64,000 nt of DNA from Winslowiella toletana (GTDB taxonomy: Bacteria > Pseudomonadota > Gammaproteobacteria > Enterobacterales > Enterobacteriaceae): positions 3,038,001 through 3,102,000 of the forward strand of contig NZ_JAGGMQ010000001.1 of NCBI RefSeq assembly GCF_017875465.1, written 5' to 3'. The notes under the pieces were generated by a model that had not been told where the DNA came from, ran no database searches, and saw nothing but the letters and a program-made list of their open reading frames with translations. This document shows, in pieces, positions 1 through 64,000 of the stretch. Every line of letters begins with the position of its first letter. Position 1 is the first letter of the stretch. Position numbers and translations under genes: made by a program.

Positions 1-257
1 AACGACTGAAACACCATCCCCACCTGCTGGCGCAACGCGGGCAGATCGGTGTTTTTATCACTCAGCAACACACCATCGACATCAATTTCGCCGCCCTGAA
101 AAGGCTCCAGCGCATTAATACATTTAATCAGCGTCGATTTGCCGGAACCTGACGGGCCACAGATCACCACCACTTCACCTTTGTTGATGGTTAATGAGCA
201 GCTTTTCAGTACCGCATGCTGGCCATAATATTTCGATAAATGGGTTACGGTAATCAT
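1..257 (-). CDS. Amino-acid-type ABC transporter ATPase, partial (3' end outside window)
   Basis: Only the first 85 codons are in the window. The start is the ATG at 257 on the minus strand. The visible part has a GPSGSGKST Walker A near residues 33-41 and ends in a GMVFQS Q-loop, as in the polar amino-acid ATPases (GlnQ/HisP type). Its ATG overlaps the stop of the M20 gene upstream (ATGA), so it is the third gene of the leftward operon and translationally coupled. It would power import with the binding protein at 5466 and the permease at 6303, although those lie on the other arm. The substrate is unknown. Confidence 0.9.
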   Translation of the reverse strand, partial: MITVTHLSKYYGQHAVLKSCSLTINKGEVVVICGPSGSGKSTLIKCINALEPFQGGEIDVDGVLLSDKNTDLPALRQQVGMVFQS

Positions 258-1492
258 GCGCTTTTCTCCTGTAACAGGGTGAGCAGACTGTTGGCGACAA
301 TCTGTGTCGCGTGGCGCAGATCGTCAAGATGCACCCGTTCATCCGCGCGGTGGCCATTGGCCTCAAGAAAACTGCGCGGCCCCGCGCCATACATAATGGT
401 CGGAATACCGGCAGCGCTGTACAGTCGCGCATCGGTATACAGCGGCAGTCCCACCAGCGGAATCGGCTGTTGCAGCACCTGCTCCGCTTCATCGCTAAAG
501 ATTTTCGCCAGCGCCAGACTTTGTGCGGAAGGGGTAAAGGGACGGGCCAGCAGAATCTGGCGCAGATTAAAGCTGATACCGGTCAGTTGCTGTTGCACGC
601 CAGCAATAATCGCCATTAATTCCCGCTCCACCGCTTCCGGGTTCTCTTCCGGGATAATACGGCGGTCGAGGCGGATCACCATATTATCGGAGACCACATT
701 GGTATTAATGCCGCCCTGCACCAGGCCAATCACCAGCGTCGGTGAATCAATGCCGTCGACGGCGGAGTGCTGCGCCGCCAGAGAGTCGCGATACTGATAC
801 AGCGCGGTCATTAAACGGTTGCCCGCCTCAATCGCATCACAGCCGCTGCCGGGAAACGCGGCGTGCGCCGATTTGCCCTCAATGGCAATTTCCAGATGCA
901 GGCAACCGTTATGCGCGGTGACGACGAAATAGCTTAATGCGGCGCAAACCACATAATCCGGTTTGGTTATGCCGTTATCCAGCAGCCAGCCAGGCCCGGT
1001 ATGACCGCCGGTCTCCTCGTCATAAGTAATATGCAGCTCAATCGTGCCGTTTAACGTCGCACCGCTGTGTTTTAAAGCCAGTAATGCCGACGTGTAAGTG
1101 GTGATATCTGATTTCGACACCGCCGCCCCTCGGCCATACAACCAGCCATCCTCAATCTCTGCGCCATAGGGATCTTTACTCCAGCCGCCACCGGGCGGCA
1201 CCACGTCGCCGTGGGCATTCAGCGCTACTACCGGGCCGGGACCAAAGCAGTGGCGCACGATTAAGTTGGTCGCGCTACGCATACCGGCCGCCTGCACGAT
1301 TTCATCCGGCACCGGCAAAATTTCTACCTGCAGATCAAGATCCTGCAACAGCTGCGCGGTCATCAGCGCATGGGGAGTGCAGTCGCCGGGCGGGTTATCC
1401 GAGGGCATCTGCACCAGTTTTTTCAGCATTCCGACCTGGGCGGGAAAATGGCTGTCAATCCAGCGGGCAATATTTTGCTTCGCATTGCTCAT
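254..1492 (-). CDS. M20-family amidohydrolase (ArgE/DapE/carbamoylase-like)
   Basis: This is a 412-residue zinc-dependent M20 peptidase/deacylase. The metal motif NAHGDVVP, a catalytic DEETGG and a late HxAFPGxG-type lid segment (SAHAAFPGSG) are visible. I prefer the ATG at 1492 to the one at 1501 because AAGGA is 8 bases before 1492 but abuts 1501. The family hydrolyses N-acyl, N-succinyl or N-carbamoyl amino acids. Next to a hydantoinase-like gene, an N-carbamoyl or N-acyl amino acid is the likely substrate, which is inference. It lies between the dehydrogenase fusion and the ATPase gene in one operon. Confidence 0.85.
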   Translation of the reverse strand: MSNAKQNIARWIDSHFPAQVGMLKKLVQMPSDNPPGDCTPHALMTAQLLQDLDLQVEILPVPDEIVQAAGMRSATNLIVRHCFGPGPVVALNAHGDVVPPGGGWSKDPYGAEIEDGWLYGRGAAVSKSDITTYTSALLALKHSGATLNGTIELHITYDEETGGHTGPGWLLDNGITKPDYVVCAALSYFVVTAHNGCLHLEIAIEGKSAHAAFPGSGCDAIEAGNRLMTALYQYRDSLAAQHSAVDGIDSPTLVIGLVQGGINTNVVSDNMVIRLDRRIIPEENPEAVERELMAIIAGVQQQLTGISFNLRQILLARPFTPSAQSLALAKIFSDEAEQVLQQPIPLVGLPLYTDARLYSAAGIPTIMYGAGPRSFLEANGHRADERVHLDDLRHATQIVANSLLTLLQEKSA

Positions 1493-1509
1493 GGCGGGCA
1501 TTCCTTGTA

Positions 1510-4443
1510 TTAGTTAAAGCGTGAAATATGGTAGGGCGCAAGATTGATATCGCTGCTGCCGCTAAGAATAAGTTGAGTGAGACTGTGCGCCACGACGGGC
1601 GCAAGGGTGTAACCGTTGGAGGTCACCGCATTGTAAAAACCGCGCTGAGTTGGCAGTTCACCAATAATCGGCGCACCATCGATATTGATATTCATACCTG
1701 CCCAGCTGCGTACCATGTGCAGGCGTTCCAGTGCCGGCAGCACCCTGGTCGCTACCCATAAATTGCCTTCGATACTTTCGCGCTGTGACTGATTCATGCG
1801 CATCGCCGGATTAAAGCCCGCACTCCAGCCGCCGCCGATTAACAGGCTGCCGTGGGCGGTTTGCTTCAGACTCAAATGACGCCCGGCGTGCGCGATCAGA
1901 TGATCGATCAGGGGTTCGGCGCGTTCTGTTACCACCATTTGCAGCGGTGCGCCTTTGACCGGAATGGCAGCGCCGACCATTTCGCCGATCCTGGCCGCCC
2001 AGGCGCCCGCCGCATTCACCACCCGCCGTGCTTCAATTACGCCACGGCTGGTCTGTACGCGGTAACCACCGCTTTTCAGCGGTTCAATCGCCATGACATC
2101 GGTGCCGCGCTGAAAACGCGCGCCTTTATTGCGTGCCATTTGATTGACCACATAGGTGGCGCGCAGCGGATTGATTTTGCCTTCCATCGGGCAAAATTCA
2201 GCGCCAGTCAGATTGGGGGATAAATGCGGCGATAAGCGGGCAAGCTGGGTTGCATCCAGCAGGCAGGCATCGATACCGTAGCTCTGTTCCAGTTTGATTT
2301 TCTGTTCAAGGAAGCGCATCTCCTGAGGGGTTTCCGCCACCATCAGACCACCGGTGATTTTGATTTCCAGCGATTCACCACTTGCCGCTTCCAGTTGCTG
2401 CCACAACTGCACCGAGAGCGGGCCAAGTGGTAAGGTCTGCGCCGCCGGGCCGCCGCCTTGCTCCGCTTTGGCGCCAAAATCAAATGACAGCAACTGCACA
2501 TGTAAGCTGCCCGCGTTGGCGCCGGACGCCTGCAAGTTGATATCGTCGCGCTCAACCACCAGCACTTCAGCACCGGCATCCGCCAGGTAGTAGCCGAGGC
2601 AGTTGCCCATCACGCCACCGCCGATCACCAGCACGTCGGTTTTTTGCAGTGCCAGCGGCGAGGTTTCCACCGGACGGGCGAGGTTGGGCGTGATGGCCGG
2701 TTTATGGCCACCCCACTCCTTTTTTTCAAATGCCAGCAACGAGATCGGTACCGGACGGGCAGGCAGGCGCGGAGCAAAAAAGCCTTCGGTATCGCTCTGG
2801 CGCTGCGTCATTTCTTCGACTAACTGCACCACCATGCCGGAGCAGGTGCGCCCCTGGCACAGCCCCATCCCCACGCGCAAATTACGCTTTAGCGCGGCAG
2901 GGGTATCAATTCCCTGTCTGATGGCCGTTCGCAGGCTGCCCAGCGAAATATTCTCACAGCGACAAATCACCGTGTCATCGGCCAGCGAACTCAGCCTGAC
3001 TGGCGGCGCCTGGTAGAGTTGCCATAGCGCACGCTGAAAATCTTCAGCTCCGCGCACAGCGCCTCTGGCGCTGCTGCTGTCGTTGTCATCAGTGGTAAAT
3101 CCCAGTGCCGACAGCGCACTGACGGCGGCGAGAGTGCCGCGCGCCAGCGCCACCTGCGCGCCGCCCAGCCTGGCGCCATCGCCCACCACATAGACGCCGG
3201 GAACAGAGGTGGCGCCGTTTTCATCGGTTTTAATCAGCGGTGTGCTGAAAGGCGTGGTGGAGAGTTGTTGTTCGCAGCCCAGCATGCGCGCCAGATCGGT
3301 GGAGGGGATAAAACCGTGCCCAAGGCACAGGACATCACAGGCGATGGTTCGTGATGATCCGGCGATACGCTGTCCGTCGGCATCAACGCGCATCACGGTA
3401 ACGCTTTCCAGCCGCTCACTGCCATGGGCCGCGACGACCTCCTGCCCCCAGTGAACCGGCACCCGGTGTTTTTTCAATACGCTGAGGTAGTGGCGGCCTG
3501 TTAGCAGCAGTTGCGGGGAAACTTTCAGTAGCGTCAGCATCTGACGCAGATGCTTAATTCCCGGCTTCGCTGCTCTTTCCAGCAGCTCAACAATACCGCC
3601 TCCGCTTTCCAGCAGCTCGGCTGAGTACTGTAAATTCAGCGGGCCATTGCCGCTGACCACCACCCGTTCGCCCGCCACCACCCGATAGGCTTTCGCCAGC
3701 GTCTGTCCGGCGCCGGTGGTCATCACGCCGGGCAACGTCCAGCCGGGAAAAGGCACTGGCCGCTCATAAGCGCCGGTGGCAATAATCAGCTGCCGGGCGT
3801 GAATCAGTGTGGTTTGCTGATCGATAATCACCGCAATTTCCTGCGGCGAGAAGGCCGCCCACACCGTGGCCTGCTGGATAATTTCCGCTCCGGCGGCCTG
3901 CGCATCCGCCAGCAGCTGCTGCCCGTCGCGCCACTGCTTTGGCAGTTTACCGGCGATAAGATGCGAAGCCGCCAGCGGTTTAAAAAACTGGCCGCCACTC
4001 TGTGGCCGCTCGTCCAGCACAATCACTGTTGCCCCCGCGCGGGCGGCAATGCGGGCGGCGGATAATCCGGCTGGCCCGGCGCCGACAATTAACAGATCGC
4101 AGGTGCGTTGCGGCGGGGCGGGCAGCGATGGCGCGGTCGCCAGCGGTTGCGGCTGGCTGTCCGCGCGACGGCGGCTGGCGATCTGCATCCCTTCACTGAC
4201 CAGCGTCATGCAACTGCGCTGCGAATGTTTGCCGTCCACCTCCACCACACATTCGTAACAGGCGCCCATCCCACACCATAAGCCACGCGCTTCTCCCTGC
4301 TCATTGTGGCGTAGCGCGACAATATTCTGGCGGGATAAGGCGGCGGCAATGGTTTCAGAAGGCAGTGCCTGCACGGGCTGACCATCAAACCAGATGGTGA
4401 AAGTTTCAGCCGCAGCGGAAATGTTAGCGGATTTGATTTCCAT
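1510..4443 (-). CDS. Three-domain flavo-iron-sulfur amino-acid dehydrogenase (HcnA-HcnB-HcnC-like fusion)
   Basis: One 977-residue chain carries three modules that are usually separate subunits. Residues about 12-95 form a [2Fe-2S] ferredoxin domain (Cys57, Cys62, Cys65, Cys78). Residues about 115-560 form a pyridine-nucleotide/FAD oxidoreductase with GAGPAG at 121-126 and a BFD-like cluster (Cys494, Cys496, Cys529, Cys534). Residues about 600-977 form a D-amino-acid-oxidase-type FAD domain (VIGGGVMG at 606). Hydrogen-cyanide synthase, D-hydroxyproline dehydrogenase and octopine/nopaline oxidases have these parts as separate proteins. It probably oxidises a D- or N-substituted amino acid and passes electrons on. 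It is first in the leftward operon; the substrate is not readable from sequence. Confidence 0.85.
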   Translation of the reverse strand: MEIKSANISAAAETFTIWFDGQPVQALPSETIAAALSRQNIVALRHNEQGEARGLWCGMGACYECVVEVDGKHSQRSCMTLVSEGMQIASRRRADSQPQPLATAPSLPAPPQRTCDLLIVGAGPAGLSAARIAARAGATVIVLDERPQSGGQFFKPLAASHLIAGKLPKQWRDGQQLLADAQAAGAEIIQQATVWAAFSPQEIAVIIDQQTTLIHARQLIIATGAYERPVPFPGWTLPGVMTTGAGQTLAKAYRVVAGERVVVSGNGPLNLQYSAELLESGGGIVELLERAAKPGIKHLRQMLTLLKVSPQLLLTGRHYLSVLKKHRVPVHWGQEVVAAHGSERLESVTVMRVDADGQRIAGSSRTIACDVLCLGHGFIPSTDLARMLGCEQQLSTTPFSTPLIKTDENGATSVPGVYVVGDGARLGGAQVALARGTLAAVSALSALGFTTDDNDSSSARGAVRGAEDFQRALWQLYQAPPVRLSSLADDTVICRCENISLGSLRTAIRQGIDTPAALKRNLRVGMGLCQGRTCSGMVVQLVEEMTQRQSDTEGFFAPRLPARPVPISLLAFEKKEWGGHKPAITPNLARPVETSPLALQKTDVLVIGGGVMGNCLGYYLADAGAEVLVVERDDINLQASGANAGSLHVQLLSFDFGAKAEQGGGPAAQTLPLGPLSVQLWQQLEAASGESLEIKITGGLMVAETPQEMRFLEQKIKLEQSYGIDACLLDATQLARLSPHLSPNLTGAEFCPMEGKINPLRATYVVNQMARNKGARFQRGTDVMAIEPLKSGGYRVQTSRGVIEARRVVNAAGAWAARIGEMVGAAIPVKGAPLQMVVTERAEPLIDHLIAHAGRHLSLKQTAHGSLLIGGGWSAGFNPAMRMNQSQRESIEGNLWVATRVLPALERLHMVRSWAGMNINIDGAPIIGELPTQRGFYNAVTSNGYTLAPVVAHSLTQLILSGSSDINLAPYHISRFN

Positions 4444-4461
4444 AGTGCTTGTGATCCGTAT

Positions 4462-4500
4462 TCTTTTGTGTATACATTACGTATACGGTATACAAACGGT
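4462..4500. promoter_or_regulatory. Divergent promoter region with three GTATAC operator-like sites
   Basis: GTATAC occurs at 4470-4475, 4481-4486 and 4488-4493 in the gap between the divergent arms. The first lies in a perfect TGTATACA, and the third is preceded by G and followed by AAA. GntR regulators of the FCD subfamily, NanR being the known case with GGTATA repeats, bind such motifs. The FCD regulator at 8511 is the obvious candidate. Assignment is inferred from motif and position. Confidence 0.6.
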
Positions 4501-4531
4501 ATTCAGCAAGCATTTTCGCAAGGAACTCAAT

Positions 4532-5428
4532 ATGTCGACCTTTCGCGGTACTTATACGGTTTTGATTACTCCCTTTACTACAGAGGGTTCAGCAATTGAC
4601 GTGCCAGCTTTAGAAAAACTGGTTAACTGGCAAATTGAGCAGGGAATTCATGGGCTTATCCCGCTCGGCAGTACCGGTGAGTTTTTATCGATGAGCCGCG
4701 AGGAGCGACAACTGGTCACTGAGACGGTGATTCGCACCGCCAGAGGGCGCGTACCGGTACTGATGGGCACTGGCGCGGAATACACGCCTGAGTGTGTCGA
4801 ACTGAGCAAAGAAGCGGAGTCGATGGGCGCAGATGGCGTGATGATCATCCCGCCGTTTTACAGCTGCCCGAATGAAGACGAGCTTTTTGCCCACTACCGC
4901 GCGGTCGGCGAGGCGCTGTCGATCCCGATTATGATTTACAACAACCCGGCCACCGCCAATGTCGATCTGGTGCCGAAAACGGTCGCGCGTTTAGCGGAGA
5001 TCGATACCGTCAGCTATATCAAAGAATCGACCCTTGAGGTCACGCGCGTTCGCGACATTATCGAGCTTTGCGGCGACAAGATGAATGTGTTTGCCGGCAT
5101 CCTCGGCTACGAATCTTTCTGGCTCGGCGCCTGCGGCTGGGTCGCGGTGGCCTCCAATTTACTGCCCAACGCCTGCGCGCAGATGTTTGAAGCGGCGGTT
5201 GATCGTGGCAATCGCGATGAAGCCTTAGCCATCTATCACCAGATCCTGCCCGTAGTGCGCGCAGTCGGTGGACCGCACTACGTCGCCGCCAGCAAGGCCG
5301 GGCTGGAAATGATGGGGCTGAATGTCGGTATCCCGCGCGCGCCGCGTCTGCCGATGGCGAATGATTTGCACCATATCCTGCGACATGAATTAGAAAAACT
5401 CGGCGTTCTGAACTCTGTCGCTCATTAA
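4532..5428 (+). CDS. Dihydrodipicolinate synthase-family class I aldolase/deaminase
   Basis: This 298-residue TIM barrel has the family hallmarks GSTGEF (46-51), Tyr136 in MIYNNPA and the Schiff-base Lys164 in YIKES. The reading frame is open from 4394, but ATG 4532 is chosen because AAGGA lies 7 bases upstream and the barrel starts directly after it (MSTFRGTYTVL). The family includes DapA, NanA, keto-acid aldolases and Δ1-pyrroline-4-hydroxy-2-carboxylate deaminase. Next to a D-hydroxyproline-dehydrogenase-like fusion, a deaminase or keto-acid lyase role is likelier than lysine synthesis. It is first gene of the rightward operon. Confidence 0.88.
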   Translation: MSTFRGTYTVLITPFTTEGSAIDVPALEKLVNWQIEQGIHGLIPLGSTGEFLSMSREERQLVTETVIRTARGRVPVLMGTGAEYTPECVELSKEAESMGADGVMIIPPFYSCPNEDELFAHYRAVGEALSIPIMIYNNPATANVDLVPKTVARLAEIDTVSYIKESTLEVTRVRDIIELCGDKMNVFAGILGYESFWLGACGWVAVASNLLPNACAQMFEAAVDRGNRDEALAIYHQILPVVRAVGGPHYVAASKAGLEMMGLNVGIPRAPRLPMANDLHHILRHELEKLGVLNSVAH

Positions 5429-5465
5429 TGTCATCCGCCACCCCATTTAATTTCGGAGAAAGTCT

Positions 5466-6284
5466 ATGAACGCAAAAGTTTCATTATTCGCCACTCTTTC
5501 CCTGCTGTTTGCCGCCGCCAGTTATGCCGACTGCATCCCGTTGCAGGGGGCGAATTTAGTCACCCCTGGCGCATTAAAAATGTCGACCAACCCGACGCTG
5601 CCGCCGCTGCAATATGTCGATAATCAGGGCCAGTTAAAAGGGATGCGTATTGAGTTAGGCGAAGAAATTGCCAGACGCCTGTGCCTGAAACCCGACTATA
5701 CCCGCATTGAGTTTTCCGCCATGGTGCCCGGCTTACAGGGTGGCCGCTGGGATATGATTAATACCGGTATTTTCTTCACCCCGGCGCGCGCCAAAATGAT
5801 GTATTTAATCCCGTATGAAAGCCAGGCGATCAGTATTTCCACGCAGCCAGCCCTCGCCAGCAATATCAGCAAAATCGAAGATCTCTCCGGCAAAAGCGTC
5901 GGTGTGGAAATTGGTGGTTTTGAAGAAAATACCATCAGAAAGATCAGTAAAGACCTGGTGGCAAAAAACCTGAAACCGATTGAAATCCAGACCTTTGATA
6001 ACTTTACCGTCGCCTTCCAGGCACTGCGCGCGCAGCAGGTCAGCGCGGTGATCAGTATTGATGCCGTCGCGGCGGAATATCAGCAAAAAGGGATGTTTAA
6101 ACAGGTGATATCCGGCCTTGAGCCGACCCCGGTCGCCATCGCCTTTAAAGATGCAAAACTGGCGGCTGCCACGGCGCAGGTGCTGAACAACATGAATGCG
6201 GATGGCAGCCTGCCAGCGCTATTTAAAAAATATGGCGCGGCAATGATCCCCGGAACCTTTAGTGTGCAGGGGCCTTCATCTTAG
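5466..6284 (+). CDS. Family 3 periplasmic amino-acid-type binding protein
   Basis: A 272-residue ABC substrate-binding protein. Residues 1-21 form a typical signal peptide ending in SYA-D. The mature part has the family-3 pattern (LKMSTNPTLPPLQY, LKGMRIELGEEIARRL, then VGVEIGG). It should capture a small amino-acid-like solute in the periplasm and hand it to the permease at 6303 and the ATPase at 1-257. GGAGA precedes the ATG by 6 bases. It lies 37 bases after the aldolase gene. The ligand is unknown. Confidence 0.9.
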   Translation: MNAKVSLFATLSLLFAAASYADCIPLQGANLVTPGALKMSTNPTLPPLQYVDNQGQLKGMRIELGEEIARRLCLKPDYTRIEFSAMVPGLQGGRWDMINTGIFFTPARAKMMYLIPYESQAISISTQPALASNISKIEDLSGKSVGVEIGGFEENTIRKISKDLVAKNLKPIEIQTFDNFTVAFQALRAQQVSAVISIDAVAAEYQQKGMFKQVISGLEPTPVAIAFKDAKLAAATAQVLNNMNADGSLPALFKKYGAAMIPGTFSVQGPSS

Positions 6285-6302
6285 ACGTAAGGAATGATCA
6301 TT

Positions 6303-7052
6303 ATGGTTCAGGGCTGGAGCTGGGAAGGGTATTTTCATTACCTCACCAACCACTTTATTTTTATGGGGGCGGTTAACACCGTCCTGTTAACGCTGGCTGG
6401 TATGGCTGGTGGTCTGTTATTTGGCGTATTACTGGCCTTTGCCAGACTGTCGCCATGGGGCTGGGTTAATCAGTTAGCGCGCATTTATATCTGGCTGTTT
6501 CGCGGTACGCCGCTGCTGGTTCAGCTGATTATTATCTATACCGGTTTACCGCAAATCGGCATCCGTTTTACGGTGATTGAAGCGGTAGTCATTGGCCTGG
6601 TGCTTAACGAAGCAGCGTATCTGGCGGAAATTATTCGCGGTGGCGTGCAGGCGTTATCCCGGGGGCAGATTAATGCCGCCAAAGCGCTGGGTTTTCACCA
6701 TCTGGGCGTGGTGCGTTATGTGATATTCCCGCAGACCATGCGTTTGATTCTGCCTTCGCTGGGCAACAGCTTTAACGGGCTGTTAAAAACCACCTCCATC
6801 GCCTCAGTTATTTCGATGGAAGAGTTACTGCGCCGCACGCAAATCCTGATGCAGGAGCAGTTTATGGTGCTGGAACTGTTTATGGTGGCGGCCACCTATT
6901 ATCTGATTCTGACCACCCTGTGGGACTTTATTCAGCGCAAAATCGAGCGTCATTACGCCAGAGCCTATCAGAGCACCACCAGCGCGCCGACAGTGCGTAA
7001 AAGCGTGTTGCAGAGAATCACCACCACCTTTGCGAGGGGAACGCCGCGATGA
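6303..7052 (+). CDS. Polar amino-acid ABC transporter permease (HisM/GlnP type)
   Basis: An inner-membrane permease of 249 residues with about five hydrophobic helices and the EAA loop contacting the ATPase (EIIRGGVQALSRGQINAAKA). ATG 6303 is chosen over 6294 because AAGGA at 6289-6293 abuts 6294 but lies 9 bases before 6303. The C-terminal tail of about 35 residues is basic and polar. Its stop overlaps the hydantoinase start (ATGA), indicating coupling. A single permease gene suggests a homodimeric channel. Confidence 0.9.
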   Translation: MVQGWSWEGYFHYLTNHFIFMGAVNTVLLTLAGMAGGLLFGVLLAFARLSPWGWVNQLARIYIWLFRGTPLLVQLIIIYTGLPQIGIRFTVIEAVVIGLVLNEAAYLAEIIRGGVQALSRGQINAAKALGFHHLGVVRYVIFPQTMRLILPSLGNSFNGLLKTTSIASVISMEELLRRTQILMQEQFMVLELFMVAATYYLILTTLWDFIQRKIERHYARAYQSTTSAPTVRKSVLQRITTTFARGTPR

Positions 7053-8464
7053 AGAGTTATGATGTGATTGTGAAGAACGCCGATATCGTCACCGCCTCAG
7101 AGCGCTATCTGGGTGATATCGGCATCAGTAACGGTAAGGTGGCGGTGATTGCCGCGACGCTTGATGCGTCACAGGCAAAGCAGGTTATTGATGCGCACGG
7201 ACGGATGGTGACGCCCGGCGGCGTCGATGCCCACTGTCATCTCGATCAACCCTCAACCGATGGCTCGGCTGGCGCCGATGATTTTATTAGCGGAACCCGG
7301 TCGGCGGCCTGCGGCGGCACCACCACGGTAATCCCTTTTGCCATGCAGTTTAAAGGCCAGAGCCTGCATGATGCGGTGGCCGATTATCACCAGCGCGCTG
7401 AGGGTAAGGCGTGTATCGATTACGCCTTTCATCTGATTATTACCGATGCCAGTGCGGCGGTGATTGCTGAGCTGCCGCAGATGGTGAAGCAGGGCTATAC
7501 CTCGTTTAAAATCTATATGACTTATGAGGCGCTGAAGCTTTCCGATCATCATATCCTCAATGTACTGGATGCCGCGCGCCAGCTGGGCGCCATCTCAATG
7601 ATTCATGCGGAAAATGATGACTGCATCAGCTGGCTGACCGAACGGCTGAAAAGCGAAGGCAAAATCTCGCCGCGTTATCATGCGGTCGCGCACTCGCAGA
7701 TTGGCGAGCGCGAAGCGACCCATCGCGCCATCTCACTGGCAGAACTGGTTGATGTGCCAATTTTACTGGTGCATGTCTCCAGCCGTGCGGCAGTCGAACA
7801 GATTTACTGGTCGCGCGGGCAGGGGATAAATATCTTCTCCGAAACCTGTCCGCAGTACCTGTTCCTGACGGCGGAAGATCTCGGCATTGACGACAGTTTC
7901 CACGGCGCAAAGTGCATCTGTAGCCCACCGCCGCGCGACACCGACAGCCAGCAAGCCGTATGGAACGCACTGGCCAACGGCACCTTTTCTATTTTCTCGT
8001 CCGATCACTGCCCGTTTAATTATGACGATCCACAGGGGAAAAAACTGCACGGCGAAGACGCGTCTTTTGATCTGGTGCCGAATGGCATTGCTGGCCTGGA
8101 AACGCGGCTGCCGCTGCTAATGAGCGAAGGGGTGCTGAAAAACCGCATCTCAGCACAACGGTTTGTCGATTTAACCGCCACCGCACCGGCAAAACTGTAT
8201 GGACTCTATCCGCAAAAAGGCACCCTGATGCCCGGCAGCGATGCGGATCTGGTTATCTGGGATACGGATTGCCATAAAACCATCCATAATGATCAACTGC
8301 ATAGCGCCGCTGATTACACCCCTTATGAGGGCAAAGAGGTGCATGCCTGGCCAGCAATCACCTTATCGCGCGGTGACATCGTATGGCGCGACAACCAGTT
8401 CACCGGTCAGCGGGGTAACGGGCAGTTTCTTCACTGCGCGCTCCCTTTCCCCTCAAAAGGATAA
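7049..8464 (+). CDS. D-hydantoinase/dihydropyrimidinase-like amidohydrolase
   Basis: A 471-residue cyclic amidohydrolase. The metal site is visible as DAHCHLDQP (His62, His64), the carbamylated lysine as Lys154 in SFKIYMTYE, then MIHAEN, LVHVSS and SSDHCPF. Length and motif order fit hydantoinase/dihydropyrimidinase rather than dihydroorotase. It would open a hydantoin or dihydropyrimidine ring to an N-carbamoyl amino acid in the cytoplasm. Placed with an M20 enzyme and an amino-acid dehydrogenase, it is probably the entry enzyme of the pathway, which is inference. Confidence 0.87.
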   Translation: MKSYDVIVKNADIVTASERYLGDIGISNGKVAVIAATLDASQAKQVIDAHGRMVTPGGVDAHCHLDQPSTDGSAGADDFISGTRSAACGGTTTVIPFAMQFKGQSLHDAVADYHQRAEGKACIDYAFHLIITDASAAVIAELPQMVKQGYTSFKIYMTYEALKLSDHHILNVLDAARQLGAISMIHAENDDCISWLTERLKSEGKISPRYHAVAHSQIGEREATHRAISLAELVDVPILLVHVSSRAAVEQIYWSRGQGINIFSETCPQYLFLTAEDLGIDDSFHGAKCICSPPPRDTDSQQAVWNALANGTFSIFSSDHCPFNYDDPQGKKLHGEDASFDLVPNGIAGLETRLPLLMSEGVLKNRISAQRFVDLTATAPAKLYGLYPQKGTLMPGSDADLVIWDTDCHKTIHNDQLHSAADYTPYEGKEVHAWPAITLSRGDIVWRDNQFTGQRGNGQFLHCALPFPSKG

Positions 8465-8510
8465 TTCGGTAAACTATCCCTGACCTTTTGCTACTGGATA
8501 ACCCGTTAAG

Positions 8511-9191
8511 ATGACTGACTACCAGGATCACGCCCTGTCTGCCATTATGGCAGCCAAACCACTGTATATGAAATCAGCCAGTCTTTCTGAACAGGTCTAT
8601 GCGCTGCTTAAAGAGTTGATTCTGGAGCGAAAAATTCCGGGAAGTAGTGAAATGTCCGAGTCCCGCCTGTCCGAAGAGTTACAGGTGTCGCGTACGCCGA
8701 TGCGTGAAGCGCTGGTGCGGCTGGCGGGCGAAAACCTGCTGGAGCGTCGCGGCGCACGCTCTTATGCCGTGCGCTCAGTCGATATCAAGGAGTACCTTGA
8801 TACCATGGGGTTGCGCGAGATCCTGGAAGCGGAAGCTGTCAGCAAGGCCTTTGGTCGTATCAGCAACGAAACGCTGACGGCGCTGATCGCGGAATTGCAG
8901 CTGCTGATTGAAAGCGATCAGGAAGAGCATCTGTACTGGCGCTTTGATGAAAAACTGCATGACACCCTCGCAGAAGCGTCCGGCAATATAGTGCTGGCCC
9001 AGGTGCTGCGAAGATTGCGGGTCAACGTGCGTCTGTTCCGCCTGCACAGTCCGTTGCATCGCCAGCAGGAGAATCATATCGAGCATCTGGATTTGCTGAA
9101 TGCAATGCTGGCCGGAGATAAAGATAAAAGCCTTGAGTCGATTCGCAAGCATATTACTAATCTGAAAAATGATGTGCTGAGTTCGTTGTAG
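8511..9191 (+). CDS. GntR-family (FCD/VanR subfamily) regulator
   Basis: A 226-residue regulator. Residues about 23-90 form the winged helix (SEQVYALLKELILERKI, then LSEELQVSRTPMREAL). The rest is an all-helical FCD ligand domain with the Asp/His pattern expected for a metal site (FDEKLHDTLAEAS, then HIEHLDLL). It closes the rightward operon. The three GTATAC sites at 4470-4493 are its probable operators, with a pathway metabolite as likely inducer. An internal ATG at 8550 is an alternative start. Confidence 0.88.
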   Translation: MTDYQDHALSAIMAAKPLYMKSASLSEQVYALLKELILERKIPGSSEMSESRLSEELQVSRTPMREALVRLAGENLLERRGARSYAVRSVDIKEYLDTMGLREILEAEAVSKAFGRISNETLTALIAELQLLIESDQEEHLYWRFDEKLHDTLAEASGNIVLAQVLRRLRVNVRLFRLHSPLHRQQENHIEHLDLLNAMLAGDKDKSLESIRKHITNLKNDVLSSL

Positions 9192-9230
9192 CCGGGCAGA
9201 TTAGCCCTGCCACAACGTTTGCTGATGTAA

Positions 9231-9253
9231 GCGGCGGCGTTCCCGCCGTCTGC
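9231..9253. repeat. GC-rich palindrome between convergent genes (degenerate GTAGGGGCGGCG-type element)
   Basis: GCGGCGG and CCGCCGT can pair around a GTT-type loop in the gap between the convergent GntR gene and dspF. It resembles the better conserved elements at 24901, 52090, 52125 and 58720 but is degenerate. It may also end transcription, although no T-run follows. Confidence 0.5.
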
Positions 9254-9256
9254 AGA

Positions 9257-9670
9257 TTACAGGCCGGCAAACACTTCGGTGATTAACTCGCGCGCTTCCC
9301 GCGCCTGCTGCATAAACGCCAGCAGCAGCTGACTAAAACCGCTGGCATTCAGCGCGGCCAGCGGTTGCTGACTGCACAAACGAATTGAATCCTCCTCATC
9401 CAGCGCCAGCCAGCAACCACGCATCGCGTTCATCTCAAAATTCAGCGTCATCAGCAGACGCCAGGCCGCCAGCTTCTCGCCATAATCCTGCATGGCGAAC
9501 AGCTGACAGTGCAACAGCAACGCATCACTGCCATCCGGCAGTTCCAGCACCAGCGCCTCCTGACCACTTTCGTCCTGCAAGGCGCAGACGCCATTCTCCA
9601 GCTTCAGTACCACGCCCTGGCTGCTGGCGAACTCGTCCAGCAGCATCTGCAACTGTTGTTGGGGTTTCAT
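9257..9670 (-). CDS. dspF: DspF-like class I type III chaperone
   Basis: A 137-residue acidic protein of the CesT/DspF type; DspF of E. amylovora has a similar length. It starts with a short helix (QQQLQMLLDEFAS) followed by beta-strand-like segments with hydrophobic patches (LVLELPDG, LLLHCQL) and ends in a long helix. It should bind the N-terminal part of DspE in the cytoplasm, keep it export-competent and prevent degradation. It follows dspE by 21 bases with an AGGAG site, so it belongs to the same transcript. The family call rests on composition, length and position next to dspE. Confidence 0.85.
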   Translation of the reverse strand: MKPQQQLQMLLDEFASSQGVVLKLENGVCALQDESGQEALVLELPDGSDALLLHCQLFAMQDYGEKLAAWRLLMTLNFEMNAMRGCWLALDEEDSIRLCSQQPLAALNASGFSQLLLAFMQQAREARELITEVFAGL

Positions 9671-9691
9671 CGCGCTCTCCTGTTAACTATT

Positions 9692-12600
9692 CTAAACCAC
9701 ACCGCGTTTATCCTGCACTTCCGCATTGGTCAGAGCATTCACCACATCCTGGCTGGCGTAGGCAATTTCACCCTCCAGCGAAAACGAGTGCGGGGTTGCC
9801 TGATCTTCACCATAACTAAAGTTAATCTTGCCAAGATTACGGCTCATACTGACATTGCCTTTGCTCGATCCGCCGGTGACCAGCAACGGAATATTGATCC
9901 CTTCCGGCTTATTGTTGGTCTCCGTAAAGCCGATGGATTTGATCCGCAGATTATTGCGATCCTTTAACAGCTTCTCTATCTGCTGCGGCTGGGTGCGGTG
10001 ATCCAGCCACAGTTCCTGTGTTTCAAATTTCTTGTTGTCTTTCATCTCCAGCGTCACCACCGCCTGCGTATCGCTATGCTTTTGCAAATCGCGGATCACC
10101 TCTTTCAGCATCGGCTTCTCAGCCATAAACTGGCTGATGCGCTCCGCATTACTCGCTGGCAGCTCGCTGGCGATCAGGCTGTGCAGGACATGCATCAGAT
10201 TGTTGCTGTCGATCTTATGCAAGTTGTTATAGGTGGTTTGATACTCGGCGCTGTTCATCGCCTGACAACGCAGATCCGCCGCCTGCTGCTGCAACCGCAG
10301 CTGTTTAGCGCTATTGATCACGCCGTACTGGCCGTTGTTGTCCGGCGTCATGGTGAGCAAATGGGTGGTGAGTTTCTCCAGCTTCTGCTTTACCGCCTGT
10401 TTTTCAGGCAGCATTGAGGTGTTAAATTCTTCCTTTTTGGCGGCGGCTGGTTTGGCTGCGGCTTCAGCTGTGGTCTCGGCTGCGGTCTCAAAAGCATCCA
10501 GTGCTTTTTTCTCCAGCGCATCGAGCTTTTTCCGCTCATCCTTACTCAGCGCGGGTTTGCCGTCAGGGTTATTCAGATAATCGAGGAAGCGCTGCTCATT
10601 CAGCGTTTTCATCTGCGCTGATAGCTCCACCTCTGGCTTCTTCGGCGGCTTATCGGCGTCTTTAATCTCCTGCACCAGCTTGTTCAGTTCGGCATCATCG
10701 AAATTTAACCCGATCTGCTCAAGCAGCTTATCCAGCTGCCGCTGTTCAGGCGCTTCGACTTTGGCCATATCGATGCTCATACTCTGTTTGGTACGATTAT
10801 CGATACTGACCTGGATATTGGTGCTGCTAACGCCAAACAGCGGCACGCGCAGATTAGATGCGGCGTTAGTGGTCATCCCGGCGCCGCCGGCAATACCGGC
10901 GCTGGCGCTGGCATTGTTAAGAAAGCGCATACGGTTATCACTGCGGCCATCAGTCTGGCCGCCATCCGTGCGGGTAACATTCCGGTCGCGCTGGGCGGAG
11001 GCCAGATTCACCCCGGTCTGCGCGACCACCGTACCGCGAACCGTGGCGGAGTCGCCGCCGCCCACCGGCAGGGATGCGCCGCCACCGGCGGCGGCAATCA
11101 ATGCCGCATCGACATTGAAGGTCAGGGTGGTGCCATGTTTCATACGGTGGCCGACGCCGCGATCGATCAGCTGCTGCGGGTTCAGCTCGCCGCTGGTCAT
11201 CTGCCTGATAAATGGCTCCAGCTCCGCTTCGCTGATGGTAAAGCTAATGCTGTTTTGCATCTGCCGCTGTAGCGCCATCGAGATCATGCCGCCAAGGCGT
11301 GCCGACGGAATGATCGCGTTGCCATCACCAAGATCGGCCTTAATATTCTGGTAATCGTCCGCTTCGCTAATCGGGTTCCAGCCCACGGCGCCAAAAGCGG
11401 TGCCGGTGCCGCCGCCATTACGGCTAAAGGAGACGGTAATGCCGCTGTCGCCGCGCGAGAAACTGGCGTTATACGTGCGATCAAGATTGCCGCGCAGGCC
11501 GGGGATGCCGATCACTTCACCGCCGGGGATCACCGACAGGGTTAACAGCCCGCCATAGGATCGGTCAAAGCCCATATTTTCCCCCGGCTCCAGCGAGGTA
11601 ATAGTGCGATGCAGACGCTCGGTCATCTGATCCTGATCCTTTGCTTTCAGCACCGTACGGGTCGTCATATTGATACCGTGATGCGGCTTACTGAAGGCAT
11701 TGGTCATCGATTTCACTGAGTCGTAGCAGGCTTCCAGATGCTTATTGCTGACAAAACCCTGGCTGGTGGCTTTCCGTATCGGATCCTCGCCGTAGGTTTC
11801 ATCGCGCAGCACGCGGAAGCGCTCCTGCAGATCCTTCGAATGCGCCGCGATAGCCTGGTTATCTCCCGCCAGTCCTTCCATCTCATCCACCATCTCGTGC
11901 AGTTTGCTCATGGTGATGCCGTCGAGGATCAGGCGGGATTTCGACAATCCCGTATCATCAAAAGGATCACGCTGACGATTCATCGGCGGATTCTGCTTCT
12001 GATGCCGCACCACCACTCCCTGATTCTGCAGAGTATCCATTAGCGTATGGCTGTCATTTTCCGCACGCATCGGATAGCGCTGATACAGGGTGGCGAGATC
12101 GTTAACCAGATTGCTGTCGTCGCTATTGATATTCAGCGCCTGAGTAAAGGCGTTGAGCCGGGATGGCGAGAAATCTTTGGTGGCGGTGCGATCGGGTTGC
12201 AGCGCGCCGCTATGCTGGCCCAGCAGGCTGGTCTGATGGCGCGCGCTGTCGGTGACGCCATCGCTGAAGGTTTTCAGATTTTCAATCAGCGCCTGATTAA
12301 ACGAACTGTTTTCCAGCGCGGTCAGGCGATCCTGCAAATTAGCACGTGGTGCCGCAGGCGCTGGCGCGGCAATCAGCGCCTTCATCTCGCTGTGCAGCGC
12401 GCCCTGATGCTGATATAGCGGGCGCAGCCCTTCACGACCCTGCCAGTCATGCTGCATATGGTAACCGGCATTTTTAATCGGGCGCGGCGTGGCGAGGGTG
12501 GGGTTAAAAACGTGGGCGCGCAGACGGTCGCGCAGGCGGCTGTTGATATGGTTACCGTCGCGGCCGGTCATACCAAACAGATTAGCTTCGCGCTTCATGG

Positions 12601-15568
12601 TCATGCCCATCACGCGGGTACTTTTGGTGGCGTCATCCAGACGCTCCCAGGCCTTCTCTTTGCGGCGGCGATGGGATTTAGCTTCCAGCTTTTTATCCGG
12701 ATCGTAGTCCGGCTGTACCAGCCAGCGGTCGGCATCGGCTACCTGTTTTGCATTCTGGCTGGTGACCTGGCCTTCAGCAGCGGGATTGGACGCCGCGCCT
12801 GCGGCGTTTTCTCCCTGTTTAACCGTGGCGTTCAGCCGACGCCCGGCCAGTTGCAGAATCGCGCTGCGCCCGTCTTTATCCGCCACCATCAGCGAACCGT
12901 CGGCAACATTATGCAGGCTTGCCAGTTCCACCAGCCCGTCGGGCAGCGCTACCGGCTGCCAGCCCGGCGCGGGTTGTTCTGTATGCCGGGTCTGCCAGTG
13001 ATCTTTCGGCATGGTATACAGCTTGCCCTGCTCATCGAGGGTATACAGCGACTGTTTTTGATCCATGGCGACATCGGTCAGGGTATTGCCGACACCGCTG
13101 GCTGGCATACTTTCAGCGGTACCCGCTTTGCTGGCGGGCAGCCAGTTATCGATGCCATCTTTGGTCAGGGTGTGCATCAGCTTTTCCGGCTGGCGGCTGC
13201 CGGAGAGATTACGGTGAAACTGCAATTCGCCGTCTTCGCTCAGGGCGACAAACCGCTCGGCATCCAGCGGAGCGATGGCGCTGGCTTTATTCTGACTGTT
13301 AATGCCCACCAGTGGCTCATCCAGCGACAGGTTGCTTTTCATCTGGCGCATGGTGAACTGATGGTTGCTGCCGCCAATGCTGTCGCTTTTCAGGCTGACT
13401 TTTACCCGTGAGGCGATGCCGTCTTTCAGCACATATGCCTGGCCGTCCTGGCCGCGCTTGATATTATCAGCACTCTCAAAGCTGGCTTCCCAGCGCTGGG
13501 AGTTTTTATTAAAGGCGTGGATTTTGCCATCATGGATCATCACCTGGCCGAGACGGCCCAGATCGACATTATCCTGCGGCAACGGACGCGGGCGTAGCAG
13601 ACCTTCATGATGATCCATGACCAGACTGGCGCTGAGATTCCAGTCGGGGCGGAATGCGCCGCTGGCGTCCAGCGAGCAGGCGTGGCGCTCATTAGTGGCA
13701 TCTTTCACCAGCGCAAGCAGCTTGCCGTCGCCATGGTTAACAAAGCTTTCCACACTGTATTTTTCACCGAGATGGGCCGCCAGCTGGGCGGATTTTTCGC
13801 TGTCCTGTTGCAGCAGCAGCTCTTTATCGCCTTTCTTTGGCGCTGCGCTGCTGTACAGCTTGCCGTTACTGCCAATGGCAAACAGCTGGTTATTGTGCAG
13901 GGTGATGCCGGTGGCATGAAAATCGCTGGTGGTTTCTCCCTGCTGCGTTTTCAGCGCAATGCTCTGTGGTTTGGTTCTGTCGCTGTCCGGCTCGCTTTCC
14001 GCATCCAGTGCGCTGAGAAATTGCACTGACTGTTTGGCGGTTTTCTCGTCTTTCAGCAGCAACAGCGCATTACCCTGTTCGTTGGTGCAGTAGCTGGTGA
14101 TCTTCTGTTTAAATTTTTCCGATTCGCCGCCGGTAGAGAGGTTATACAGGGTTTTACTGTCGTGAATGGCATACAGCATGCCGTTCGGCTGTTTGGTTAA
14201 TTTGCTGAAGCTTTTCTCTTCATCTTTATCCAGCTGATCCCAGTGCATCTTCTGTTCATCAAGACGATAAAGACGACCGCCGTGCTCACGCAGCTGTTCG
14301 CTGACCAGATCTTTTACCCGGCCATCACCCTCTTCGCGCTCATGGCTGAATATCCCGGTCAGCTGGCTATGCAGCGCTTCCCCTGGTGTTGCGGTATTGC
14401 GCAGCAGCGCGGCATGGTTCTGCTGCCCGGCGGGCGCGGGCAGGCTTTGCGTCAGGCCGATAAACGCCGTTTTCGATCCCTGTAAACTTAACAGGCGATT
14501 GCGATCATCCAGCAGCAGATGCTGGCTGTTATCGTCACTGGCCTGGTGCGCCTTATACGTGTGACGTGGCCGCGCCACCGTCTCATTCAGGATATTGCGC
14601 AGGTTATCTGATACCGCATCGGTTACCGTCAGCTTGCCGTTGCCATCCAGCGCCAGCCCGGCGATCTGCGGGCGCAGCCGGTTTTTTTGTTCAGCGCGAT
14701 CACTTTCGGCGGCGTCCAGCGCCACCTGCTGCATGGGGTTAAGCTTGCTTCTCTCCAGCTCGTTGAATTTCTCTTCTGCAATGGTGGCCAGTTTCGGCGG
14801 CGTAGCGGCCTGACGCGTTTGCTGCGGCGCAATGCGGGCGTTTTCCGGCTGTTTGCCGCGTGCCTTTTCGCTGAGCGACGGCGTGGGGTGCTCGGGGCGC
14901 TGGCCTTGCGCCTGTTCCAGCAGCGGCGAGGGCGGCTTACTGACCGGAGCGGGCGGATTATTGATTAATGCCTCCAGTTCCGGCAGTTCCGCAATGGTGT
15001 CCATTACCGTACTGGCGAGTGTTTCCCGGCGCGAAGGTCTTGAGGTGGTGGCTGGCGCTGGCGTGGTGCTGGCGGAGGGACGGGGCTGCACGGCAGGCGG
15101 CGTAGTGGCTGGTGGTCGGGTCTGCGCGCCGGGAGTACGTTGCAGCGCGCTGGCGCGGGTGTAGCTTTCTGGCTCGCGCGTTGCCGCCCCGGGCTGGGGG
15201 CGGGCGCTGCTACGGGTAAATTGCGCGGTATTCAGATTCTCTTCAGGCCGCGGCGGCAGTGGCGCATTATTGCGGCTCTGTGGCCCCGGTCGCTTCTGCA
15301 GTTTATTGCCATTGGACTGCAACCGTTCACGCAGCCGCGTCAGGCTGCTGCGCAATCCACAGCCGCTGCTCTGGCGCGGCTGCGTCCCCTGTTGTCTGAG
15401 TGGCGGCGCGGGCTGGCTGGAGGCGCCATCCTGCAGCAGCGATCCCCCGGCGTTCTGCCGTGGACGCGTGTTTATCTGGCGTAACGGGATTGATGGCGTT
15501 TGCGTATTACGCGCCTGCACCCCGCGCATCGCGCGGTTGCCGGCTAACAGGGGAAGTTTGAATGGCAT
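9692..15568 (-). CDS. dspE: DspE/AvrE-family type III effector
   Basis: A very large effector of 1958 residues, longer than DspE of E. amylovora (about 1840). The first 270 residues are Pro/Gln/Arg/Ser-rich and probably disordered, fitting an export and chaperone region. A repetitive beta-rich middle region (repeated 'LYxxxxxGKL'-like units) fits the AvrE propeller. A WxxxE motif (WQGRE) lies in the conserved block HDWQGREGLRPLYQHQG. ATG 15568 is preferred to 15580 because GGAG sits 8 bases before it. The family acts inside plant cells, causing water-soaking and cell death. No HrpL promoter is seen directly upstream, so expression probably comes through hrcC-hrpT. Confidence 0.93.
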   Translation of the reverse strand: MPFKLPLLAGNRAMRGVQARNTQTPSIPLRQINTRPRQNAGGSLLQDGASSQPAPPLRQQGTQPRQSSGCGLRSSLTRLRERLQSNGNKLQKRPGPQSRNNAPLPPRPEENLNTAQFTRSSARPQPGAATREPESYTRASALQRTPGAQTRPPATTPPAVQPRPSASTTPAPATTSRPSRRETLASTVMDTIAELPELEALINNPPAPVSKPPSPLLEQAQGQRPEHPTPSLSEKARGKQPENARIAPQQTRQAATPPKLATIAEEKFNELERSKLNPMQQVALDAAESDRAEQKNRLRPQIAGLALDGNGKLTVTDAVSDNLRNILNETVARPRHTYKAHQASDDNSQHLLLDDRNRLLSLQGSKTAFIGLTQSLPAPAGQQNHAALLRNTATPGEALHSQLTGIFSHEREEGDGRVKDLVSEQLREHGGRLYRLDEQKMHWDQLDKDEEKSFSKLTKQPNGMLYAIHDSKTLYNLSTGGESEKFKQKITSYCTNEQGNALLLLKDEKTAKQSVQFLSALDAESEPDSDRTKPQSIALKTQQGETTSDFHATGITLHNNQLFAIGSNGKLYSSAAPKKGDKELLLQQDSEKSAQLAAHLGEKYSVESFVNHGDGKLLALVKDATNERHACSLDASGAFRPDWNLSASLVMDHHEGLLRPRPLPQDNVDLGRLGQVMIHDGKIHAFNKNSQRWEASFESADNIKRGQDGQAYVLKDGIASRVKVSLKSDSIGGSNHQFTMRQMKSNLSLDEPLVGINSQNKASAIAPLDAERFVALSEDGELQFHRNLSGSRQPEKLMHTLTKDGIDNWLPASKAGTAESMPASGVGNTLTDVAMDQKQSLYTLDEQGKLYTMPKDHWQTRHTEQPAPGWQPVALPDGLVELASLHNVADGSLMVADKDGRSAILQLAGRRLNATVKQGENAAGAASNPAAEGQVTSQNAKQVADADRWLVQPDYDPDKKLEAKSHRRRKEKAWERLDDATKSTRVMGMTMKREANLFGMTGRDGNHINSRLRDRLRAHVFNPTLATPRPIKNAGYHMQHDWQGREGLRPLYQHQGALHSEMKALIAAPAPAAPRANLQDRLTALENSSFNQALIENLKTFSDGVTDSARHQTSLLGQHSGALQPDRTATKDFSPSRLNAFTQALNINSDDSNLVNDLATLYQRYPMRAENDSHTLMDTLQNQGVVVRHQKQNPPMNRQRDPFDDTGLSKSRLILDGITMSKLHEMVDEMEGLAGDNQAIAAHSKDLQERFRVLRDETYGEDPIRKATSQGFVSNKHLEACYDSVKSMTNAFSKPHHGINMTTRTVLKAKDQDQMTERLHRTITSLEPGENMGFDRSYGGLLTLSVIPGGEVIGIPGLRGNLDRTYNASFSRGDSGITVSFSRNGGGTGTAFGAVGWNPISEADDYQNIKADLGDGNAIIPSARLGGMISMALQRQMQNSISFTISEAELEPFIRQMTSGELNPQQLIDRGVGHRMKHGTTLTFNVDAALIAAAGGGASLPVGGGDSATVRGTVVAQTGVNLASAQRDRNVTRTDGGQTDGRSDNRMRFLNNASASAGIAGGAGMTTNAASNLRVPLFGVSSTNIQVSIDNRTKQSMSIDMAKVEAPEQRQLDKLLEQIGLNFDDAELNKLVQEIKDADKPPKKPEVELSAQMKTLNEQRFLDYLNNPDGKPALSKDERKKLDALEKKALDAFETAAETTAEAAAKPAAAKKEEFNTSMLPEKQAVKQKLEKLTTHLLTMTPDNNGQYGVINSAKQLRLQQQAADLRCQAMNSAEYQTTYNNLHKIDSNNLMHVLHSLIASELPASNAERISQFMAEKPMLKEVIRDLQKHSDTQAVVTLEMKDNKKFETQELWLDHRTQPQQIEKLLKDRNNLRIKSIGFTETNNKPEGINIPLLVTGGSSKGNVSMSRNLGKINFSYGEDQATPHSFSLEGEIAYASQDVVNALTNAEVQDKRGVV

Positions 15569-15579
15569 ACTCTTCTCCA

Positions 15580-15603
15580 TAAGCCCCCGGTATAGGGGGC
15601 TTA
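15580..15603 (-). terminator. Strong hairpin between hrpT and dspE (terminator or attenuator)
   Basis: TAAGCCCCC and GGGGGCTTA form a near-perfect 9-bp stem with a 6-base loop, immediately upstream of the dspE ribosome-binding site. No T-run follows on the minus strand, so it may be a processing or attenuation hairpin rather than a full terminator. It would lower dspE expression relative to hrcC-hrpT. Confidence 0.55.
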
Positions 15604-15610
15604 ACAGCGG

Positions 15611-15796
15611 TTAGTTTTCCACCGGCACCTGGGTGAAATCATAAGGCCCGTTACGCAGCTCCGGCTGCCACCAGATAGTGAGCTGGTGCAGATCCGACTG
15701 CGGACGGCAGGAGACCGAATTACAGCCTGCAGGTGGTTTGGCGCAGGCGCTCAGCAGCGTCGCCAGCAGGCCCAGCATGATCAATTTAGGCAACAT
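15611..15796 (-). CDS. hrpT: HrpT-like outer-membrane lipoprotein
   Basis: A 61-residue lipoprotein. The signal peptide ends in the lipobox LLSAC, giving lipidated Cys18, and only about 44 residues follow. Small HrpT lipoproteins follow hrcC in Erwinia and Pseudomonas hrp operons and help the HrcC secretin assemble in the outer membrane. Here it lies 11 bases after hrcC. In related clusters hrpV follows hrpT; here dspE follows directly. Confidence 0.8.
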   Translation of the reverse strand: MLPKLIMLGLLATLLSACAKPPAGCNSVSCRPQSDLHQLTIWWQPELRNGPYDFTQVPVEN

Positions 15797-15807
15797 TCTC
15801 TCTCTCC

Positions 15808-17910
15808 TTAGCGTGTCAGCATGCGGCTGCTGTCGCGGGTAGCTGGCGTGCTTACCGCTGCGGGCGCGCCGCCAGCAGCGGACAGCAATGACATCCGTGA
15901 TGGACGCACCGTGCCGTTGGGTTCAAACGCCACATACACTTCGGCGGAATCACCGGGTTTCAGCGCCGATCGCGGCCAGCTGGCCACCGCCAGCGTGCGG
16001 TCGCTGCGACAGGCGGCTTCATCAAAACGCTGCGTCTGGTTGCTGGTATTGGTGATCACGCCAACCGAGATCTGCACCGATTTATTGCCGTACCACTGAT
16101 GGCGTCTGAAATCGCTGTGGAACGCCGACGGGATATTGCACAGCGAGCTGAGCGTCAGACCGCTGCCGCCGCTGGTCATCCCGGTGGGAATACGGTTCTG
16201 CGCCAGGTCGCGCATCGCATTTTCCACCATCTCTTTCATATCGGTGTATTTATGCCGACGGCTGACTTCGTCCATCGCATTATTCAGCTGCTCGCGTGAT
16301 TCGGCGGCGATATAGCGTGACGGATCAACCTGATCGCCAATCAGGTGCGGTGTGATAATAAACAGCCGCTCGCGCTGCGAGGTTTCATGACGCGTTGAGG
16401 AAAAGAGCTTACCGATAATCGGGATGCTGCCGAGGATCGGAATACGGCGTTCACGATCGCCGCTCTGTTTGGTGTGGAAACCGCCCATCACCAGCGAGCG
16501 TTTCGCTTCGACCAGCGCCTGGGTGCTGATCACGCCGTTATTGGTGCCTTCGGCCTCACCATCATCGTTTTTATCCAGCTTGCCATCTTCGACATCGACA
16601 ATCAGCTGAATCGACGACTTCTGGTGGCCGCTGATGGCGCGCGGTGTGACGCGCAGACTGGTGCCCGCGGTCACCGCCTGAATATCGGCGACGCGCTCGC
16701 CAATTGCGCGGATATAGGCGGTATCGCTGAAATCGATCACCGCGGGCTGGTTCTCCAGCGTCAGGATCGAAGGATTAGCAATAATCGACGCGGTGCCTTC
16801 GCCTTCCATCGCTTCAATACTGGCGAAAAAGCGCGAGAAATCGGAGATAAACAGCGTACTGGAACCGGCCAGCAGATTGGTTGCGCCGCTGACGTTACCG
16901 AACTGACCGCCCAGGCTGCTGGAGATGCGTTGCAGTTCGCTGCGATCGACATCAATAATCACCGCATCAATTTCAATCAGCTTTTGCGGCACGTCGATAA
17001 TATCGATCAGCGCCTGATAGGCGGCGCGGTTTTTCGGATCGTCGCGCACCAGCAGGGCGTTATTACGCACGTCGGCCGAGACGGTGCCCTGTAAGCTGCT
17101 CAGTGATTTGGTTTTTTCGCGGCCAAGGCGCGAGGTGCCGCGCTGCACCATCTGATTAAGGATATTCTGCGACTGCTGCTGCATCTGATCCATTCCGCTG
17201 TCGCCGCCGTCCTGACTGCCGGACTGGCCACTGGCGGTAGCACTGTTACTCTGTCCCAGCAGCTCATTCAGCATGGTGGCGACACCCGGCACCAGCAGCT
17301 GCTGGTCGCGGTATTTGATATTACGATCGGCCACCGAGGCGTATTTCAGCGGGAACGACATCATATCTTTGTTGCTGGCGTCCGGTTTCTCTTCGGATTT
17401 ACGCGCGAAATCAGCAATCAGACGCACATATTCCGGTGGCCCGGTAACCAGCACGACGCCTTCATCCGGCAGCTCGCCCCAGCCAAAACGTGGCTCCAGC
17501 AGGCCGACGCCGCGCAGCGCCTCTTTGATATCCGGTGCGGCGTCCGGGGAGATTTCCAGTCGCTGCGAGCTTTGCGCCGACTGCGGGCTGATATACAGCG
17601 TGTTGTTATAGACAAACCACTGGAAGCGGTACTCAAGCGACAGGCGATTGAGAAACGCCTCCGGGCTGTCGGCGCGCAGCTTGCCGGTAATATTGCTGTC
17701 GCCGAGGGTGCCGAGATTGATCTCGACGCCAAAACTGTTGGCAAAATCTTCAAGGATAATACTCAGCGGAGTGTTATCGGCTGAATAGGCATAAGCACCG
17801 TTTTTCCACTCTTCCGGCGCGCGGGCGCTGGCGGAGCTGATGCTGAATGCCAGCAAGGTGATGGCCGCGACGATGCGGCATACCGCAGGAACCAGTTGAA
17901 ACTTAAACAC
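15808..17910 (-). CDS. hrcC: HrcC type III outer-membrane secretin (SctC)
   Basis: A 700-residue secretin. After a signal peptide (residues about 1-28) come N0/N1-type domains (DNTPLSIILEDFANSFGVE; LEYRFQWFVYNN), an insert rich in Ser/Gln/Asp (about 260-300), and the C-terminal secretin domain with the VxPxITxGxx-type and GGxxxT-like segments (MGGFHTKQSGDRERRIPILGSIPIIGKLF). The frame is open up to 18108, but GTG 17910 is chosen because AAGGAG lies 7 bases upstream and a signal peptide follows; the longer form would run through hrpF. It forms the outer-membrane ring of the injectisome. hrpG, normally just upstream, is missing. Confidence 0.92.
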   Translation of the reverse strand: MFKFQLVPAVCRIVAAITLLAFSISSASARAPEEWKNGAYAYSADNTPLSIILEDFANSFGVEINLGTLGDSNITGKLRADSPEAFLNRLSLEYRFQWFVYNNTLYISPQSAQSSQRLEISPDAAPDIKEALRGVGLLEPRFGWGELPDEGVVLVTGPPEYVRLIADFARKSEEKPDASNKDMMSFPLKYASVADRNIKYRDQQLLVPGVATMLNELLGQSNSATASGQSGSQDGGDSGMDQMQQQSQNILNQMVQRGTSRLGREKTKSLSSLQGTVSADVRNNALLVRDDPKNRAAYQALIDIIDVPQKLIEIDAVIIDVDRSELQRISSSLGGQFGNVSGATNLLAGSSTLFISDFSRFFASIEAMEGEGTASIIANPSILTLENQPAVIDFSDTAYIRAIGERVADIQAVTAGTSLRVTPRAISGHQKSSIQLIVDVEDGKLDKNDDGEAEGTNNGVISTQALVEAKRSLVMGGFHTKQSGDRERRIPILGSIPIIGKLFSSTRHETSQRERLFIITPHLIGDQVDPSRYIAAESREQLNNAMDEVSRRHKYTDMKEMVENAMRDLAQNRIPTGMTSGGSGLTLSSLCNIPSAFHSDFRRHQWYGNKSVQISVGVITNTSNQTQRFDEAACRSDRTLAVASWPRSALKPGDSAEVYVAFEPNGTVRPSRMSLLSAAGGAPAAVSTPATRDSSRMLTR

Positions 17911-17968
17911 GCCGAACTCCTTGTTGCCGGACGATCGAAAACGGCAGCGCTGTGCTGCCGTGGGTAAC

Positions 17969-18199
17969 TCAGTTAATCGCATCGATAATTGACTTACGGA
18001 TACCGAACTTAAACTGGGTGTACTGCGAGCTTGCCCAACCGGCGTTGGACATATCCTGCAGCTGGTTCTGGAAGGCGTACATATCGGCGACGTTAAACGA
18101 CGATTCACCGGACATCTCTTTGGCGAACTGATACGCGTCGTGATGGGTACGGGATTGTTGCGTGCTTAACTGACGTTGGAGCAGATCGTTTGAACTCAT
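17969..18199 (-). CDS. hrpF: HrpF-like small type III protein
   Basis: A 76-residue helical protein (DLLQRQLSTQQSR; NVADMYAFQNQLQDMSNAG; QFKFGIRKSIIDAIN). Size, helical composition and position between hrpE and hrcC fit HrpF of Erwinia hrpC operons, a needle/rod-like family member. A HrpL promoter stands 32 bases upstream of its ATG, so it is the first gene of the hrpF-hrcC-hrpT-dspE-dspF unit. Confidence 0.8.
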   Translation of the reverse strand: MSSNDLLQRQLSTQQSRTHHDAYQFAKEMSGESSFNVADMYAFQNQLQDMSNAGWASSQYTQFKFGIRKSIIDAIN

Positions 18200-18230
18200 G
18201 GCAAAAACTCCTCACTTTAAGGTCCAGATT

Positions 18231-18258
18231 TAAGTGGCACCTGAAGCAAGGCAGTTCC
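18231..18258 (-). promoter_or_regulatory. HrpL-dependent promoter (hrp box) upstream of hrpF
   Basis: Read on the minus strand: GGAACT, 15 bases, CCACTTA. This fits the hrp box consensus GGAACC-N15/16-CCACNNA with one mismatch. It lies in the hrpE-hrpF gap. Confidence 0.85.
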
Positions 18259-18275
18259 CGCTAATGGCAAATTTT

Positions 18276-18860
18276 TTAACCGGGCTGGGCCGCCAGCTGC
18301 TGGCACAACGCCGCCCAGCCGATTTGCAGTTCACCCTGTTCGGTAACCAGCCGCAGCTGATCGACCGGTAGCTGCTCGTCAAAACTCAGCTGCCACGCCA
18401 GCTGTGGTTGCTGCGCCAGCCAGCTGGAGATTTCATCCTGCTGCGCACTGGCGCACCACAGCGTCGCCTGCTGCTGGCGTGAGTGCTGACGCAACAGCTG
18501 TTGTAACAGCGCGCGAAAACGTTGCTGCGGGGTAAAATCATCCAGCACCTGGCTTATCGCCTGGCTTAACAGCTGTTCAGCAAGCGGAACCAGCTGCTGC
18601 TGATCCTGCTGGCGCTGTTGCTGCCAGTCGCTAAACATTTGGTCGGCCTGCTGCCAGAAGCGGGCTTCACACTGTTCGCGCTGTTCGGCAATGTGCTGCG
18701 CCGCCTGCTGTTGCGCCGCCGCCACTATCTCCTGCGCCTGTTGCTGCGCCTGTGCGAGGATCGCTTCCGCCTGTTGATGCGTGGCGATCTCCTGCGCCCG
18801 CAGCAGATTCCCCGTCGCTGGCTCGCCGTTCAGCAGGCTGATTTTTCTAACTTTCCACAT
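18276..18860 (-). CDS. hrpE: HrpE type III stator protein (SctL)
   Basis: A 194-residue protein, Gln/Ala-rich and strongly coiled-coil in residues about 20-100 (AEAILAQAQQQAQEIV; QQQRQQDQQQL). The C-terminal half is compact. SctL proteins link the ATPase to the cytoplasmic ring and regulate it. ATG 18860 is chosen; it overlaps the end of hrpD by 14 bases, the usual coupling. The partner ATPase HrcN is not encoded in this window. Confidence 0.87.
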   Translation of the reverse strand: MWKVRKISLLNGEPATGNLLRAQEIATHQQAEAILAQAQQQAQEIVAAAQQQAAQHIAEQREQCEARFWQQADQMFSDWQQQRQQDQQQLVPLAEQLLSQAISQVLDDFTPQQRFRALLQQLLRQHSRQQQATLWCASAQQDEISSWLAQQPQLAWQLSFDEQLPVDQLRLVTEQGELQIGWAALCQQLAAQPG

Positions 18861-19437
18861 AAGAGTCGCCCGGCTGATGGTCGATAAGATCATGACGCTG
18901 GCACTGCCACAGCGCGGCCTGCCATAACGGTTGCAGGCGTCCGGCGGCAATCGCAGGAGGAGGGGTGGAACGGCTCACCGCTGGCTGTGGAAACAGCAGT
19001 TGCAGACGTGGCCAGCCAGCGGGCCACAGGGCATGGAGCAGCTGCAGACTGTCGGCAGCCTGCCCGCTGGCAAACAGCGCTGGCGGCAGCCAGCTGGCAG
19101 GGCGCAAACCTTTCGCCAGCCGCCGGCACCAGATTTTCATCTCTGAAGGCAGCGGCGTGGCGCAGCCGCAGATCTCGGCAACCAGATCGAGCAGCAGCTG
19201 ACGGCCCTGCGGCGTTAGCGCGCTAATCGCCAGCACCAGCGGCTGCGGCGGCGTAACGGGCGTCGGCGGGATCGCCAGTGACTGCTGCAATACCACCGCA
19301 TGCTGTTGCAGAAAGCGCTGCTGCTGCTCATCAGAGAGGGTGGCGAAGCGGCTGTTATGCCAGCTGCGATCCGCCTGCAACCAGAAGCCGCGCTGCCACC
19401 AGCTAAGCCAGCTCAGATTGAGTTCGTCATCGTTCAT
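18847..19437 (-). CDS. hrpD: HrpD type III accessory protein (SctK-like)
   Basis: A 196-residue Trp- and Leu-rich protein (LSWLSWWQRGFWLQADRSWHN). It is identified mainly by position between hrcJ and hrpE, its length, and the SctK-type start, since this family is poorly conserved. It would sit in the cytoplasmic sorting platform. It starts 6 bases after hrcJ stops and overlaps hrpE by 14 bases. Confidence 0.8.
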   Translation of the reverse strand: MNDDELNLSWLSWWQRGFWLQADRSWHNSRFATLSDEQQQRFLQQHAVVLQQSLAIPPTPVTPPQPLVLAISALTPQGRQLLLDLVAEICGCATPLPSEMKIWCRRLAKGLRPASWLPPALFASGQAADSLQLLHALWPAGWPRLQLLFPQPAVSRSTPPPAIAAGRLQPLWQAALWQCQRHDLIDHQPGDSYVES

Positions 19438-19443
19438 GGCAAA

Positions 19444-20220
19444 TTACTTGCCCTGTCCGGCATTATTCAGCGCCGGTTTCTTCAGACGACTGCCCGGTTT
19501 CAGCACCATAATCGCCACGCCCAGCAGCAGCAGTATGCCGATCACCAGGGTGATGATTTTAATCAGTGAATAGGTGCCTGGCGTCAGCTGGAACGGGCCA
19601 AGATGCACCACCTCGACATGATCCTGATAGGCTTTGGCCGGTACAAACACAATCGCCAGATCGCGGTCATCACGCCCGACAAGCCCCGGGATACTGGTGG
19701 CGACCAGCCGGCGGATACGCGGCTCGATACCGTCGGGATCAAGGGTGTCGTGGTATTTAATAAATACCGAGGCTGAGGCCGGTTGCACCGGCTCACCGGG
19801 CGCGATGCGCTCCGGCAGCACCACATGCACGCGCGCTACTACCACACCATCGATTTGCGCCAGGGTTGCTTCTACCTCCTGCGACAGCGCATAGATATAG
19901 CGTGCGCGCTCCTCCAGCGGGCTGGAGATCACGCCGCTTTTCTGGAACACCTCGCCTAAATTGGTGCGCGCTTTACGCGGTAAACCGGCAGCGCTCAGGA
20001 TATTTACCGCGCGTTCAATATCGGGCCGGTTAACCAGTACGCTGACCCCTTCTTTCGCCACCTCTTTTTGCGCCTCGATATGGTAGCGATCCAGTTCGGC
20101 GACAATATCGTTAGCATCATTTTCCGACAGGCCGCTGTTCAGCAGGGTTTGATCGCCACAGGCTGACAGCAGCATGGCTAAGGTCACGGCAAACAGCGCT
20201 TTCAGCAGATAAGCAGGCAT
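19444..20220 (-). CDS. hrcJ: HrcJ inner-membrane ring lipoprotein (SctJ)
   Basis: A 258-residue member of the YscJ/HrcJ family. The signal peptide ends in LLSAC, with lipidated Cys21. A ring-building motif follows (LNSGLSENDANDIVAELDRYHI), then RARVHVVLPER-type segments (VVVARVHVVLPERIAP) and a C-terminal membrane helix at about 220-242 followed by a basic tail. It forms the inner-membrane ring of the secretion system. It lies between hrpB (7 bases upstream) and hrpD. Confidence 0.95.
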   Translation of the reverse strand: MPAYLLKALFAVTLAMLLSACGDQTLLNSGLSENDANDIVAELDRYHIEAQKEVAKEGVSVLVNRPDIERAVNILSAAGLPRKARTNLGEVFQKSGVISSPLEERARYIYALSQEVEATLAQIDGVVVARVHVVLPERIAPGEPVQPASASVFIKYHDTLDPDGIEPRIRRLVATSIPGLVGRDDRDLAIVFVPAKAYQDHVEVVHLGPFQLTPGTYSLIKIITLVIGILLLLGVAIMVLKPGSRLKKPALNNAGQGK

Positions 20221-20227
20221 AAGAGGG

Positions 20228-20602
20228 CTACTGCAGGTTGGTGAGTTTATCGAGTGACTGCACGCCTTTGGAGATCACTTTGGCGTTCATCAGGCTCTCG
20301 ATATAGTAGTTGGACAGCTGGGCATTCGCTTTGGCGAAGTCCTCGGGGTTGGAGGATTTCGAGGCGATCGACAGATCGTGAAATGCCTCTTTCTGCGCGC
20401 GCTGGCTGCCGCTAATCGATTCGGTAATCCCGTTCATCATACCGGGAGAGGTGGCGGCCACGCTGTTATCCGGGGCGGCGGCGTTTTTATTCAGCTGCGA
20501 GGAAAACCAGTGAATATCGTCCTGGCTGGCCGGTTCCGGATACATCTCGACTGAGGCGACCGGTTCAGAAGTAAGTGCAGGTTTTGCTTCAGTGACTTTC
20601 AT
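20228..20602 (-). CDS. hrpB: HrpB inner-rod protein (SctI-like)
   Basis: A 124-residue mostly helical protein. The C-terminal part (DFAKANAQLSNYYIESLMNAKVISKGVQSLDKLTNLQ) has the pattern of SctI rod subunits. ATG 20602 is chosen over GTG 20608 because GGAG lies 8 bases upstream. It sits between hrpA and hrcJ, as in other Hrp1 clusters, in the hrpA transcript. Confidence 0.85.
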   Translation of the reverse strand: MKVTEAKPALTSEPVASVEMYPEPASQDDIHWFSSQLNKNAAAPDNSVAATSPGMMNGITESISGSQRAQKEAFHDLSIASKSSNPEDFAKANAQLSNYYIESLMNAKVISKGVQSLDKLTNLQ

Positions 20603-20665
20603 TGGCACGACTCCATGCAGGGAAAAGTGGGAGGAGCGGAGAGGTCCCCTCCCGGAACGCGATAA

Positions 20666-20905
20666 TTAGTACTGAATTTTAACCTGCGCAGCGGCGGAAC
20701 CGGCCTGCGCGGCGCTGTCGGCGATGCCGTTAATGCGCTGGTTTTCTGCATCCAGCGCCATTTTGTCCAGCTGGTTCTTCTGCATGGTGCCCTGAATCTC
20801 CTGCGCGCCAGACATAAAGTCCGCGCCATTGGATGCACCAGAAAGTTTGCTTGAGGCAGAACCTGCGTTGGTAATCAAACTCGACAATGAAGTAATGGCA
20901 GACAT
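20666..20905 (-). CDS. hrpA: HrpA pilin (Hrp needle/pilus subunit)
   Basis: A 79-residue Ala/Ser/Gly-rich protein with no signal peptide. The N-terminal part is Ser/Gly-rich and the C-terminal half helical (LDKMALDAENQRINGIADSA), the usual design of HrpA pilins, which assemble into the long extracellular Hrp pilus. A HrpL promoter lies 53 bases upstream of the start. It heads the operon hrpA-hrpB-hrcJ-hrpD-hrpE. Confidence 0.85.
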   Translation of the reverse strand: MSAITSLSSLITNAGSASSKLSGASNGADFMSGAQEIQGTMQKNQLDKMALDAENQRINGIADSAAQAGSAAAQVKIQY

Positions 20906-20957
20906 AGTGTGTTCCTCGCTAATTAGGATCAGTTTTCATCATGAATGTTGCATTGAT

Positions 20958-20985
20958 TAAGTGGCGAAGCGCGGGCGGCAGTTCC
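20958..20985 (-). promoter_or_regulatory. HrpL-dependent promoter (hrp box) upstream of hrpA
   Basis: On the minus strand: GGAACT, 15 bases, CCACTTA, identical in both half-sites to the box before hrpF. It precedes the hrpA start by 53 bases. Confidence 0.87.
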
Positions 20986-21059
20986 AGCAAAAGAGGATTT
21001 TTTTTTCGGGCAGGAAGAAAAGGGCATCGCCCACCGGTCTGATTCAGGTGGGCAGCTAT

Positions 21060-22040
21060 TCAGCTATCAAGATTTAACAGCTTAAGACGGTGATACAGCG
21101 TACGGCGCGGAATACCCAGCTCATGCACCACATCATCAATGCGATTATCGTGACGGCGCAGGCAGTCATGGATCAGGCTGCGCTCAATGCGGCGCATACG
21201 GTCTTTCAGCAGCGAGCGCCCCTCCTCTTTTTTAAGTTCGCTACTGCAGAGCGGCGGCAGCCCCAGCACAAAACGCTCGGCGGCGGCTTTCATCTCGCGG
21301 ATATTGCCCGGCCAGCTGTGCAACAGCAGGGCTTCATCCAGCGCTGGCGAGCGTCCGGGCAGCGGCTGATCCAGCCGCAGCGCCGCTTCATGGGTAAAGC
21401 GGCGGAACATCGGAATAATCAGCTCTGGACGTGAGCGCACCGTTGGCGTGTCGATTTTGATGGTATCGAGGCGGAAGAACAGGTCGCGGCGAAAACGTCC
21501 CTGCTCCACCAGCTGCTCCAGCGGCGTCTGCGAGGCGGCGACAATGCGCAGATCAAGACCGACGCTTTTGGTGCTGCCGAGTCGCTCGATGGCGCGCGTT
21601 TCCAGCACGCGCAGCAGCTTGGCCTGCACCGTCAGCGGCATGCTGTCGATCTCATCGAGAAACAGCAGGCCTTTATTGGCGCTTTCGATGTAGCCGGCAC
21701 GCGAGTTATTCGCCCCGGTATATGCACCGGACATTACACCGAACAGTTCACTCTCCGCCAGCGTCTCCGGAATCGCCGCGCAGTTAACCGGCACCATCGG
21801 CCCGCGGCAGCCGGACAGGCGGTAGATGCGCATTGCCAGTGTGTCTTTGCCGGTACCGGTTTCACCCTGCAGCAGCACATCGATTTTCAGCGGCGCGATG
21901 GTCTGCACAATTTTATGCAGATGATTGTGAATATCGGCCTGCGGCGAGCAGCTGTTCGCCGCTGTGCTGATGACGGAACTGTTATCAATGCTCACCTCAT
22001 CTGCGCTGCTGCGCATCTGAGTCTTAGTAAGACCAACCAT
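21060..22040 (-). CDS. hrpS: HrpS sigma-54 enhancer-binding activator
   Basis: A 326-residue AAA+ activator with no N-terminal receiver domain, as typical of HrpS. The Walker A is GETGTGKD (about 59-66). The sigma-54 contact loop reads GAYTGA, as is usual in HrpS, rather than GAFTGA. Walker B is LLFLDEID and a Fis-type HTH closes the protein (DDVVHELGIPRRTLYHRLKLL). In Erwinia it activates hrpL. Its usual upstream partners hrpX and hrpY and its target hrpL are not in this window. GGAGAA precedes the start. Confidence 0.94.
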   Translation of the reverse strand: MVGLTKTQMRSSADEVSIDNSSVISTAANSCSPQADIHNHLHKIVQTIAPLKIDVLLQGETGTGKDTLAMRIYRLSGCRGPMVPVNCAAIPETLAESELFGVMSGAYTGANNSRAGYIESANKGLLFLDEIDSMPLTVQAKLLRVLETRAIERLGSTKSVGLDLRIVAASQTPLEQLVEQGRFRRDLFFRLDTIKIDTPTVRSRPELIIPMFRRFTHEAALRLDQPLPGRSPALDEALLLHSWPGNIREMKAAAERFVLGLPPLCSSELKKEEGRSLLKDRMRRIERSLIHDCLRRHDNRIDDVVHELGIPRRTLYHRLKLLNLDS

Positions 22041-22375
22041 AAATTCTCCAGTGGCTTAACGTAAACGCCGGATCCCAACATGCTGGCGTTAAAGCAATCC
22101 TGTTTGAAGCAATAGTGAAGCTGAGCTGATGTAAGTCTTGTTGTAAAAAATTACAAATCTTAAGTCAGCTTTACTCTCGCCCATGGTTGCCTGATTGCGC
22201 TATCAGTCCTGGATGATAGTTGTGTAGGGATTATCCATGACCCTGTAGGGATATCCTTACAGCGACCGACAGAATAAGCGTAAATACAATCAATTATGCT
22301 AAGTGGCCGATAGTGCGGTTGATGCGGTGAAACTTTTATGACCATCAGACAACGGAACGCTGCTGAGATTAATTT

Positions 22376-22403
22376 GGAACTCATCGATAGCATCGCCCAC
22401 CTA
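22376..22403 (+). promoter_or_regulatory. HrpL-dependent promoter (hrp box) for the harpin operon
   Basis: GGAACT (22376-22381), 15 bases, CCACCTA (22397-22403) on the plus strand. It is 147 bases before the first harpin-like start, leaving a long leader. The gap from 22041 to 22550 holds no other convincing gene. Confidence 0.85.
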
Positions 22404-22550
22404 TTAATCGAGTCGAAACCTGAAAAACCGCCCGAAATGTCAGTTAAATGTAAGTAAATTGGCATGCAGGCGACCATAAACTGTAAAGGTGGTAACCGGT
22501 TGCGGCTCAAAAACATTCAAAACGATTACGTTTACTCGAGGAGTTATCCA

Positions 22551-23123
22551 ATGAAATTTCCCGGAATAGGTGGCGGTGCATCCAGCGCCGGTAAAATTGA
22601 TACTCCGCCCGCAACAGCTGCGGGCAAAATTGATACCCCAAACACGGCGGCGAAAGCCGATAGCGCTGCGTCCGGCAAGGCCGGTGGCGGTCCACTCTCT
22701 TACGCCGGTAAGGCGATGAACGTAGCGGGAGGCGCCAGTACGCTGGCTTCGATGACCGGTATTGGCGGCGGTGGCAATTCTGCCAGCGCCAGCAACTCTG
22801 CTACTGCAACGGGTTCTGGCCAGTCGCAGTCTGCCAGCAGTGGTGGCGGTCTGGCGTCAATGGCATCTAAGTTGTTGATGATGCTGGGTCTGCAACAGTT
22901 ACTGGGTGGTGGTGAACAATCCCAGCAGAACCAGGTTCAGCAACAGCCTAAGCAGCAGTCTGCCGCGCAGCCAGCTAAAAGCGAAGGCGGCGGTATGGCT
23001 CAGCAAATGATGCAGATGATGCAGCAGATGATGCAGATGATGATGCAGCTGATGGGCATGCAGAGCAGCGGCAACAGCAGCAGCAACAGCAACCAGAGCG
23101 GAGGTGGCAACAATGGCAATTAA
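22551..23123 (+). CDS. Harpin-like secreted protein 1 (Gly/Ser/Gln/Met-rich)
   Basis: A 190-residue heat-stable-type protein with no Cys, few aromatic residues and no signal peptide, the composition of harpins. It has Gly-rich segments, a hydrophobic block (KLLMMLGLQQLLGGGEQ) and an extreme Met/Gln run near the C-terminus (MMQMMQQMMQMMMQLMGMQ). ATG 22551 is chosen for the GAGGAG 7 bases upstream; the frame is open from 22464. It is probably a type III-exported translocation helper. Its stop overlaps the next gene by 11 bases. I do not recognise a named family beyond harpin-like. Confidence 0.75.
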   Translation: MKFPGIGGGASSAGKIDTPPATAAGKIDTPNTAAKADSAASGKAGGGPLSYAGKAMNVAGGASTLASMTGIGGGGNSASASNSATATGSGQSQSASSGGGLASMASKLLMMLGLQQLLGGGEQSQQNQVQQQPKQQSAAQPAKSEGGGMAQQMMQMMQQMMQMMMQLMGMQSSGNSSSNSNQSGGGNNGN

Positions 23124-23703
23124 CGGACTGGGTGCGGGCGGTAATGCGCTGGCGCTGCTGAGTCAGCTGACTCAATCATCGCAGAGCCAGCAGAATGTCT
23201 CTAATCAGAGCCAGAGCAGCGGCACCTCGCCGGTGACCTTTGGCACCAATGCCGCCAGCGCGGTGCAGCCACAATCGCTGGCGCAGAAGAGCAGCGCCAG
23301 CGGTGAGAGTGACTCGCAGGGCGGCATGATGGGCATGATGCAGCAGATGATGCAGATGTTGCAGCAGCTGTTGCAGGCGATGATGCAGCAGATGGGCGGC
23401 GATGCGAAGCAGGGCGGTGAGGCGGGAACTTCTGGCGCTGCGGGTGCGGGTGGCGCGGGTAATGCTGCTTCACCTGAAGGCGCTGCGGGCGGCGAGGGCG
23501 CTGGCAATGCTGCTGCTCCGGCGAATGCTGCGGCTTCTGAAAACAGTGGTGAAGCCGCAGGCGGCGGTCAGCAGTCTGGCGGGCTGGGCGATATGCTGAA
23601 AAATGCCCTGATGATGCTGGGTATGAATTCGCTGATGCAGATGATCGGTGGCGGTAACCAGAATCAGGCCGAGAGCCAGTCACAGAATCAGTCTCAGGTC
23701 TAA
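23113..23703 (+). CDS. Harpin-like secreted protein 2
   Basis: A 196-residue Gly/Ala/Ser/Gln/Met-rich protein without Cys or signal peptide. It carries MMGMMQQMMQMLQQLLQAM in the middle, an Ala/Gly-rich linker, and the block NALMMLGMNSLMQMIGGG near the end, which resembles blocks in genes 1 and 3 of this operon. ATG 23113 is chosen because GGAGG sits 8 bases upstream; GTG 23104 is possible. It overlaps gene 1 and is 18 bases before gene 3. Export by the Hrp system is inferred from composition and promoter. Confidence 0.75.
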   Translation: MAINGLGAGGNALALLSQLTQSSQSQQNVSNQSQSSGTSPVTFGTNAASAVQPQSLAQKSSASGESDSQGGMMGMMQQMMQMLQQLLQAMMQQMGGDAKQGGEAGTSGAAGAGGAGNAASPEGAAGGEGAGNAAAPANAAASENSGEAAGGGQQSGGLGDMLKNALMMLGMNSLMQMIGGGNQNQAESQSQNQSQV

Positions 23704-23721
23704 GCCCGGAGGAACTATTCG

Positions 23722-24816
23722 ATGGCAATTCAATTAGGTAACGGGGGAGGTCTCTCTCCCGGCATACTGAGCGATATAAAGATGCCGCCCGGCGCGCAAA
23801 GCCCGGCAGCATCGGGCCAGTTATCGCTGAAGAAAGATGCCAGCACCATCAGCTACGGTGGCAGTGGCGGCGGCATCGCTGACAGTAGCTTGCTGTCTGG
23901 TAAGCAGAGCAGCGCCGGGCAGCTGTCTCAGCAGAACGGCGCCGGAATGTTGCAGGGCATGCTGATGCTGCTGGGTATGCAGGCGCTGATGCAGTCGATG
24001 GGCGCAGGTAATACTGAGGGCGCGCAAGCGGAGGCCACCGCATTGCCGGAAGAGTCGGCAGCGGGCAGCGGTACTGCCGATCCTAATATTCGCTCCAGCG
24101 AGAAGGATCTTACCGTCAAACCGAGCGAAGAGAATCTGCAGGGGCGTCCGGTCGGTGATAACCGTACTGCCGATCAGATTATCGATGACAACCCGGTGCT
24201 GAAGAACCTTGGCGATCAGAAAGACATCAAGCGCGATGAGCTGAAACAGCGCTTTGGTGACTGGACTGAAGACAATAAGGATCCGAAAAGTCGCGCCGAT
24301 GCTGCTTACAATATGTCCTGTGTGCTGAACAGCATTAAAGGGCTGAACGGCAGCGACGGCAGCGAGCGGACGGAAATCTCAGCTAATGACAAGATCGAAG
24401 GGATCACTAAAGACGGCGATGCGCGTCACGGCACTGAAGCCGGTGTGCTGAAGGATGTGGCTGAGCAGGGTCTGAAGATGCTGCCGGACAACAAAAATCT
24501 GCCGGAAACCAGTGATACTCATGTGCGCAAAGATGGCACCAATAAAGATAACTTCCAGTGGGGAATGGGCGAGATTGGTAAGGTGCTATCCAATATCCCT
24601 ATCCTGAAATCGGTGCTGGCGCCAACCTTTAACAATATTGGCGAAGCGCGCGATCTGGGCGAAGTGTTTACTGGTGGCCTGAAAGGGCTGGGAGAGGGGG
24701 CATTAAGCGCGGCGCGCGGCCCGGTCGGCTGGGGGATAACTGCCGCCACTGATACCGTGCAAATTGCGATGGAAAATGCCAATAAAGATAAGAAAGACCC
24801 GCCGCCGTTCTCCTGA
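23722..24816 (+). CDS. Harpin/HrpK-HrpF-type putative translocator
   Basis: A 364-residue protein. The N-terminal 140 residues are harpin-like (Gly/Ser/Gln-rich, with GMLMLLGMQALMQSMGAG). The C-terminal part is a folded polar domain (ADQIIDDNPVLKNLGDQKD; KDGDARHGTEAGVLKD) resembling what I remember of HrpK/HrpF translocator domains. It ends with a Gly/Ala-rich, weakly hydrophobic stretch (LGEGALSAARGPVGWGITAA). It has one Cys and no signal peptide. GGAGGAA precedes the start. It may help effectors such as DspE cross the host membrane. The HrpK match is from memory of motifs, so the call is moderate. Confidence 0.65.
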   Translation: MAIQLGNGGGLSPGILSDIKMPPGAQSPAASGQLSLKKDASTISYGGSGGGIADSSLLSGKQSSAGQLSQQNGAGMLQGMLMLLGMQALMQSMGAGNTEGAQAEATALPEESAAGSGTADPNIRSSEKDLTVKPSEENLQGRPVGDNRTADQIIDDNPVLKNLGDQKDIKRDELKQRFGDWTEDNKDPKSRADAAYNMSCVLNSIKGLNGSDGSERTEISANDKIEGITKDGDARHGTEAGVLKDVAEQGLKMLPDNKNLPETSDTHVRKDGTNKDNFQWGMGEIGKVLSNIPILKSVLAPTFNNIGEARDLGEVFTGGLKGLGEGALSAARGPVGWGITAATDTVQIAMENANKDKKDPPPFS

Positions 24817-24846
24817 GTGGCGCTGCAACGCCTTGTATTTCCCTTT

Positions 24847-24876
24847 GTCCCTGCTACTGCTCAGGGACTTTTTTTT
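24847..24876 (+). terminator. Intrinsic terminator after the harpin operon
   Basis: GTCCCTG and CAGGGAC form a 7-bp stem with an 8-base loop, followed by eight T. It ends the plus-strand harpin operon 30 bases after its last stop. Confidence 0.9.
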
Positions 24877-24900
24877 GCCTGAATCCAGGGAATCAAAAAC

Positions 24901-24930
24901 CGTAGGGGCAGCGTTCTCGCCGCCCGTACC
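24901..24930. repeat. Dispersed palindromic element (GTAGGGGCAGCG type)
   Basis: GTAGGGGCAGCGTTCTCGCC followed by GCCCGT forms an imperfect GC-rich hairpin. The same element occurs at 52090-52113, 52125-52150 and, shorter, at 58720-58743. All copies lie between genes. It looks like a REP-like family of this genus. Confidence 0.7.
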
Positions 24931-24935
24931 GCAAC

Positions 24936-25445
24936 TTAAGAAATAAAGTTCTTACCCTGCTTCAGCACCACATCACAGGCTTTGGTTTTCACCTTTTTGC
25001 CCATTTCGGTGTCGCCAAGGCTCTTCAGATTCAGCTGCTGACCGTTGCCGGTATTCAGCAGCCCCATCAGGCCCTGCTGATAATCGGTCTGCTGCGTTTT
25101 CTCCTGCTGAGTGTTCAGACCCAGTTTGCCCAGCACCTGGTTTTTCACCGACGAGACATTATTATCCACCACATTGTTTTTCACACAGTATTCCAGCACG
25201 CCAGCGGCGTTAGTCATGCTGTTAGCGCTTACCGCTTTATCGCCGCCGGTTAACAGGCCGGAGAGGGAAGAGAGCGAAGTGCCGCTTTGTGCAGTGTTGC
25301 TAGCGGTATTGCTGTTATTCTGCTGACCGAGCTGCGATGCCGCGCTGTTCAGCTGATCCTGCCAGCTGGCCGCAGCGGCATTGCCCGCCAGCAGCGCTGA
25401 TGAGATGCTCAGAGCCAGTAACACCCGCTGAATGGACTTGTTCAT
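24936..25445 (-). CDS. yjjA: DUF2501 family exported protein YjjA
   Basis: A 169-residue exported protein. Residues 1-26 are a signal peptide (LLALSISSALLAGNAAAA). The rest is Gln/Ser/Asn-rich with the conserved DUF2501 part LEYCVKNNVVDN and KVKTKACDVVLKQG, where the two Cys probably form a disulfide in the periplasm. E. coli YjjA is the recognised homologue, with unknown function. It lies between the harpin operon and tRNA-Leu, marking the return to the core chromosome. Confidence 0.85.
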   Translation of the reverse strand: MNKSIQRVLLALSISSALLAGNAAAASWQDQLNSAASQLGQQNNSNTASNTAQSGTSLSSLSGLLTGGDKAVSANSMTNAAGVLEYCVKNNVVDNNVSSVKNQVLGKLGLNTQQEKTQQTDYQQGLMGLLNTGNGQQLNLKSLGDTEMGKKVKTKACDVVLKQGKNFIS

Positions 25446-25692
25446 TGGTAACCCCTGTTTACTGTATTACGCACAATGCCGACAGAAAAAGGCATTGCGC
25501 CTGCTATTAGAGACTTTCCGACTTTGGCTAAGTGTAGAAGTTCCTGTGGCGGGATGGGGGGTAGGGGAAATAAGGGGGAATTGGGATTTATCTGTATGGG
25601 TGAGACCAGTGGCTGAACGCAGGGAAAGTGCGGCTTTGCTGGCGACTGCGCTGTTTTTTTCAGCACTCAGATCGCAACCCCGAGGATTAAGG

Positions 25693-25720
25693 TTGCGCAG
25701 ACCTTGTGTAACGGTATAAT
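25693..25720 (+). promoter_or_regulatory. Promoter of tRNA-Leu(CAA)
   Basis: TTGCGC (25693-25698), 16-bp spacing, perfect TATAAT (25715-25720), 27 bases before the tRNA. The remainder of the yjjA-tRNA gap (25446-25692) shows nothing I can name. Confidence 0.8.
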
Positions 25721-25747
25721 CCCCAACGTTTTCCGCGTACTCTTCGT

Positions 25748-25832
25748 GCCGAAGTGGCGAAATCGGTAGACGCAGTTGATTCAAAATCAACCATCGAGAG
25801 ATGTGCCGGTTCGAGTCCGGCCTTCGGCACCA
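25748..25832 (+). tRNA. leuX: tRNA-Leu (CAA anticodon)
   Basis: An 85-nt class II tRNA. The acceptor stem pairs GCCGAAG with CTTCGGC, followed by an encoded ACCA end. The anticodon arm is GTTGA-TTCAAAA-TCAAC with anticodon CAA. A variable arm and the T arm GCCGGTTCGAGTCCGGC are present. It is nearly identical to E. coli leuX as I remember it, a well-known integration hot spot. The accessory region starts just downstream. Confidence 0.97.
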
Positions 25833-25850
25833 TATGAGTATGAAAAATTA

Positions 25851-25876
25851 AGTCACCGTGAGGTGGCTTTTTTTTT
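25851..25876 (+). terminator. Intrinsic terminator of tRNA-Leu
   Basis: AGTCACC and GGTGGCT pair (one G-T pair) around GTGA, followed by nine T. It lies 18 bases after the tRNA end. Confidence 0.88.
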
Positions 25877-26105
25877 GCCTGCTGTTTGCAAGATTTCCAT
25901 TTAACTGATTGTTTAATAGTAATTTATTCATTATATGAAAAGTTCCTCTGAACCTGATAAGTGGCCATCAGTCAGGCCGTAGAATGTGCTGCGCCCGTTC
26001 TGGGCAACTATTTAATCTTACTTAATAATTCGGTATGCTGGACGCTGCCGGGATAAGTTTTTAGCCGGGTTAATAGCGAACAGATTATTACAGGGAGTAA
26101 TTATC

Positions 26106-26948
26106 ATGGAAATGCTAAAGTTACCTGCCACAATATTTACCACACAAAGGAAATTTGAAGACTATACTGCGGAAGATATGCGATATGGCGATTTATCATC
26201 ATCTCAATTAAAAGAAAAATTTAAACTTAACGCTATTTCTGAAGTAGCAGATCCTTATACGCTTACCAGACTCACTCCTTTTGATTCGCCGAGATCAAGA
26301 TTCGCCAACGTTTATGGAAGCGGAAGAGGTGAGAAATTAACCATCAGAGAGTGCGCTAATCTTCTTTTTGATGAAATGCGCGTATTGTCCTGGCCTTTCT
26401 CCTTTTACAGCCCATATAAGCAGCTGATTAACCGAATGTTAACGCATATGCAGAATAAAAATGGCATATCATTTCGGGATTCTATTTTTAATTTGGCGCT
26501 GGCAAACCAGATTACTCTGAATAAATCTAAAGAGAGTTCTCTTGAGACTATTAAATCAATAATAAATAAAAATGTAGACTATGAAAGAAAAGGTTACCCA
26601 GAATCAAAGTTGGGAGCGTTCTCGGATGCATTAAAAGTCACTGTGTTGCCTAAATTCACCAGATTTTCTGATAACATCAACGGCCTTGGCATAACTGTGC
26701 ATGATATCCATGCGATGCGTATCAAGCTGATAAATTTAGAAGTGAACCATAACCGCTGGAAGGCAAATGTGCAGTATCAGGCACAAGATCACTTTGGCCT
26801 TGATAACAATGATATAATGAAAACCAAGTTTAATCAGTTTAGATTCTTCAGGATCTGGTTTGTACTTCAACGTTACGAGAAGTTTGGATTCAGACCTTTT
26901 ATGACAGATATGGAGACTACATTAGTGATAGAAGGCGGATCGAGATGA
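26106..26948 (+). CDS. DUF3289 (YPO3983-type) protein, full-length copy
   Basis: A 280-residue cytosolic-looking protein without signal peptide. Conserved blocks are EDMRYGDLSSSQLKEKF (23-39), ITVHDIHAMRI (196-206), DHFGLDNNDIM and FRIWFVLQRYEKFGFRPFMT near the C-terminus. These recur in the shorter paralogue at 37083. Function is unknown. The family often sits with small DUF943 membrane proteins in enterobacterial accessory islands, so a toxin or effector role is suspected but unproven. The region is AT-rich compared with the core. Its stop overlaps the next gene (ATGA). Confidence 0.8.
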   Translation: MEMLKLPATIFTTQRKFEDYTAEDMRYGDLSSSQLKEKFKLNAISEVADPYTLTRLTPFDSPRSRFANVYGSGRGEKLTIRECANLLFDEMRVLSWPFSFYSPYKQLINRMLTHMQNKNGISFRDSIFNLALANQITLNKSKESSLETIKSIINKNVDYERKGYPESKLGAFSDALKVTVLPKFTRFSDNINGLGITVHDIHAMRIKLINLEVNHNRWKANVQYQAQDHFGLDNNDIMKTKFNQFRFFRIWFVLQRYEKFGFRPFMTDMETTLVIEGGSR

Positions 26949-27382
26949 AAAAAATTGTAGCTTTTGGTGTTGTTATCGCAGTCGCGGTATTTGTTATATT
27001 TGATAATTACTTATCACGCCCGGTTAAGGTCGTTGATGTACATATGACAAATTATAGCGCGACTATACTTGTTGACCATTTACCTGTAACGGATATACAG
27101 AGGATTGAGTGGTGGAAAGAGAACAAGGCAGAGATTTTAAGTAAGTATAAAATTCCTTTAGAGAACACTTATGGGGATTTATCGTATTATGTTATGGCCT
27201 TTGGCGATGGCTATAAAGAATTGGGAAAAGAGGACAGGCTTTGCTTTGATGATATTCCGCCGCCAAAGAACTGCATTGATAAAGAGCGGTTGCTTACTGT
27301 GCGTACGACGCGCGATGGGGGGACGGAGTATGTTTTGAAAGGTGGGGTTTATGTTGAGGGGAGGGATGGGGAGGTGCGATAA
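26945..27382 (+). CDS. DUF943 membrane-anchored protein (partner of DUF3289)
   Basis: A 145-residue protein with one N-terminal membrane helix (IVAFGVVIAVAVFVIF) and an outward domain. Conserved parts are RIEWWKENKAEILSKY, CFDDI with a second Cys about 8 residues later, and TVRTTRDGG. It is translationally coupled to the DUF3289 gene. A membrane-anchored partner downstream of a soluble protein resembles an immunity protein; this is inference. The same pair recurs at 37083-38140. The next 200 bases contain no supportable gene. Confidence 0.8.
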   Translation: MKKIVAFGVVIAVAVFVIFDNYLSRPVKVVDVHMTNYSATILVDHLPVTDIQRIEWWKENKAEILSKYKIPLENTYGDLSYYVMAFGDGYKELGKEDRLCFDDIPPPKNCIDKERLLTVRTTRDGGTEYVLKGGVYVEGRDGEVR

Positions 27383-27583
27383 CATGGAGGCTAGTTCATG
27401 TGACGATGGCTATAAATCGTTTGCTATAGTAATAATTGATGCCAATTAAGGCGAGTGCCTTTATCGCATCGATAAGGGCAATTTATTAATTGACTCAGCG
27501 TAACTCATTGATTATAAATTTAAAAACGGAATGATTAATGTGTTTTTTATGCAATTCAAATCGTCAATCAAATTAATGAGTTC

Positions 27584-28141
27584 TTGTTTGCTAAGAACAT
27601 TCCCGCAGAAAAGCAGGCTTTAATGCGCTCAAGTTTTTCAGAAATATCCAAGGGTGTACAGCGGGATGAACTTTCCCCTTTAGATAAAGAAGTTGCAAAA
27701 CAAATCAAGGGCCAAGCCAGTAGCAACAAGCAGATATTCACCTTTATCTACCACAATATTTTTCTGTCCATTGATGCGATGGCCGGCCACCTTGATATTA
27801 TGGGCGAAATGTATTCCGAATTTCTCAAATATGCTTTAGGTGACGGTAAATATTCTTTAGAACAACAGGCGTCAATCATCGCTGATTACTGGCTGTTATT
27901 AGTTTATGGAATAAACGAGTGGAGATACTATCAACAGCCTTCACGTATCGGAAAATACTGTGGCAAATTTTCGCTTTCACCTTTTTCGATAAGGGCGATT
28001 CGTGACTGGCTCAGTCCTGTGCGGTCGCCGAGCGCGCGAGCACTCATACCAAGTGCCGTCCTGATCAGGTTTACCCACCCTTTTTTTGGACGCTTAGCTT
28101 CCCGACTGCTCGTCATATTGCTGAGCAATCTGTCTACTTGA
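27584..28141 (+). pseudogene. Chimeric reading frame: fragment of an unknown helical protein joined to antisense sequence
   Basis: The frame is open from 27539 without an ATG; the first possible start is TTG 27584. Residues about 1-125 look like real protein (helical, LSPLDKEVAKQIKGQA; QASIIADYWLLLVYGINEW). From about 27960 the frame runs antisense to the truncated regulator at 27931-28167 and becomes Arg/Ser/Leu-rich, so that part is not real. I do not recognise the N-terminal part. It looks like the 3' remains of a gene cut at both ends during rearrangement. Confidence 0.45.
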
Positions 28142-28167
28142 TTGATTTTAAGATCTTTATTCCACAT
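27931..28167 (-). pseudogene. Truncated mobile mystery protein A-like HTH regulator
   Basis: A 78-residue frame with an XRE-type helix-turn-helix (KKGWVNLIRTALGMSARALGDRTGLSQSRIALIEKGE). This matches the start of 'mobile mystery protein A' as I remember it, which is about 150 residues and is coupled to a Fic-type protein B. Here homology stops near residue 65 and the frame ends soon after, exactly where the opposite-strand fragment begins. It is a remnant of a mobile-island gene pair. Confidence 0.65.
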
Positions 28168-28290
28168 TTCATTATCTTCTATATCGTATATGCAATGATT
28201 TTACATCTATTTCATAGTATATATGATATGAATTTTGCGTGTATTTATATTATATATACAATAAGTTTGTAGAAATTGATAACATAAAAA

Positions 28291-29727
28291 TCACCCCCGT
28301 CCCCTCCACACCCGACTAAAACTCATCACCATCGCCAGAACCGTCGCAGCCACCGCCACCCAGAGGCTTAATCTTACCGCCAGCGCTTCCTGCAGCGGAT
28401 TGTTCAGCGGCAGGACATACAGCGACAAAATAACGCCAACCAACGCCGCGCCCAGACACTGGCCAAAAGTGCGCATTATCGCCAGTACACCAGAGGCATA
28501 GCCGCTATTGACGCGCGACGCATTTGACAGTATCTCGCGGTTATTCGGGCTCTGAAAGCAGCCAAAGCCGATGCCGCATAACAGGCTGCGTGCGCCAATA
28601 TCCCACGCCTGCGCATGTTCAGGCAGTTGCGCCAGCAGCACCAGCCCGGCAGCAAAAACACATAATCCGACAGTCGAGATAATCGCCGCCGGGTAGCGGT
28701 CGGCGAGTCGTCCCGCATGCGGCGCGGCCAGCACAATACCTAGCGGCCACGGGATAAACAGCAGGGCGGAAACAAAGGCGCTGTAACCATAAACACTCTG
28801 GAACAGAAACGGTAAAGCCACAAAGGTGATCCCCTGGCTGATAAAGGATGCCAGCGAGGTTAACGCCGCCAGTGAAAAGCGCGCAGAAGCGAACATATCC
28901 AGCGGCAGCAGCGGTTTTGCCGCGCGGCGCTGACGCCAGATAAATGCCAGGCCAGCAATAATCGCAGTCAGTCCGTAAGTGATGGCTGTGTTCAGCGTCT
29001 CTGGTGCAAGTGCTCCTTCACCAGGCCGGGAAAAGCTGTTCGCCGCCATAATCAGTGCGCCCAGCATCACCGCCGAGAGAATAGCGCCCGCGATATCAAA
29101 TGGTTCTCGCGTTGACGTCTGTTTGCCAGGGATAACCCGTAAGCTGAGTATCATCGCGATAAGGCCCAGCGGAATATTGATGGCGAACAACCATTGCCAG
29201 CCTGTCGTCGACAGCAGGGTTCCGCCCAGCACCGGCGCGATAGCGGTGCTGGCGGCGATCAGCAGCGCATTGAGCCCAAGAATGCGGCCGAGCAGACGGT
29301 TAGGGAAAATCGAGCGCAGTATCGCGGGTGCAATACTCAGGGTTGCGGCGCCGCCAATGCCCTGCAATAAGCGCATCACAACCAGCATATCAAGCGACGA
29401 CGATAATGCGCAGCCGAGGGATGCCAGCGTAAACAGCAGAAGCCCGGTGGTAAACAGTGTGCGAAACCCTATCCGGGCTGCCAGCGCGGCAAATATCGCC
29501 AGCGTCATTGCCGCCGATAAAAGATAGCCGTTGGCGACCCAGACTGCTGATGCGGCGGAAACTTCCAGCGAACGGGCGATCTGCGGTAACGCGATATTGA
29601 CCATTGAACCGTCAAATACCGCCATCGTGGTGGTGGTCATTACCGCTGCCATGGCTAAACCACGTTCGCGGCCTGGCAGCCCTTCATCGCCCGGCTGGTC
29701 GGAGAATAATTCTGTCTTCTGCATCAT
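28291..29727 (-). CDS. MFS drug transporter, DHA2 (14-TM) family
   Basis: A 478-residue efflux-type MFS protein with about 14 hydrophobic helices. DHA2 motifs are visible: DGSMVNIALPQIA in TM1 and MRLLQGIGGAATLSIAPAIL with the antiporter-like GxxxGPxxGG equivalent (APVLGGTLLSTTGWQWLFAINIP). ATG 29727 is chosen with AAAGGG about 9 bases upstream. The LysR gene at 35887 is probably its original divergent regulator, now separated by the RiPP cassette. Confidence 0.88.
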   Translation of the reverse strand: MMQKTELFSDQPGDEGLPGRERGLAMAAVMTTTTMAVFDGSMVNIALPQIARSLEVSAASAVWVANGYLLSAAMTLAIFAALAARIGFRTLFTTGLLLFTLASLGCALSSSLDMLVVMRLLQGIGGAATLSIAPAILRSIFPNRLLGRILGLNALLIAASTAIAPVLGGTLLSTTGWQWLFAINIPLGLIAMILSLRVIPGKQTSTREPFDIAGAILSAVMLGALIMAANSFSRPGEGALAPETLNTAITYGLTAIIAGLAFIWRQRRAAKPLLPLDMFASARFSLAALTSLASFISQGITFVALPFLFQSVYGYSAFVSALLFIPWPLGIVLAAPHAGRLADRYPAAIISTVGLCVFAAGLVLLAQLPEHAQAWDIGARSLLCGIGFGCFQSPNNREILSNASRVNSGYASGVLAIMRTFGQCLGAALVGVILSLYVLPLNNPLQEALAVRLSLWVAVAATVLAMVMSFSRVWRGRG

Positions 29728-29823
29728 GGAAGCACCCTTTCTTCTGTGGAAGATTGATGCAGAAAATATAACCATGCAGCAGATAAGGCGGAAGGCGCAG
29801 CATTTGCAATTATAACCTGCATC

Positions 29824-29855
29824 AGACGCCTTCCCACTTTCTTCAACTGCGGATG
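29824..29855. repeat. Left copy of 32-bp imperfect direct repeat bounding the RiPP cassette
   Basis: Starts CAGACGCCTTCCCA, identical over 14 bases to the right copy at 35845-35876, and continues with TCTTCA and GCGGAT in register; about 26 of 32 positions agree. It lies 26 bases before the end of the exporter gene, upstream of the MFS gene. Confidence 0.75.
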
Positions 29856-29881
29856 TATAGCTTAATGTGTGACGTTACCGC

Positions 29882-32008
29882 TTAATCTGTAACCTCATAG
29901 CCTGATGGCACAAAAGTTTTATCTCTCAGGTTATAAACCCGATCGGCGACAGCAATCATCTCTGGCCGGTGAGCCACGAATACCCGTGTAACAGGCATCT
30001 GTTTTACCGCTTCATTGATCTTCCGCTCGTTAATAACGTCCAGGTCACTGGTGGCCTCATCAAGAAACAGAATGCGGGGACGCTTGTACAGCGCCCTGGC
30101 GAGCGACACGCGCTGTTTTTGTCCGCTAGAAAGAATACTTCCCATGTCACCCACCATCGTTTCGTATTGCATCGGCATCGCCATAATCTCATCATGGATT
30201 GCCGCTGCCGTGGCGCATTCATGCATCCAGTCAATATCAGGCTGTGGGGTAAAAGAAGTGATGTTATCCATGAGTGAGGCTGCAAATAATTTATCATCCT
30301 GCATGACAAACGCCGTGTGCCGACGGTATTCGTCAATACCAGTCTGGCGGACACTAACGCCATCAATAAATATCTCTCCTGAATGCGGAAGAGTCAGACC
30401 CGCCATAACATTGAGAAGCGTCGATTTACCACAGCCTGATGGGCCGATAATCGCTACGCTCTCGCCCGGTTTGATCTCCATATCTATCCCTTCGAAAATA
30501 AAGGGTTCCGCCTCACTGTAGCGAAATGAAAGCGCACTCAGGGTTAGCTGGCCGGATACGTTCTCAAGCCGTACAGGATTTAGCGGATTCCATGCACTTT
30601 CTGTTTCGGTTGCAGCAATATCTGTCAGGCGCTGCGTGTGGATCGAGATCAGACGAAAATCAAACAGCGAATTTATCACCTTCACTGAACGGGTAAGGAA
30701 CATATCTGCATAGAGCAGAAAAGCCAACAGAATACCCGCGGTCATTATGCCCGCTTCCATCAGGCTGCCGCCGATAAACAGGATCGCTGCCGATGAGAGA
30801 CCCGTCAGCAGAGCCGAAAGCGTCTGGTTAATAAGATCTATCTTTAACAGATGAGCGCGTGCATTCGCGGTATCAATAACCCGGTTAAGCCATGCGTTAC
30901 GCCGGTATTCAGCTAAATCAAACACTTTTACCGCTGCCACGCCGCGCACAGTCTCCAGAAAGTGGGATGATTGCTGGGCTTCATGCGCTATCGCCTCAAC
31001 TTTCGCCCCCATGCAGGTGTCATAGAACATTAATTTCACCCCCAGATAAACAGCGGCCATCAGCAGGGATATGATGGCCAAAAATGGGCTGTAAGCGAAC
31101 ATCAGCGCGATCAGCGCCAGCAGAATAAGTACGTCGAGCAGAGAAGTAAGCATTTCTGCCGTAAATGCTTCCTGCACCTCATTTAGCGAAGTCAGCCTCG
31201 AGGCAATATCTCCGACATGGCGCTTTTCAAAAAAGGCCACCGGCAGCTTTAGCAGGCGGTTAAAAAATCCGGCGCTCCACTGGATGCCAAGTGAATAACG
31301 TATCGCCATAAGCGTCCAGGCGCGAACCATACTAAGAATCGCACGCAGGATAAGCAGAAAAACGACGCCAGTTATAATAAAATTCAACATGTTGAGGTCG
31401 CTTGCCTTTAACGCAATATCAATAATAAATTGAGAGGCAAGAGGAACAGAAAGGGCCAGAATCTCGATAAACAGTGATAACAGAAGAATTTTACACAGCA
31501 CACGCCCAAGTCCGTCTACGCCGCGAAACATATCGCTGACAGTAATACTCTCGCTGATTTTTTCTTTTTTAAATTCGGCCTGAGGCCACACTTCCAGAGC
31601 GATGCCGGTAAATTTATTGGACAGTTCATTGATGCTGATAATTCTCTTTCCGGATGCGGGGTCATGGATGATAGCGCCTTTTTTGCTTATCTTTTTCAAC
31701 ACCACGAAATGGTTGAATGACCAGTGCAAAATACACGGAAGTTTAGTGCTGCTCAGCTCCTCCAGCTCAAGCCGCACTGCACGGGCATTCAGGTTTATTC
31801 GTCCTGCGGCTGTCATTATTTGCCTTAATGTCATGCCGTTACTTGAGACGTCAAAAAGTTTTCGCATCCCGTAAATATCTGTCTTGCGACCATACCATGC
31901 GGCTATCATTGCCAGGCAAGCTAATCCGCACTCAGTAACCTCTGTTTGCATTATTACCGGTAGCCTTTTGCTAAAAGACTGAAAAAATGCGCTGATATTA
32001 TATTGCAT
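29882..32008 (-). CDS. Peptidase-containing ABC transporter (C39 PCAT) of the RiPP cassette
   Basis: A 708-residue bacteriocin exporter. The N-terminal C39 peptidase has Gln21, catalytic Cys27 (TECGLAC), His100 (HWSFNHFVVL) and Asp116 (HDPASG). A six-helix membrane domain covers about 165-450. The nucleotide-binding domain has GPSGCGKST, the signature LSSGQKQR and Walker B ILFLDEAT. It should cut the precursor after its double glycine and export the product with the HlyD-like adaptor. It is the last gene of the cassette, starting 2 bases after the adaptor stop. Confidence 0.95.
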   Translation of the reverse strand: MQYNISAFFQSFSKRLPVIMQTEVTECGLACLAMIAAWYGRKTDIYGMRKLFDVSSNGMTLRQIMTAAGRINLNARAVRLELEELSSTKLPCILHWSFNHFVVLKKISKKGAIIHDPASGKRIISINELSNKFTGIALEVWPQAEFKKEKISESITVSDMFRGVDGLGRVLCKILLLSLFIEILALSVPLASQFIIDIALKASDLNMLNFIITGVVFLLILRAILSMVRAWTLMAIRYSLGIQWSAGFFNRLLKLPVAFFEKRHVGDIASRLTSLNEVQEAFTAEMLTSLLDVLILLALIALMFAYSPFLAIISLLMAAVYLGVKLMFYDTCMGAKVEAIAHEAQQSSHFLETVRGVAAVKVFDLAEYRRNAWLNRVIDTANARAHLLKIDLINQTLSALLTGLSSAAILFIGGSLMEAGIMTAGILLAFLLYADMFLTRSVKVINSLFDFRLISIHTQRLTDIAATETESAWNPLNPVRLENVSGQLTLSALSFRYSEAEPFIFEGIDMEIKPGESVAIIGPSGCGKSTLLNVMAGLTLPHSGEIFIDGVSVRQTGIDEYRRHTAFVMQDDKLFAASLMDNITSFTPQPDIDWMHECATAAAIHDEIMAMPMQYETMVGDMGSILSSGQKQRVSLARALYKRPRILFLDEATSDLDVINERKINEAVKQMPVTRVFVAHRPEMIAVADRVYNLRDKTFVPSGYEVTD

Positions 32009-32010
32009 CT

Positions 32011-33282
32011 CTATTCCATGCTGTCCGTTGCACGTTCATATGCCCGCCTGACAGGTATAAATAACCATTGGTAAACTTTTCTGGTTTTAACATATATTTC
32101 CGCTTCGACCTCCATGCCAGGTAAAAGCGAAATATTCAATTGCTGCTCTGTCAGCTCTGGTGTGACAATGATGCGAAAAAGTCCTTTGCCGCTATAATCA
32201 CTCTTTGCCTGTGCCGGGGATGTCATATTGACTGGTGCTACCGATATCGCTTCTATCGCGCCACGGATTTTCCCATACCACTGATAAGGGTATGCGGCCA
32301 CTCTCATTTTTACTTGCAACCCTCTGACGACTTCACCAATTGAATCAGAAGGCGAAAGTAGCTCAACTTTTGCCGTTGCGCCTTGCGGCACAAGCACAGC
32401 TATTCTCTGTCCAGCTGTTACCCTTTCACCAATATGTGCGCTTACGCTGGTTATGACGCCATCAAAGGGGGCGACAATTAAATATTCTTTGTTTTTCTCA
32501 GCATCAAGAATCCTTTGATCAATGGTTGCCAGTTCTATAATAAAGGATTCTTTTTTTTCATTTAAATCCCTGTCTACAGATGACGCTTGTTTCTGTAACT
32601 CCAGCAACTCACCTTGCAGAGTGATCCGCCTTACCTTCGATGAAGATAAACTTTCTGCTGATAAATAATAATCTTTTCGCCTGTCTATCAGATCCGAATC
32701 AAGCGCGATGCCTTTTTTTCTTAAGTGGGTATACAGCCTGGATTTTTCTGCGAACCATTCCTTCTGAATTTCGCTTTCTTGTATCAACGCTTCCAGGCTG
32801 TTAATTTCCTGCTGTTTTATTTTAGTTTTACTGGCCAGATAGAGACTATTTTTTTGAGCATTGCTAATGGTGATCTCAAGCTTTTTAGACAGTGCATCAC
32901 GTTGCTTTTTTAACAGCGCCATCATTTCAACGTTGGCAGGGCCAAGGTTGGTATGAATATCACTGCTTACCGTGAAAACCAGCTGGCCGCGTTTTATGAT
33001 TGTTCCCTCAAATGCAGAGGAACGGGTTATTATCCCATCACGTAGTGCCATTAACGCCACCGCTGGAGGATCATAAGCCACCATTCCGGTGACGTTTATC
33101 CGTTCGCTGTACGAACCAAACGTAATAATGGATACAGTGAAAATGCCGGTTATCAGGCCGGTTATCAGAAAAATAGTGAGACCTGACGGGACATGCAGAC
33201 GGGAAGGGCCAAACCATCCCTCACGCTTATGTTGCAATGCCTCGGCACGAAAGACTGACTCATCATCCTTTTCTGTTGTCAT
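32011..33282 (-). CDS. HlyD-family membrane fusion protein of the RiPP exporter
   Basis: A 423-residue periplasmic adaptor. One membrane helix lies at about 33-56 (GLTIFLITGLITGIFTVSII). A lipoyl-like half motif, a long coiled-coil region (about 130-270) and the second half motif with APFDGVITSV follow, then a beta-barrel. It pairs with the C39 ABC transporter for export through an outer-membrane channel (TolC is not encoded here). It overlaps the protease gene by 20 bases. Confidence 0.92.
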   Translation of the reverse strand: MTTEKDDESVFRAEALQHKREGWFGPSRLHVPSGLTIFLITGLITGIFTVSIITFGSYSERINVTGMVAYDPPAVALMALRDGIITRSSAFEGTIIKRGQLVFTVSSDIHTNLGPANVEMMALLKKQRDALSKKLEITISNAQKNSLYLASKTKIKQQEINSLEALIQESEIQKEWFAEKSRLYTHLRKKGIALDSDLIDRRKDYYLSAESLSSSKVRRITLQGELLELQKQASSVDRDLNEKKESFIIELATIDQRILDAEKNKEYLIVAPFDGVITSVSAHIGERVTAGQRIAVLVPQGATAKVELLSPSDSIGEVVRGLQVKMRVAAYPYQWYGKIRGAIEAISVAPVNMTSPAQAKSDYSGKGLFRIIVTPELTEQQLNISLLPGMEVEAEIYVKTRKVYQWLFIPVRRAYERATDSME

Positions 33283-34165
33283 CGGAAATAAAAACCTTAT
33301 TATTTTTAAAATCTATCAATAGCTTTCTGCTTTTGAGGAAGTTGTTACCTATAAGTCCATCAATATTGCCCATATGTTCAAAGTCACCGGCTACAATGAC
33401 CGCGCCAAAATGCTCGATTTTGCCATTCTTCGATTTCGTTTCCAGCATCAGTGCCTCGCATCCTTCATTATCCATCTCAGGATCGACAATAAGACAGCTC
33501 TCAGGTTGTCTGGATTTAAGTCTCTCACGCCAGATTATGGAAACGGTGGAACCTGTATCCATAATCAGATGATACTTATGCCCGGATTGCTCGGCTTGAA
33601 AGATCATGCCATCGGAAGACATTTGAAAAGAATATTCCTGAAAATTTTCTTTGATTTGCGATTCAGAAGCGATGTTGTCGCCAATGGTGAGTGATTTCCC
33701 CTTATAATCCAGTAATATTTGTTTATCTTTAAATGCACCTAACCCCACGACCTGGCTCTGCGGCAATTCACCTTCGCCAGAGATCATCAGCCCCCACTGC
33801 TTAAATGGAGTGACGGGGACATCTCTTAATTTCAACCCATTCATATCGAGAGATTTAGCCAGATACGCTATATTTTCCTGAACTTTACCTTTTCCATCAG
33901 TACTACGATATGTACGTTCTTTTTTTAATCCTTTGATTTTATTAAGTTGATTTTGATAAAGATGGAAACCAAATGAAGAACCCGTATCAACCATGGCATA
34001 GACCGGGGTGCCATTGATGACGAAATTTGCATGCGGGGTGGCAAGCTGATCAAAGCTCAGCGTTAAGGTTACGGATTTTTCCATATCAGCAAAGGATAGT
34101 GTCGTGCTAAAGGCGAATACAAAATATAAGCGGTTTAATAACCAGGTTATTATCATCTTCATCAT
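33263..34165 (-). CDS. Pepsin/retropepsin-like aspartic protease of the RiPP cassette
   Basis: A 300-residue protein with a signal peptide (residues about 1-26, ending SFA-D). Two active-site motifs, VDTGSS (Asp60) and MDTGST (about residue 206), show a single-chain, two-lobed aspartic protease, probably periplasmic. It lies between the radical SAM gene (9 bases upstream) and the HlyD gene. It may trim or degrade the modified peptide, or provide self-protection; the role is inference. Confidence 0.85.
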   Translation of the reverse strand: MMKMIITWLLNRLYFVFAFSTTLSFADMEKSVTLTLSFDQLATPHANFVINGTPVYAMVDTGSSFGFHLYQNQLNKIKGLKKERTYRSTDGKGKVQENIAYLAKSLDMNGLKLRDVPVTPFKQWGLMISGEGELPQSQVVGLGAFKDKQILLDYKGKSLTIGDNIASESQIKENFQEYSFQMSSDGMIFQAEQSGHKYHLIMDTGSTVSIIWRERLKSRQPESCLIVDPEMDNEGCEALMLETKSKNGKIEHFGAVIVAGDFEHMGNIDGLIGNNFLKSRKLLIDFKNNKVFISDDNRKG

Positions 34166-34174
34166 GCTTTCCAG

Positions 34175-35353
34175 CTATTTTTGAATGTTTTTCATGATTT
34201 CTTTTTCATCCACGCCCGATGCCATAAGATGCGATGCAGCGCGACTAAGAAATAATCTCATCGATTTGCAGAAAACGGTTTTATTGTTGAAACGATTAGT
34301 GCGTGAAAAACGATTTACCAGACGGCCGCCGTGGCAGATATTATTCCATACGCATTCTGCGCACACTGTCGGCAGATTGCTGCTTAACGCGAGATATTCT
34401 TTAACACAAGATGTTTCAAGTACCCTCGCCAGCGATAATTCACTGACATGCCCAACGGCATTGAATATCTCATCAGATGTCGAACGCAATGTGTCATCAA
34501 TACGCAGCATGCCGTCGGCTGTTACTGTAAAGGCATAGGCGGACTCAACATTAGCACTCATACCAAGCACCCGATTAAACTGGCTGTTTAGCATGGTGCC
34601 GAGATAAGTATTAAAGATTCGAATAAAGATTTCTGGCCGCCCATCAGCAAACCATGCATCCAGTGCCTCGTTCAGAAATCGGCCTACACCTTCGCCATCA
34701 GGGCTATCGTCGTGATGATCGTCTGGTATAAGAAAATCGAAACGCTGGCACTGGAGAGTATCGGCAAAGTGGCGATAAATCTCCGCACCATTTGCATTGG
34801 CGTTGGCCACTGAAAGTATGCCTGGTTCACCTGGCAGACGCCCTTGCTGCCACGCATTTTGCAGCAGGCGTAAACCGGTAATTGTGCCCTCGTAAGTGCT
34901 CTTCCCCTTACGGTCTAACCGATGACGGTCATTGATATGTTTTGGTCCGTCGACCGATATACTGGCATGCACCTGATGTTTTTCAAAAAGCGCAATCCAC
35001 TCGTCATCAATCAAAATGCCATTGGTTTGTAATGCCAGTTCAAATTTTGAACTGCGGTAGTTACCCTGCAAGAGAATCTGGCACATGCGATCGAAACGGT
35101 CTTTTTTCATCATCAGCGGTTCGCCACCGTGAAAGTCTACCTGAATAACCTCAATGTCATTTTCGGCAGCCGATCGTTCAAAAAATCCCCTCAGCGCGTA
35201 TACGTTATCCAGAGAAATTACCGGCGTGCTATCGGTTGCCAGTGTATTACCCATATTGAATACATAGCAGTAAGTACAATTAATATTGCAGCGTTCACTA
35301 ATTTTTAAAATTATTTCAAGATGCTTTATTTTTTCGCCTTTTAACTGTGTCAT
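34175..35353 (-). CDS. Radical SAM/SPASM RiPP maturase (XyeB/triceptide-type)
   Basis: A 392-residue radical SAM enzyme. The 4Fe-4S motif CNINCTYC holds Cys22, Cys26 and Cys29; HGGEP follows. The C-terminal SPASM-like region has Cys in VCAECVWNNICHGGRLVNR and a last FCKSMR. ATG 35353 is chosen for the GAGGAG upstream. It directly follows a small precursor whose core has W-I-N, F-A-N and W-T-K, the substrate pattern of enzymes that make three-residue cyclophanes (XyeB/XncB group). The reaction is thus predicted to be aromatic carbon-to-beta-carbon cross-linking. Confidence 0.88.
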   Translation of the reverse strand: MTQLKGEKIKHLEIILKISERCNINCTYCYVFNMGNTLATDSTPVISLDNVYALRGFFERSAAENDIEVIQVDFHGGEPLMMKKDRFDRMCQILLQGNYRSSKFELALQTNGILIDDEWIALFEKHQVHASISVDGPKHINDRHRLDRKGKSTYEGTITGLRLLQNAWQQGRLPGEPGILSVANANANGAEIYRHFADTLQCQRFDFLIPDDHHDDSPDGEGVGRFLNEALDAWFADGRPEIFIRIFNTYLGTMLNSQFNRVLGMSANVESAYAFTVTADGMLRIDDTLRSTSDEIFNAVGHVSELSLARVLETSCVKEYLALSSNLPTVCAECVWNNICHGGRLVNRFSRTNRFNNKTVFCKSMRLFLSRAASHLMASGVDEKEIMKNIQK

Positions 35354-35372
35354 GTGTATCCTCCTCCATGGG

Positions 35373-35401
35373 AAAACACGGGGGTGGAAATCTCCCCCGT
35401 G
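35373..35401 (-). terminator. Hairpin with T-run between RiPP precursor and maturase genes
   Basis: On the minus strand CACGGGGG and CCCCCGTG form an 8-bp stem with a 9-base loop, followed by TTTT. It begins 9 bases after the precursor stop. It probably acts as a leaky terminator so that precursor transcript exceeds enzyme transcript. Confidence 0.75.
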
Positions 35402-35410
35402 CAGTCTCAA

Positions 35411-35566
35411 TTAGATACGCTTAGTCCAGTTAGCAAAGGCATTTATCCAGCCGCCAGAGACAGTATCCAGCAGGCTATCAACAAGGATTTTACGCTGTGC
35501 TTTTTTATCGTCAGCATTATTCAGGCGGGCTTTGTTTGACGCGATTTCATGCTGTAATTTGCTCAT
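35411..35566 (-). CDS. RiPP precursor peptide (XyeA-like, double-Gly leader, WINAFANWTKRI core)
   Basis: A 51-residue peptide. ATG 35566 is chosen (AAGGA 7 bases upstream; the frame opens at 35605). The leader is charged and helical (KKAQRKILVDSLLDTVSGG), ending in Gly38-Gly39, the C39 cleavage site. The 12-residue core WINAFANWTKRI holds W-x-N, F-x-N and W-x-K triplets. It is first in the cassette, followed by an attenuator hairpin and the maturase. The product is likely a small cross-linked antibacterial peptide of the xenorceptide/triceptide kind, inferred by analogy. Confidence 0.88.
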   Translation of the reverse strand: MSKLQHEIASNKARLNNADDKKAQRKILVDSLLDTVSGGWINAFANWTKRI

Positions 35567-35591
35567 CTTAGATCCTTTTAAATGAGTTTGT

Positions 35592-35639
35592 AAGTGCTGA
35601 CGCACGGATTTGCGCCTGCTTAAAAAACATACAGCACTT
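35592..35639. promoter_or_regulatory. Inverted repeat in the RiPP precursor upstream region
   Basis: AAGTGCTG (35592-35599) and CAGCACTT (35632-35639) are perfect inverted arms with a 32-base spacer, 26 bases before the precursor start. They could be an operator or a leader hairpin. The remaining gap to 35844 is very AT-rich, with T-runs and TATATAA-like stretches where the promoter must lie; I cannot assign it. Confidence 0.45.
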
Positions 35640-35844
35640 TTCAGGGTTTTGTAATGATGTTTTTTTATAAGATGCGTTTTTTTATATAAGACGATATTTT
35701 ATAATGAGAATTTTTATGCTTGGTTATTTATATTTTTTAAAGTTACTATCACAATAATAATTTTATATATGAACGTTCAGCGATGACTTATCCTGATTAT
35801 TAATAATTATGAATAACAATTATTAGCTCTTTGCTGCCGAGAGC

Positions 35845-35876
35845 CAGACGCCTTCCCATACTCTTCACCAGCGGAT
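35845..35876. repeat. Right copy of 32-bp imperfect direct repeat bounding the RiPP cassette
   Basis: CAGACGCCTTCCCA is identical to the left copy at 29824; the rest is degenerate, with the matching ends GCGGAT. It ends 10 bases before the LysR start. Confidence 0.75.
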
Positions 35877-35886
35877 ACTATGCGTT

Positions 35887-36810
35887 ATGACTGAACCTGA
35901 CCTCAATTTACTGATCGCGCTTGATGTGCTGCTTGCCGAAGGAAGTGTGGCGGGTGCTGCGCGGCGTCTGAACTTAAGTGCTTCGGCGATGAGCCGCACG
36001 CTGAGCCGTCTGCGCGCGGTGACTGGCGATCCATTGCTGGTGCGGGCAGGGCGTAATATGGTGCTGACGCCCTATGCTGAGGAGATACGTGAGCGCACGC
36101 AAAATACCGTTTTTGCCGCGCGCGCCATCCTGCGTCCTGCAGCGTCAGAACTGCATTTATCCACGCTACAGCGCACATTTACCATTCGCGCTAACGATGG
36201 TTTTGTTGAGGCGTTTGGCGCGGCGCTGATTGCCGCTGCAGTAACGGTGGCCCCTTTGGTGCGTCTGCGCTTTGCGCCTAAGGCAGAAAAAAGCGCCAGG
36301 CCTTTACGCGAAGGGCTGGCTGATCTTGAAGTGGGTGTATTAAGCGATATGGGACCGGAAATACGTTTACAGGCGCTGTTCCGCGATCGTTTTGTCGGCG
36401 TGGTAAGAAAAGGCCATCCGCTGGCGCTGGAAGCGCAGGTGTCCGCCAGCCAGTATATCGCTTACGGTCATGTTGTCGCCTCTCGCCGTGGCGCGCTGAG
36501 CGGGCCTGTCGACAAAGCACTGGCTGAAATAGGCTTAGAACGCAATATCGCCGCTACGGTGCCGAGCTTTCCGGCGGCGCTGGCGGTGGCGCAGGCATCC
36601 GATCTGGTGGCGCTGGTGCCGGCATCATTCCTTAGCCATCAACGGCTTGTAGAGGGCGCGGTCGTCACACTCAGCGCGTTTGAACTACCAGTAAAAACCA
36701 GTGGCATCACCATTTCGCAGATGTGGCATCCGCGTTTAGAACTCGACCCGGCCCACCGCTGGCTGCGACAGCTGGTGCTGAGCGTCTGCCGCCAGCTGGC
36801 GCCGGAGTGA
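35887..36810 (+). CDS. LysR-family regulator
   Basis: A 307-residue LysR protein. The N-terminal HTH is LLIALDVLLAEGSVAGAARRLNLSASAMSRTLSRLR, followed by a linker helix and a substrate-binding domain (RLRFAPKAEKSARPL). It diverges from the MFS gene at 28291 with the RiPP cassette in between, so it is probably the regulator of that efflux gene. Base composition is core-like, unlike the cassette to its left. The 270 bases after it show nothing I can name. Confidence 0.88.
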   Translation: MTEPDLNLLIALDVLLAEGSVAGAARRLNLSASAMSRTLSRLRAVTGDPLLVRAGRNMVLTPYAEEIRERTQNTVFAARAILRPAASELHLSTLQRTFTIRANDGFVEAFGAALIAAAVTVAPLVRLRFAPKAEKSARPLREGLADLEVGVLSDMGPEIRLQALFRDRFVGVVRKGHPLALEAQVSASQYIAYGHVVASRRGALSGPVDKALAEIGLERNIAATVPSFPAALAVAQASDLVALVPASFLSHQRLVEGAVVTLSAFELPVKTSGITISQMWHPRLELDPAHRWLRQLVLSVCRQLAPE

Positions 36811-37082
36811 TCATTCGGCGCTATCATCAGTCAGCGCTAAAACCCTTTAACCGATTGCTTATTACTGACGTCCATAATAAGACACTTGTATGCAGTCTGA
36901 AAAATTAAAGACGTTACATACAGTCATGGTTTTTCGATGTGCCAGTCGAAAGATTAAAATATTATCGTCCCAACGACTAATGATCAGAAATATGTGATCA
37001 GGCACATTTTATATAAACGTGCATTTACGTTATAAAGCAGATATAGAGCATGAAGCTCAATAATCATAAGAAGGAATCTTCA

Positions 37083-37658
37083 ATGTCACTCCCCTCGGTT
37101 GCATTACAGTTTCCCTTTACACTTTATCAGACTAAAAACACGTTCGATGATTATGATGCTAATGATATGCGGTATGGTGATTTAAGCGAGCACTGTCTGA
37201 AAGGCCATTATAATTTAAAAGCCATCGTTGAAGGTATTGATCCCTGGAACAGTGAGGTTGAGACATACCCGTCAGGCAATTACGCTTTTTCCCGCCCGGT
37301 AATTATTAATCAATCAACCAATCATCGTGAAATCGCAAAGCTATTATTTGACCACTTCAGACGCCACTCCTGGCTGGATAAGTACAATGGATTAAGTGTT
37401 TCGATTCATGATGTTTACGCTACTCAGATAACTATTGAATCATTATATATTGATGAAACTCGCTTTCGGGCAAAAATACATTATAAAGGACAGGACCATT
37501 TTGGTCTGGATGTTCAAGATATAATGAACCTTCGTTTCCATCACATCCCTATTTTTCGTATCTGGTTTGTTTTGCAACGTTGGGAAAAGTTCGGTTTTAA
37601 ACCGTTTATGACCAATATGTCAGCCACTCTGGATATCACCGGAGAGCGAAATAGATGA
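37083..37658 (+). CDS. DUF3289 protein, short paralogue
   Basis: A 191-residue paralogue of the protein at 26106. Shared blocks are NDMRYGDLSEHCLKGHY, LLFDHFRRHSW, SIHDVYATQI, DHFGLDVQDIM and FRIWFVLQRWEKFGFKPFMT. Residues about 97-188 of the longer copy are missing. Both ends are intact and the join is in frame, so it is more likely a natural short form or clean deletion than a pseudogene. ATG 37083 has AAGGAA 7 bases upstream. Function unknown. Confidence 0.8.
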   Translation: MSLPSVALQFPFTLYQTKNTFDDYDANDMRYGDLSEHCLKGHYNLKAIVEGIDPWNSEVETYPSGNYAFSRPVIINQSTNHREIAKLLFDHFRRHSWLDKYNGLSVSIHDVYATQITIESLYIDETRFRAKIHYKGQDHFGLDVQDIMNLRFHHIPIFRIWFVLQRWEKFGFKPFMTNMSATLDITGERNR

Positions 37659-38140
37659 AATATTTAATATTTAAAATATTAATTGGGTTGTGGTTGATCG
37701 TAATTTCGCTTTTGTTGTGGAAGATATCTCGTCCGGTAGAGATTGTTGCGATACATTATGAGAAAGCTTCCAGTGATATTCTGGTGAAAAACTTCCCACT
37801 GACTATTAATCGAAAGATAGCGTGGTGGCAGGAAAACAGAACCATGCTGAAGGAAAAGTATGGTCTGCCAGCGCTGGAGACGAATGGACTACGATGGATA
37901 TCTTTCTGGAATTTTGGTGAGGGTTATCAGATTGAAAAACCCGGAGATACTTCCTTTCCCAGTAAAGATACATCTTATCTGCTCTGCTTCGATGATATAA
38001 AGGTGGCAGAAAGGTGTATTGTAAAAGATCGCCAGATGCACATCAGCATCACTCGCGATGGGGTAGTGCTTATCTACTTTGGCAGAAAAGTCTTTATTGA
38101 ACGGCCAGATGGCGAGATTGTACGGGGCAAGGACCTCTGA
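37655..38140 (+). CDS. DUF943 membrane-anchored protein, second copy
   Basis: A 161-residue protein with one N-terminal membrane helix (LIFKILIGLWLIVISLLLW). Shared features with the copy at 26945 are SRPVEI, KIAWWQENRTMLKEKYGLP, LLCFDDI with a second Cys, SITRDG and FIERPDGEI. It overlaps the DUF3289 stop by ATGA, as the first pair does. The constant pairing supports a functional unit such as effector plus immunity, not shown. The 38141-38371 gap has no gene I can support. Confidence 0.8.
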   Translation: MKYLIFKILIGLWLIVISLLLWKISRPVEIVAIHYEKASSDILVKNFPLTINRKIAWWQENRTMLKEKYGLPALETNGLRWISFWNFGEGYQIEKPGDTSFPSKDTSYLLCFDDIKVAERCIVKDRQMHISITRDGVVLIYFGRKVFIERPDGEIVRGKDL

Positions 38141-38371
38141 TATAGCTGTGTCAGTGACCAGCGCAGGGCCAGACATATAGCTGTAACTTCATCACGTCTA
38201 TTAGCAGTTCTTAACTTTTATCCTTGTGACACAAATTGAAATGAGTTAGTTTTCCCGGAGTGCATTTTACCCGATGAATAGCGGGTTGCGGATAAATTAC
38301 AGGTGATGCTTAGCCAGTAAACTGCTGGTCTATGTACTCTGATAACCTGATCACAAGGAAAAGGAAAAACA

Positions 38372-39334
38372 ATGGCTCTGCCTGGCTTAAATCCCGAAAA
38401 AAGCATGATGGATTACGATTTCGCGCATCTCTTTGGTCAGGGAGCGCCTGATCTTGATTTTAAAGCGCTTGGTTCATCAATGGATTGCACTCGCGAGTTT
38501 TGTCAGGCAGGAATTATCTATGCAGATGGCCCCCATAAATATCTGGTGAGACCCGGCAACAGGCATCCGAACGGACAGAGCGGCGTTGTCACGCATGTGA
38601 TTGTCACCAAAACCCCGCCGCAAGGTTCACAAAACAGCGTAGGAAAAACACTCTCCGAAGCCGTTTCTGCTACCTCGTTAGGCACCGAGATTGCCTCAAC
38701 GGTACTCTCTTGTGGCGCCATGATCATTACTGCTGGTGTGGCGATTGCGGGCGGTGCGGCGACACCGATAACCGCCGGTGCCAGTGGCGCACTGGTCGCG
38801 CTGGGATATGCGGGCGCTGCCGCCACCGGTCTGCAATGTATCAATGGGATGTACCGCCTTTATGATATTGGGGAAACCAGTGGTGAGAATGTTGCATGGC
38901 TGGACTCGCAAAACTGGTATATGACCACCTCGACCGCACTTGACCTGATTTCTCTTGCCAGCGCCGGTGGTGCTTTGAAAGAAGCTGTTGCTACCTATCG
39001 CGCGATGAAATCCGTATCGTCGTTAAAAGTGACTGAGTGGCTGAAAAATTATTCACGCCAGGACCGCGCACGACTTACTGAATTAATTATTCGGGTACAA
39101 AACCCGGGCATTACGGCTAAAGAAATTAAGATAGCGCTGCGCGCTGGCCTCTACCCGAAACGTTTTCCCATTGAGCCAATTCAGAATGAACTGAGAAAAC
39201 AACTTGCAGCGGTGGTCACCAGCGCTGCAGCGCTGGCGGGTAGTGCGGTCAGTGGCGTTATTGCCGCCCCTGGCAATATCTCAAAATCAGGACGCTATAT
39301 TTTTGGCACCATCCAATCTCTTGCGGTAATTTAA
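38372..39334 (+). CDS. Putative membrane-active effector (Gly/Ala-rich hydrophobic core)
   Basis: A 320-residue protein I do not recognise. Residues about 105-155 form two long Gly/Ala-rich hydrophobic segments (IASTVLSCGAMIITAGVAIAGG; ASGALVALGYAGAAATG) in an otherwise soluble protein without signal peptide. A third hydrophobic part lies near 275-300. This layout is common in pore-forming type VI or colicin-like effectors. Its stop overlaps the start of a multi-TM protein, as toxin-immunity pairs do. RBS AAGGAAAAGG. Toxin function is inferred from layout and context only. Confidence 0.6.
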   Translation: MALPGLNPEKSMMDYDFAHLFGQGAPDLDFKALGSSMDCTREFCQAGIIYADGPHKYLVRPGNRHPNGQSGVVTHVIVTKTPPQGSQNSVGKTLSEAVSATSLGTEIASTVLSCGAMIITAGVAIAGGAATPITAGASGALVALGYAGAAATGLQCINGMYRLYDIGETSGENVAWLDSQNWYMTTSTALDLISLASAGGALKEAVATYRAMKSVSSLKVTEWLKNYSRQDRARLTELIIRVQNPGITAKEIKIALRAGLYPKRFPIEPIQNELRKQLAAVVTSAAALAGSAVSGVIAAPGNISKSGRYIFGTIQSLAVI

Positions 39335-39927
39335 TGCAACTCTTAACTTTGATAGCCGGTTCACGTTTCTTTAAACTGCTACAGCATGGCAGAGAGACCG
39401 AGCAAATTATTGCGCGTAAAGACGGCAGTTTGTTGCAGCACTCGACAATTGAGCTGGAGCGCTATTTTGCTAACCCTCCTGCACAGTTGCCGCGACAGAA
39501 CGCCTTTTCACTGGCACTCGCCTTGTTATGTTTTTTGGTGGTATTTGTGCTGAATCTGCTGATGCTGCTGCATATCTTGCCCGATCAACAACCACAGGTC
39601 AGAGCGCTCTGTTTTTTCCTGCCATCAATACTGTTTCTTATCAGCATCCTGTCGGCAAGCTACCTGACTTCCCGTGGCTACCTTCACGGTCTGAAGCTGT
39701 TTTTCGCGCTGCATAGCCTGTTGTTTACTGCGACGATTGTGCAGTTAATGCTGGCGTTGTTGGCCGACAATAGTCGTCATGCTGTTATGATGCTGGTTGC
39801 GCTGGCGGCGACTCTGTTTTGTCGTCGGCTAATAAACAGTCAGTCATTTATTCTGTTTGTACTCTGGTGCCGCTCACAGCGAATTTCCAGCCTTGCTCGT
39901 AGTATAAGGTCTAAGTCGCGCGTTTAA
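39334..39927 (+). CDS. Multi-TM protein, putative immunity to the upstream effector candidate
   Basis: A 197-residue inner-membrane protein with four predicted helices after about 60 cytosolic residues (LALALLCFLVVFVLNLLMLL; LCFFLPSILFLISIL; LHSLLFTATIVQLMLALL; AVMMLVALAATLF), and a basic tail. The start overlaps the stop of the upstream gene. Pore-forming toxins are often neutralised by such proteins. I do not recognise the family. The IS element begins 41 bases after its stop. Confidence 0.6.
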   Translation: MQLLTLIAGSRFFKLLQHGRETEQIIARKDGSLLQHSTIELERYFANPPAQLPRQNAFSLALALLCFLVVFVLNLLMLLHILPDQQPQVRALCFFLPSILFLISILSASYLTSRGYLHGLKLFFALHSLLFTATIVQLMLALLADNSRHAVMMLVALAATLFCRRLINSQSFILFVLWCRSQRISSLARSIRSKSRV

Positions 39928-40038
39928 TAAATTTTACTAATAAAATAATAACTATAAGTAAATGGTTAGGTAATCCCCCCGAAAAACCGGTGTGTTCATA
40001 AGTAGAATTTTCTCGTAACCTGAACCGGGGAGATCTCT

Positions 40039-40305
40039 ATGAAAAAATCACGTTTCACTGACAGCCAGATCATGTCCATCCTGAAGCAAGCCGAGGCAGG
40101 AACGCCGGTGGCCGAACTGTGCCGCGAGCATGGCATGAGCAACGCCAGTTTCTATAAGTGGCGTTCACGCTTTGGCGGGATGGATGCTTCCATGATGACC
40201 CGCCTCAAAGAACTGGAAGAGGAAAACCGTCGCCTCAAAAAAATGTATGCTGAAGAGCGTCTCAAGGCCGAAATTATTCAGGAAGCCATGGCAAAAAAGT
40301 GGTGA
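40039..40305 (+). CDS. IS3-family transposase OrfA
   Basis: An 88-residue DNA-binding subunit. It starts with the HTH ([39 protein letters not shown]) and ends in a leucine zipper ([20 protein letters not shown]). The A6G slippery run at 40293-40299 lies just before its stop, allowing a -1 shift into orfB to make the full transposase. Confidence 0.93.
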
Positions 40306-41126
40306 AGCCATCGCGTCGAAAGCAGATGGCGCAAGAAGCCGTCAGGAGCCGAAACGTCAGCGTGCGTTTTGCCTGCCGGCTGTTTGTTGTCAGCGAAAGT
40401 TGCTATCGCTACCAGCCGCAACGAAATGAAGAAAATGACGTCATCGCCGACTGGCTGCTCCGTATCACTGACAGTCAGCGTAACTGGGGATTTGGCCTGT
40501 GTTTTCTGTATCTGCGTAACGTAAAAGGTTTCCAGTTTAACCATAAAAGGGTGTACCGGATTTATTGCGGGTTGTCGCTTAACATGCGGATCAAGCCGAA
40601 AAAACGACTGAAACGGGATAAACCTGAGCCACTGATGGTGCCTGAAAGTGGCAACGAATGCTGGTCGATGGATTTCATGCATGATCAGCTATCGGATGGA
40701 CGTTCTGTTCGTTTACTGAATGTTATCGATGACTTTAATCGGGAAGCGCTGGCGATTGAGGTGGATTTTTCCCTGCCAGCGAGTCGGGTGGTCAGAACGC
40801 TGGAGCAGCTCATTGAATGGAAGGGAAAACCAGCAGCTATCCGGTGCGATAACGGGCCAGAATATACAGGCAGGATACTGATGTCATGGGCGGCCCGACA
40901 GAATATAACCCTGCGTTTTATTCAGCCCGGTAAACCTCAGCAGAACGCTTATATTGAGCGATATAATCGTACAGTACGCTATGACTGGCTAGGGCAGTAC
41001 CTGTTTTCCTCGCTGGATGAATTGCAGGACTATGCCACACGCTGGCAATGGTTTTATAATCACGAGCGTCCGAATATGGCATTGAATGGCTACACGCCGA
41101 TGCAGCATATTCAACGCATGACCTGA
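40299..41126 (+). CDS. IS3-family transposase OrfB (DDE integrase)
   Basis: A 275-residue catalytic part with a complete DDE triad: Asp in [12 protein letters not shown], Asp in IRCDNGPEY, and Glu in [12 protein letters not shown]. It overlaps orfA by 7 bases in the -1 frame and is made as an OrfAB fusion by frameshifting at AAAAAAG. Both frames are intact, so the element may be active. Confidence 0.93.
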
Positions 41127-41232
41127 TTCTACTTATCACCTCCGTTAAAAATGGGAGGATTACCGTTATAGTGATAAGATTACTAACGTTAAACCACCGT
41201 TAATAATAACGTAAGGTTTTCTCAGGACCGGT

Positions 41233-41499
41233 GAATTTATTTCTGACTACGGCTTCACTTATTAGTGTAAGCAGGAATTAATCGAAGATATTACCCGCAG
41301 CTATCAGACCGTTATCGCTGAACTCTATGTTGACGGTTGCCGCAATCTTCAACTGGATGACTTAGATCCCGCTGGAGCGTCTGTGTCTGAGTACTCAGTG
41401 TTGCTTACCTCCACGGAGGAGGGCAATGCGCTTACTGAAGAGCAGCAATGGGCCAGGATCGCGCTGATTAAAGAGATCGCAGAAGAGGTATGGGGTTAA
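41233..41499 (+). pseudogene. Remnant of a MetE/YxjG-like methionine synthase
   Basis: Translation from 41233 gives EFISDYGFTY, a stop at 41263-41265, then in the same frame CKQELIEDI and TVIAELYVDGCRNLQLDD and EQQWARIALIKEIAEEVWG before a stop. This fits the barrel of cobalamin-independent methionine synthase-like proteins (the 'AGCRxxQIDD' block), with most of the gene gone on both sides. The IS element lies immediately upstream. Confidence 0.65.
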
Positions 41500-41566
41500 G
41501 CGACGTTAAGGTAATCGCCGCTATTCGTTATCAGTAGTGCCGGATTCTGAGCTGTTTTATAAAGCA

Positions 41567-42036
41567 TCAGCTACCTGGCAATGCTGGTTGTGGTTCACCC
41601 ATCAGTTTGATTTCCTCAACACGACGTTTATTCATATTGATTTCGCACTGCTTAATAATAGGTTGATAATCAAAACCCTCTTCGCCAGTGGTAGAGGCGA
41701 TTGCAAGACAAAATTCTGCTTTATACTTTTCCCATATCTCCTGCGATTTTAATAATCTCTGCTGGTAAACGTTGCCGCGGCTCTCATCACTTTTGCTATT
41801 AAATGGATCCGTATAGTCAGGATTGTGCTCTATTGAGGCTAACGTTTTTTTCAGAACCTGATTGACCTCTTTGTTGCTTTCTCTCCATTTTTCTTCAAGG
41901 CAGTTTTCACCTTGATGGCGGTTATCTATACCTGTATAGCATATCGATGATTCTTTACCTTCCGCCAGAATGTTTTTTTCTGCCATAGCAGAAGGCAAAA
42001 CCAACAGGAGTGAAAAAATATTTCTTTCTTAACCAT
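41567..42036 (-). pseudogene. LprI-type (DUF1311) lysozyme inhibitor, frameshifted in the signal peptide
   Basis: The mature part (from about 41985 down, MAEKN) has the DUF1311/LprI pattern: CYTGIDNRHQGENCLEEKW, and Cys pairs near the C-terminus. The natural start is ATG 42036 (MVKKEIFF), overlapping the upstream stop, but a T6 tract (42013-42018) is one base short. Adding one T gives MVKKEIFFSLLLVLPSAMAE, a clean signal peptide. It is a broken, slipped or misread periplasmic lysozyme inhibitor, probably the immunity partner of the decayed muramidase next to it. Confidence 0.65.
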
Positions 42037-42615
42037 TTAAGTAAGGTATCCTTTTTCTTGTTGATTCAAATTTCATCAATCTGGCATTATTTTTAATATA
42101 TTCAATTAACTCAATTCGACTGTTTTGCATCGCCGCTTTGCAAAGGTTAGTAGCATCGTTAAATTCCTGGTAATAAATGTCCACCATCACATCACGTATT
42201 TTACTATCCAGTGAATCCCAGGGTATTGCTCCATCCCGGCCTTTATTATTTTTGTGATATGATATTTCAGTCTCTTGTGCTTTTTGGGGATACACAACCT
42301 CAAACAACCTAATCTGATGCTGATGGCTAATCTCTCCAACCATCTGACCATACACCTTTACAAATACCCCTGCCTGATTGCCTTTTAATCCCGCCGCTTT
42401 CGAGCAGATTACCGCCTTATATTCTTCAATGCCAGCACGTCGCAGAGTAGCAAATACTTCTCCACGCTCACGGTTGCTTGCTGATAACCGGCATTCATTA
42501 TCATACGCTGTAGTTTTTTGACCTCTTCCGGCTGATTAGTCCCACAGGTTCCGACTGCGGTAAAAAGCCGATGTGGATTTAATACCATGGGATCGTGATA
42601 GTGTTTATTCGGCAT
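42029..42615 (-). pseudogene. Decayed peptidoglycan-hydrolase (muramidase-type) effector
   Basis: Pieces of one gene lie in different frames. From ATG 42615 (AAGGA upstream) runs MPNKHYHDPMVLNPHRLF and LQRMIMNAGY, like the start of a peptidoglycan-binding effector. Near 42480 the meaningful frame shifts to NRERGEVFATLRRAGIEEYK and AAGLKGNQAGVFVKVYGQMV, then continues in the frame ending at 42029 (GEISHQHQIRLFEVVYP; VDIYYQEFND). A missing segment plus frameshift explains this. The lysozyme-like call is from motif memory; it lies beside an LprI-like inhibitor gene. Confidence 0.55.
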
Positions 42616-42920
42616 CGGATATCCTTATCACCTGGCCATTATGGCTAAGAGTTATTTATTTGCCTGCCAATAAGCCGTAAATAAATAGCCATCAAATAAT
42701 TCCTTTTATTTTCAGCTATGAGGAAAATTACAGCATAATTGTGGCTTTCTATTCAACTATCAGGGGCAGAATTTGCGAGAGAGATATCAGCTAAATCGAT
42801 TGAGGCCCATACCAGACTGAGAATCAATGTGGATCGCTAAAATCCTGCATAAGTGGATCTTTCTAATGGTCCACTTATGGGCCAGATTAGTGATCATCAT
42901 TGTCAGCCAGGAGATCATCA

Positions 42921-43631
42921 ATGACATCAGTTACCAACCAATATGGCCAGCCTGTGGGTGCGGACCTGCCAGACTGGACGCCGCGCGCATTGCCATCGCG
43001 TATCACCCTCGACGGGCAATATTGCCGTCTTGAACCGATTGATGTGGAGAAACACGCCGCCGATCTCTATGCCGCCTTTGCGCTGGCGCCCGATGGTCGC
43101 GACTGGACCTATATGTTTGCCGAGCCGTTTAGCGATTTCGCCAGTTACCTGCGCCATGCGCAGTCAATGGCAGCCAGTGAGGATCCGTTGCATTTTGCGG
43201 TTATCGATAAAACCACCGATCGCGCGGTTGGCTCGCTATCACTGATGCGTATCGATCCGCAGCATGGCGCGATGGAGGTTGGACATGTGGCGTTTTCACC
43301 GCTGTTAAAGCAGACGGCAATGGCCACCGAAGCCCACTATCTGCTGATGACGCTGGCGTTTGAGCAACTGGGCTATCGCCGCTATGAGTGGAAATGTGAT
43401 AGCTGCAATCTGCCATCGCGCAAAGCGGCTCTGCGCTTAGGGTTTCAGTTTGAAGGACTGTTTCGCCAGGCTGTGGTGTATAAGGGACGCACGCGCGACA
43501 CAACCTGGTTTTCAATTATCGATGCCGAATGGCCGGTGGTGAAGCAGGCGCTGACGTTATGGCTGGATAGTCGTAATTTTGACAGCGAAGGGCAGCAGAT
43601 TCAGTCATTGCAGAGCTTGCGCCAGGGTTGA
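42921..43631 (+). CDS. GNAT acetyltransferase (RimJ/RimL-like)
   Basis: A 236-residue N-acetyltransferase. The acetyl-CoA region reads MEVGHVAFSPLLKQTAMATEAHYLL, and EWKCDSCNLPSRKAALRLGFQFEG is the C-terminal family block. AGGAG lies 7 bases before ATG 42921. It probably acetylates a protein N-terminus or a small amine; the substrate is unknown. It marks the end of the accessory region; the 42616-42920 gap before it contains nothing I can name. Confidence 0.88.
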   Translation: MTSVTNQYGQPVGADLPDWTPRALPSRITLDGQYCRLEPIDVEKHAADLYAAFALAPDGRDWTYMFAEPFSDFASYLRHAQSMAASEDPLHFAVIDKTTDRAVGSLSLMRIDPQHGAMEVGHVAFSPLLKQTAMATEAHYLLMTLAFEQLGYRRYEWKCDSCNLPSRKAALRLGFQFEGLFRQAVVYKGRTRDTTWFSIIDAEWPVVKQALTLWLDSRNFDSEGQQIQSLQSLRQG

Positions 43632-43640
43632 ATTTGTCAG

Positions 43641-43659
43641 CGGCGCAGCCCCTGCGCCG
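43641..43659. terminator. Hairpin between convergent GNAT and opgB genes
   Basis: CGGCGCAG and CTGCGCCG pair perfectly around CCC in the 43-base gap. It could end transcription from both sides, although T-runs are lacking. Confidence 0.55.
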
Positions 43660-43674
43660 CCAGCCCTTAACCCA

Positions 43675-45975
43675 CTACTGCACCGTTGGCACAATCTTAA
43701 TATCCACCATCCCAATCCCCAGCCGGCGCGGCTCGTGACCGGTGATATTGCCTTCATTGGATAACAGCGGCTCCGGCGGCACAATCACCAGCGTGTCCAC
43801 TTTAGCCGGATTGCGGAAGTGCAGGGTGGTGGTGGTGTCCTGCTCGCCCAGATTAAGTTGCTGCTTATCCTCGCCGACGCTAATTGGTATTGGCCGGTGA
43901 ATATTCGGGCCGATCGCCCGCGCGGTGATCACCAGATCAAAACTTTCCGGCAACGGTTCGCTGTACTCTATTTTCACTTCCGCGGCCAGATTAGCATTCG
44001 ACCAGCGTCCCCACTCTTCCGGGCGTGAAATACCGCTAAACTGTTTCACCGTTTGTGGTGCGCCAGGCAGATTAAAAATAAAGCTGTCAGCCTGGTAGCG
44101 AATATCGTTATCGAGAATTTTCAGCCTGGCGATATTCTGTGTGAACTGCTTTTCGTCACCTTTGAGCGCTTTAAAGTTAACCTTGCCTTTATAGATATCC
44201 TCTTTAATCAGCATCACTTCGGGCTGGCTATTGAGCTGTCCGCTGGAGACACACAGCTGATTAGAGAGCGCTAAATCAGGTGCCCACATACGCGCCATTT
44301 TGTAGCATTTATCCACCCAGATAAATTTATCATCAGCGGTAAAATCGGCCAGCTGATAGCGCAGCGGCGCGGAGTATTCCCCTTCCGGCAACGGTTCAAC
44401 TTTGCCGTTGGTGACGCGCAGCAGCAGTGGCAATTTAAAACTCGCGCCGGAAAAACTAAAGTCGCCGTTTTTTTGATCGATAACATAACTGGTAATGGTT
44501 TTCGGGAAATTCCATAACCGCACGATATCCGGCTTCCACTCGTTAATTTTATCTTTCATATTGAGAAACGAGGAGGAGAGCGATATGCCGGACAGACTGC
44601 TACGTCCCAGACCGATATAGTTATCGCCGCCTAAAATATCCAGCACTGTGGCGCCATTATCCAGTGAGCTGCGTTTCACCGGGATCAGTGCGCTGTCCGG
44701 CTGATCGCCGCGTACAATAAAGAACAGGTTTTTGCGATCCTGTTTGATGAGATATTTATAAGCGGTATTGTTCATTGCCAGATGGTCGCTGGAGACCACA
44801 ATCACGGTATTTTTAAAGTAAGGCGAGGCTTTAATGCGCTCAATCAGTCGGGCGATATGCTCCTGACTACAGGTTACCGCGCTAAATGACTGGTTGGCTT
44901 TGCCGTCCATGCTGTAACTTTTACGCTGGCAGCTGCGCGAGATAAAGCCGTCAGGGTGATGGGTATCCACCGTCAGGGTAAATAGCGCAAAGGGTTTTTT
45001 CTGTTGCGACAGTTGGGTAAATTTCTGCCATACCTCATCCAGCACTGTATCGTCGTAATAACCCCAGTTATTGCGATATTTAGTATCCTCCACCAGCGGT
45101 TCCAGCTCCTGCAAACCATACATATTTTTGCTGTCGAAACCGTGGGATTTCAGGAACAGATCTTTACCGGCAAAGCGCAGATCGGCGCCCTGCATAAAAT
45201 AGTTGTCGTAACCGGAGGCCTTCAGAATATCGCCGAGACAGATATTTTCCGGATAGAAGCTCGACAGCGCTGCGGAGGCATTACCACTAAACGGAGCAAA
45301 TAACGGAATACCGCACTGGGAAGCGACCATTCCGGCAATGGTATATTCGGTGCCGGGCAGTTGTTCCGTCTGACTAAAATCAATCGCATTATCTTTGACT
45401 GCACTTAACGCCGCTGTCAGCCCGGGAAAAGCCTGCTCATCAAACCAGGTACGTTCAAGACTTTCCGCATAGATATAGACCAGATTGCGCTTACTGCCGG
45501 TCATGGTTTTATGTGGCACTTTATAGTGAGCGGCGAAATCAGAATCACCCTGTCGCGTCTGGGAACGCACCAGTTCAAACACCTGCTGAAAAGCGGGCGT
45601 GGTTTTGATTGAGGCCAGCGCCAGCAAGACTGCCAGCAGGCTGTAGCCAATATGGTGCGGATGCTCTTTGCGGCGCAGCAATATCCACGACAGCAGACAA
45701 AAAATCAGAAACAGCGCCAGAATCAGTCCAATGGCGGGCAGCACATATTTACTGATCCCTGCGCCTTCCATGCTGTTGGTTAAGGTATAGATAACGGCAT
45801 CGTTAATGCCGTCGCCGGTAAAATAGTTACTGGCAAATAAAGTGGCATTCAGTATCACAAATGCGCCTGAGATAATTAAAATAACACTGAACCAAAATTT
45901 ATTTCGCCCGGCTTTTATTGCATAAACGAAAATCGCAACCAAAAATAAAACAACTGAAAGTAGTTCAGACGACAT
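43675..45975 (-). CDS. opgB: Phosphoglycerol transferase I (OpgB/MdoB)
   Basis: A 766-residue inner-membrane enzyme of osmoregulated periplasmic glucan synthesis; it moves phosphoglycerol from phosphatidylglycerol to the glucans. Four N-terminal helices lie within residues 1-130. The periplasmic alkaline-phosphatase-like domain has ESLERT with the reactive residue region, [25 protein letters not shown] and [10 protein letters not shown]. Similarity to E. coli OpgB runs end to end. ATG 45975 follows GAGAGG; the preceding TTG is too close. The glucans it decorates are virulence factors in soft-rot relatives. Confidence 0.96.
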
Positions 45976-46169
45976 CAATTCCTCTCTTTATCATTAAGCA
46001 CTTTCCCTGGCGCTCAGCCTCCTGAGATGGCAGCGATACCACAGTCCAATTTAGCGCGGCAGCTGCGGGCAGGCAACTGACACTGACAGAAATGCGGGCT
46101 GAATCAGAATTGGGCTAAAAAAGCAGCGGACCAGCAGCGAGAGGGAGACTGGTCCGTGGGGGGAAGAGG

Positions 46170-46559
46170 TTATAACTCGCCAGTCATATACTGGGCAACG
46201 CCGTTGCCAAAGCTCCAGTCACCTTTGCCATTGGTAATAAAAGAGATCATCAGATCGCTGCCTTCAATACCGCAGCTCTGTTTAAACTCGCGCGCCAGCT
46301 CCGCCATAAAAAATTGTTTCTGTTCGTCGCTGCGTGGGCTGGTAAATACCCGCACCATCACCAGATTGTCGCTGCGTTGCAGACCAAGGCCGGTATCTTC
46401 AAATACCATCTGATATCTTTTATTTTCGTGAACAATCTGATAACGATCACGTTGCGGTACTTCGAAGGCGGTCAGTACGGCACGGTGCGCGGCATCGAGC
46501 AACGTTTGCATTTCAGATTCTGAGCGGCCCTGGATAACATCGAACTGTAATAATGGCAT
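46170..46559 (-). CDS. Tautomerase/MIF-family enzyme
   Basis: A 129-residue member of the tautomerase superfamily. With ATG 46559 (CAGGAG upstream) the mature protein begins with Pro (MPLLQFDVIQGRS), the catalytic residue after Met removal. The longer frame from 46577 would bury it. VMVRVFTSPRSDEQKQFF repeats the pattern of a second beta-alpha-beta unit. It diverges from a LysR gene, its probable regulator. The substrate is unknown. Confidence 0.82.
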   Translation of the reverse strand: MPLLQFDVIQGRSESEMQTLLDAAHRAVLTAFEVPQRDRYQIVHENKRYQMVFEDTGLGLQRSDNLVMVRVFTSPRSDEQKQFFMAELAREFKQSCGIEGSDLMISFITNGKGDWSFGNGVAQYMTGEL

Positions 46560-46675
46560 AGACACTCCTGATGACATTGCGAAAAGGATAAGCTGACAGG
46601 GTTATCCTGAACCTGCTGACGACAAAGAAAAAGCGCTATACTTAAATTGATTATTTACTATTGTGAACAATCCTG

Positions 46676-47602
46676 ATGAAAGAACTGAAAACTGAAGCGT
46701 TATGGATGCATCTTCACTGGCTGACAGTGCTGGCTGAGCAGGGCAGTTTCACGCGTGCGGCAGAGCGGCTGGAAGTCAGTAAAGCGGCGATGAGCCAGAA
46801 AATAAAGCAGCTGGAACAGATGGCCGGGGTGGCGCTGGTGCAACGCACCACACGCAGCGTACGGCTGACCAGCGCCGGCGAGAAGCTGGTAGAAGATCTG
46901 CGCGCGCCCTTTTCCCAGATTGCGCAAAGTTTTTATAGCGTGCGCGACTCCAGCGGCCCGCTGCGCGGTCTGGTGCGGGTAACTGCGCCGGTGGCGTTTG
47001 CCCGTCAGCAGCTGGTGCCGCATATCAGCTCTTTTCTGCGCCAGCATCCGCAGGTGAGGGTGCAGCTGGAAGTCTCCGACCGCCTGGTTTCGCTGGCCAG
47101 CGAAGGCTTTGATCTGGCGATCCGCCACAGTAATGCGCTGCCGGAAACCCATGTGGCGCTGCCGCTGTGTGATACGCGCGCACTGCTGGTGGCCTCACCC
47201 GGCTATATAGCTGCGCACGGCAAACCCCAGTCGCCACCACAGCTGCATCAGCATCAGTGTCTCTACTATCCGCGCGGCGTTGAGCCGCCACGCTGGACCT
47301 TTGCCCATCGCGAGTCGGCCAGCGAGCAGGTAACGGTCAGCGTCAGCGGCCCTTTTGCCACCAACAATAGCGAATCGATCCGTGATGCGGCGCTTGATGG
47401 GCTGGGTATCGCGATGCTGCCGGATTTTAGTGCGCAGGCCGCGCTGGATAATGGCAGCCTGCAGGTGATTCTGCCGCAATGGCGCGCGGTGGGCGCTTTT
47501 GCCGATAAGCTGTGGATTGTGCGGCCTTACACTGCGCAGGCGCCGCGTGCGGTCACCGGGTTTACCCACTGGCTGCGCGCCGCTTTCCGTGATGACGGAT
47601 GA
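46676..47602 (+). CDS. LysR-family regulator (DhcR/YafC-like)
   Basis: A 308-residue LysR protein. HTH residues about 15-40 (VLAEQGSFTRAAERLEVSKAAMSQKIKQLEQ), then VQRTTRSVRLTSAGEKL. The effector domain includes VRVTAPVAFARQQLVPHISSF, typical of the YafC/CrgA-like group. It diverges from the tautomerase gene across 116 bases and probably controls it. Confidence 0.88.
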   Translation: MKELKTEALWMHLHWLTVLAEQGSFTRAAERLEVSKAAMSQKIKQLEQMAGVALVQRTTRSVRLTSAGEKLVEDLRAPFSQIAQSFYSVRDSSGPLRGLVRVTAPVAFARQQLVPHISSFLRQHPQVRVQLEVSDRLVSLASEGFDLAIRHSNALPETHVALPLCDTRALLVASPGYIAAHGKPQSPPQLHQHQCLYYPRGVEPPRWTFAHRESASEQVTVSVSGPFATNNSESIRDAALDGLGIAMLPDFSAQAALDNGSLQVILPQWRAVGAFADKLWIVRPYTAQAPRAVTGFTHWLRAAFRDDG

Positions 47603-47649
47603 ACTACGCTTAAAGCAGTGACTTCTCACTTGTCAGCAAGGAGAACAAC

Positions 47650-48600
47650 ATGACAAAAGCGCAATCCGGCCTGATCGCTGTTGACAAACAGGGCAGTAAC
47701 GTCCTGTTTCTTAACCCACAAACCTTTGCCGTCGAGCAGCAACTTAACGCCTTTCCGCTCCGTCCCCATGAATTGTTGATCCTGCCGCAGCACAACAAAG
47801 CTTATGTGCCGATCTTCGGCGATGGCATCCATGGCGATAATCCCCATCCCGGCCATAAAATCGCGGTGATCGACCTGGTTAAACGCCAGCTCAGCCACTT
47901 TATTGATATTCGTCCGCTGGTTTCGCCGCATACCGCGCGTCTTGGCAGGGACGGGCGCGTCTATATCTGTTGCGAAAACAGCGCCACCATCCTGGTGATT
48001 GATCCGAATACTGATCTGCCGGTTGATCAGATTGCGCTGCCTTCGCATAACAGTCATCGCCTGACTATTTTGCCGTCGGGACGTAAGTTATTCACCGAGA
48101 ACGAAGAAGATGCCACTATCACGGTGATCGATCTCTGTACCGCCCATGGCGAAGTGGTGGAAAATATTTTGATGCCGCGGGCGATTAACGGTATTGCCGC
48201 GTCGTCGCGCTATCCGTATCTGGTGGCGACTGATGCCGAAAGACCACTGCTCTATATTCTCGATGCGGAAAGTCACCGTATTCGGCATCATCTGCCGCTG
48301 CCAGGACATAAAAAAGCAGCGCAAATTGCGCGCTTTAGCGAAGATGGTGGACTGCTGGTGGTGATTGGCGACGGTGAACCGATGATCACCCTGTTTGATG
48401 GCATGCTGACGCCGCTGAAACAGATTCATGTCGGCAATAAGCCGATGGACGGCTGCTTTAGCCCGGATAATCGCACCCTGCTGATTGCCAATGAAGATGA
48501 TGGCACGCTAAGCGTGATTGATATTGCCGCAGGCAAAGTGATTGCCACGCCATCGGTCGGACGCGGTTGCGAAGTGTTAAGTTATTTTACCCTGAGCTGA
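47650..48600 (+). CDS. YVTN-type beta-propeller protein
   Basis: A 316-residue repeat protein with about six propeller blades, each with an 'IxVID'-like strand (KIAVIDLVKRQ; ILVIDPNTD; ITVIDLCTA; LSVIDIAAGK). It has no signal peptide, so it appears cytosolic, unlike many YncE-type proteins. Its stop is 21 bases before the dehydrogenase gene, suggesting an operon. It may be a lactonase-like or binding protein; the function is not readable. Confidence 0.75.
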   Translation: MTKAQSGLIAVDKQGSNVLFLNPQTFAVEQQLNAFPLRPHELLILPQHNKAYVPIFGDGIHGDNPHPGHKIAVIDLVKRQLSHFIDIRPLVSPHTARLGRDGRVYICCENSATILVIDPNTDLPVDQIALPSHNSHRLTILPSGRKLFTENEEDATITVIDLCTAHGEVVENILMPRAINGIAASSRYPYLVATDAERPLLYILDAESHRIRHHLPLPGHKKAAQIARFSEDGGLLVVIGDGEPMITLFDGMLTPLKQIHVGNKPMDGCFSPDNRTLLIANEDDGTLSVIDIAAGKVIATPSVGRGCEVLSYFTLS

Positions 48601-48621
48601 TAACTGTTTGAGAGGGAGTCA

Positions 48622-49656
48622 ATGAACAACTATAAAGTGGCGGTAATCCCGGGCGACGGCATTGGCGTCGATGTGATTAAAGCGGCCTGGCAGGTGCTGG
48701 AGCTGAGTGCGGCAAAGCATCACTTCAGCCTGCAGGGCGAATGGTTTCCCTGGTCCTGTGATTACTATCTCGAACATGGCGAGATGATGCCGGAAGATGG
48801 CATCGCCACGTTGCGCCAGTTTAATGCCATTCTGCTTGGCGCGGTGGGCTGGCCGCAGCGAGTACCGGATAATGTGTCGCTGCATGGTCTGCTGCTGCCG
48901 ATTCGTAAGCAGTTCGACCTGTTTGCCAATGTGCGCCCGCATCGTCTGTTGCCGGGCGTGCGCGGTCCGCTGCGCGAGGAGAATTTCGATATCCTCTGCA
49001 TTCGTGAAAACACCGAAGGTGAATACAGCGGTGCCGGTGGTCGTATCCATCAGGGCACGCCGCAGGAAGTGGCGGTAGAAACTTCGATTTTCACCCGTCA
49101 GGGCGTGGAGCGGATTCTGCGTTATGGCTTTGAAGCCGCGCGGCAGCGCAGCGGACGCCTGGCATCGGTGACTAAATCTAATGCGCAGAAATACACCATG
49201 GTGATGTGGGATGAAATCACCGACGAAATTGCCAAAGAGTATCCCGATGTCAAAGTGACGCGCTACCATATCGACGCGATTGCCGCGCGTTTTGTGATGC
49301 AGCCTGAATCGCTGGATGTGGTGGTGGCTTCTAACCTGTTTGGCGATATTCTGACCGATCTCGGCGCCGCGATTCAGGGCGGGCTGGGCTATGCTGCCTC
49401 AGCCAACCTTAATCCCGATCCGGCTATGCCATCGATGTTTGAACCGGTACACGGCTCGGCGCCGGATATTGCCGGACAAAATATCGCTAATCCGCTTGCC
49501 GCTATCTGGTCTGGCGCGTTGATGCTGGAGCATCTCGGCGAACAAGCGGCGGCGCAGGGCATTATGCAGGCGCTGGAGCGGGTGACGGCAGAAATTCCGT
49601 TAAACCAGACCCAGAGTACCGCAGCGATTACCGATGCGGTATTGCGCTTAATTTAA
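48622..49656 (+). CDS. Tartrate/D-malate dehydrogenase-type decarboxylating enzyme
   Basis: A 344-residue member of the isocitrate/isopropylmalate dehydrogenase family. VIPGDGIG at the start, the substrate loop ENTEGEYSGAGG, Lys in VTKSNAQKYTM, the metal aspartates in NLFGDILTDLGA and the NAD-binding EPVHGSAPDIAG are present. The spacing fits tartrate dehydrogenase/DmlA more than LeuB. It converts D-malate or tartrate to pyruvate-type products with NAD+. RBS GAGGGAG. AraC gene follows 2 bases later. Confidence 0.88.
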   Translation: MNNYKVAVIPGDGIGVDVIKAAWQVLELSAAKHHFSLQGEWFPWSCDYYLEHGEMMPEDGIATLRQFNAILLGAVGWPQRVPDNVSLHGLLLPIRKQFDLFANVRPHRLLPGVRGPLREENFDILCIRENTEGEYSGAGGRIHQGTPQEVAVETSIFTRQGVERILRYGFEAARQRSGRLASVTKSNAQKYTMVMWDEITDEIAKEYPDVKVTRYHIDAIAARFVMQPESLDVVVASNLFGDILTDLGAAIQGGLGYAASANLNPDPAMPSMFEPVHGSAPDIAGQNIANPLAAIWSGALMLEHLGEQAAAQGIMQALERVTAEIPLNQTQSTAAITDAVLRLI

Positions 49657-49658
49657 TC

Positions 49659-50594
49659 ATGGCGGATGGACAGTGGGTGGCTGAGCAACGCAGAAAACAG
49701 ATGGCCGCGCTGATCGCTCAGCTGGCGCCCGCCACCGGCTATACCCGGACGCTACTGCCGGATGTGCGGCTGTTGCGATCGGATGTGCCGCTGGCGCGAA
49801 CCCCGGTGTTGTATGAGCCCTGCATTGTGGTGGTTTGCCAGGGACGTAAACGCGGCTTTCTCGGCGACGGCGAATATATTTACGATGCTCAGCAGTACCT
49901 GGTGCTGTCGGTGCCGTTGCCGTTTGCCAGCGCCACTGAAGCCAGTGCCGAAGAGCCGATGCTGGCGATTTCATTGCGCCTTGATCTGGCGGTGCTGGCT
50001 GACTTACTGCTGACCCTGGATAAGCCGGGCGATAACCGGGCGGTGTCACCCTTGTCGATGGCGTCAACGCCGCTGGACGATCGCCTGGGCGGCGCAGTAT
50101 TGCGACTACTGGAATCCCTGACAGTATCCTCAGAGGCTAAAGCGCTGGGGCCGGGCTTACTGCGGGAGATCTACTACCGGGTACTGATGGGCGAGCAGGG
50201 GGCGGCGATGCGTGCGGCGCTGTCACATCAGGGGCATTTTGCGCAGATCGCTCAGGCGTTAAACCTGCTGCAAACCGGTTTTGCGCAACATTTTGCGGTG
50301 GCGGATCTGGCGCGTCAGGTGGGGATGAGTGTGCCCGCCTTCCATGCCCATTTTAAAGCGGTGACACAAAGCTCGCCGATGCAGTATCTGAAATCGACAC
50401 GGCTGCATCAGGCGCGCCTGCTGATGATTCGTGGCGGCGCTTCGGCGGCGGCGGCTTCCGCGCAGGTGGGCTATGAAAGTCCGTCGCAGTTTAGTCGAGA
50501 GTTTAAACGCTTTTTTGGCCGCACTCCGCAGCAGGAAGCGCAGTATATGAAGCGTATTTTACGGCTGGAACCGGCCATCGAAATGGCCGGTTAA
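49659..50594 (+). CDS. AraC-family regulator (AraC_N type)
   Basis: A 311-residue regulator. Residues about 25-190 form the AraC_N sensor domain (VLYEPCIVVVCQGRKR). Two C-terminal HTH motifs follow (FAVADLARQVGMSVPAFHAHFKAV; SAAAASAQVGYESPSQFSREF). It starts 2 bases after the dehydrogenase gene and converges with the SDR gene. These AraC_N proteins often control an adjacent oxidoreductase, so the SDR is a candidate target. Confidence 0.9.
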   Translation: MADGQWVAEQRRKQMAALIAQLAPATGYTRTLLPDVRLLRSDVPLARTPVLYEPCIVVVCQGRKRGFLGDGEYIYDAQQYLVLSVPLPFASATEASAEEPMLAISLRLDLAVLADLLLTLDKPGDNRAVSPLSMASTPLDDRLGGAVLRLLESLTVSSEAKALGPGLLREIYYRVLMGEQGAAMRAALSHQGHFAQIAQALNLLQTGFAQHFAVADLARQVGMSVPAFHAHFKAVTQSSPMQYLKSTRLHQARLLMIRGGASAAAASAQVGYESPSQFSREFKRFFGRTPQQEAQYMKRILRLEPAIEMAG

Positions 50595-50597
50595 CGG

Positions 50598-51332
50598 TTA
50601 GTGCGGACTGGCGGTCGGGCGGATCACCAGTTCACTGACATCCACATCCTGCGGCTGCTCCAGCGCGTAGACAATGGCGCGGGCAATCGCATCAGGTGTA
50701 ATAGCGATGCTGCGCCATGACTTCATTGCGGCACGGGCGCTTTCATCCGAGATCGTGTCGGCCAGTTCAGACTCCACCACGCCAGGGCAAATCACCGTAA
50801 CGCGCAGGATATCGGTTTCCTGGCGCAGTCCATCAGAAATGGCGCGCACCGCATATTTTGTCGCGCAGTACACTGCTGCGGTTGGCGAGACGCTCAGGCC
50901 GCCAATCGACGAGATATTGATGATATGACCGTGCCGCTGTTGCTCCATCAGCGGTTGCGCCGCGGCGATGCCATGCAGTACGCCGCGAATATTGACGTCA
51001 ATCATCTGGTTCCACTCATCGATCTTGCGCGCCGCCAGTGGTGAAAGCGGCATCACACCGGCGTTATTCACCAGCGCATCCAGCCTGCCAAAACGCTCTC
51101 TGGCGCATTCAATAAAGGCTTCCATACTGGCGAGGCTGGTGACATCCAGCGGCTGAGCGATAATTTCCGCCCCTTGTGCGCGTAGCTCGTTGACCAGCTT
51201 CTCCAGCCGATCGGTGCGGCGCGCGCCAACGATCACTCGCGCGCCTTTCAGCGCGAGCAGGCGGGCGGCGGCTTCACCGATGCCACTACTGGCGCCGGTA
51301 ATGGCGATAATTTTGTTTTTAATATCAGACAC
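50598..51332 (-). CDS. Short-chain dehydrogenase/reductase
   Basis: A 244-residue SDR. TGASSGIG (NADP-binding), NNAGVM, Ser in ISSIGG and YCATKYAV (catalytic Tyr and Lys) are all present. GTG 51332 is chosen because AAGGAG lies 7 bases upstream; the frame is open to 51362. It converges with the AraC regulator gene with only 3 bases between stops. The substrate is unknown. Confidence 0.9.
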   Translation of the reverse strand: MSDIKNKIIAITGASSGIGEAAARLLALKGARVIVGARRTDRLEKLVNELRAQGAEIIAQPLDVTSLASMEAFIECARERFGRLDALVNNAGVMPLSPLAARKIDEWNQMIDVNIRGVLHGIAAAQPLMEQQRHGHIINISSIGGLSVSPTAAVYCATKYAVRAISDGLRQETDILRVTVICPGVVESELADTISDESARAAMKSWRSIAITPDAIARAIVYALEQPQDVDVSELVIRPTASPH

Positions 51333-51515
51333 AGGACTCTCCTTTGGCGATAAAATCGGCAAGCTGGCTAACTGTCCCAGCAGGAGAAAATGATACTGGC
51401 AGCCATGGTCTGCGCGAATATCTCAGGCTCTCTGATGATTGCCTGATCCTCTTAATCTTAATCGCACGCTGGCGGCAACTATGGTTAAATTACGGCTAAC
51501 CATCGCAAGGAGCAT

Positions 51516-52058
51516 ATGATGAATTACACCACCGTAGTGATTGAAACCCCACGCCTGATTTTGCGCCCGATTACTCGTGGCGATGCCGCCAGCTGGTTCG
51601 CCATTATGCGCGATCCGCAAGTGATGAAATATTGGGGGCACCGGCCCTGGCAGCAGATCTCACAGGCCGAAGAGGGGATTGCCGCTGATATGGAGGCCAT
51701 GGCCAGCGGCGAGTATCTGAAGCTGGCGCTCACCGCCAAACCCGATAATCAGTGCATTGGAATGTGCATTTTCTTTCACCATCATCAGGGATCGCAGCGC
51801 GGCGCTATCGGCTACTGCCTGGCCAGCGAGGCGCAGGGTCGGGGGTACATGACGGAAGCGCTGCAGTACTTTTTCGCCTTCTTACGGCAGCAAATGTCGC
51901 TGCGGCGGCTGGAGGCGGATGTGAATCCGCACAATCTGGCTTCGATCCGCATGCTGCAACGCATGGGCTTTCAGCAGGAAGGGGTGATGAGGGAGCGCTG
52001 GTGCGTGGAGGGGGTTACCTCTGATTCCTTGCTATTTGGGTTGTTGCTGAATAAATAA
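51516..52058 (+). CDS. GNAT acetyltransferase (RimJ/RimL family)
   Basis: A 180-residue acetyltransferase. ETPRLILRPITRGDA at the N-terminus and YCLASEAQGRGYMTEALQYF (acetyl-CoA loop) with VNPHNLASIRMLQRMGFQQEG are family hallmarks. AAGGAG lies 4-7 bases before the two possible ATG starts. It stands alone, with its own promoter region in the 180-base gap from the SDR gene. The substrate is unknown. Confidence 0.9.
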   Translation: MMNYTTVVIETPRLILRPITRGDAASWFAIMRDPQVMKYWGHRPWQQISQAEEGIAADMEAMASGEYLKLALTAKPDNQCIGMCIFFHHHQGSQRGAIGYCLASEAQGRGYMTEALQYFFAFLRQQMSLRRLEADVNPHNLASIRMLQRMGFQQEGVMRERWCVEGVTSDSLLFGLLLNK

Positions 52059-52089
52059 CCGCAGTGCAGCGCTGGTTGCCGGGGGGACA

Positions 52090-52150
52090 GGGCGGCAAAA
52101 ACGCCGCCCCTACAGGGGAGCTGCGTAGGGGCGGCGTTTTCGCCGCCCGT
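52090..52150. repeat. Inverted pair of dispersed GTAGGGGCGGCG palindromes
   Basis: Two copies face each other: GGGCGGCAAAAACGCCGCCC plus CTAC at 52090-52113 and GTAGGGGCGGCGTTTTCGCC plus GCCCGT at 52125-52150. Each is a hairpin, and together they could form a larger one. It lies between convergent genes and may end transcription of both. Confidence 0.8.
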
Positions 52151-52153
52151 GGT

Positions 52154-52975
52154 CTACACCTCATCCAGATCCGTTGACAGGGTAATCGCTTTATCGGCTT
52201 CCAGATCGGCCAGGCGCTGTTCCAGCGCCGCTTTAATCAGATTGTAAGCGTCGCTGCCCAGCGCCAGACGATGCGGGGCAGGGGAGCGATCGACACTGGC
52301 AATCATTTCACGCACCATCTTTTTCGCATCGCCAATCCATGGGAAAGGCTGACTCAGCAGATGACCCGGGGTGCCGTCATATTCCGCCATCGCTGCTGCC
52401 ATCACCAGCCCCCGGTCACGGAAACCGGTGTTGGCGGTGCCCGGTTCAATCAGGGTGAACTCGATATTAAAGCCGCGCACTTCCTCGCGCACCGCTTCAA
52501 TAAAGCCTTCAATCGCCCATTTGGTGGTGTGATACAGGCTCAGGCCGGGAAACACAATTTGTCCGCCCATCGAAGAGATTTGCAGAATGCGGCCACCGCC
52601 CTGCCGACGCAGATGCGGCAGCACCGCCCGCGTCACCTGAATGGAGCCAATCACATTGGTGTTAATTTGTTGCACGATCTGCTCGTCGCTCAGCTCTTCG
52701 GCAGCGCCGCCAAGTCCGTAACCGGCGTTGCTGACGATCACATCAATTCGCCCCAGTTGGTCAAAAGCGCGATTAATCACTGCATGTACCGCCGGGGTAT
52801 CCGTCACATCCAGCGGCGCTACCCACAACGCTGTACCGTAGCGCTGTTGCAGATCGTCGAGCTGTGCCGGATTACGTAAAGTAGCGGCCACGCGATCGCC
52901 GCGCGCCAGCAGGGTTTCTGTCATTTCGCGGCCAAAGCCGGAAGAGGTGCCGGTGATAAACCATGTTCTGGACAT
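52154..52975 (-). CDS. Short-chain dehydrogenase/reductase (ketoreductase-like)
   Basis: A 273-residue SDR. TGTSSGFG, SNAGYG, Ser in ISSMGG, and YHTTKWAIEGF (catalytic Tyr/Lys) are visible; EPGTANTGFRDRG is the substrate loop. ATG 52975 with GAGGA about 7 bases upstream. It diverges from a LysR gene across 99 bases, a common regulator-oxidoreductase arrangement. The substrate is unknown. Confidence 0.9.
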   Translation of the reverse strand: MSRTWFITGTSSGFGREMTETLLARGDRVAATLRNPAQLDDLQQRYGTALWVAPLDVTDTPAVHAVINRAFDQLGRIDVIVSNAGYGLGGAAEELSDEQIVQQINTNVIGSIQVTRAVLPHLRRQGGGRILQISSMGGQIVFPGLSLYHTTKWAIEGFIEAVREEVRGFNIEFTLIEPGTANTGFRDRGLVMAAAMAEYDGTPGHLLSQPFPWIGDAKKMVREMIASVDRSPAPHRLALGSDAYNLIKAALEQRLADLEADKAITLSTDLDEV

Positions 52976-53074
52976 AATCATTTCCTCAGAAGATGTTGAA
53001 GGTTTAATCACTTTAACCCGGTCACATTGATGCTACTATCCGTCTTATTTCGCATGCGGAAGTGAAAATTAACC

Positions 53075-53968
53075 ATGAATCAGAAGCCTGATCTGACCTC
53101 GCTAACGGCATTCGCCACCATTGTCAGCCATGCCAGTTTTCGTAAGGCGGCAGATGAACTGGGGATGTCACCATCGACCCTCAGCCATATGATGCGCACG
53201 CTGGAGGAGAAGATGGGGGTGAGATTACTGCATCGCACCACGCGCAGCGTATCGCCAACCGAAGCCGGTGACGCGCTGTTTGCCAGCCTGCAACCGGCGT
53301 TACGCGAACTGAATAGCGCCCTGGCGGTGGTGGAGGATTTTCGTCAACGGCCGCGCGGTAATTTACGCATTAACTCCAGTGAGATCGCCGCACGTTATCT
53401 GCTTAATCATATTATTCCGCGCTTTTTAGCGTTCTATCCGGATATTTCGCTCGATCTGGTTACGGAAGGGCGGCTGATCGATATTGTCAGCGAGCATTTT
53501 GATGCCGGGGTGCGGCTGGCGGAAGATGTGCCGCAGGATATGATTGCGGTGCCGTTCGGCGGTAATGCGCGCTTTGTGGCGGTTGCCGCTCCGCACTATC
53601 TGCAGAATAAAACGCCGATAAACGTGCCGGACGATTTACGCCATCATCAGTGCGTACGTTTTCGCCTGCCGAGTGGCAAGTTGTACCGCTGGGAGTTTGC
53701 ACGGCATGGTCAGGAGCTGACCATCTTGCCGCAGGGGGCGTTAATGCTGGATCATCTTGAGTTAATGGCGCAGGCGGCAGCGCAGGAACTGGGCGTGGCG
53801 TACGTCCCTTATGCGGTTGCGCAGCCTTATCTGGCACGCGGCGAACTGAATCTGGTGCTGGAAGAGTGGTGTCCGGAAATTCCGGGGATGTGTCTCTACT
53901 ACCCTGGTCATCGCCATATCCCCGCGGCCCTGCGCGCCTTTATCGATACGCTGCGCCAGTTTAAATAA
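53075..53968 (+). CDS. LysR-family regulator
   Basis: A 297-residue LysR protein with HTH near residues 10-45 (TIVSHASFRKAADELGMSPSTLSHMMRTLEE) and HRTTRSVSPTEAGDAL. The sensor domain contains LRINSSEIAARYLLNHI. It diverges from the SDR gene at 52154, its likely target. Its 3' end overlaps the 3' end of the convergent phosphatase gene by 8 bases. Confidence 0.9.
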   Translation: MNQKPDLTSLTAFATIVSHASFRKAADELGMSPSTLSHMMRTLEEKMGVRLLHRTTRSVSPTEAGDALFASLQPALRELNSALAVVEDFRQRPRGNLRINSSEIAARYLLNHIIPRFLAFYPDISLDLVTEGRLIDIVSEHFDAGVRLAEDVPQDMIAVPFGGNARFVAVAAPHYLQNKTPINVPDDLRHHQCVRFRLPSGKLYRWEFARHGQELTILPQGALMLDHLELMAQAAAQELGVAYVPYAVAQPYLARGELNLVLEEWCPEIPGMCLYYPGHRHIPAALRAFIDTLRQFK

Positions 53969-54515
53969 AGGGCCGGTTGTAGATTGCCGTGCTCCAGTGA
54001 CGGCTACTGGCGTGTTTCTCCGCCTGCCAGCCGCGTTTGCGCAGCTCACGGGCAATCATCTTATTCATAATGCCATGCCCGACCAGCAGCACCGTGCCCT
54101 GCTCAGACAAGGCGATCAGCTGCTGCGCCGCCTGTTTCGCCCGTGCGCTGGCCGTTTTAAACGACTCCACCGAACCGGAATAGCCGCAAAACCACAGCAG
54201 TCGCCAGAATGATAACCAGAACGCGGGTGGCAGATGAAAAGCGGAAAACGGCAGAATAGGCAACTCGACTTCGCTATACAGCGCATCACTGGTGTCAGCC
54301 TGCATACCGAGCTTCTCCAGCGAGGAGAGCGCACGTGGCAGCGTGCTGGTGACAATCACGTTGGCCTGGCGTGCGATCATCCGGCTGCGATCCGGCGGCA
54401 AATCGCTTACCAGCGACAGGTTGTACTGTTCGCACCACTGCTCCATCGCCAGCGCCGAGACGCGCGCAGGCGACTGATGATCGGGTTTACCATGCCGCAT
54501 TAAAATAATTGCCAT
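53961..54515 (-). CDS. Histidine phosphatase family protein
   Basis: A 184-residue phosphoglycerate-mutase-like protein. It begins ILMRHGKPDH (phosphorylated His in RHG) and has the second His in LLVGHGIMNKMIAREL. ATG 54515 is chosen since the RHG motif directly follows; the open frame reaches 54695 without family similarity. It probably dephosphorylates a small metabolite or protein. The substrate is unknown. Confidence 0.85.
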   Translation of the reverse strand: MAIILMRHGKPDHQSPARVSALAMEQWCEQYNLSLVSDLPPDRSRMIARQANVIVTSTLPRALSSLEKLGMQADTSDALYSEVELPILPFSAFHLPPAFWLSFWRLLWFCGYSGSVESFKTASARAKQAAQQLIALSEQGTVLLVGHGIMNKMIARELRKRGWQAEKHASSRHWSTAIYNRPFI

Positions 54516-54842
54516 AATTATCAGCCCGTTTTGAAGTCCTTTCAGGGTAGCCGATTGCGCCTGACGCGAATATATCCGCCACGCAGTTTCAGATTGCGCC
54601 CCTTTTTTACCGCAACTGTCATCTGAATGACATCTGATGGTGCGAGAAATAGTCCGCCAGTTGAAGCGCCGGTAAAGCGTCATCGTTAGCGCCAAAGATT
54701 AGCATCAGCACCATGGAAAAAAAATTCACTACCTGCATTTGAGTTAAATATTGTTTAACTCTCTGATTTTACGCGATCTCATGTTTTAATGGCTCCCTGA
54801 TTGTGAAGTAAATCTAATTATTTGCGGGATATTTACTTGCTT

Positions 54843-54860
54843 TATCTACGCGCGTAGATA
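54843..54860. promoter_or_regulatory. Perfect 18-bp palindrome, likely LacI-type operator
   Basis: TATCTACGCGCGTAGATA is a perfect palindrome with a central CG, as LacI-family operators have. It lies 271 bases before the MFS gene in a 616-base gap (54516-55131). The LacI-type gene at 56629 is the nearest candidate. The same gap holds a GCTCAG-AAA-CTGAGC hairpin at 55026-55040 in the probable leader, and nothing else I can name. Confidence 0.6.
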
Positions 54861-55131
54861 CAATGAAAGGGTAGTGATAACTCACGGTGCTTGATGTCCA
54901 GTCTGCTAAGTGATGGTCCGGTTTGTTTCGCGTTACTTAAGCGATCGGTTAATTAAAAACCGACAGACGCGCAGCAAATAACAAGATCCTGACACCAGGG
55001 AACCCTTTACTGACCTTTCATCATGGCTCAGAAACTGAGCGTCTTTACCGGGGAGTTATCTCTTCGTTAAGAGGAACGATGACCCACGGAAGGGCGCTCT
55101 TAAGATCTCCTAACATCAGGGAATTTTTTGA

Positions 55132-56523
55132 ATGACCTCACAACAAGCTGTGGAGCAATCGATTGCAGCAACGCCATCTGCTGCGGATGAAAGACTCACC
55201 ACCGAAGAAGGGCGCAAGGATTTCTGGCGTGCAACCTTCTCCTGCTGGCTGGGTACCGCAATGGAATATGCCGATTTTGCCCTCTACGGACTTGCCGCCG
55301 GTATTATCTTTGGCGACATCTTCTTCCCCGAAGCCACCCCTGCGATGGCATTACTCTCCAGCTTTGCTACCTGGTCGGTTGGCTTTATTGCCCGTCCGAT
55401 TGGCGCACTGTTTTTTGGCTGGCTGGGCGATCGCAAAGGTCGCAAAGTCGTGATGATCAGCACCATCATTCTGATGGGCGCTTCAACTACCCTGATTGGC
55501 CTGATCCCCAGCTACGCTTCTATCGGCGTATGGGCGCCCACCTGCCTGGTGATTCTGCGCTTTTCGCAGGGCTTTGGCGCCGGCGCCGAACTTTCTGGCG
55601 GTACGGTGATGCTGGGCGAGTATGCGCCCGTGGAACGACGCGGGCTGGTCTCCTCGGTGATTGCCCTCGGTTCCAATAGCGGCACCTTACTGGCCTCGCT
55701 GGTGTGGTTGCTGGTGGTGCAGATGGATCAGCAACAGCTGCAGGACTGGGGATGGCGTATTCCGTTCCTCTGTAGTTCGCTGATCGCGCTGACTGCCTTG
55801 TGGATCCGCCGCAACCTGCGTGAAACACCGGTGTTTGAACGCAAAAAAGCACAACTTGAAGCGCAACGTGCTCAGGCGCTCGACGCCCATCCGCCGGTCG
55901 CCGATAGCCGTAGCTTCTGGCAGCGCAGCAAAGCGTTCTGGATTATGGTTGGTCTGCGTATCGGCGAGAACGGCCCCTCGTATCTGGCGCAGGGCTTTAT
56001 CGTCGGCTATGTGGCGAAAGTGCTGATGGTCGATAAATCGGTGCCGACCACCGCAGTGTTTATCGCCTCGCTGCTTGGTTTCCTGATTATTCCCCTTGCG
56101 GGCTGGTTATCGGATCGTTTTGGTCGCCGTATTACTTATCGTTGCTTCTGCCTGTTGCTGATTATCTACGCCTGGCCTGCCTTTACGCTGCTCGACAGCC
56201 GTGAGCCAATGATTGTGATCCCGACTATTGTTACCGGTATGGCATTAGCCTCATTGGGGATATTTGGCGTGCAGGCGGCATGGGGTGTGGAGATGTTTGG
56301 CGTCCATCATCGCTATACCAAAATGGCGGTGGCCAAAGAGCTGGGTTCAATTTTATCCGGTGGCACCGCACCGCTGATTGCCGCGGCGATGCTCTCCTTT
56401 ACCGGACACTGGTGGCCGATTGCGGTCTACTTCTCGGCGATGGCGACTATCGGTTTTCTGACCACTTTTGTGGCGCCGGAAACCCGGGGGCGCGACCTCA
56501 ATCTGCCTGAGGATGCAATCTAA
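55132..56523 (+). CDS. MFS transporter, metabolite:H+ symporter (MHS/ShiA-like)
   Basis: A 463-residue MFS protein with about 12 helices. WLGTAMEYADFALYGLAAGIIF in TM1 and GWLGDRKGRKVVM between TM2 and TM3 are typical of the MHS group (ShiA, ProP, KgtP). A second half-motif reads WLSDRFGRRITY. It imports a small solute with protons. It stands before a LacI regulator and a nucleoside hydrolase, so a nucleoside or related compound is the probable substrate, which is inference. Confidence 0.9.
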   Translation: MTSQQAVEQSIAATPSAADERLTTEEGRKDFWRATFSCWLGTAMEYADFALYGLAAGIIFGDIFFPEATPAMALLSSFATWSVGFIARPIGALFFGWLGDRKGRKVVMISTIILMGASTTLIGLIPSYASIGVWAPTCLVILRFSQGFGAGAELSGGTVMLGEYAPVERRGLVSSVIALGSNSGTLLASLVWLLVVQMDQQQLQDWGWRIPFLCSSLIALTALWIRRNLRETPVFERKKAQLEAQRAQALDAHPPVADSRSFWQRSKAFWIMVGLRIGENGPSYLAQGFIVGYVAKVLMVDKSVPTTAVFIASLLGFLIIPLAGWLSDRFGRRITYRCFCLLLIIYAWPAFTLLDSREPMIVIPTIVTGMALASLGIFGVQAAWGVEMFGVHHRYTKMAVAKELGSILSGGTAPLIAAAMLSFTGHWWPIAVYFSAMATIGFLTTFVAPETRGRDLNLPEDAI

Positions 56524-56570
56524 AAACCTGCTCCTGGTCGTGACTGCAGGTGTCAGTGGTAATCAGGCTG

Positions 56571-56587
56571 GCCGGGCATTGCCCGGC
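56571..56587 (+). terminator. Hairpin after the MFS gene
   Basis: GCCGGGC and GCCCGGC pair perfectly around ATT, 48 bases after the MFS stop. A short T-rich stretch (TGTCTTTTAT) follows 8 bases later. It may limit read-through to the LacI gene. Confidence 0.6.
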
Positions 56588-56628
56588 TGGCATGTTGTCT
56601 TTTATCTCTTAATCAGCAAGGTAAAGTA

Positions 56629-57664
56629 TTGGCTAAACAGCACCCAAATCGCGTGACGCGTGCAGATGTCGCCAGAATTGCCGGAACTTCGGTTGCGGTG
56701 GTGAGTTATGTCATTAATAACGGCCCACGTCCGGTGGCTGAGGCCACGCGTCTGCGGGTGCTGGAAGCGATTAAACAGATCGGTTATCGGCCAAATAGCA
56801 TTGCCCGCGCGCTGGCTTCGGGCAGCACTAAAAGCTATGGCTTAGTGGTGCCCAATATCTCCAATCCTTTTGTCGCGGCGATGGCGCACGCGCTGATTCA
56901 GGAAGCGCTGAATGAGGATATGGTGATTCTGCTGGCGGATGCCGGTGACGATCGCCGTCGTGAGCTGGAACTGATTCAAAACCTGTTAAATCGTCAGGTT
57001 GATGGCCTGTTTTATTACAGTGTTGATCGTCATCCTTATATCGACCTGATTAAAGCCAGTGGCACGCCGTTGGTGATGCTGGACCGGGTTGATCCGGCAT
57101 TGCAGGTCAGCATGTTACGGGTTGATGAACGCGCCGCCGCGCGCGTGGTGACGGAGCATTTACTGAGCCATGGCTATCGTGATGTCGGGGTGATCCGCGG
57201 TCCGCTTGAGATGCTTAATGCACAGGACCGGATTAACGGCTGGCGCGATGCGATGGAAAGCCACGGGCTGGAGATGCAGCAGAAGTGGATATTCCCGACG
57301 CGCTATACCCGTGAAGGTGGTTATGAAGCCACCTTGCAGATGTTGCAGGGCGACACGCTGCCGCGCGCACTGTTTGTCAGTAATGAAGGGCAGGCGATTG
57401 GCTGTATTCGCGCGTTGCAGGAACACAATATTCGTGTCCCTGAGCAGATAGCGCTGGTGTGCTTTAACGGCACCGATCAGTCAGCGTTTATGGTGCCGGC
57501 GCTGACTACCGTGCGTCAGCCGATTGGGGGTGATGGCGAAAACGGCCATTGAAATGCTGAAAGCATGGAATGGCGAGGCAATGCTGCATGAGGTTTCTCA
57601 TCAGCTGGAAATAGGCGAATCCTGTGGCTGCACGCTGGCTCCAGCACTAAGCGCCAGAAAATAA
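56629..57664 (+). pseudogene. LacI-family regulator, frameshifted at a G5 tract
   Basis: The HTH (RADVARIAGTSVAVVSYVINN) and hinge/effector domain (SYGLVVPNISNPFVAAMAHAL) are intact. Start is TTG 56629 with AAGG upstream. At 57526-57530 five G replace an expected four: the frame runs off to GGDGENGH and stops at 57552. With one G less it reads RQPIGVMAKTAIEMLKAW and continues to ALSARK, stopping at 57664. Loss of the last 45 residues should affect dimer formation. It is a recent mutation, a slippage-prone tract or a base-calling error. Confidence 0.85.
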
Positions 57665-57676
57665 AGATAATAACTG

Positions 57677-58663
57677 ATGAAACGTTTAATTATTGATTGC
57701 GATCCGGGGAATGGCATCGCAGGTGCAAATGTTGATGATGGTCTGGCTCTCGCGCTGGCGATGGCTTCGCCGGATATTTCGCTGGAGCTGATAACTATCG
57801 TCGCCGGTAACACGCCAGTGGAGGTGGGCTATCGCGTGGCGCAGGATCTGGTGGCGCGTTTAGGGCTGACGATTCCGGTGCATAAAGGTGAAAGCCAGGC
57901 GCTGCGCGAACCGGCTGAACCCTGGCGACAGGCGCTGGATCAGCGGGTGCATCAGCTGCAACTGACCCATTTGTGGCATGGCGTACGTGAGCCAATGCCA
58001 ATGGTTACGCCTGAGCAGGACGCGGTCGATGCCATCGGTCAGCTGATTTGCGACAATCCGGGCGAAATCACCCTGGTGGCGATTGGTCCGCTGACTAACG
58101 TGGCGCGGGCGATGCAGCGCTATCCGCAACTGGCGGAGTCGGTGGCCGAAATCGCGATTATGGGCGGTGTATTTGCCCTTGATGACTATCTGAAAGATAC
58201 CAACTTTGGTCTCGATCCGGAGGCGGCGCATCAGGTGCTGAACAGCGGCGCGGCGATTACGCTGGTGCCGATGGATGCCACCACCCAGACATTGATGACC
58301 CATCAGGATCTTGACCGCATTGCGCAGATTGATAAACCGCTGGCGCGCTTTGTGAGCGAAACTTTCCGCCCATGGATTGATTACTCGATTAAAACGCGCA
58401 ATCTGCCTGGTTGCTGGATCCACGATGCGCTGGTGGTCGCCTGGTTGCTGAATCAGCGGGTCGCCACTGCCAGTGATTATCTGGTGGATGTTGAGCTGCA
58501 CGCCGGACCGACGCGCGGCAAATCCTGGCGTTATCGTCATCCTCTGCGGGTGACGGTCGGTATCGAGCAATCGGCAGGCGGCCTGGTGCATGTGCTGCAA
58601 ACGGTTGATAACCAGCTGCTGTTGACCATGCTGGAACAGGCGCTGGCGGGATCGGCGTTTTAA
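57677..58663 (+). CDS. Inosine/uridine-preferring nucleoside hydrolase family protein
   Basis: A 328-residue hydrolase. The calcium-binding N-terminus reads DCDPGNGIAGANVDDGLAL: compared with the classic DTDPGxDD, eight residues separate DCDPG and DD, as in one subfamily. GPLTNVARAM, EIAIMGGVF, and CWIHDALVVAWLL with the second His/Asp are present. It splits a ribonucleoside into base and ribose in the cytoplasm. It follows the LacI gene by 12 bases and completes an uptake-hydrolysis unit with the MFS gene. Confidence 0.88.
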   Translation: MKRLIIDCDPGNGIAGANVDDGLALALAMASPDISLELITIVAGNTPVEVGYRVAQDLVARLGLTIPVHKGESQALREPAEPWRQALDQRVHQLQLTHLWHGVREPMPMVTPEQDAVDAIGQLICDNPGEITLVAIGPLTNVARAMQRYPQLAESVAEIAIMGGVFALDDYLKDTNFGLDPEAAHQVLNSGAAITLVPMDATTQTLMTHQDLDRIAQIDKPLARFVSETFRPWIDYSIKTRNLPGCWIHDALVVAWLLNQRVATASDYLVDVELHAGPTRGKSWRYRHPLRVTVGIEQSAGGLVHVLQTVDNQLLLTMLEQALAGSAF

Positions 58664-58719
58664 AATAAACGGACAGGGGCAGCGTGAAACCGCTAGTCCG
58701 GCAGGTGCAAACCCTTGAT

Positions 58720-58743
58720 ACGGGCGGCGAGAACGCCGCCCGT
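58720..58743. repeat. Dispersed palindrome (ACGGGCGGCG/CGCCGCCCGT)
   Basis: ACGGGCGGCG and CGCCGCCCGT pair around AGAA in the gap between convergent genes. It is the shortest and most symmetrical copy of the element seen at 24901 and 52090-52150. Confidence 0.75.
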
Positions 58744-58748
58744 ATAAG

Positions 58749-60173
58749 TTAACTTCTCGCGCTTTTATACCAGCGCACCCCGTCAATCAGCATAAACAGC
58801 AGCAGGCTGACGCCCATCAGCGGCAGACTGACAGCCAGTACTACGCCAGTGACCGCCAGCAAAAAACGCAGGCTCAGGCTTAACTGACGCCAGCCGTAAA
58901 TCAGCGTATCCGCCGGATTAGCCTGCTGTTTTATCGCCGGACGGCGCAGCCACCACATGCGATAACCCAGCACCGTCATTACACACAGTCCGATGCCAGC
59001 CAGCGCCAGCACCAGCTGATTCGCCACACCAAACAATACGCCCATATGAGCATCTACGCCCCAGCGCGTCAGTTTCGCCAGTAAGCCAAAGCGGGCGAAC
59101 TCGACTTTATCCACCAGCTGAAAGTTGTGTGGGTTGATGGCCACCGCGTCGACCTGCGTTGGCCAGCTGCGGTCGATTTCGGACACTACCCAGGCTTTGT
59201 CGGCTTTGTACGCCGGACGAATCTCGATTTTAGCAGCATCAATATCCGCCAGACGTGCACTGGCCAGAACCGCATCAAATTGCGCCGCAGTCACCGTAGC
59301 AGCGGCCGGTTGATGGACCATCATCGCCATATGACCGGCATGATGTTCCGCATGTTCGTCCATCGGCATCATCGGCTGGTCGTCGCCGAGACTGGTATTG
59401 ACCGCTGGCGTCAGCCAGCCAAAGTGGGCGCGCATCTGCGCAATATTATTACCCGCCCAGTTCGACCAGGTTAAACCGGTGGCGGAGAAAAACAGTAGCC
59501 CGAGCAGCAACAGCAGTCCCAGCGTGGTGTGCCAGTGGCGCTGGCGCAGAAAGCGTGCGCTTTTTGACTGGCGCATACGCGCCGCCCGGCGTGGCGTGCG
59601 GCTGAACGCCCATAGCGCAGCGCCGCCCAGCGCGGCGATCCATAACCAGCTGGCGGCCAGCTCGCTGTAGTTGCGACCAAACTCGCCCAGCAACAGATTA
59701 CGATGCAGATAATCGAGCCAGGTGCGAAACGGCAGCACGCCGCTGGTGCCGTATACCCGCAGTTCGCCACGGATCGCCAGCGTTTTCGGATCGACAAATA
59801 CCGCATGGGTTTCCGATGCAGCGGCCTGCTCATCACGGAACATCACGCGAGTGGTCTCGCCTGATGTCGGCGCAGGTCTGACCGCGACGATTTGCGCATC
59901 GCTGCCCAGGTAGTCAATCGCACGAGTGACCTGCTGCGACAGCGGACGATCTTCCCCCGTTGATGAGGTAAACAGCTGCTGCGCATAGAGATGGTTTTCC
60001 AGCTGCGGCGTCAGCACATACAGAGTGCCGGTCAGGGCGGCAACCAGGATAAAAGGGCCAATAAATAAGCCAATATAAAAATGCAGGCGACGCAACAGGT
60101 GTAGCAACGCCTGGCGATTTTGTACTGTTTCGGCGCGCGCCGCTGGCGCGGCCGTGATAATTTTTTCCGACAT
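58749..60173 (-). CDS. PepSY-associated transmembrane (PiuB-like) protein
   Basis: A 474-residue membrane protein with about five helices. LLRRLHFYIGLFIGPFILVAALTGTLYVL is the classic first helix with the conserved His/Arg, followed by PepSY-like periplasmic parts. A His/Met-rich loop (MMPMDEHAEHHAGHMAMMVH, about 270-290) could bind metal. ATG 60173 has AAGGA upstream. The family is linked to siderophore-iron reduction or uptake. It is preceded by a DUF2946 gene, a frequent neighbour in metal-uptake loci. Confidence 0.85.
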   Translation of the reverse strand: MSEKIITAAPAARAETVQNRQALLHLLRRLHFYIGLFIGPFILVAALTGTLYVLTPQLENHLYAQQLFTSSTGEDRPLSQQVTRAIDYLGSDAQIVAVRPAPTSGETTRVMFRDEQAAASETHAVFVDPKTLAIRGELRVYGTSGVLPFRTWLDYLHRNLLLGEFGRNYSELAASWLWIAALGGAALWAFSRTPRRAARMRQSKSARFLRQRHWHTTLGLLLLLGLLFFSATGLTWSNWAGNNIAQMRAHFGWLTPAVNTSLGDDQPMMPMDEHAEHHAGHMAMMVHQPAAATVTAAQFDAVLASARLADIDAAKIEIRPAYKADKAWVVSEIDRSWPTQVDAVAINPHNFQLVDKVEFARFGLLAKLTRWGVDAHMGVLFGVANQLVLALAGIGLCVMTVLGYRMWWLRRPAIKQQANPADTLIYGWRQLSLSLRFLLAVTGVVLAVSLPLMGVSLLLFMLIDGVRWYKSARS

Positions 60174-60248
60174 AAAGGTTCCTTTGCCCATAGCAGGCAG
60201 GTGCAGATGCCTGACGCCATTGGCGACAGGTGAACAATTCCAGTGATT

Positions 60249-60680
60249 TCAGCTGTTCAGTGTCGGAAAAGGGGGGGCGCGCGAGCGAAAATGAATGGGA
60301 ACAAAAATAGCGATAAACAGCGGGTCAGGCCCGGTCGCCGGCAATGCGGCGGCTTGTAGCAGAGTCCAGAGTTCGGGCAGATGACTCAGATTAAGCGGCA
60401 GATGGATCAGCAGTACGCAATAGCCGCAGGCGTTATCGTCCATCATCGACACTGGATGGGTTGATGCTGGCATTGCAGGATCTGCAGAGGCCATCATATG
60501 CGGCATATCGGCCATCGGCATGTCGCCATGGTGCGACATCATCATCATCGGCATGTCGCTGCCACGCGTCTGCGCCAGTGATTTCGAGATCACCGGTGCA
60601 ATAAACAGTAGCAGGATCGCGAACAGGCCAAGCCATGCGGGCAGGCGGCTGCGCGAGGCATAAATCCGAATCAGTGACAC
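60249..60680 (-). CDS. DUF2946 family exported protein, His/Met-rich
   Basis: A 143-residue protein. An N-terminal helix (LGLFAILLLFIAPVIS) is a signal or anchor. A Met/His-rich part (MPMMMMSHHGDMPMADMPHMM) and the family CGYCVLL motif suggest copper or iron binding. The start is GTG 60680; no strong RBS is visible, so the start is uncertain. It is 75 bases upstream of the PepSY gene on the same strand and probably works with it. Confidence 0.78.
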   Translation of the reverse strand: MSLIRIYASRSRLPAWLGLFAILLLFIAPVISKSLAQTRGSDMPMMMMSHHGDMPMADMPHMMASADPAMPASTHPVSMMDDNACGYCVLLIHLPLNLSHLPELWTLLQAAALPATGPDPLFIAIFVPIHFRSRAPPFPTLNS

Positions 60681-60776
60681 CGGGAACCTGTAGCTAATTT
60701 CAACGCGGGGATTGTAGCTGAATCAGCGCGGGATGTTACAAAAGATTGCCTTTATTACGTTTTTCTCAGCTTCTGG

Positions 60777-60800
60777 CCGGGCGAATGGCGGTTCGCCCGG
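60777..60800. terminator. Hairpin downstream of the YbaK-type gene
   Basis: CCGGGCGAA and TTCGCCCGG form a perfect 9-bp stem with a 6-base loop, 19 bases after the stop of the minus-strand deacylase gene. No T-run follows, so the terminator role is tentative. Confidence 0.5.
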
Positions 60801-60819
60801 TTAACCGATCTCAGCGTCG

Positions 60820-61287
60820 TTACTGTGGTGGCTGGCAGACATCGATCCATTTAGCTTCGGTCAGCTCCGCCATCTGTTGTGGCGAGATGCGCACAGCGCT
60901 GAAAATCGCGCCGGCGGCAGGCAACACTTCCGTAAAACTCTTTAGTGATACATCACAATAGACCTGCAGCGGATTTTCCAGCCCAAACGGGCAGACGCCA
61001 CCGACCGGATGACCGGTCCAGTTCACCACTTCGTCGGTACTTAGCATGCGGGCTTTAGCGCCCAGCGCCTGTTTTAACTTGCGGTTATCGAGACGTGCAT
61101 CACCACGCGTGACAATCAAAATCACCCGATCTTTCACTTTCAGCGACAGCGTCTTGGCAATCTGGCCAGGCGTGACGTGGTGGGCTCTTGCCGCCAGGGC
61201 GACGGTTGCCGTGCTTTCTGCCAGTTCAATGATATCAATTTCGGGGGCGCGATCGGCAAAGAACTGCCGCACAGACTCAAGGCTCAT
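60820..61287 (-). CDS. YbaK/EbsC-family aminoacyl-tRNA deacylase-like protein
   Basis: A 155-residue protein with the YbaK fold pattern: ARAHHVTPGQIAKTLSLKV (with the conserved Lys), LDNRKLKQALGAKARM, and HPVGGVCPFGL (GGxxPxG loop). Members remove wrongly attached amino acids from tRNA (Cys or Ala from tRNA-Pro). ATG 61287 is chosen with GGAGA upstream. The gene appears to be alone. Its exact specificity is not readable. Confidence 0.85.
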   Translation of the reverse strand: MSLESVRQFFADRAPEIDIIELAESTATVALAARAHHVTPGQIAKTLSLKVKDRVILIVTRGDARLDNRKLKQALGAKARMLSTDEVVNWTGHPVGGVCPFGLENPLQVYCDVSLKSFTEVLPAAGAIFSAVRISPQQMAELTEAKWIDVCQPPQ

Positions 61288-61388
61288 GCTTATCTCCACA
61301 ATTTAGCAGCTGATAAAGCTGCCACAATGCCCGGGATCTGTAAACGGCTGGAGAAAGGAAAAATTGTCAGCAAATAACAGTCAGAAAA

Positions 61389-62189
61389 TCAGGCGCACTT
61401 CAGGGTGCAATCACCACAACGCTGTACGTCGGGCACCCGATAGCGCTGGCAGCAGCTACGCCGCTGCATTGCGCCCTCGCGCGGGATGATGGTGCGGTAG
61501 AGCGGGTTATCAGAACCATCAAGCAGTTCGCGGCTGAAAAACAGCGCATGTTCCAGTGTGAGCCGGGTCTGCTCATCGATTAATGGTTGCAGGTTGCCAA
61601 GAAACCAGTGCATCAGATAGCCGGTATTATTCCAGATAAGCTTTGCATTGATCGCGCCATGCTGTTCGATAGCGGCCACCACCGGTTGCAGATGGCGCTG
61701 AATCAGACGGTCAATACGCTGGTGGGCGTTGAGATAACGCGCGTCTTTGTCTTCACGTACGTTTAACCAGTAGCAGGCGGGACGGCCAGTTTCATGAAAT
61801 TCAATGTGGAAATGGCGCGGAGAGCAGTCCAGCGCACGTGGTTCCAGCAGCAATGACATCATCATCGGCGGAACAATCAGACCGAAATACCACTGCGCCC
61901 ACAATGACTGCAATGGCTTAGCTTCACGCGCCATCTGCGGGTGATTGCAGTAGAGATGATCGCCATAGTGCTGACAGAGTGAGTGAAAGGTTTCACTTTG
62001 CGACCACTGATCCAGCGTCATCGCCGCAGCGGGCGCAGTCTGGTCCAGCTTCAGGCTGTCGAGAAAGTAATCCCGCTCGGCGCTAAACAGCGCATGCAGC
62101 CTGTTGCCCAGCGGGTTGTCACTTTGCAAAAAGATCACTGGCAGTGCAGCGTAATCATCGGCCTGACGCGTGGTGATTGCCATGGGCAT
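61389..62189 (-). CDS. fhuF: Siderophore-iron reductase FhuF
   Basis: A 266-residue protein of the FhuF family. The C-terminal [2Fe-2S] cysteines are present in the unusual CC-x10-C-x2-C pattern (SCCQRYRVPDVQRCGDC). HIEFHETGRPACYWL is a central family block. It reduces ferric hydroxamate siderophores in the cytoplasm to release iron. The start may be ATG 62189 or 62183. A Fur-like site lies 28-46 bases upstream, giving iron control. Confidence 0.93.
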   Translation of the reverse strand: MPMAITTRQADDYAALPVIFLQSDNPLGNRLHALFSAERDYFLDSLKLDQTAPAAAMTLDQWSQSETFHSLCQHYGDHLYCNHPQMAREAKPLQSLWAQWYFGLIVPPMMMSLLLEPRALDCSPRHFHIEFHETGRPACYWLNVREDKDARYLNAHQRIDRLIQRHLQPVVAAIEQHGAINAKLIWNNTGYLMHWFLGNLQPLIDEQTRLTLEHALFFSRELLDGSDNPLYRTIIPREGAMQRRSCCQRYRVPDVQRCGDCTLKCA

Positions 62190-62216
62190 CCCGGGTTAGG
62201 AAATAAAGTTACGAAA

Positions 62217-62235
62217 ACAAATGATAATCGTTCGT
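62217..62235 (-). promoter_or_regulatory. Fur-box-like site upstream of fhuF
   Basis: ACAAATGATAATCGTTCGT shares ATGATAATC and TT with the 19-bp Fur consensus (12 of 19 positions). Position just upstream of fhuF supports it. The rest of the gap to 62580 is AT-rich and holds nothing I can name. Confidence 0.6.
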
Positions 62236-62580
62236 AATTCTATCCAGGTTGTCAGAACCAGGCAAGGCGGTTAAGGGGAATTATTGTTCTGTTTACACTT
62301 ATTTATCCCTGCTTTTTATCAGGTTAATGCGCGTGATTAATGCTGGTTATTAATTAATTTTAATTAACAAATACTCTGGCTAAAAGCGGTGGCCTGCATA
62401 ACCATTCAGGCAAATTAAATACAATCAATCGACTAATTTGGCAAAAGGATCTATGTACTGATGCTGTCCAGAGTTAAAGGATTACCATTATTAAACACTT
62501 GACCGTGAGTAGCAGAGAAATAATTGGGGGAAGCTAGTGGGGAATTAAATAAGCGCGCGGGTTAAGTCGTGTGGAAATAT

Positions 62581-62599
62581 TAGCCCCGCGCGGGGGGCT
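62581..62599 (-). terminator. Hairpin after the GGDEF gene
   Basis: TAGCCCC and GGGGCTA form a stem around a GC-rich loop, just 9 bases after the stop of the diguanylate cyclase gene. A weak T-rich stretch follows on the minus strand. Confidence 0.55.
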
Positions 62600-62607
62600 A
62601 ATTTGAG

Positions 62608-63705
62608 TTAAATAGCATCTGCGGGCTGGGCGCTGGATGTTTTTGGCAAGTCGTCCCAGCAGAGAATAGTATTACGGCCACGATTTTTAGCCACATACAG
62701 CGCGCGATCGGCATGCGCCAGCGCCTGCTCAAAATCATCAGCAAATAGCGGCGCAATACCGGCGCTGATGGTAACGTGAGTGGCAACCCGTTCATTAAAA
62801 CGATGCGGAATCTCTAAATTCAGCACGTACTGGCGGATACGCTCAGCCAGCTTTAACGCAATCGACGCATTCACATTGGTCAGCAGCACCAGAAACTCTT
62901 CGCCGCCATAGCGGGTGACGATATCGCGCGATCGCACTGCATCACGGATGGCCACCGACACGCGCGCCAGCGCCTGGTCGCCCATCGCATGACCATAATT
63001 GTCGTTATAAGCCTTGAAATGGTCGATATCCAGCAGCAGCACAAAATGGCTACCAGAATGGTTCTCCAGCACGCTTTCAAGGCGGTTTTTCAGCCCACGC
63101 CGGTTATACAGCCCGGTGAGCGGATCGAGCATACTCAGGTCGCTGTAGGTCTGTTTCTCTTCATACAACTGATACATCAGGCGACGGGTAAACTCATCGC
63201 TGCGACGGCGCAAAAAGTGCAGCAGGGTAAAGCCCGCCAGCGGCAACGCAATGGTCGACAAAATCAGCGTCAGATTGTGGCCGCTGTCGAGAATCAGCAC
63301 CGTCAGTGCTGGCGGCGCGGTATGCAGGCAGAATGCAGACAGGTGATCGCTGAGGGCAATTGAACAAATAAAGAACACGCTGATCAGGCTGATCGGTAAG
63401 TAACTGGCATTAAAATAGAATACCAGCTGATGTTTAACCGCAATATGCCATGCCCAGAGTATTCCTGTTATTAATGCCGCACTATTAAGTTGGGATAATT
63501 TGACTTTTGGCCTGAAGAAAATCCAGACAAATAACCCCACGCTCAGGCACGGGATAAGCACCGTCGGCAGAAGTATCTGTGATGTAAAGACATAACTGGC
63601 GTTAAACAAAATGAAGAGCGATGTGACTATGTTTAAAAAAAGAAAAAACATCATCGTCAGGCGATATTTGCTGTGTAGCAATTCGTCATAAGTTTGTAAT
63701 TTCAT
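62608..63705 (-). CDS. Membrane-bound diguanylate cyclase (GGDEF)
   Basis: A 365-residue protein. The N-terminal half has about six membrane helices (residues 15-185), then a short coil (RRSDEFTRRLMYQLYEEKQ). The GGDEF domain begins at LDPLTGLYNRRG, with the active site YGGEEF intact, so synthesis of cyclic di-GMP is expected. No clear RxxD inhibitory site precedes GGEEF. The membrane part probably senses an unknown signal. Its product would influence the shift between motility and biofilm. Confidence 0.92.
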   Translation of the reverse strand: MKLQTYDELLHSKYRLTMMFFLFLNIVTSLFILFNASYVFTSQILLPTVLIPCLSVGLFVWIFFRPKVKLSQLNSAALITGILWAWHIAVKHQLVFYFNASYLPISLISVFFICSIALSDHLSAFCLHTAPPALTVLILDSGHNLTLILSTIALPLAGFTLLHFLRRRSDEFTRRLMYQLYEEKQTYSDLSMLDPLTGLYNRRGLKNRLESVLENHSGSHFVLLLDIDHFKAYNDNYGHAMGDQALARVSVAIRDAVRSRDIVTRYGGEEFLVLLTNVNASIALKLAERIRQYVLNLEIPHRFNERVATHVTISAGIAPLFADDFEQALAHADRALYVAKNRGRNTILCWDDLPKTSSAQPADAI

Positions 63706-63888
63706 ATTATATACTCGCTGCAGCCCTGAAATATCAAAGCGCTAAATCTGACATTCGAGTTTATTATTCGGTCAGGAATAGTTTGTGACAGTTATTATGT
63801 TATTTTTTTGCATGATGAACAGCGCAATTTAGCACTTTAGACCGGTGCTGTCATCCTCAGGCACAAAGTTTCAACAATCTTGCTGCAG

Positions 63889-63930
63889 AATGATAAAAAT
63901 TATCATATGCTGTTGGTTATCATTATCATC
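63889..63930 (+). promoter_or_regulatory. Two Fur-box-like sites at the right edge
   Basis: ATGATAA-AAA-TTATCAT at 63890-63906 is a perfect inverted repeat, and GTTATCATTATCATC at 63916-63930 resembles the other half of the Fur consensus. They lie 15-55 bases before the ATG at 63945, a position expected for iron repression. Confidence 0.7.
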
Positions 63931-63944
63931 TGAGGGTTGTGACG

Positions 63945-64000
63945 ATGTTAGTGGCGATAGCAACCGCGTGTGGATTATGGGGAGTGAGCTGGATGTTGGG
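63945..64000 (+). CDS. Partial hydrophobic protein start, probably Fur-regulated
   Basis: Only about 18 codons are visible (MLVAIATACGLWGVSWML), enough to show a hydrophobic N-terminus that could be a membrane helix or signal peptide. GAGGG lies about 9 bases upstream. With Fur-like sites before it, a metal-uptake membrane protein is likely, but the family cannot be named from so little. Confidence 0.5.
   Translation, partial: MLVAIATACGLWGVSWML

What the first reader, a model, noticed from the sequence alone, without database searches (positions are those of the whole stretch)
29824..35876. Five-gene radical-SAM RiPP (triceptide/xenorceptide-like) cassette
A 51-residue precursor with a double-Gly leader and core WINAFANWTKRI is followed by a radical SAM/SPASM enzyme, a two-lobed aspartic protease, a HlyD adaptor and a C39-peptidase ABC exporter, all tightly packed on one strand. 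The W-x-N, F-x-N and W-x-K triplets are the pattern cyclised by XyeB-type enzymes to three-residue cyclophanes. Three triplets in 12 residues would give a small, highly strained peptide, perhaps a Gram-negative-active antibiotic. Genes and motifs are seen directly; product class and activity are by analogy.
Basis: partly seen in the sequence, partly recalled or inferred. Interest (0 to 1): 0.9.

Follow-up and report, generated by a model that had tools for sequence, protein, structure and literature searches.

The report
Xenorceptide-type antibiotic peptide gene cassette
A bacterium, probably an Erwinia, carries an inserted five-gene set for a small ring-stitched peptide of a known antibiotic family; the family is not new, but one gene of the set, a protease, survives in decayed copies elsewhere and may protect the producer.

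Summary
On the minus strand lie a 51-residue precursor (core WINAFANWTKRI), a radical SAM/SPASM maturase, a two-lobed aspartic protease, a HlyD adaptor and a C39-peptidase ABC exporter. Precursor and maturase pass the curated NCBIfam cut-offs for XyeA (89 bits, cut-off 33) and XyeB (791 bits, cut-off 450). The maturase is 83% identical to a Xenorhabdus nematophila XyeB and shares a well-supported clade with it; Xenorhabdus genomes carry the same five genes in the same order. This is a new member of a known kind, the xenorceptide/triceptide cassettes. The tail NWTKRI matches darobactin B (WNWTKRF) except at the last residue, which fits the BamA target reported for xenorceptides; activity was not tested. 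The cassette is a roughly 6-kb insertion between LysR and MFS genes that are neighbours in a sister genome. Less expected: a stem-loop after the precursor gene in 13 of 13 cassettes tested, and four decayed cassettes in which, of the five genes, only the aspartic protease is intact. It may be the self-protection gene. That is untested; three of the four loci were found by searching with the protease, and a fifth decayed cassette does not show it.

The parts
35411..35566 (-). xyeA precursor, 51 aa, leader ending GG, core WINAFANWTKRI
   Evidence: TIGR04495 89.1 bits vs cut-off 33; AAAAGGATCTAAG before the ATG
35354..35410 (-). intergenic stem-loop CACGGGGG/CCCCCGTG followed by TTTT, likely attenuator that keeps precursor mRNA in excess over maturase mRNA (inferred)
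   Evidence: MFE -20.2, z -2.05; stem-loops after the xyeA stop codon in 13 of 13 cassettes tested against shuffles, z -1.7 to -6.0
34175..35353 (-). xyeB radical SAM/SPASM cyclophane-forming maturase, 392 aa
   Evidence: TIGR04496 790.6 bits vs cut-off 450; tree; CxxxCxxC at 22, SPASM cysteines at 331-340
33263..34165 (-). aspartic protease, 300 aa, hydrophobic N terminus, two DTG motifs, pepsin-type fold
32011..33282 (-). HlyD-type periplasmic adaptor
   Evidence: PF13437 E 5.2e-15; TIGR01843 100.2 bits, under its 208.65 cut-off
29882..32008 (-). C39-peptidase ABC exporter
   Evidence: PF03412, PF00664, PF00005; Cys27/His100/Asp116 and Walker A present
29823..29854 (.). left 32-nt direct repeat at insertion boundary
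   Evidence: its first 14 nt occur exactly twice in the whole genome
35845..35876 (.). right 32-nt direct repeat at insertion boundary (84% identical to left)
28291..29775 (-). flanking MFS transporter, not part of the cassette
   Evidence: PF07690; next to LysR in G396/L114 without the cassette
35887..36810 (+). flanking LysR-type regulator, not part of the cassette
   Evidence: PF00126/PF03466

Best explanation
A horizontally acquired xye (xenorceptide-type triceptide) cassette. XyeA is made in excess, with a stem-loop damping read-through into xyeB. XyeB joins Trp1-Asn3, Phe5-Asn7 and Trp8-Lys10 by aryl-to-beta-carbon bonds. The C39 domain of the ABC protein cuts after Gly-Gly while exporting the three-ring 12-mer with HlyD and, presumably, the host TolC. 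The pepsin-like protease, probably exported to the periplasm, acts on the exported peptide, either trimming it or protecting the producer. The product most likely binds the BamA lateral gate of competing Gram-negative bacteria. Shown here: genes, motifs, family membership, conserved order, insertion. Inferred: excess of precursor, ring chemistry, cleavage site, TolC, place and role of the protease, target.
For: Curated family hits. Maturase 83% identical to an X. nematophila XyeB, P0018, same clade. Same five genes in the same order in X. indica, X. stockiae and X. sp. BG5 and in G441, whose contig length equals that of P0018; the annotated X. bovienii record has xyeA, xyeB, hypothetical, HlyD, ABC. 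Core pattern held in most of 21 distinct cores. XncB ring chemistry from review passages (PMC11002830); xenorceptides as BamA inhibitors from review passages (PMC12971899). Tail NWTKRI vs darobactin B WNWTKRF (passages of PMC8694152, PMC13067283). Natural empty site in G396.
Against: No product was seen. Trp-to-Lys closure by a XyeB enzyme is not in the passages I read. The last residue is Ile, not the Phe of darobactins A and B. The host BamA gate strands shown are identical to those of a sister genome without the cassette, so if BamA is the target the producer must be protected in another way. No promoter stands out: 11 promoter-like sites against a mean of 11.8 in shuffles, and the upstream region is poorly conserved (46% mean column identity in 7 loci). 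The G+C contrast (41-50% in the cassette, about 55-58% in the two flanking genes) is weak evidence of transfer, because windows further out are 38-52%.
Confidence: 0.87

Rival explanations
1. The aspartic protease is a maturation protease: after C39 removes the leader it trims the exported peptide, as the only extra protease in the cassette.
For: Found in 10 of 10 loci that have XyeB of 46% identity or more, 10-kb flanks asked for, and the ABC gene, in two gene orders; also in L120 and L121. N-terminal hydrophobic stretch consistent with export. Gly-Gly cleavage by C39 already accounts for leader removal, leaving trimming as a job.
Against: In G406, G446 and G012 the maturase is deleted or reduced to a remnant and in G393 it is broken, yet the protease frame is open. 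The darobactin cluster as described in PMC9055067 (passages) lists no protease.
Confidence: 0.4
2. The aspartic protease is the self-protection (immunity) gene: it cleaves or sequesters the peptide in the periplasm.
For: Of five decayed cassettes of the window's clade found, the protease is intact in four, with different lesions; an intact maturase or HlyD is seen in none. No other immunity candidate in the cassette, and no unusual BamA gate in the host. Peptidases that give resistance to another peptide antibiotic are known (S51 family and microcin C; title and start of abstract of PMC9239234).
Against: Three of the four loci (G406, G446, G012) were found by searching with the protease. The fifth (G425, found with HlyD) has an intact ABC gene; its contig ends before the protease would start and no close protease was found in that genome. 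dN/dS of G446 and G012 against the intact G160 is 0.24 and 0.28, against 0.11-0.26 for intact Xenorhabdus-type pairs under dS 1.2, so selection after decay is not shown; decay may be recent. In the more distant G236 both XyeB and the protease are broken.
Confidence: 0.35
3. The cassette is silent or decaying and makes nothing.
For: Decayed copies exist in Erwinia- and Xenorhabdus-type genomes; no clear promoter match.
Against: All five window frames are open, with intact catalytic motifs in the three enzymes checked.
Confidence: 0.1

Closest known systems
XncA/XncB (Xenorhabdus nematophila) xenorceptide cassette
   Different: Core WINAFANWTKRI versus WINAFGNWERAFH (P0012); third triplet WTK rather than WER; host probably Erwinia
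Erwinia amylovora XyeA (P0008, strain Ea644) and XyeB (P0024)
   Same: Core WVNAFANWTKRI differs by one conservative residue; maturase 77%
   Different: G393, which by its protease is E. amylovora, carries a broken copy
Darobactin cluster (DarA/DarE)
   Same: Radical SAM maturase; C-terminal W-T-K-R-F of darobactin B resembles W-T-K-R-I; a Trp-x-Lys C-C ring
   Different: The DarE model scores 84.8 bits against cut-off 650 on this maturase; darobactin has a Trp-O-Trp ether, a 7-residue core preceded by no Gly-Gly, and no protease listed in its cluster
YhhB/FxsB triceptide enzymes
   Same: Radical SAM/SPASM cyclophane formation
   Different: Below their cut-offs (260.7 vs 445; 196.9 vs 370); separate branch

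Membership tests
XyeA precursor (TIGR04495) | score over curated cut-off | tested here: met
   89.1 bits vs 33
XyeB maturase (TIGR04496) | score over curated cut-off, full length | tested here: met
   790.6 bits vs 450, profile 1-385 of 385
XyeB maturase (TIGR04496) | phylogenetic place with the characterised XncB | tested here: met
   13-row clade, support 100/99, holding P0018 of X. nematophila; that P0018 is the very XncB accession of the review was not checked
Triceptide / xenorceptide | aryl-to-beta-carbon crosslinks in aromatic-x-x triplets | not testable with these tools
   Only the triplets are seen (WIN, FAN, WTK)
Triceptide / xenorceptide | precursor, maturase and GG-type exporter encoded together | tested here: met
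BamA inhibitor (bamabactin) | binding to the BamA lateral gate and killing of Gram-negative bacteria | not testable with these tools
   Reported for xenorceptide A2 in review passages (PMC12971899); here only the tail similarity to darobactin B
Darobactin/DarE | score over NF038005 cut-off | tested here: not met
   84.8 bits vs 650
Pepsin-like aspartic protease | two lobes, each with a DTG motif, and pepsin fold | tested here: met

The most novel reading that the evidence does not exclude
The cassette's pepsin-like protease is the immunity determinant for a BamA-targeting peptide antibiotic, and it persists as an orphan immunity gene in lineages (Erwinia, Xenorhabdus) that have lost the peptide, the maturase and the exporter. 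That would be a new way of self-protection among producers of BamA inhibitors.
Probability: 0.3. Interest if true: 0.65.

Novelty: new member of a known kind. Interest (0 to 1): 0.4.

Why it matters
It adds an Erwinia-type carrier and a further core to a family of peptides reported to inhibit BamA, a sought-after Gram-negative target. How makers of such peptides avoid poisoning themselves I did not find answered: the literature searches cover an open-access library that lacks most subscription journals, and the passages on self-resistance in three of the papers listed do not describe how darobactin or xenorceptide producers protect themselves. The orphan-protease pattern makes one answer directly testable.

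Tried and rejected
Darobactin, dynobactin, YhhB and FxsB filing: all below their curated cut-offs. Self-protection through an altered BamA: no support. The G000 BamA is identical to that of sister G396 over the 45 residues printed around strand 1 and over the last 30 residues, and only one residue (558 Q, a variable column) is absent from all 33 non-carriers of the genus; non-carriers here include G406, and G393 was set apart. Plasmid or phage carriage: the nearest plasmid maturase is 51% (X. bovienii); no phage record matches the protease; no E. coli record matches its DNA in 'distant' mode. A solved relative of the protease by sequence: only two acetyltransferase matches at E 0.15 and 0.39. 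Conserved promoter motif: nothing clear in 7 aligned upstream regions. Known RNA family: none at gathering threshold in 28000-38000. Flanking direct repeats as a shared mobility mechanism: the longest exact repeat between 800-bp flanks was 8-10 nt in 10 of 10 other cassettes, 14 nt in the window, where 20 shuffles gave at most 11.

Rows left out. Stem-loop test: 13 cassettes with an identifiable, intact xyeA and xyeB. From I left out L003 and L009 (precursor frame lost or disrupted), L122 (broken), and L004 and L006 (same sequence as L017 and L015); L171 was added; L013, L014 and L024 were typed only in their first 50-63 bases, and all rows were cut at 55. L218 was folded later without shuffles (stem present) and L221 is nearly the same as L017. 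Stems are not all independent: L002 and L024, and L035 and L171, share much of their stem sequence. Loci without a found precursor (such as L007, L008, L010, L016, L018, L020) were not tested. Core count: by pattern, including one core each from the broken G393 copy and from P0009, whose end looks aberrant; it misses divergent precursors and L171, whose core is WVNVFARWDKAI. Tree: 64 rows, 60 of them from the 120 listed, chosen by length and spread. Protease co-occurrence: L002 and L008 were cut short of the place and not counted; L016 has neither exporter nor protease; L019 is a 5.9-kb contig. L035 has XyeB in three pieces, in an old assembly, with full protease, HlyD and ABC matches; I counted it as intact.
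Full report
What is there. Five genes lie head to tail on the minus strand: xyeA 35411-35566, xyeB 34175-35353, an aspartic protease 33263-34165, HlyD 32011-33282 and a C39 ABC exporter 29882-32008. The precursor passes TIGR04495 (89.1 bits, cut-off 33) and the maturase TIGR04496 (790.6 bits, cut-off 450). Pfam finds Radical_SAM, Asp_protease_2, HlyD_3, Peptidase_C39, ABC_membrane and ABC_tran. Catalytic motifs are intact: CxxxCxxC at 22-29 and SPASM cysteines at 331-340 in XyeB, Cys27/His100/Asp116 in the C39 domain, Walker A, and DTG at 60 and 203 in the protease.

Relatives. The precursor search returned 13 proteins, one being the window's own entry, which stands for three contigs. In the other 12 the core WINAFANWTKRI does not occur; an Erwinia amylovora protein has WVNAFANWTKRI and X. 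nematophila WINAFGNWERAFH. Among 21 distinct cores collected by pattern, own included, 20 begin W[VI]N, 14 have F-x-N as second triplet and 17 have W-x-K as third. The best other maturase is 84% identical, that of X. nematophila 83%. In a 64-row tree the window enzyme lies in a 13-row clade with it (support 100/99). Over-cut-off XyeB matches occur in 8 of 392 genomes sampled in the family, own included, and 3 of 37 in the genus, own included; a fourth, G393, has a partial match.

Host. G393 of the same genus carries a protease 99.7% identical to an E. amylovora record, and the G406 contig length (452063) equals that of the E. piriflorinigrans protease record. The genus is therefore most likely Erwinia (inference). 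An hrp-like type III secretion region in the window fits.

Insertion. In G396 the LysR and MFS genes stand about 119 bp apart; in the window about 6.0 kb more lies between them. The insert is bounded by 32-nt direct repeats, 84% alike, whose first 14 nt are identical; that 14-mer occurs exactly twice in the genome, with three more places at one mismatch. G+C is 41-50% in the cassette and about 55-58% in the two flanking genes, but 38-52% in windows further out, so composition adds little. No gene in the insert looks like an integrase. In 10 other cassettes no such repeat was found. The lineage gained the cassette, or G396 lost it; the doubled boundary sequence favours gain. How it moved is open.

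Stem-loop. After the xyeA stop codon the RNA can form CACGGGGG...CCCCCGUG followed by UUUU (z -2.05, 7 of 200 shuffles as stable). In 13 of 13 cassettes tested the stretch after xyeA folds into a stem (z from -1.7 to -6.0, mean -2.9), and so does L218, the X. nematophila-type locus. Each z alone is modest. Stem sequences differ widely between groups but are alike in near relatives (L002/L024, L035/L171), so the cases are fewer than 13 independent ones. The likely job is attenuation between precursor and maturase, a common arrangement in peptide operons (own knowledge, recalled).

Target. Review passages state that xenorceptide A2 adds a strand to the BamA barrel and closes its lateral gate (PMC12971899). 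Darobactin B is WNWTKRF (passages of PMC8694152, PMC13067283, PMC10107326); the window tail is NWTKRI, relatives P0002-P0005 end NWTKRF and L004/L017 end NWSKSF, the tail of darobactin A. The maturases fall in different curated families, so the likeness of the tails is probably convergent (inference). The host BamA shows nothing unusual in the gate strands printed.

Against that reading: G406, G446 and G012 were found by searching with the protease; only G393 was found through XyeB. A control search with HlyD in 30 Xenorhabdus-type and 37 Erwinia-type genomes found one more decayed cassette, G425, with intact ABC and HlyD in two frames; its contig ends before the protease would start, and no close protease or XyeB was found in that genome. 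In G236, a more distant cassette, both XyeB and the protease are broken. So among five decayed cassettes of the window's clade the protease is intact in four and not found in one, ABC is intact in one, and an intact HlyD or XyeB is seen in none. dN/dS for G446 and G012 against G160 is 0.24 and 0.28, against 0.11-0.26 for intact Xenorhabdus-type pairs under dS 1.2; this does not show selection after decay. No control search was run with xyeA or the ABC gene.

Verdict. The system is a new member of a known kind. The protease-as-immunity idea and the positional stem-loop are what a specialist might not expect.

Noticed in passing
window 39966-41164: IS3-family element; the best-ranked plasmid copies are 88% identical over 86% of a 1401-base query.
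   Followed up: partly
window 15808-24816: hrp-like type III secretion genes: secretin, YscJ/FliF lipoprotein, YscI/HrpB, a sigma-54 activator, then Gly/Gln-rich frames that look harpin-like by eye; the two of them scanned have no Pfam match.
   Followed up: partly
window 38372-39334: Ssp4-family T6SS effector, 360.7 bits against cut-off 300.
   Followed up: no
window 26106-27382 and 37050-38140: Two DUF3289-DUF943 gene pairs on either side of the MFS-cassette-LysR stretch; the right DUF3289 matches in two pieces (202 vs 280 aa). G396 also has two DUF3289 places flanking LysR-MFS.
   Followed up: partly
L168, L169, L170 (G413, G417, G399): Three genomes of the genus have a second bamA; in L168 it lies beside a gene for an exported protein that looks like Skp (by eye). 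No XyeB at E 1e-100 in these genomes.
   Followed up: partly
L200, L222, L206, L208, L209, L210: A second, divergent aspartic protease in six Xenorhabdus-type genomes (34% identity in L200 and L222, where no other xye gene lies nearby); five of the six matches run over one TAA, not examined.
   Followed up: partly
L003 (G315): The precursor frame runs past the usual stop after WINAFANW, so the core end is altered or the frame is broken, while XyeB and the protease are open.
   Followed up: no
L091 (G000 contig 2): The 135-kb second contig of the host carries a formate hydrogenlyase region; a Pantoea alfalfae plasmid is 94.7% identical over 85% of the 18-kb query.
   Followed up: no
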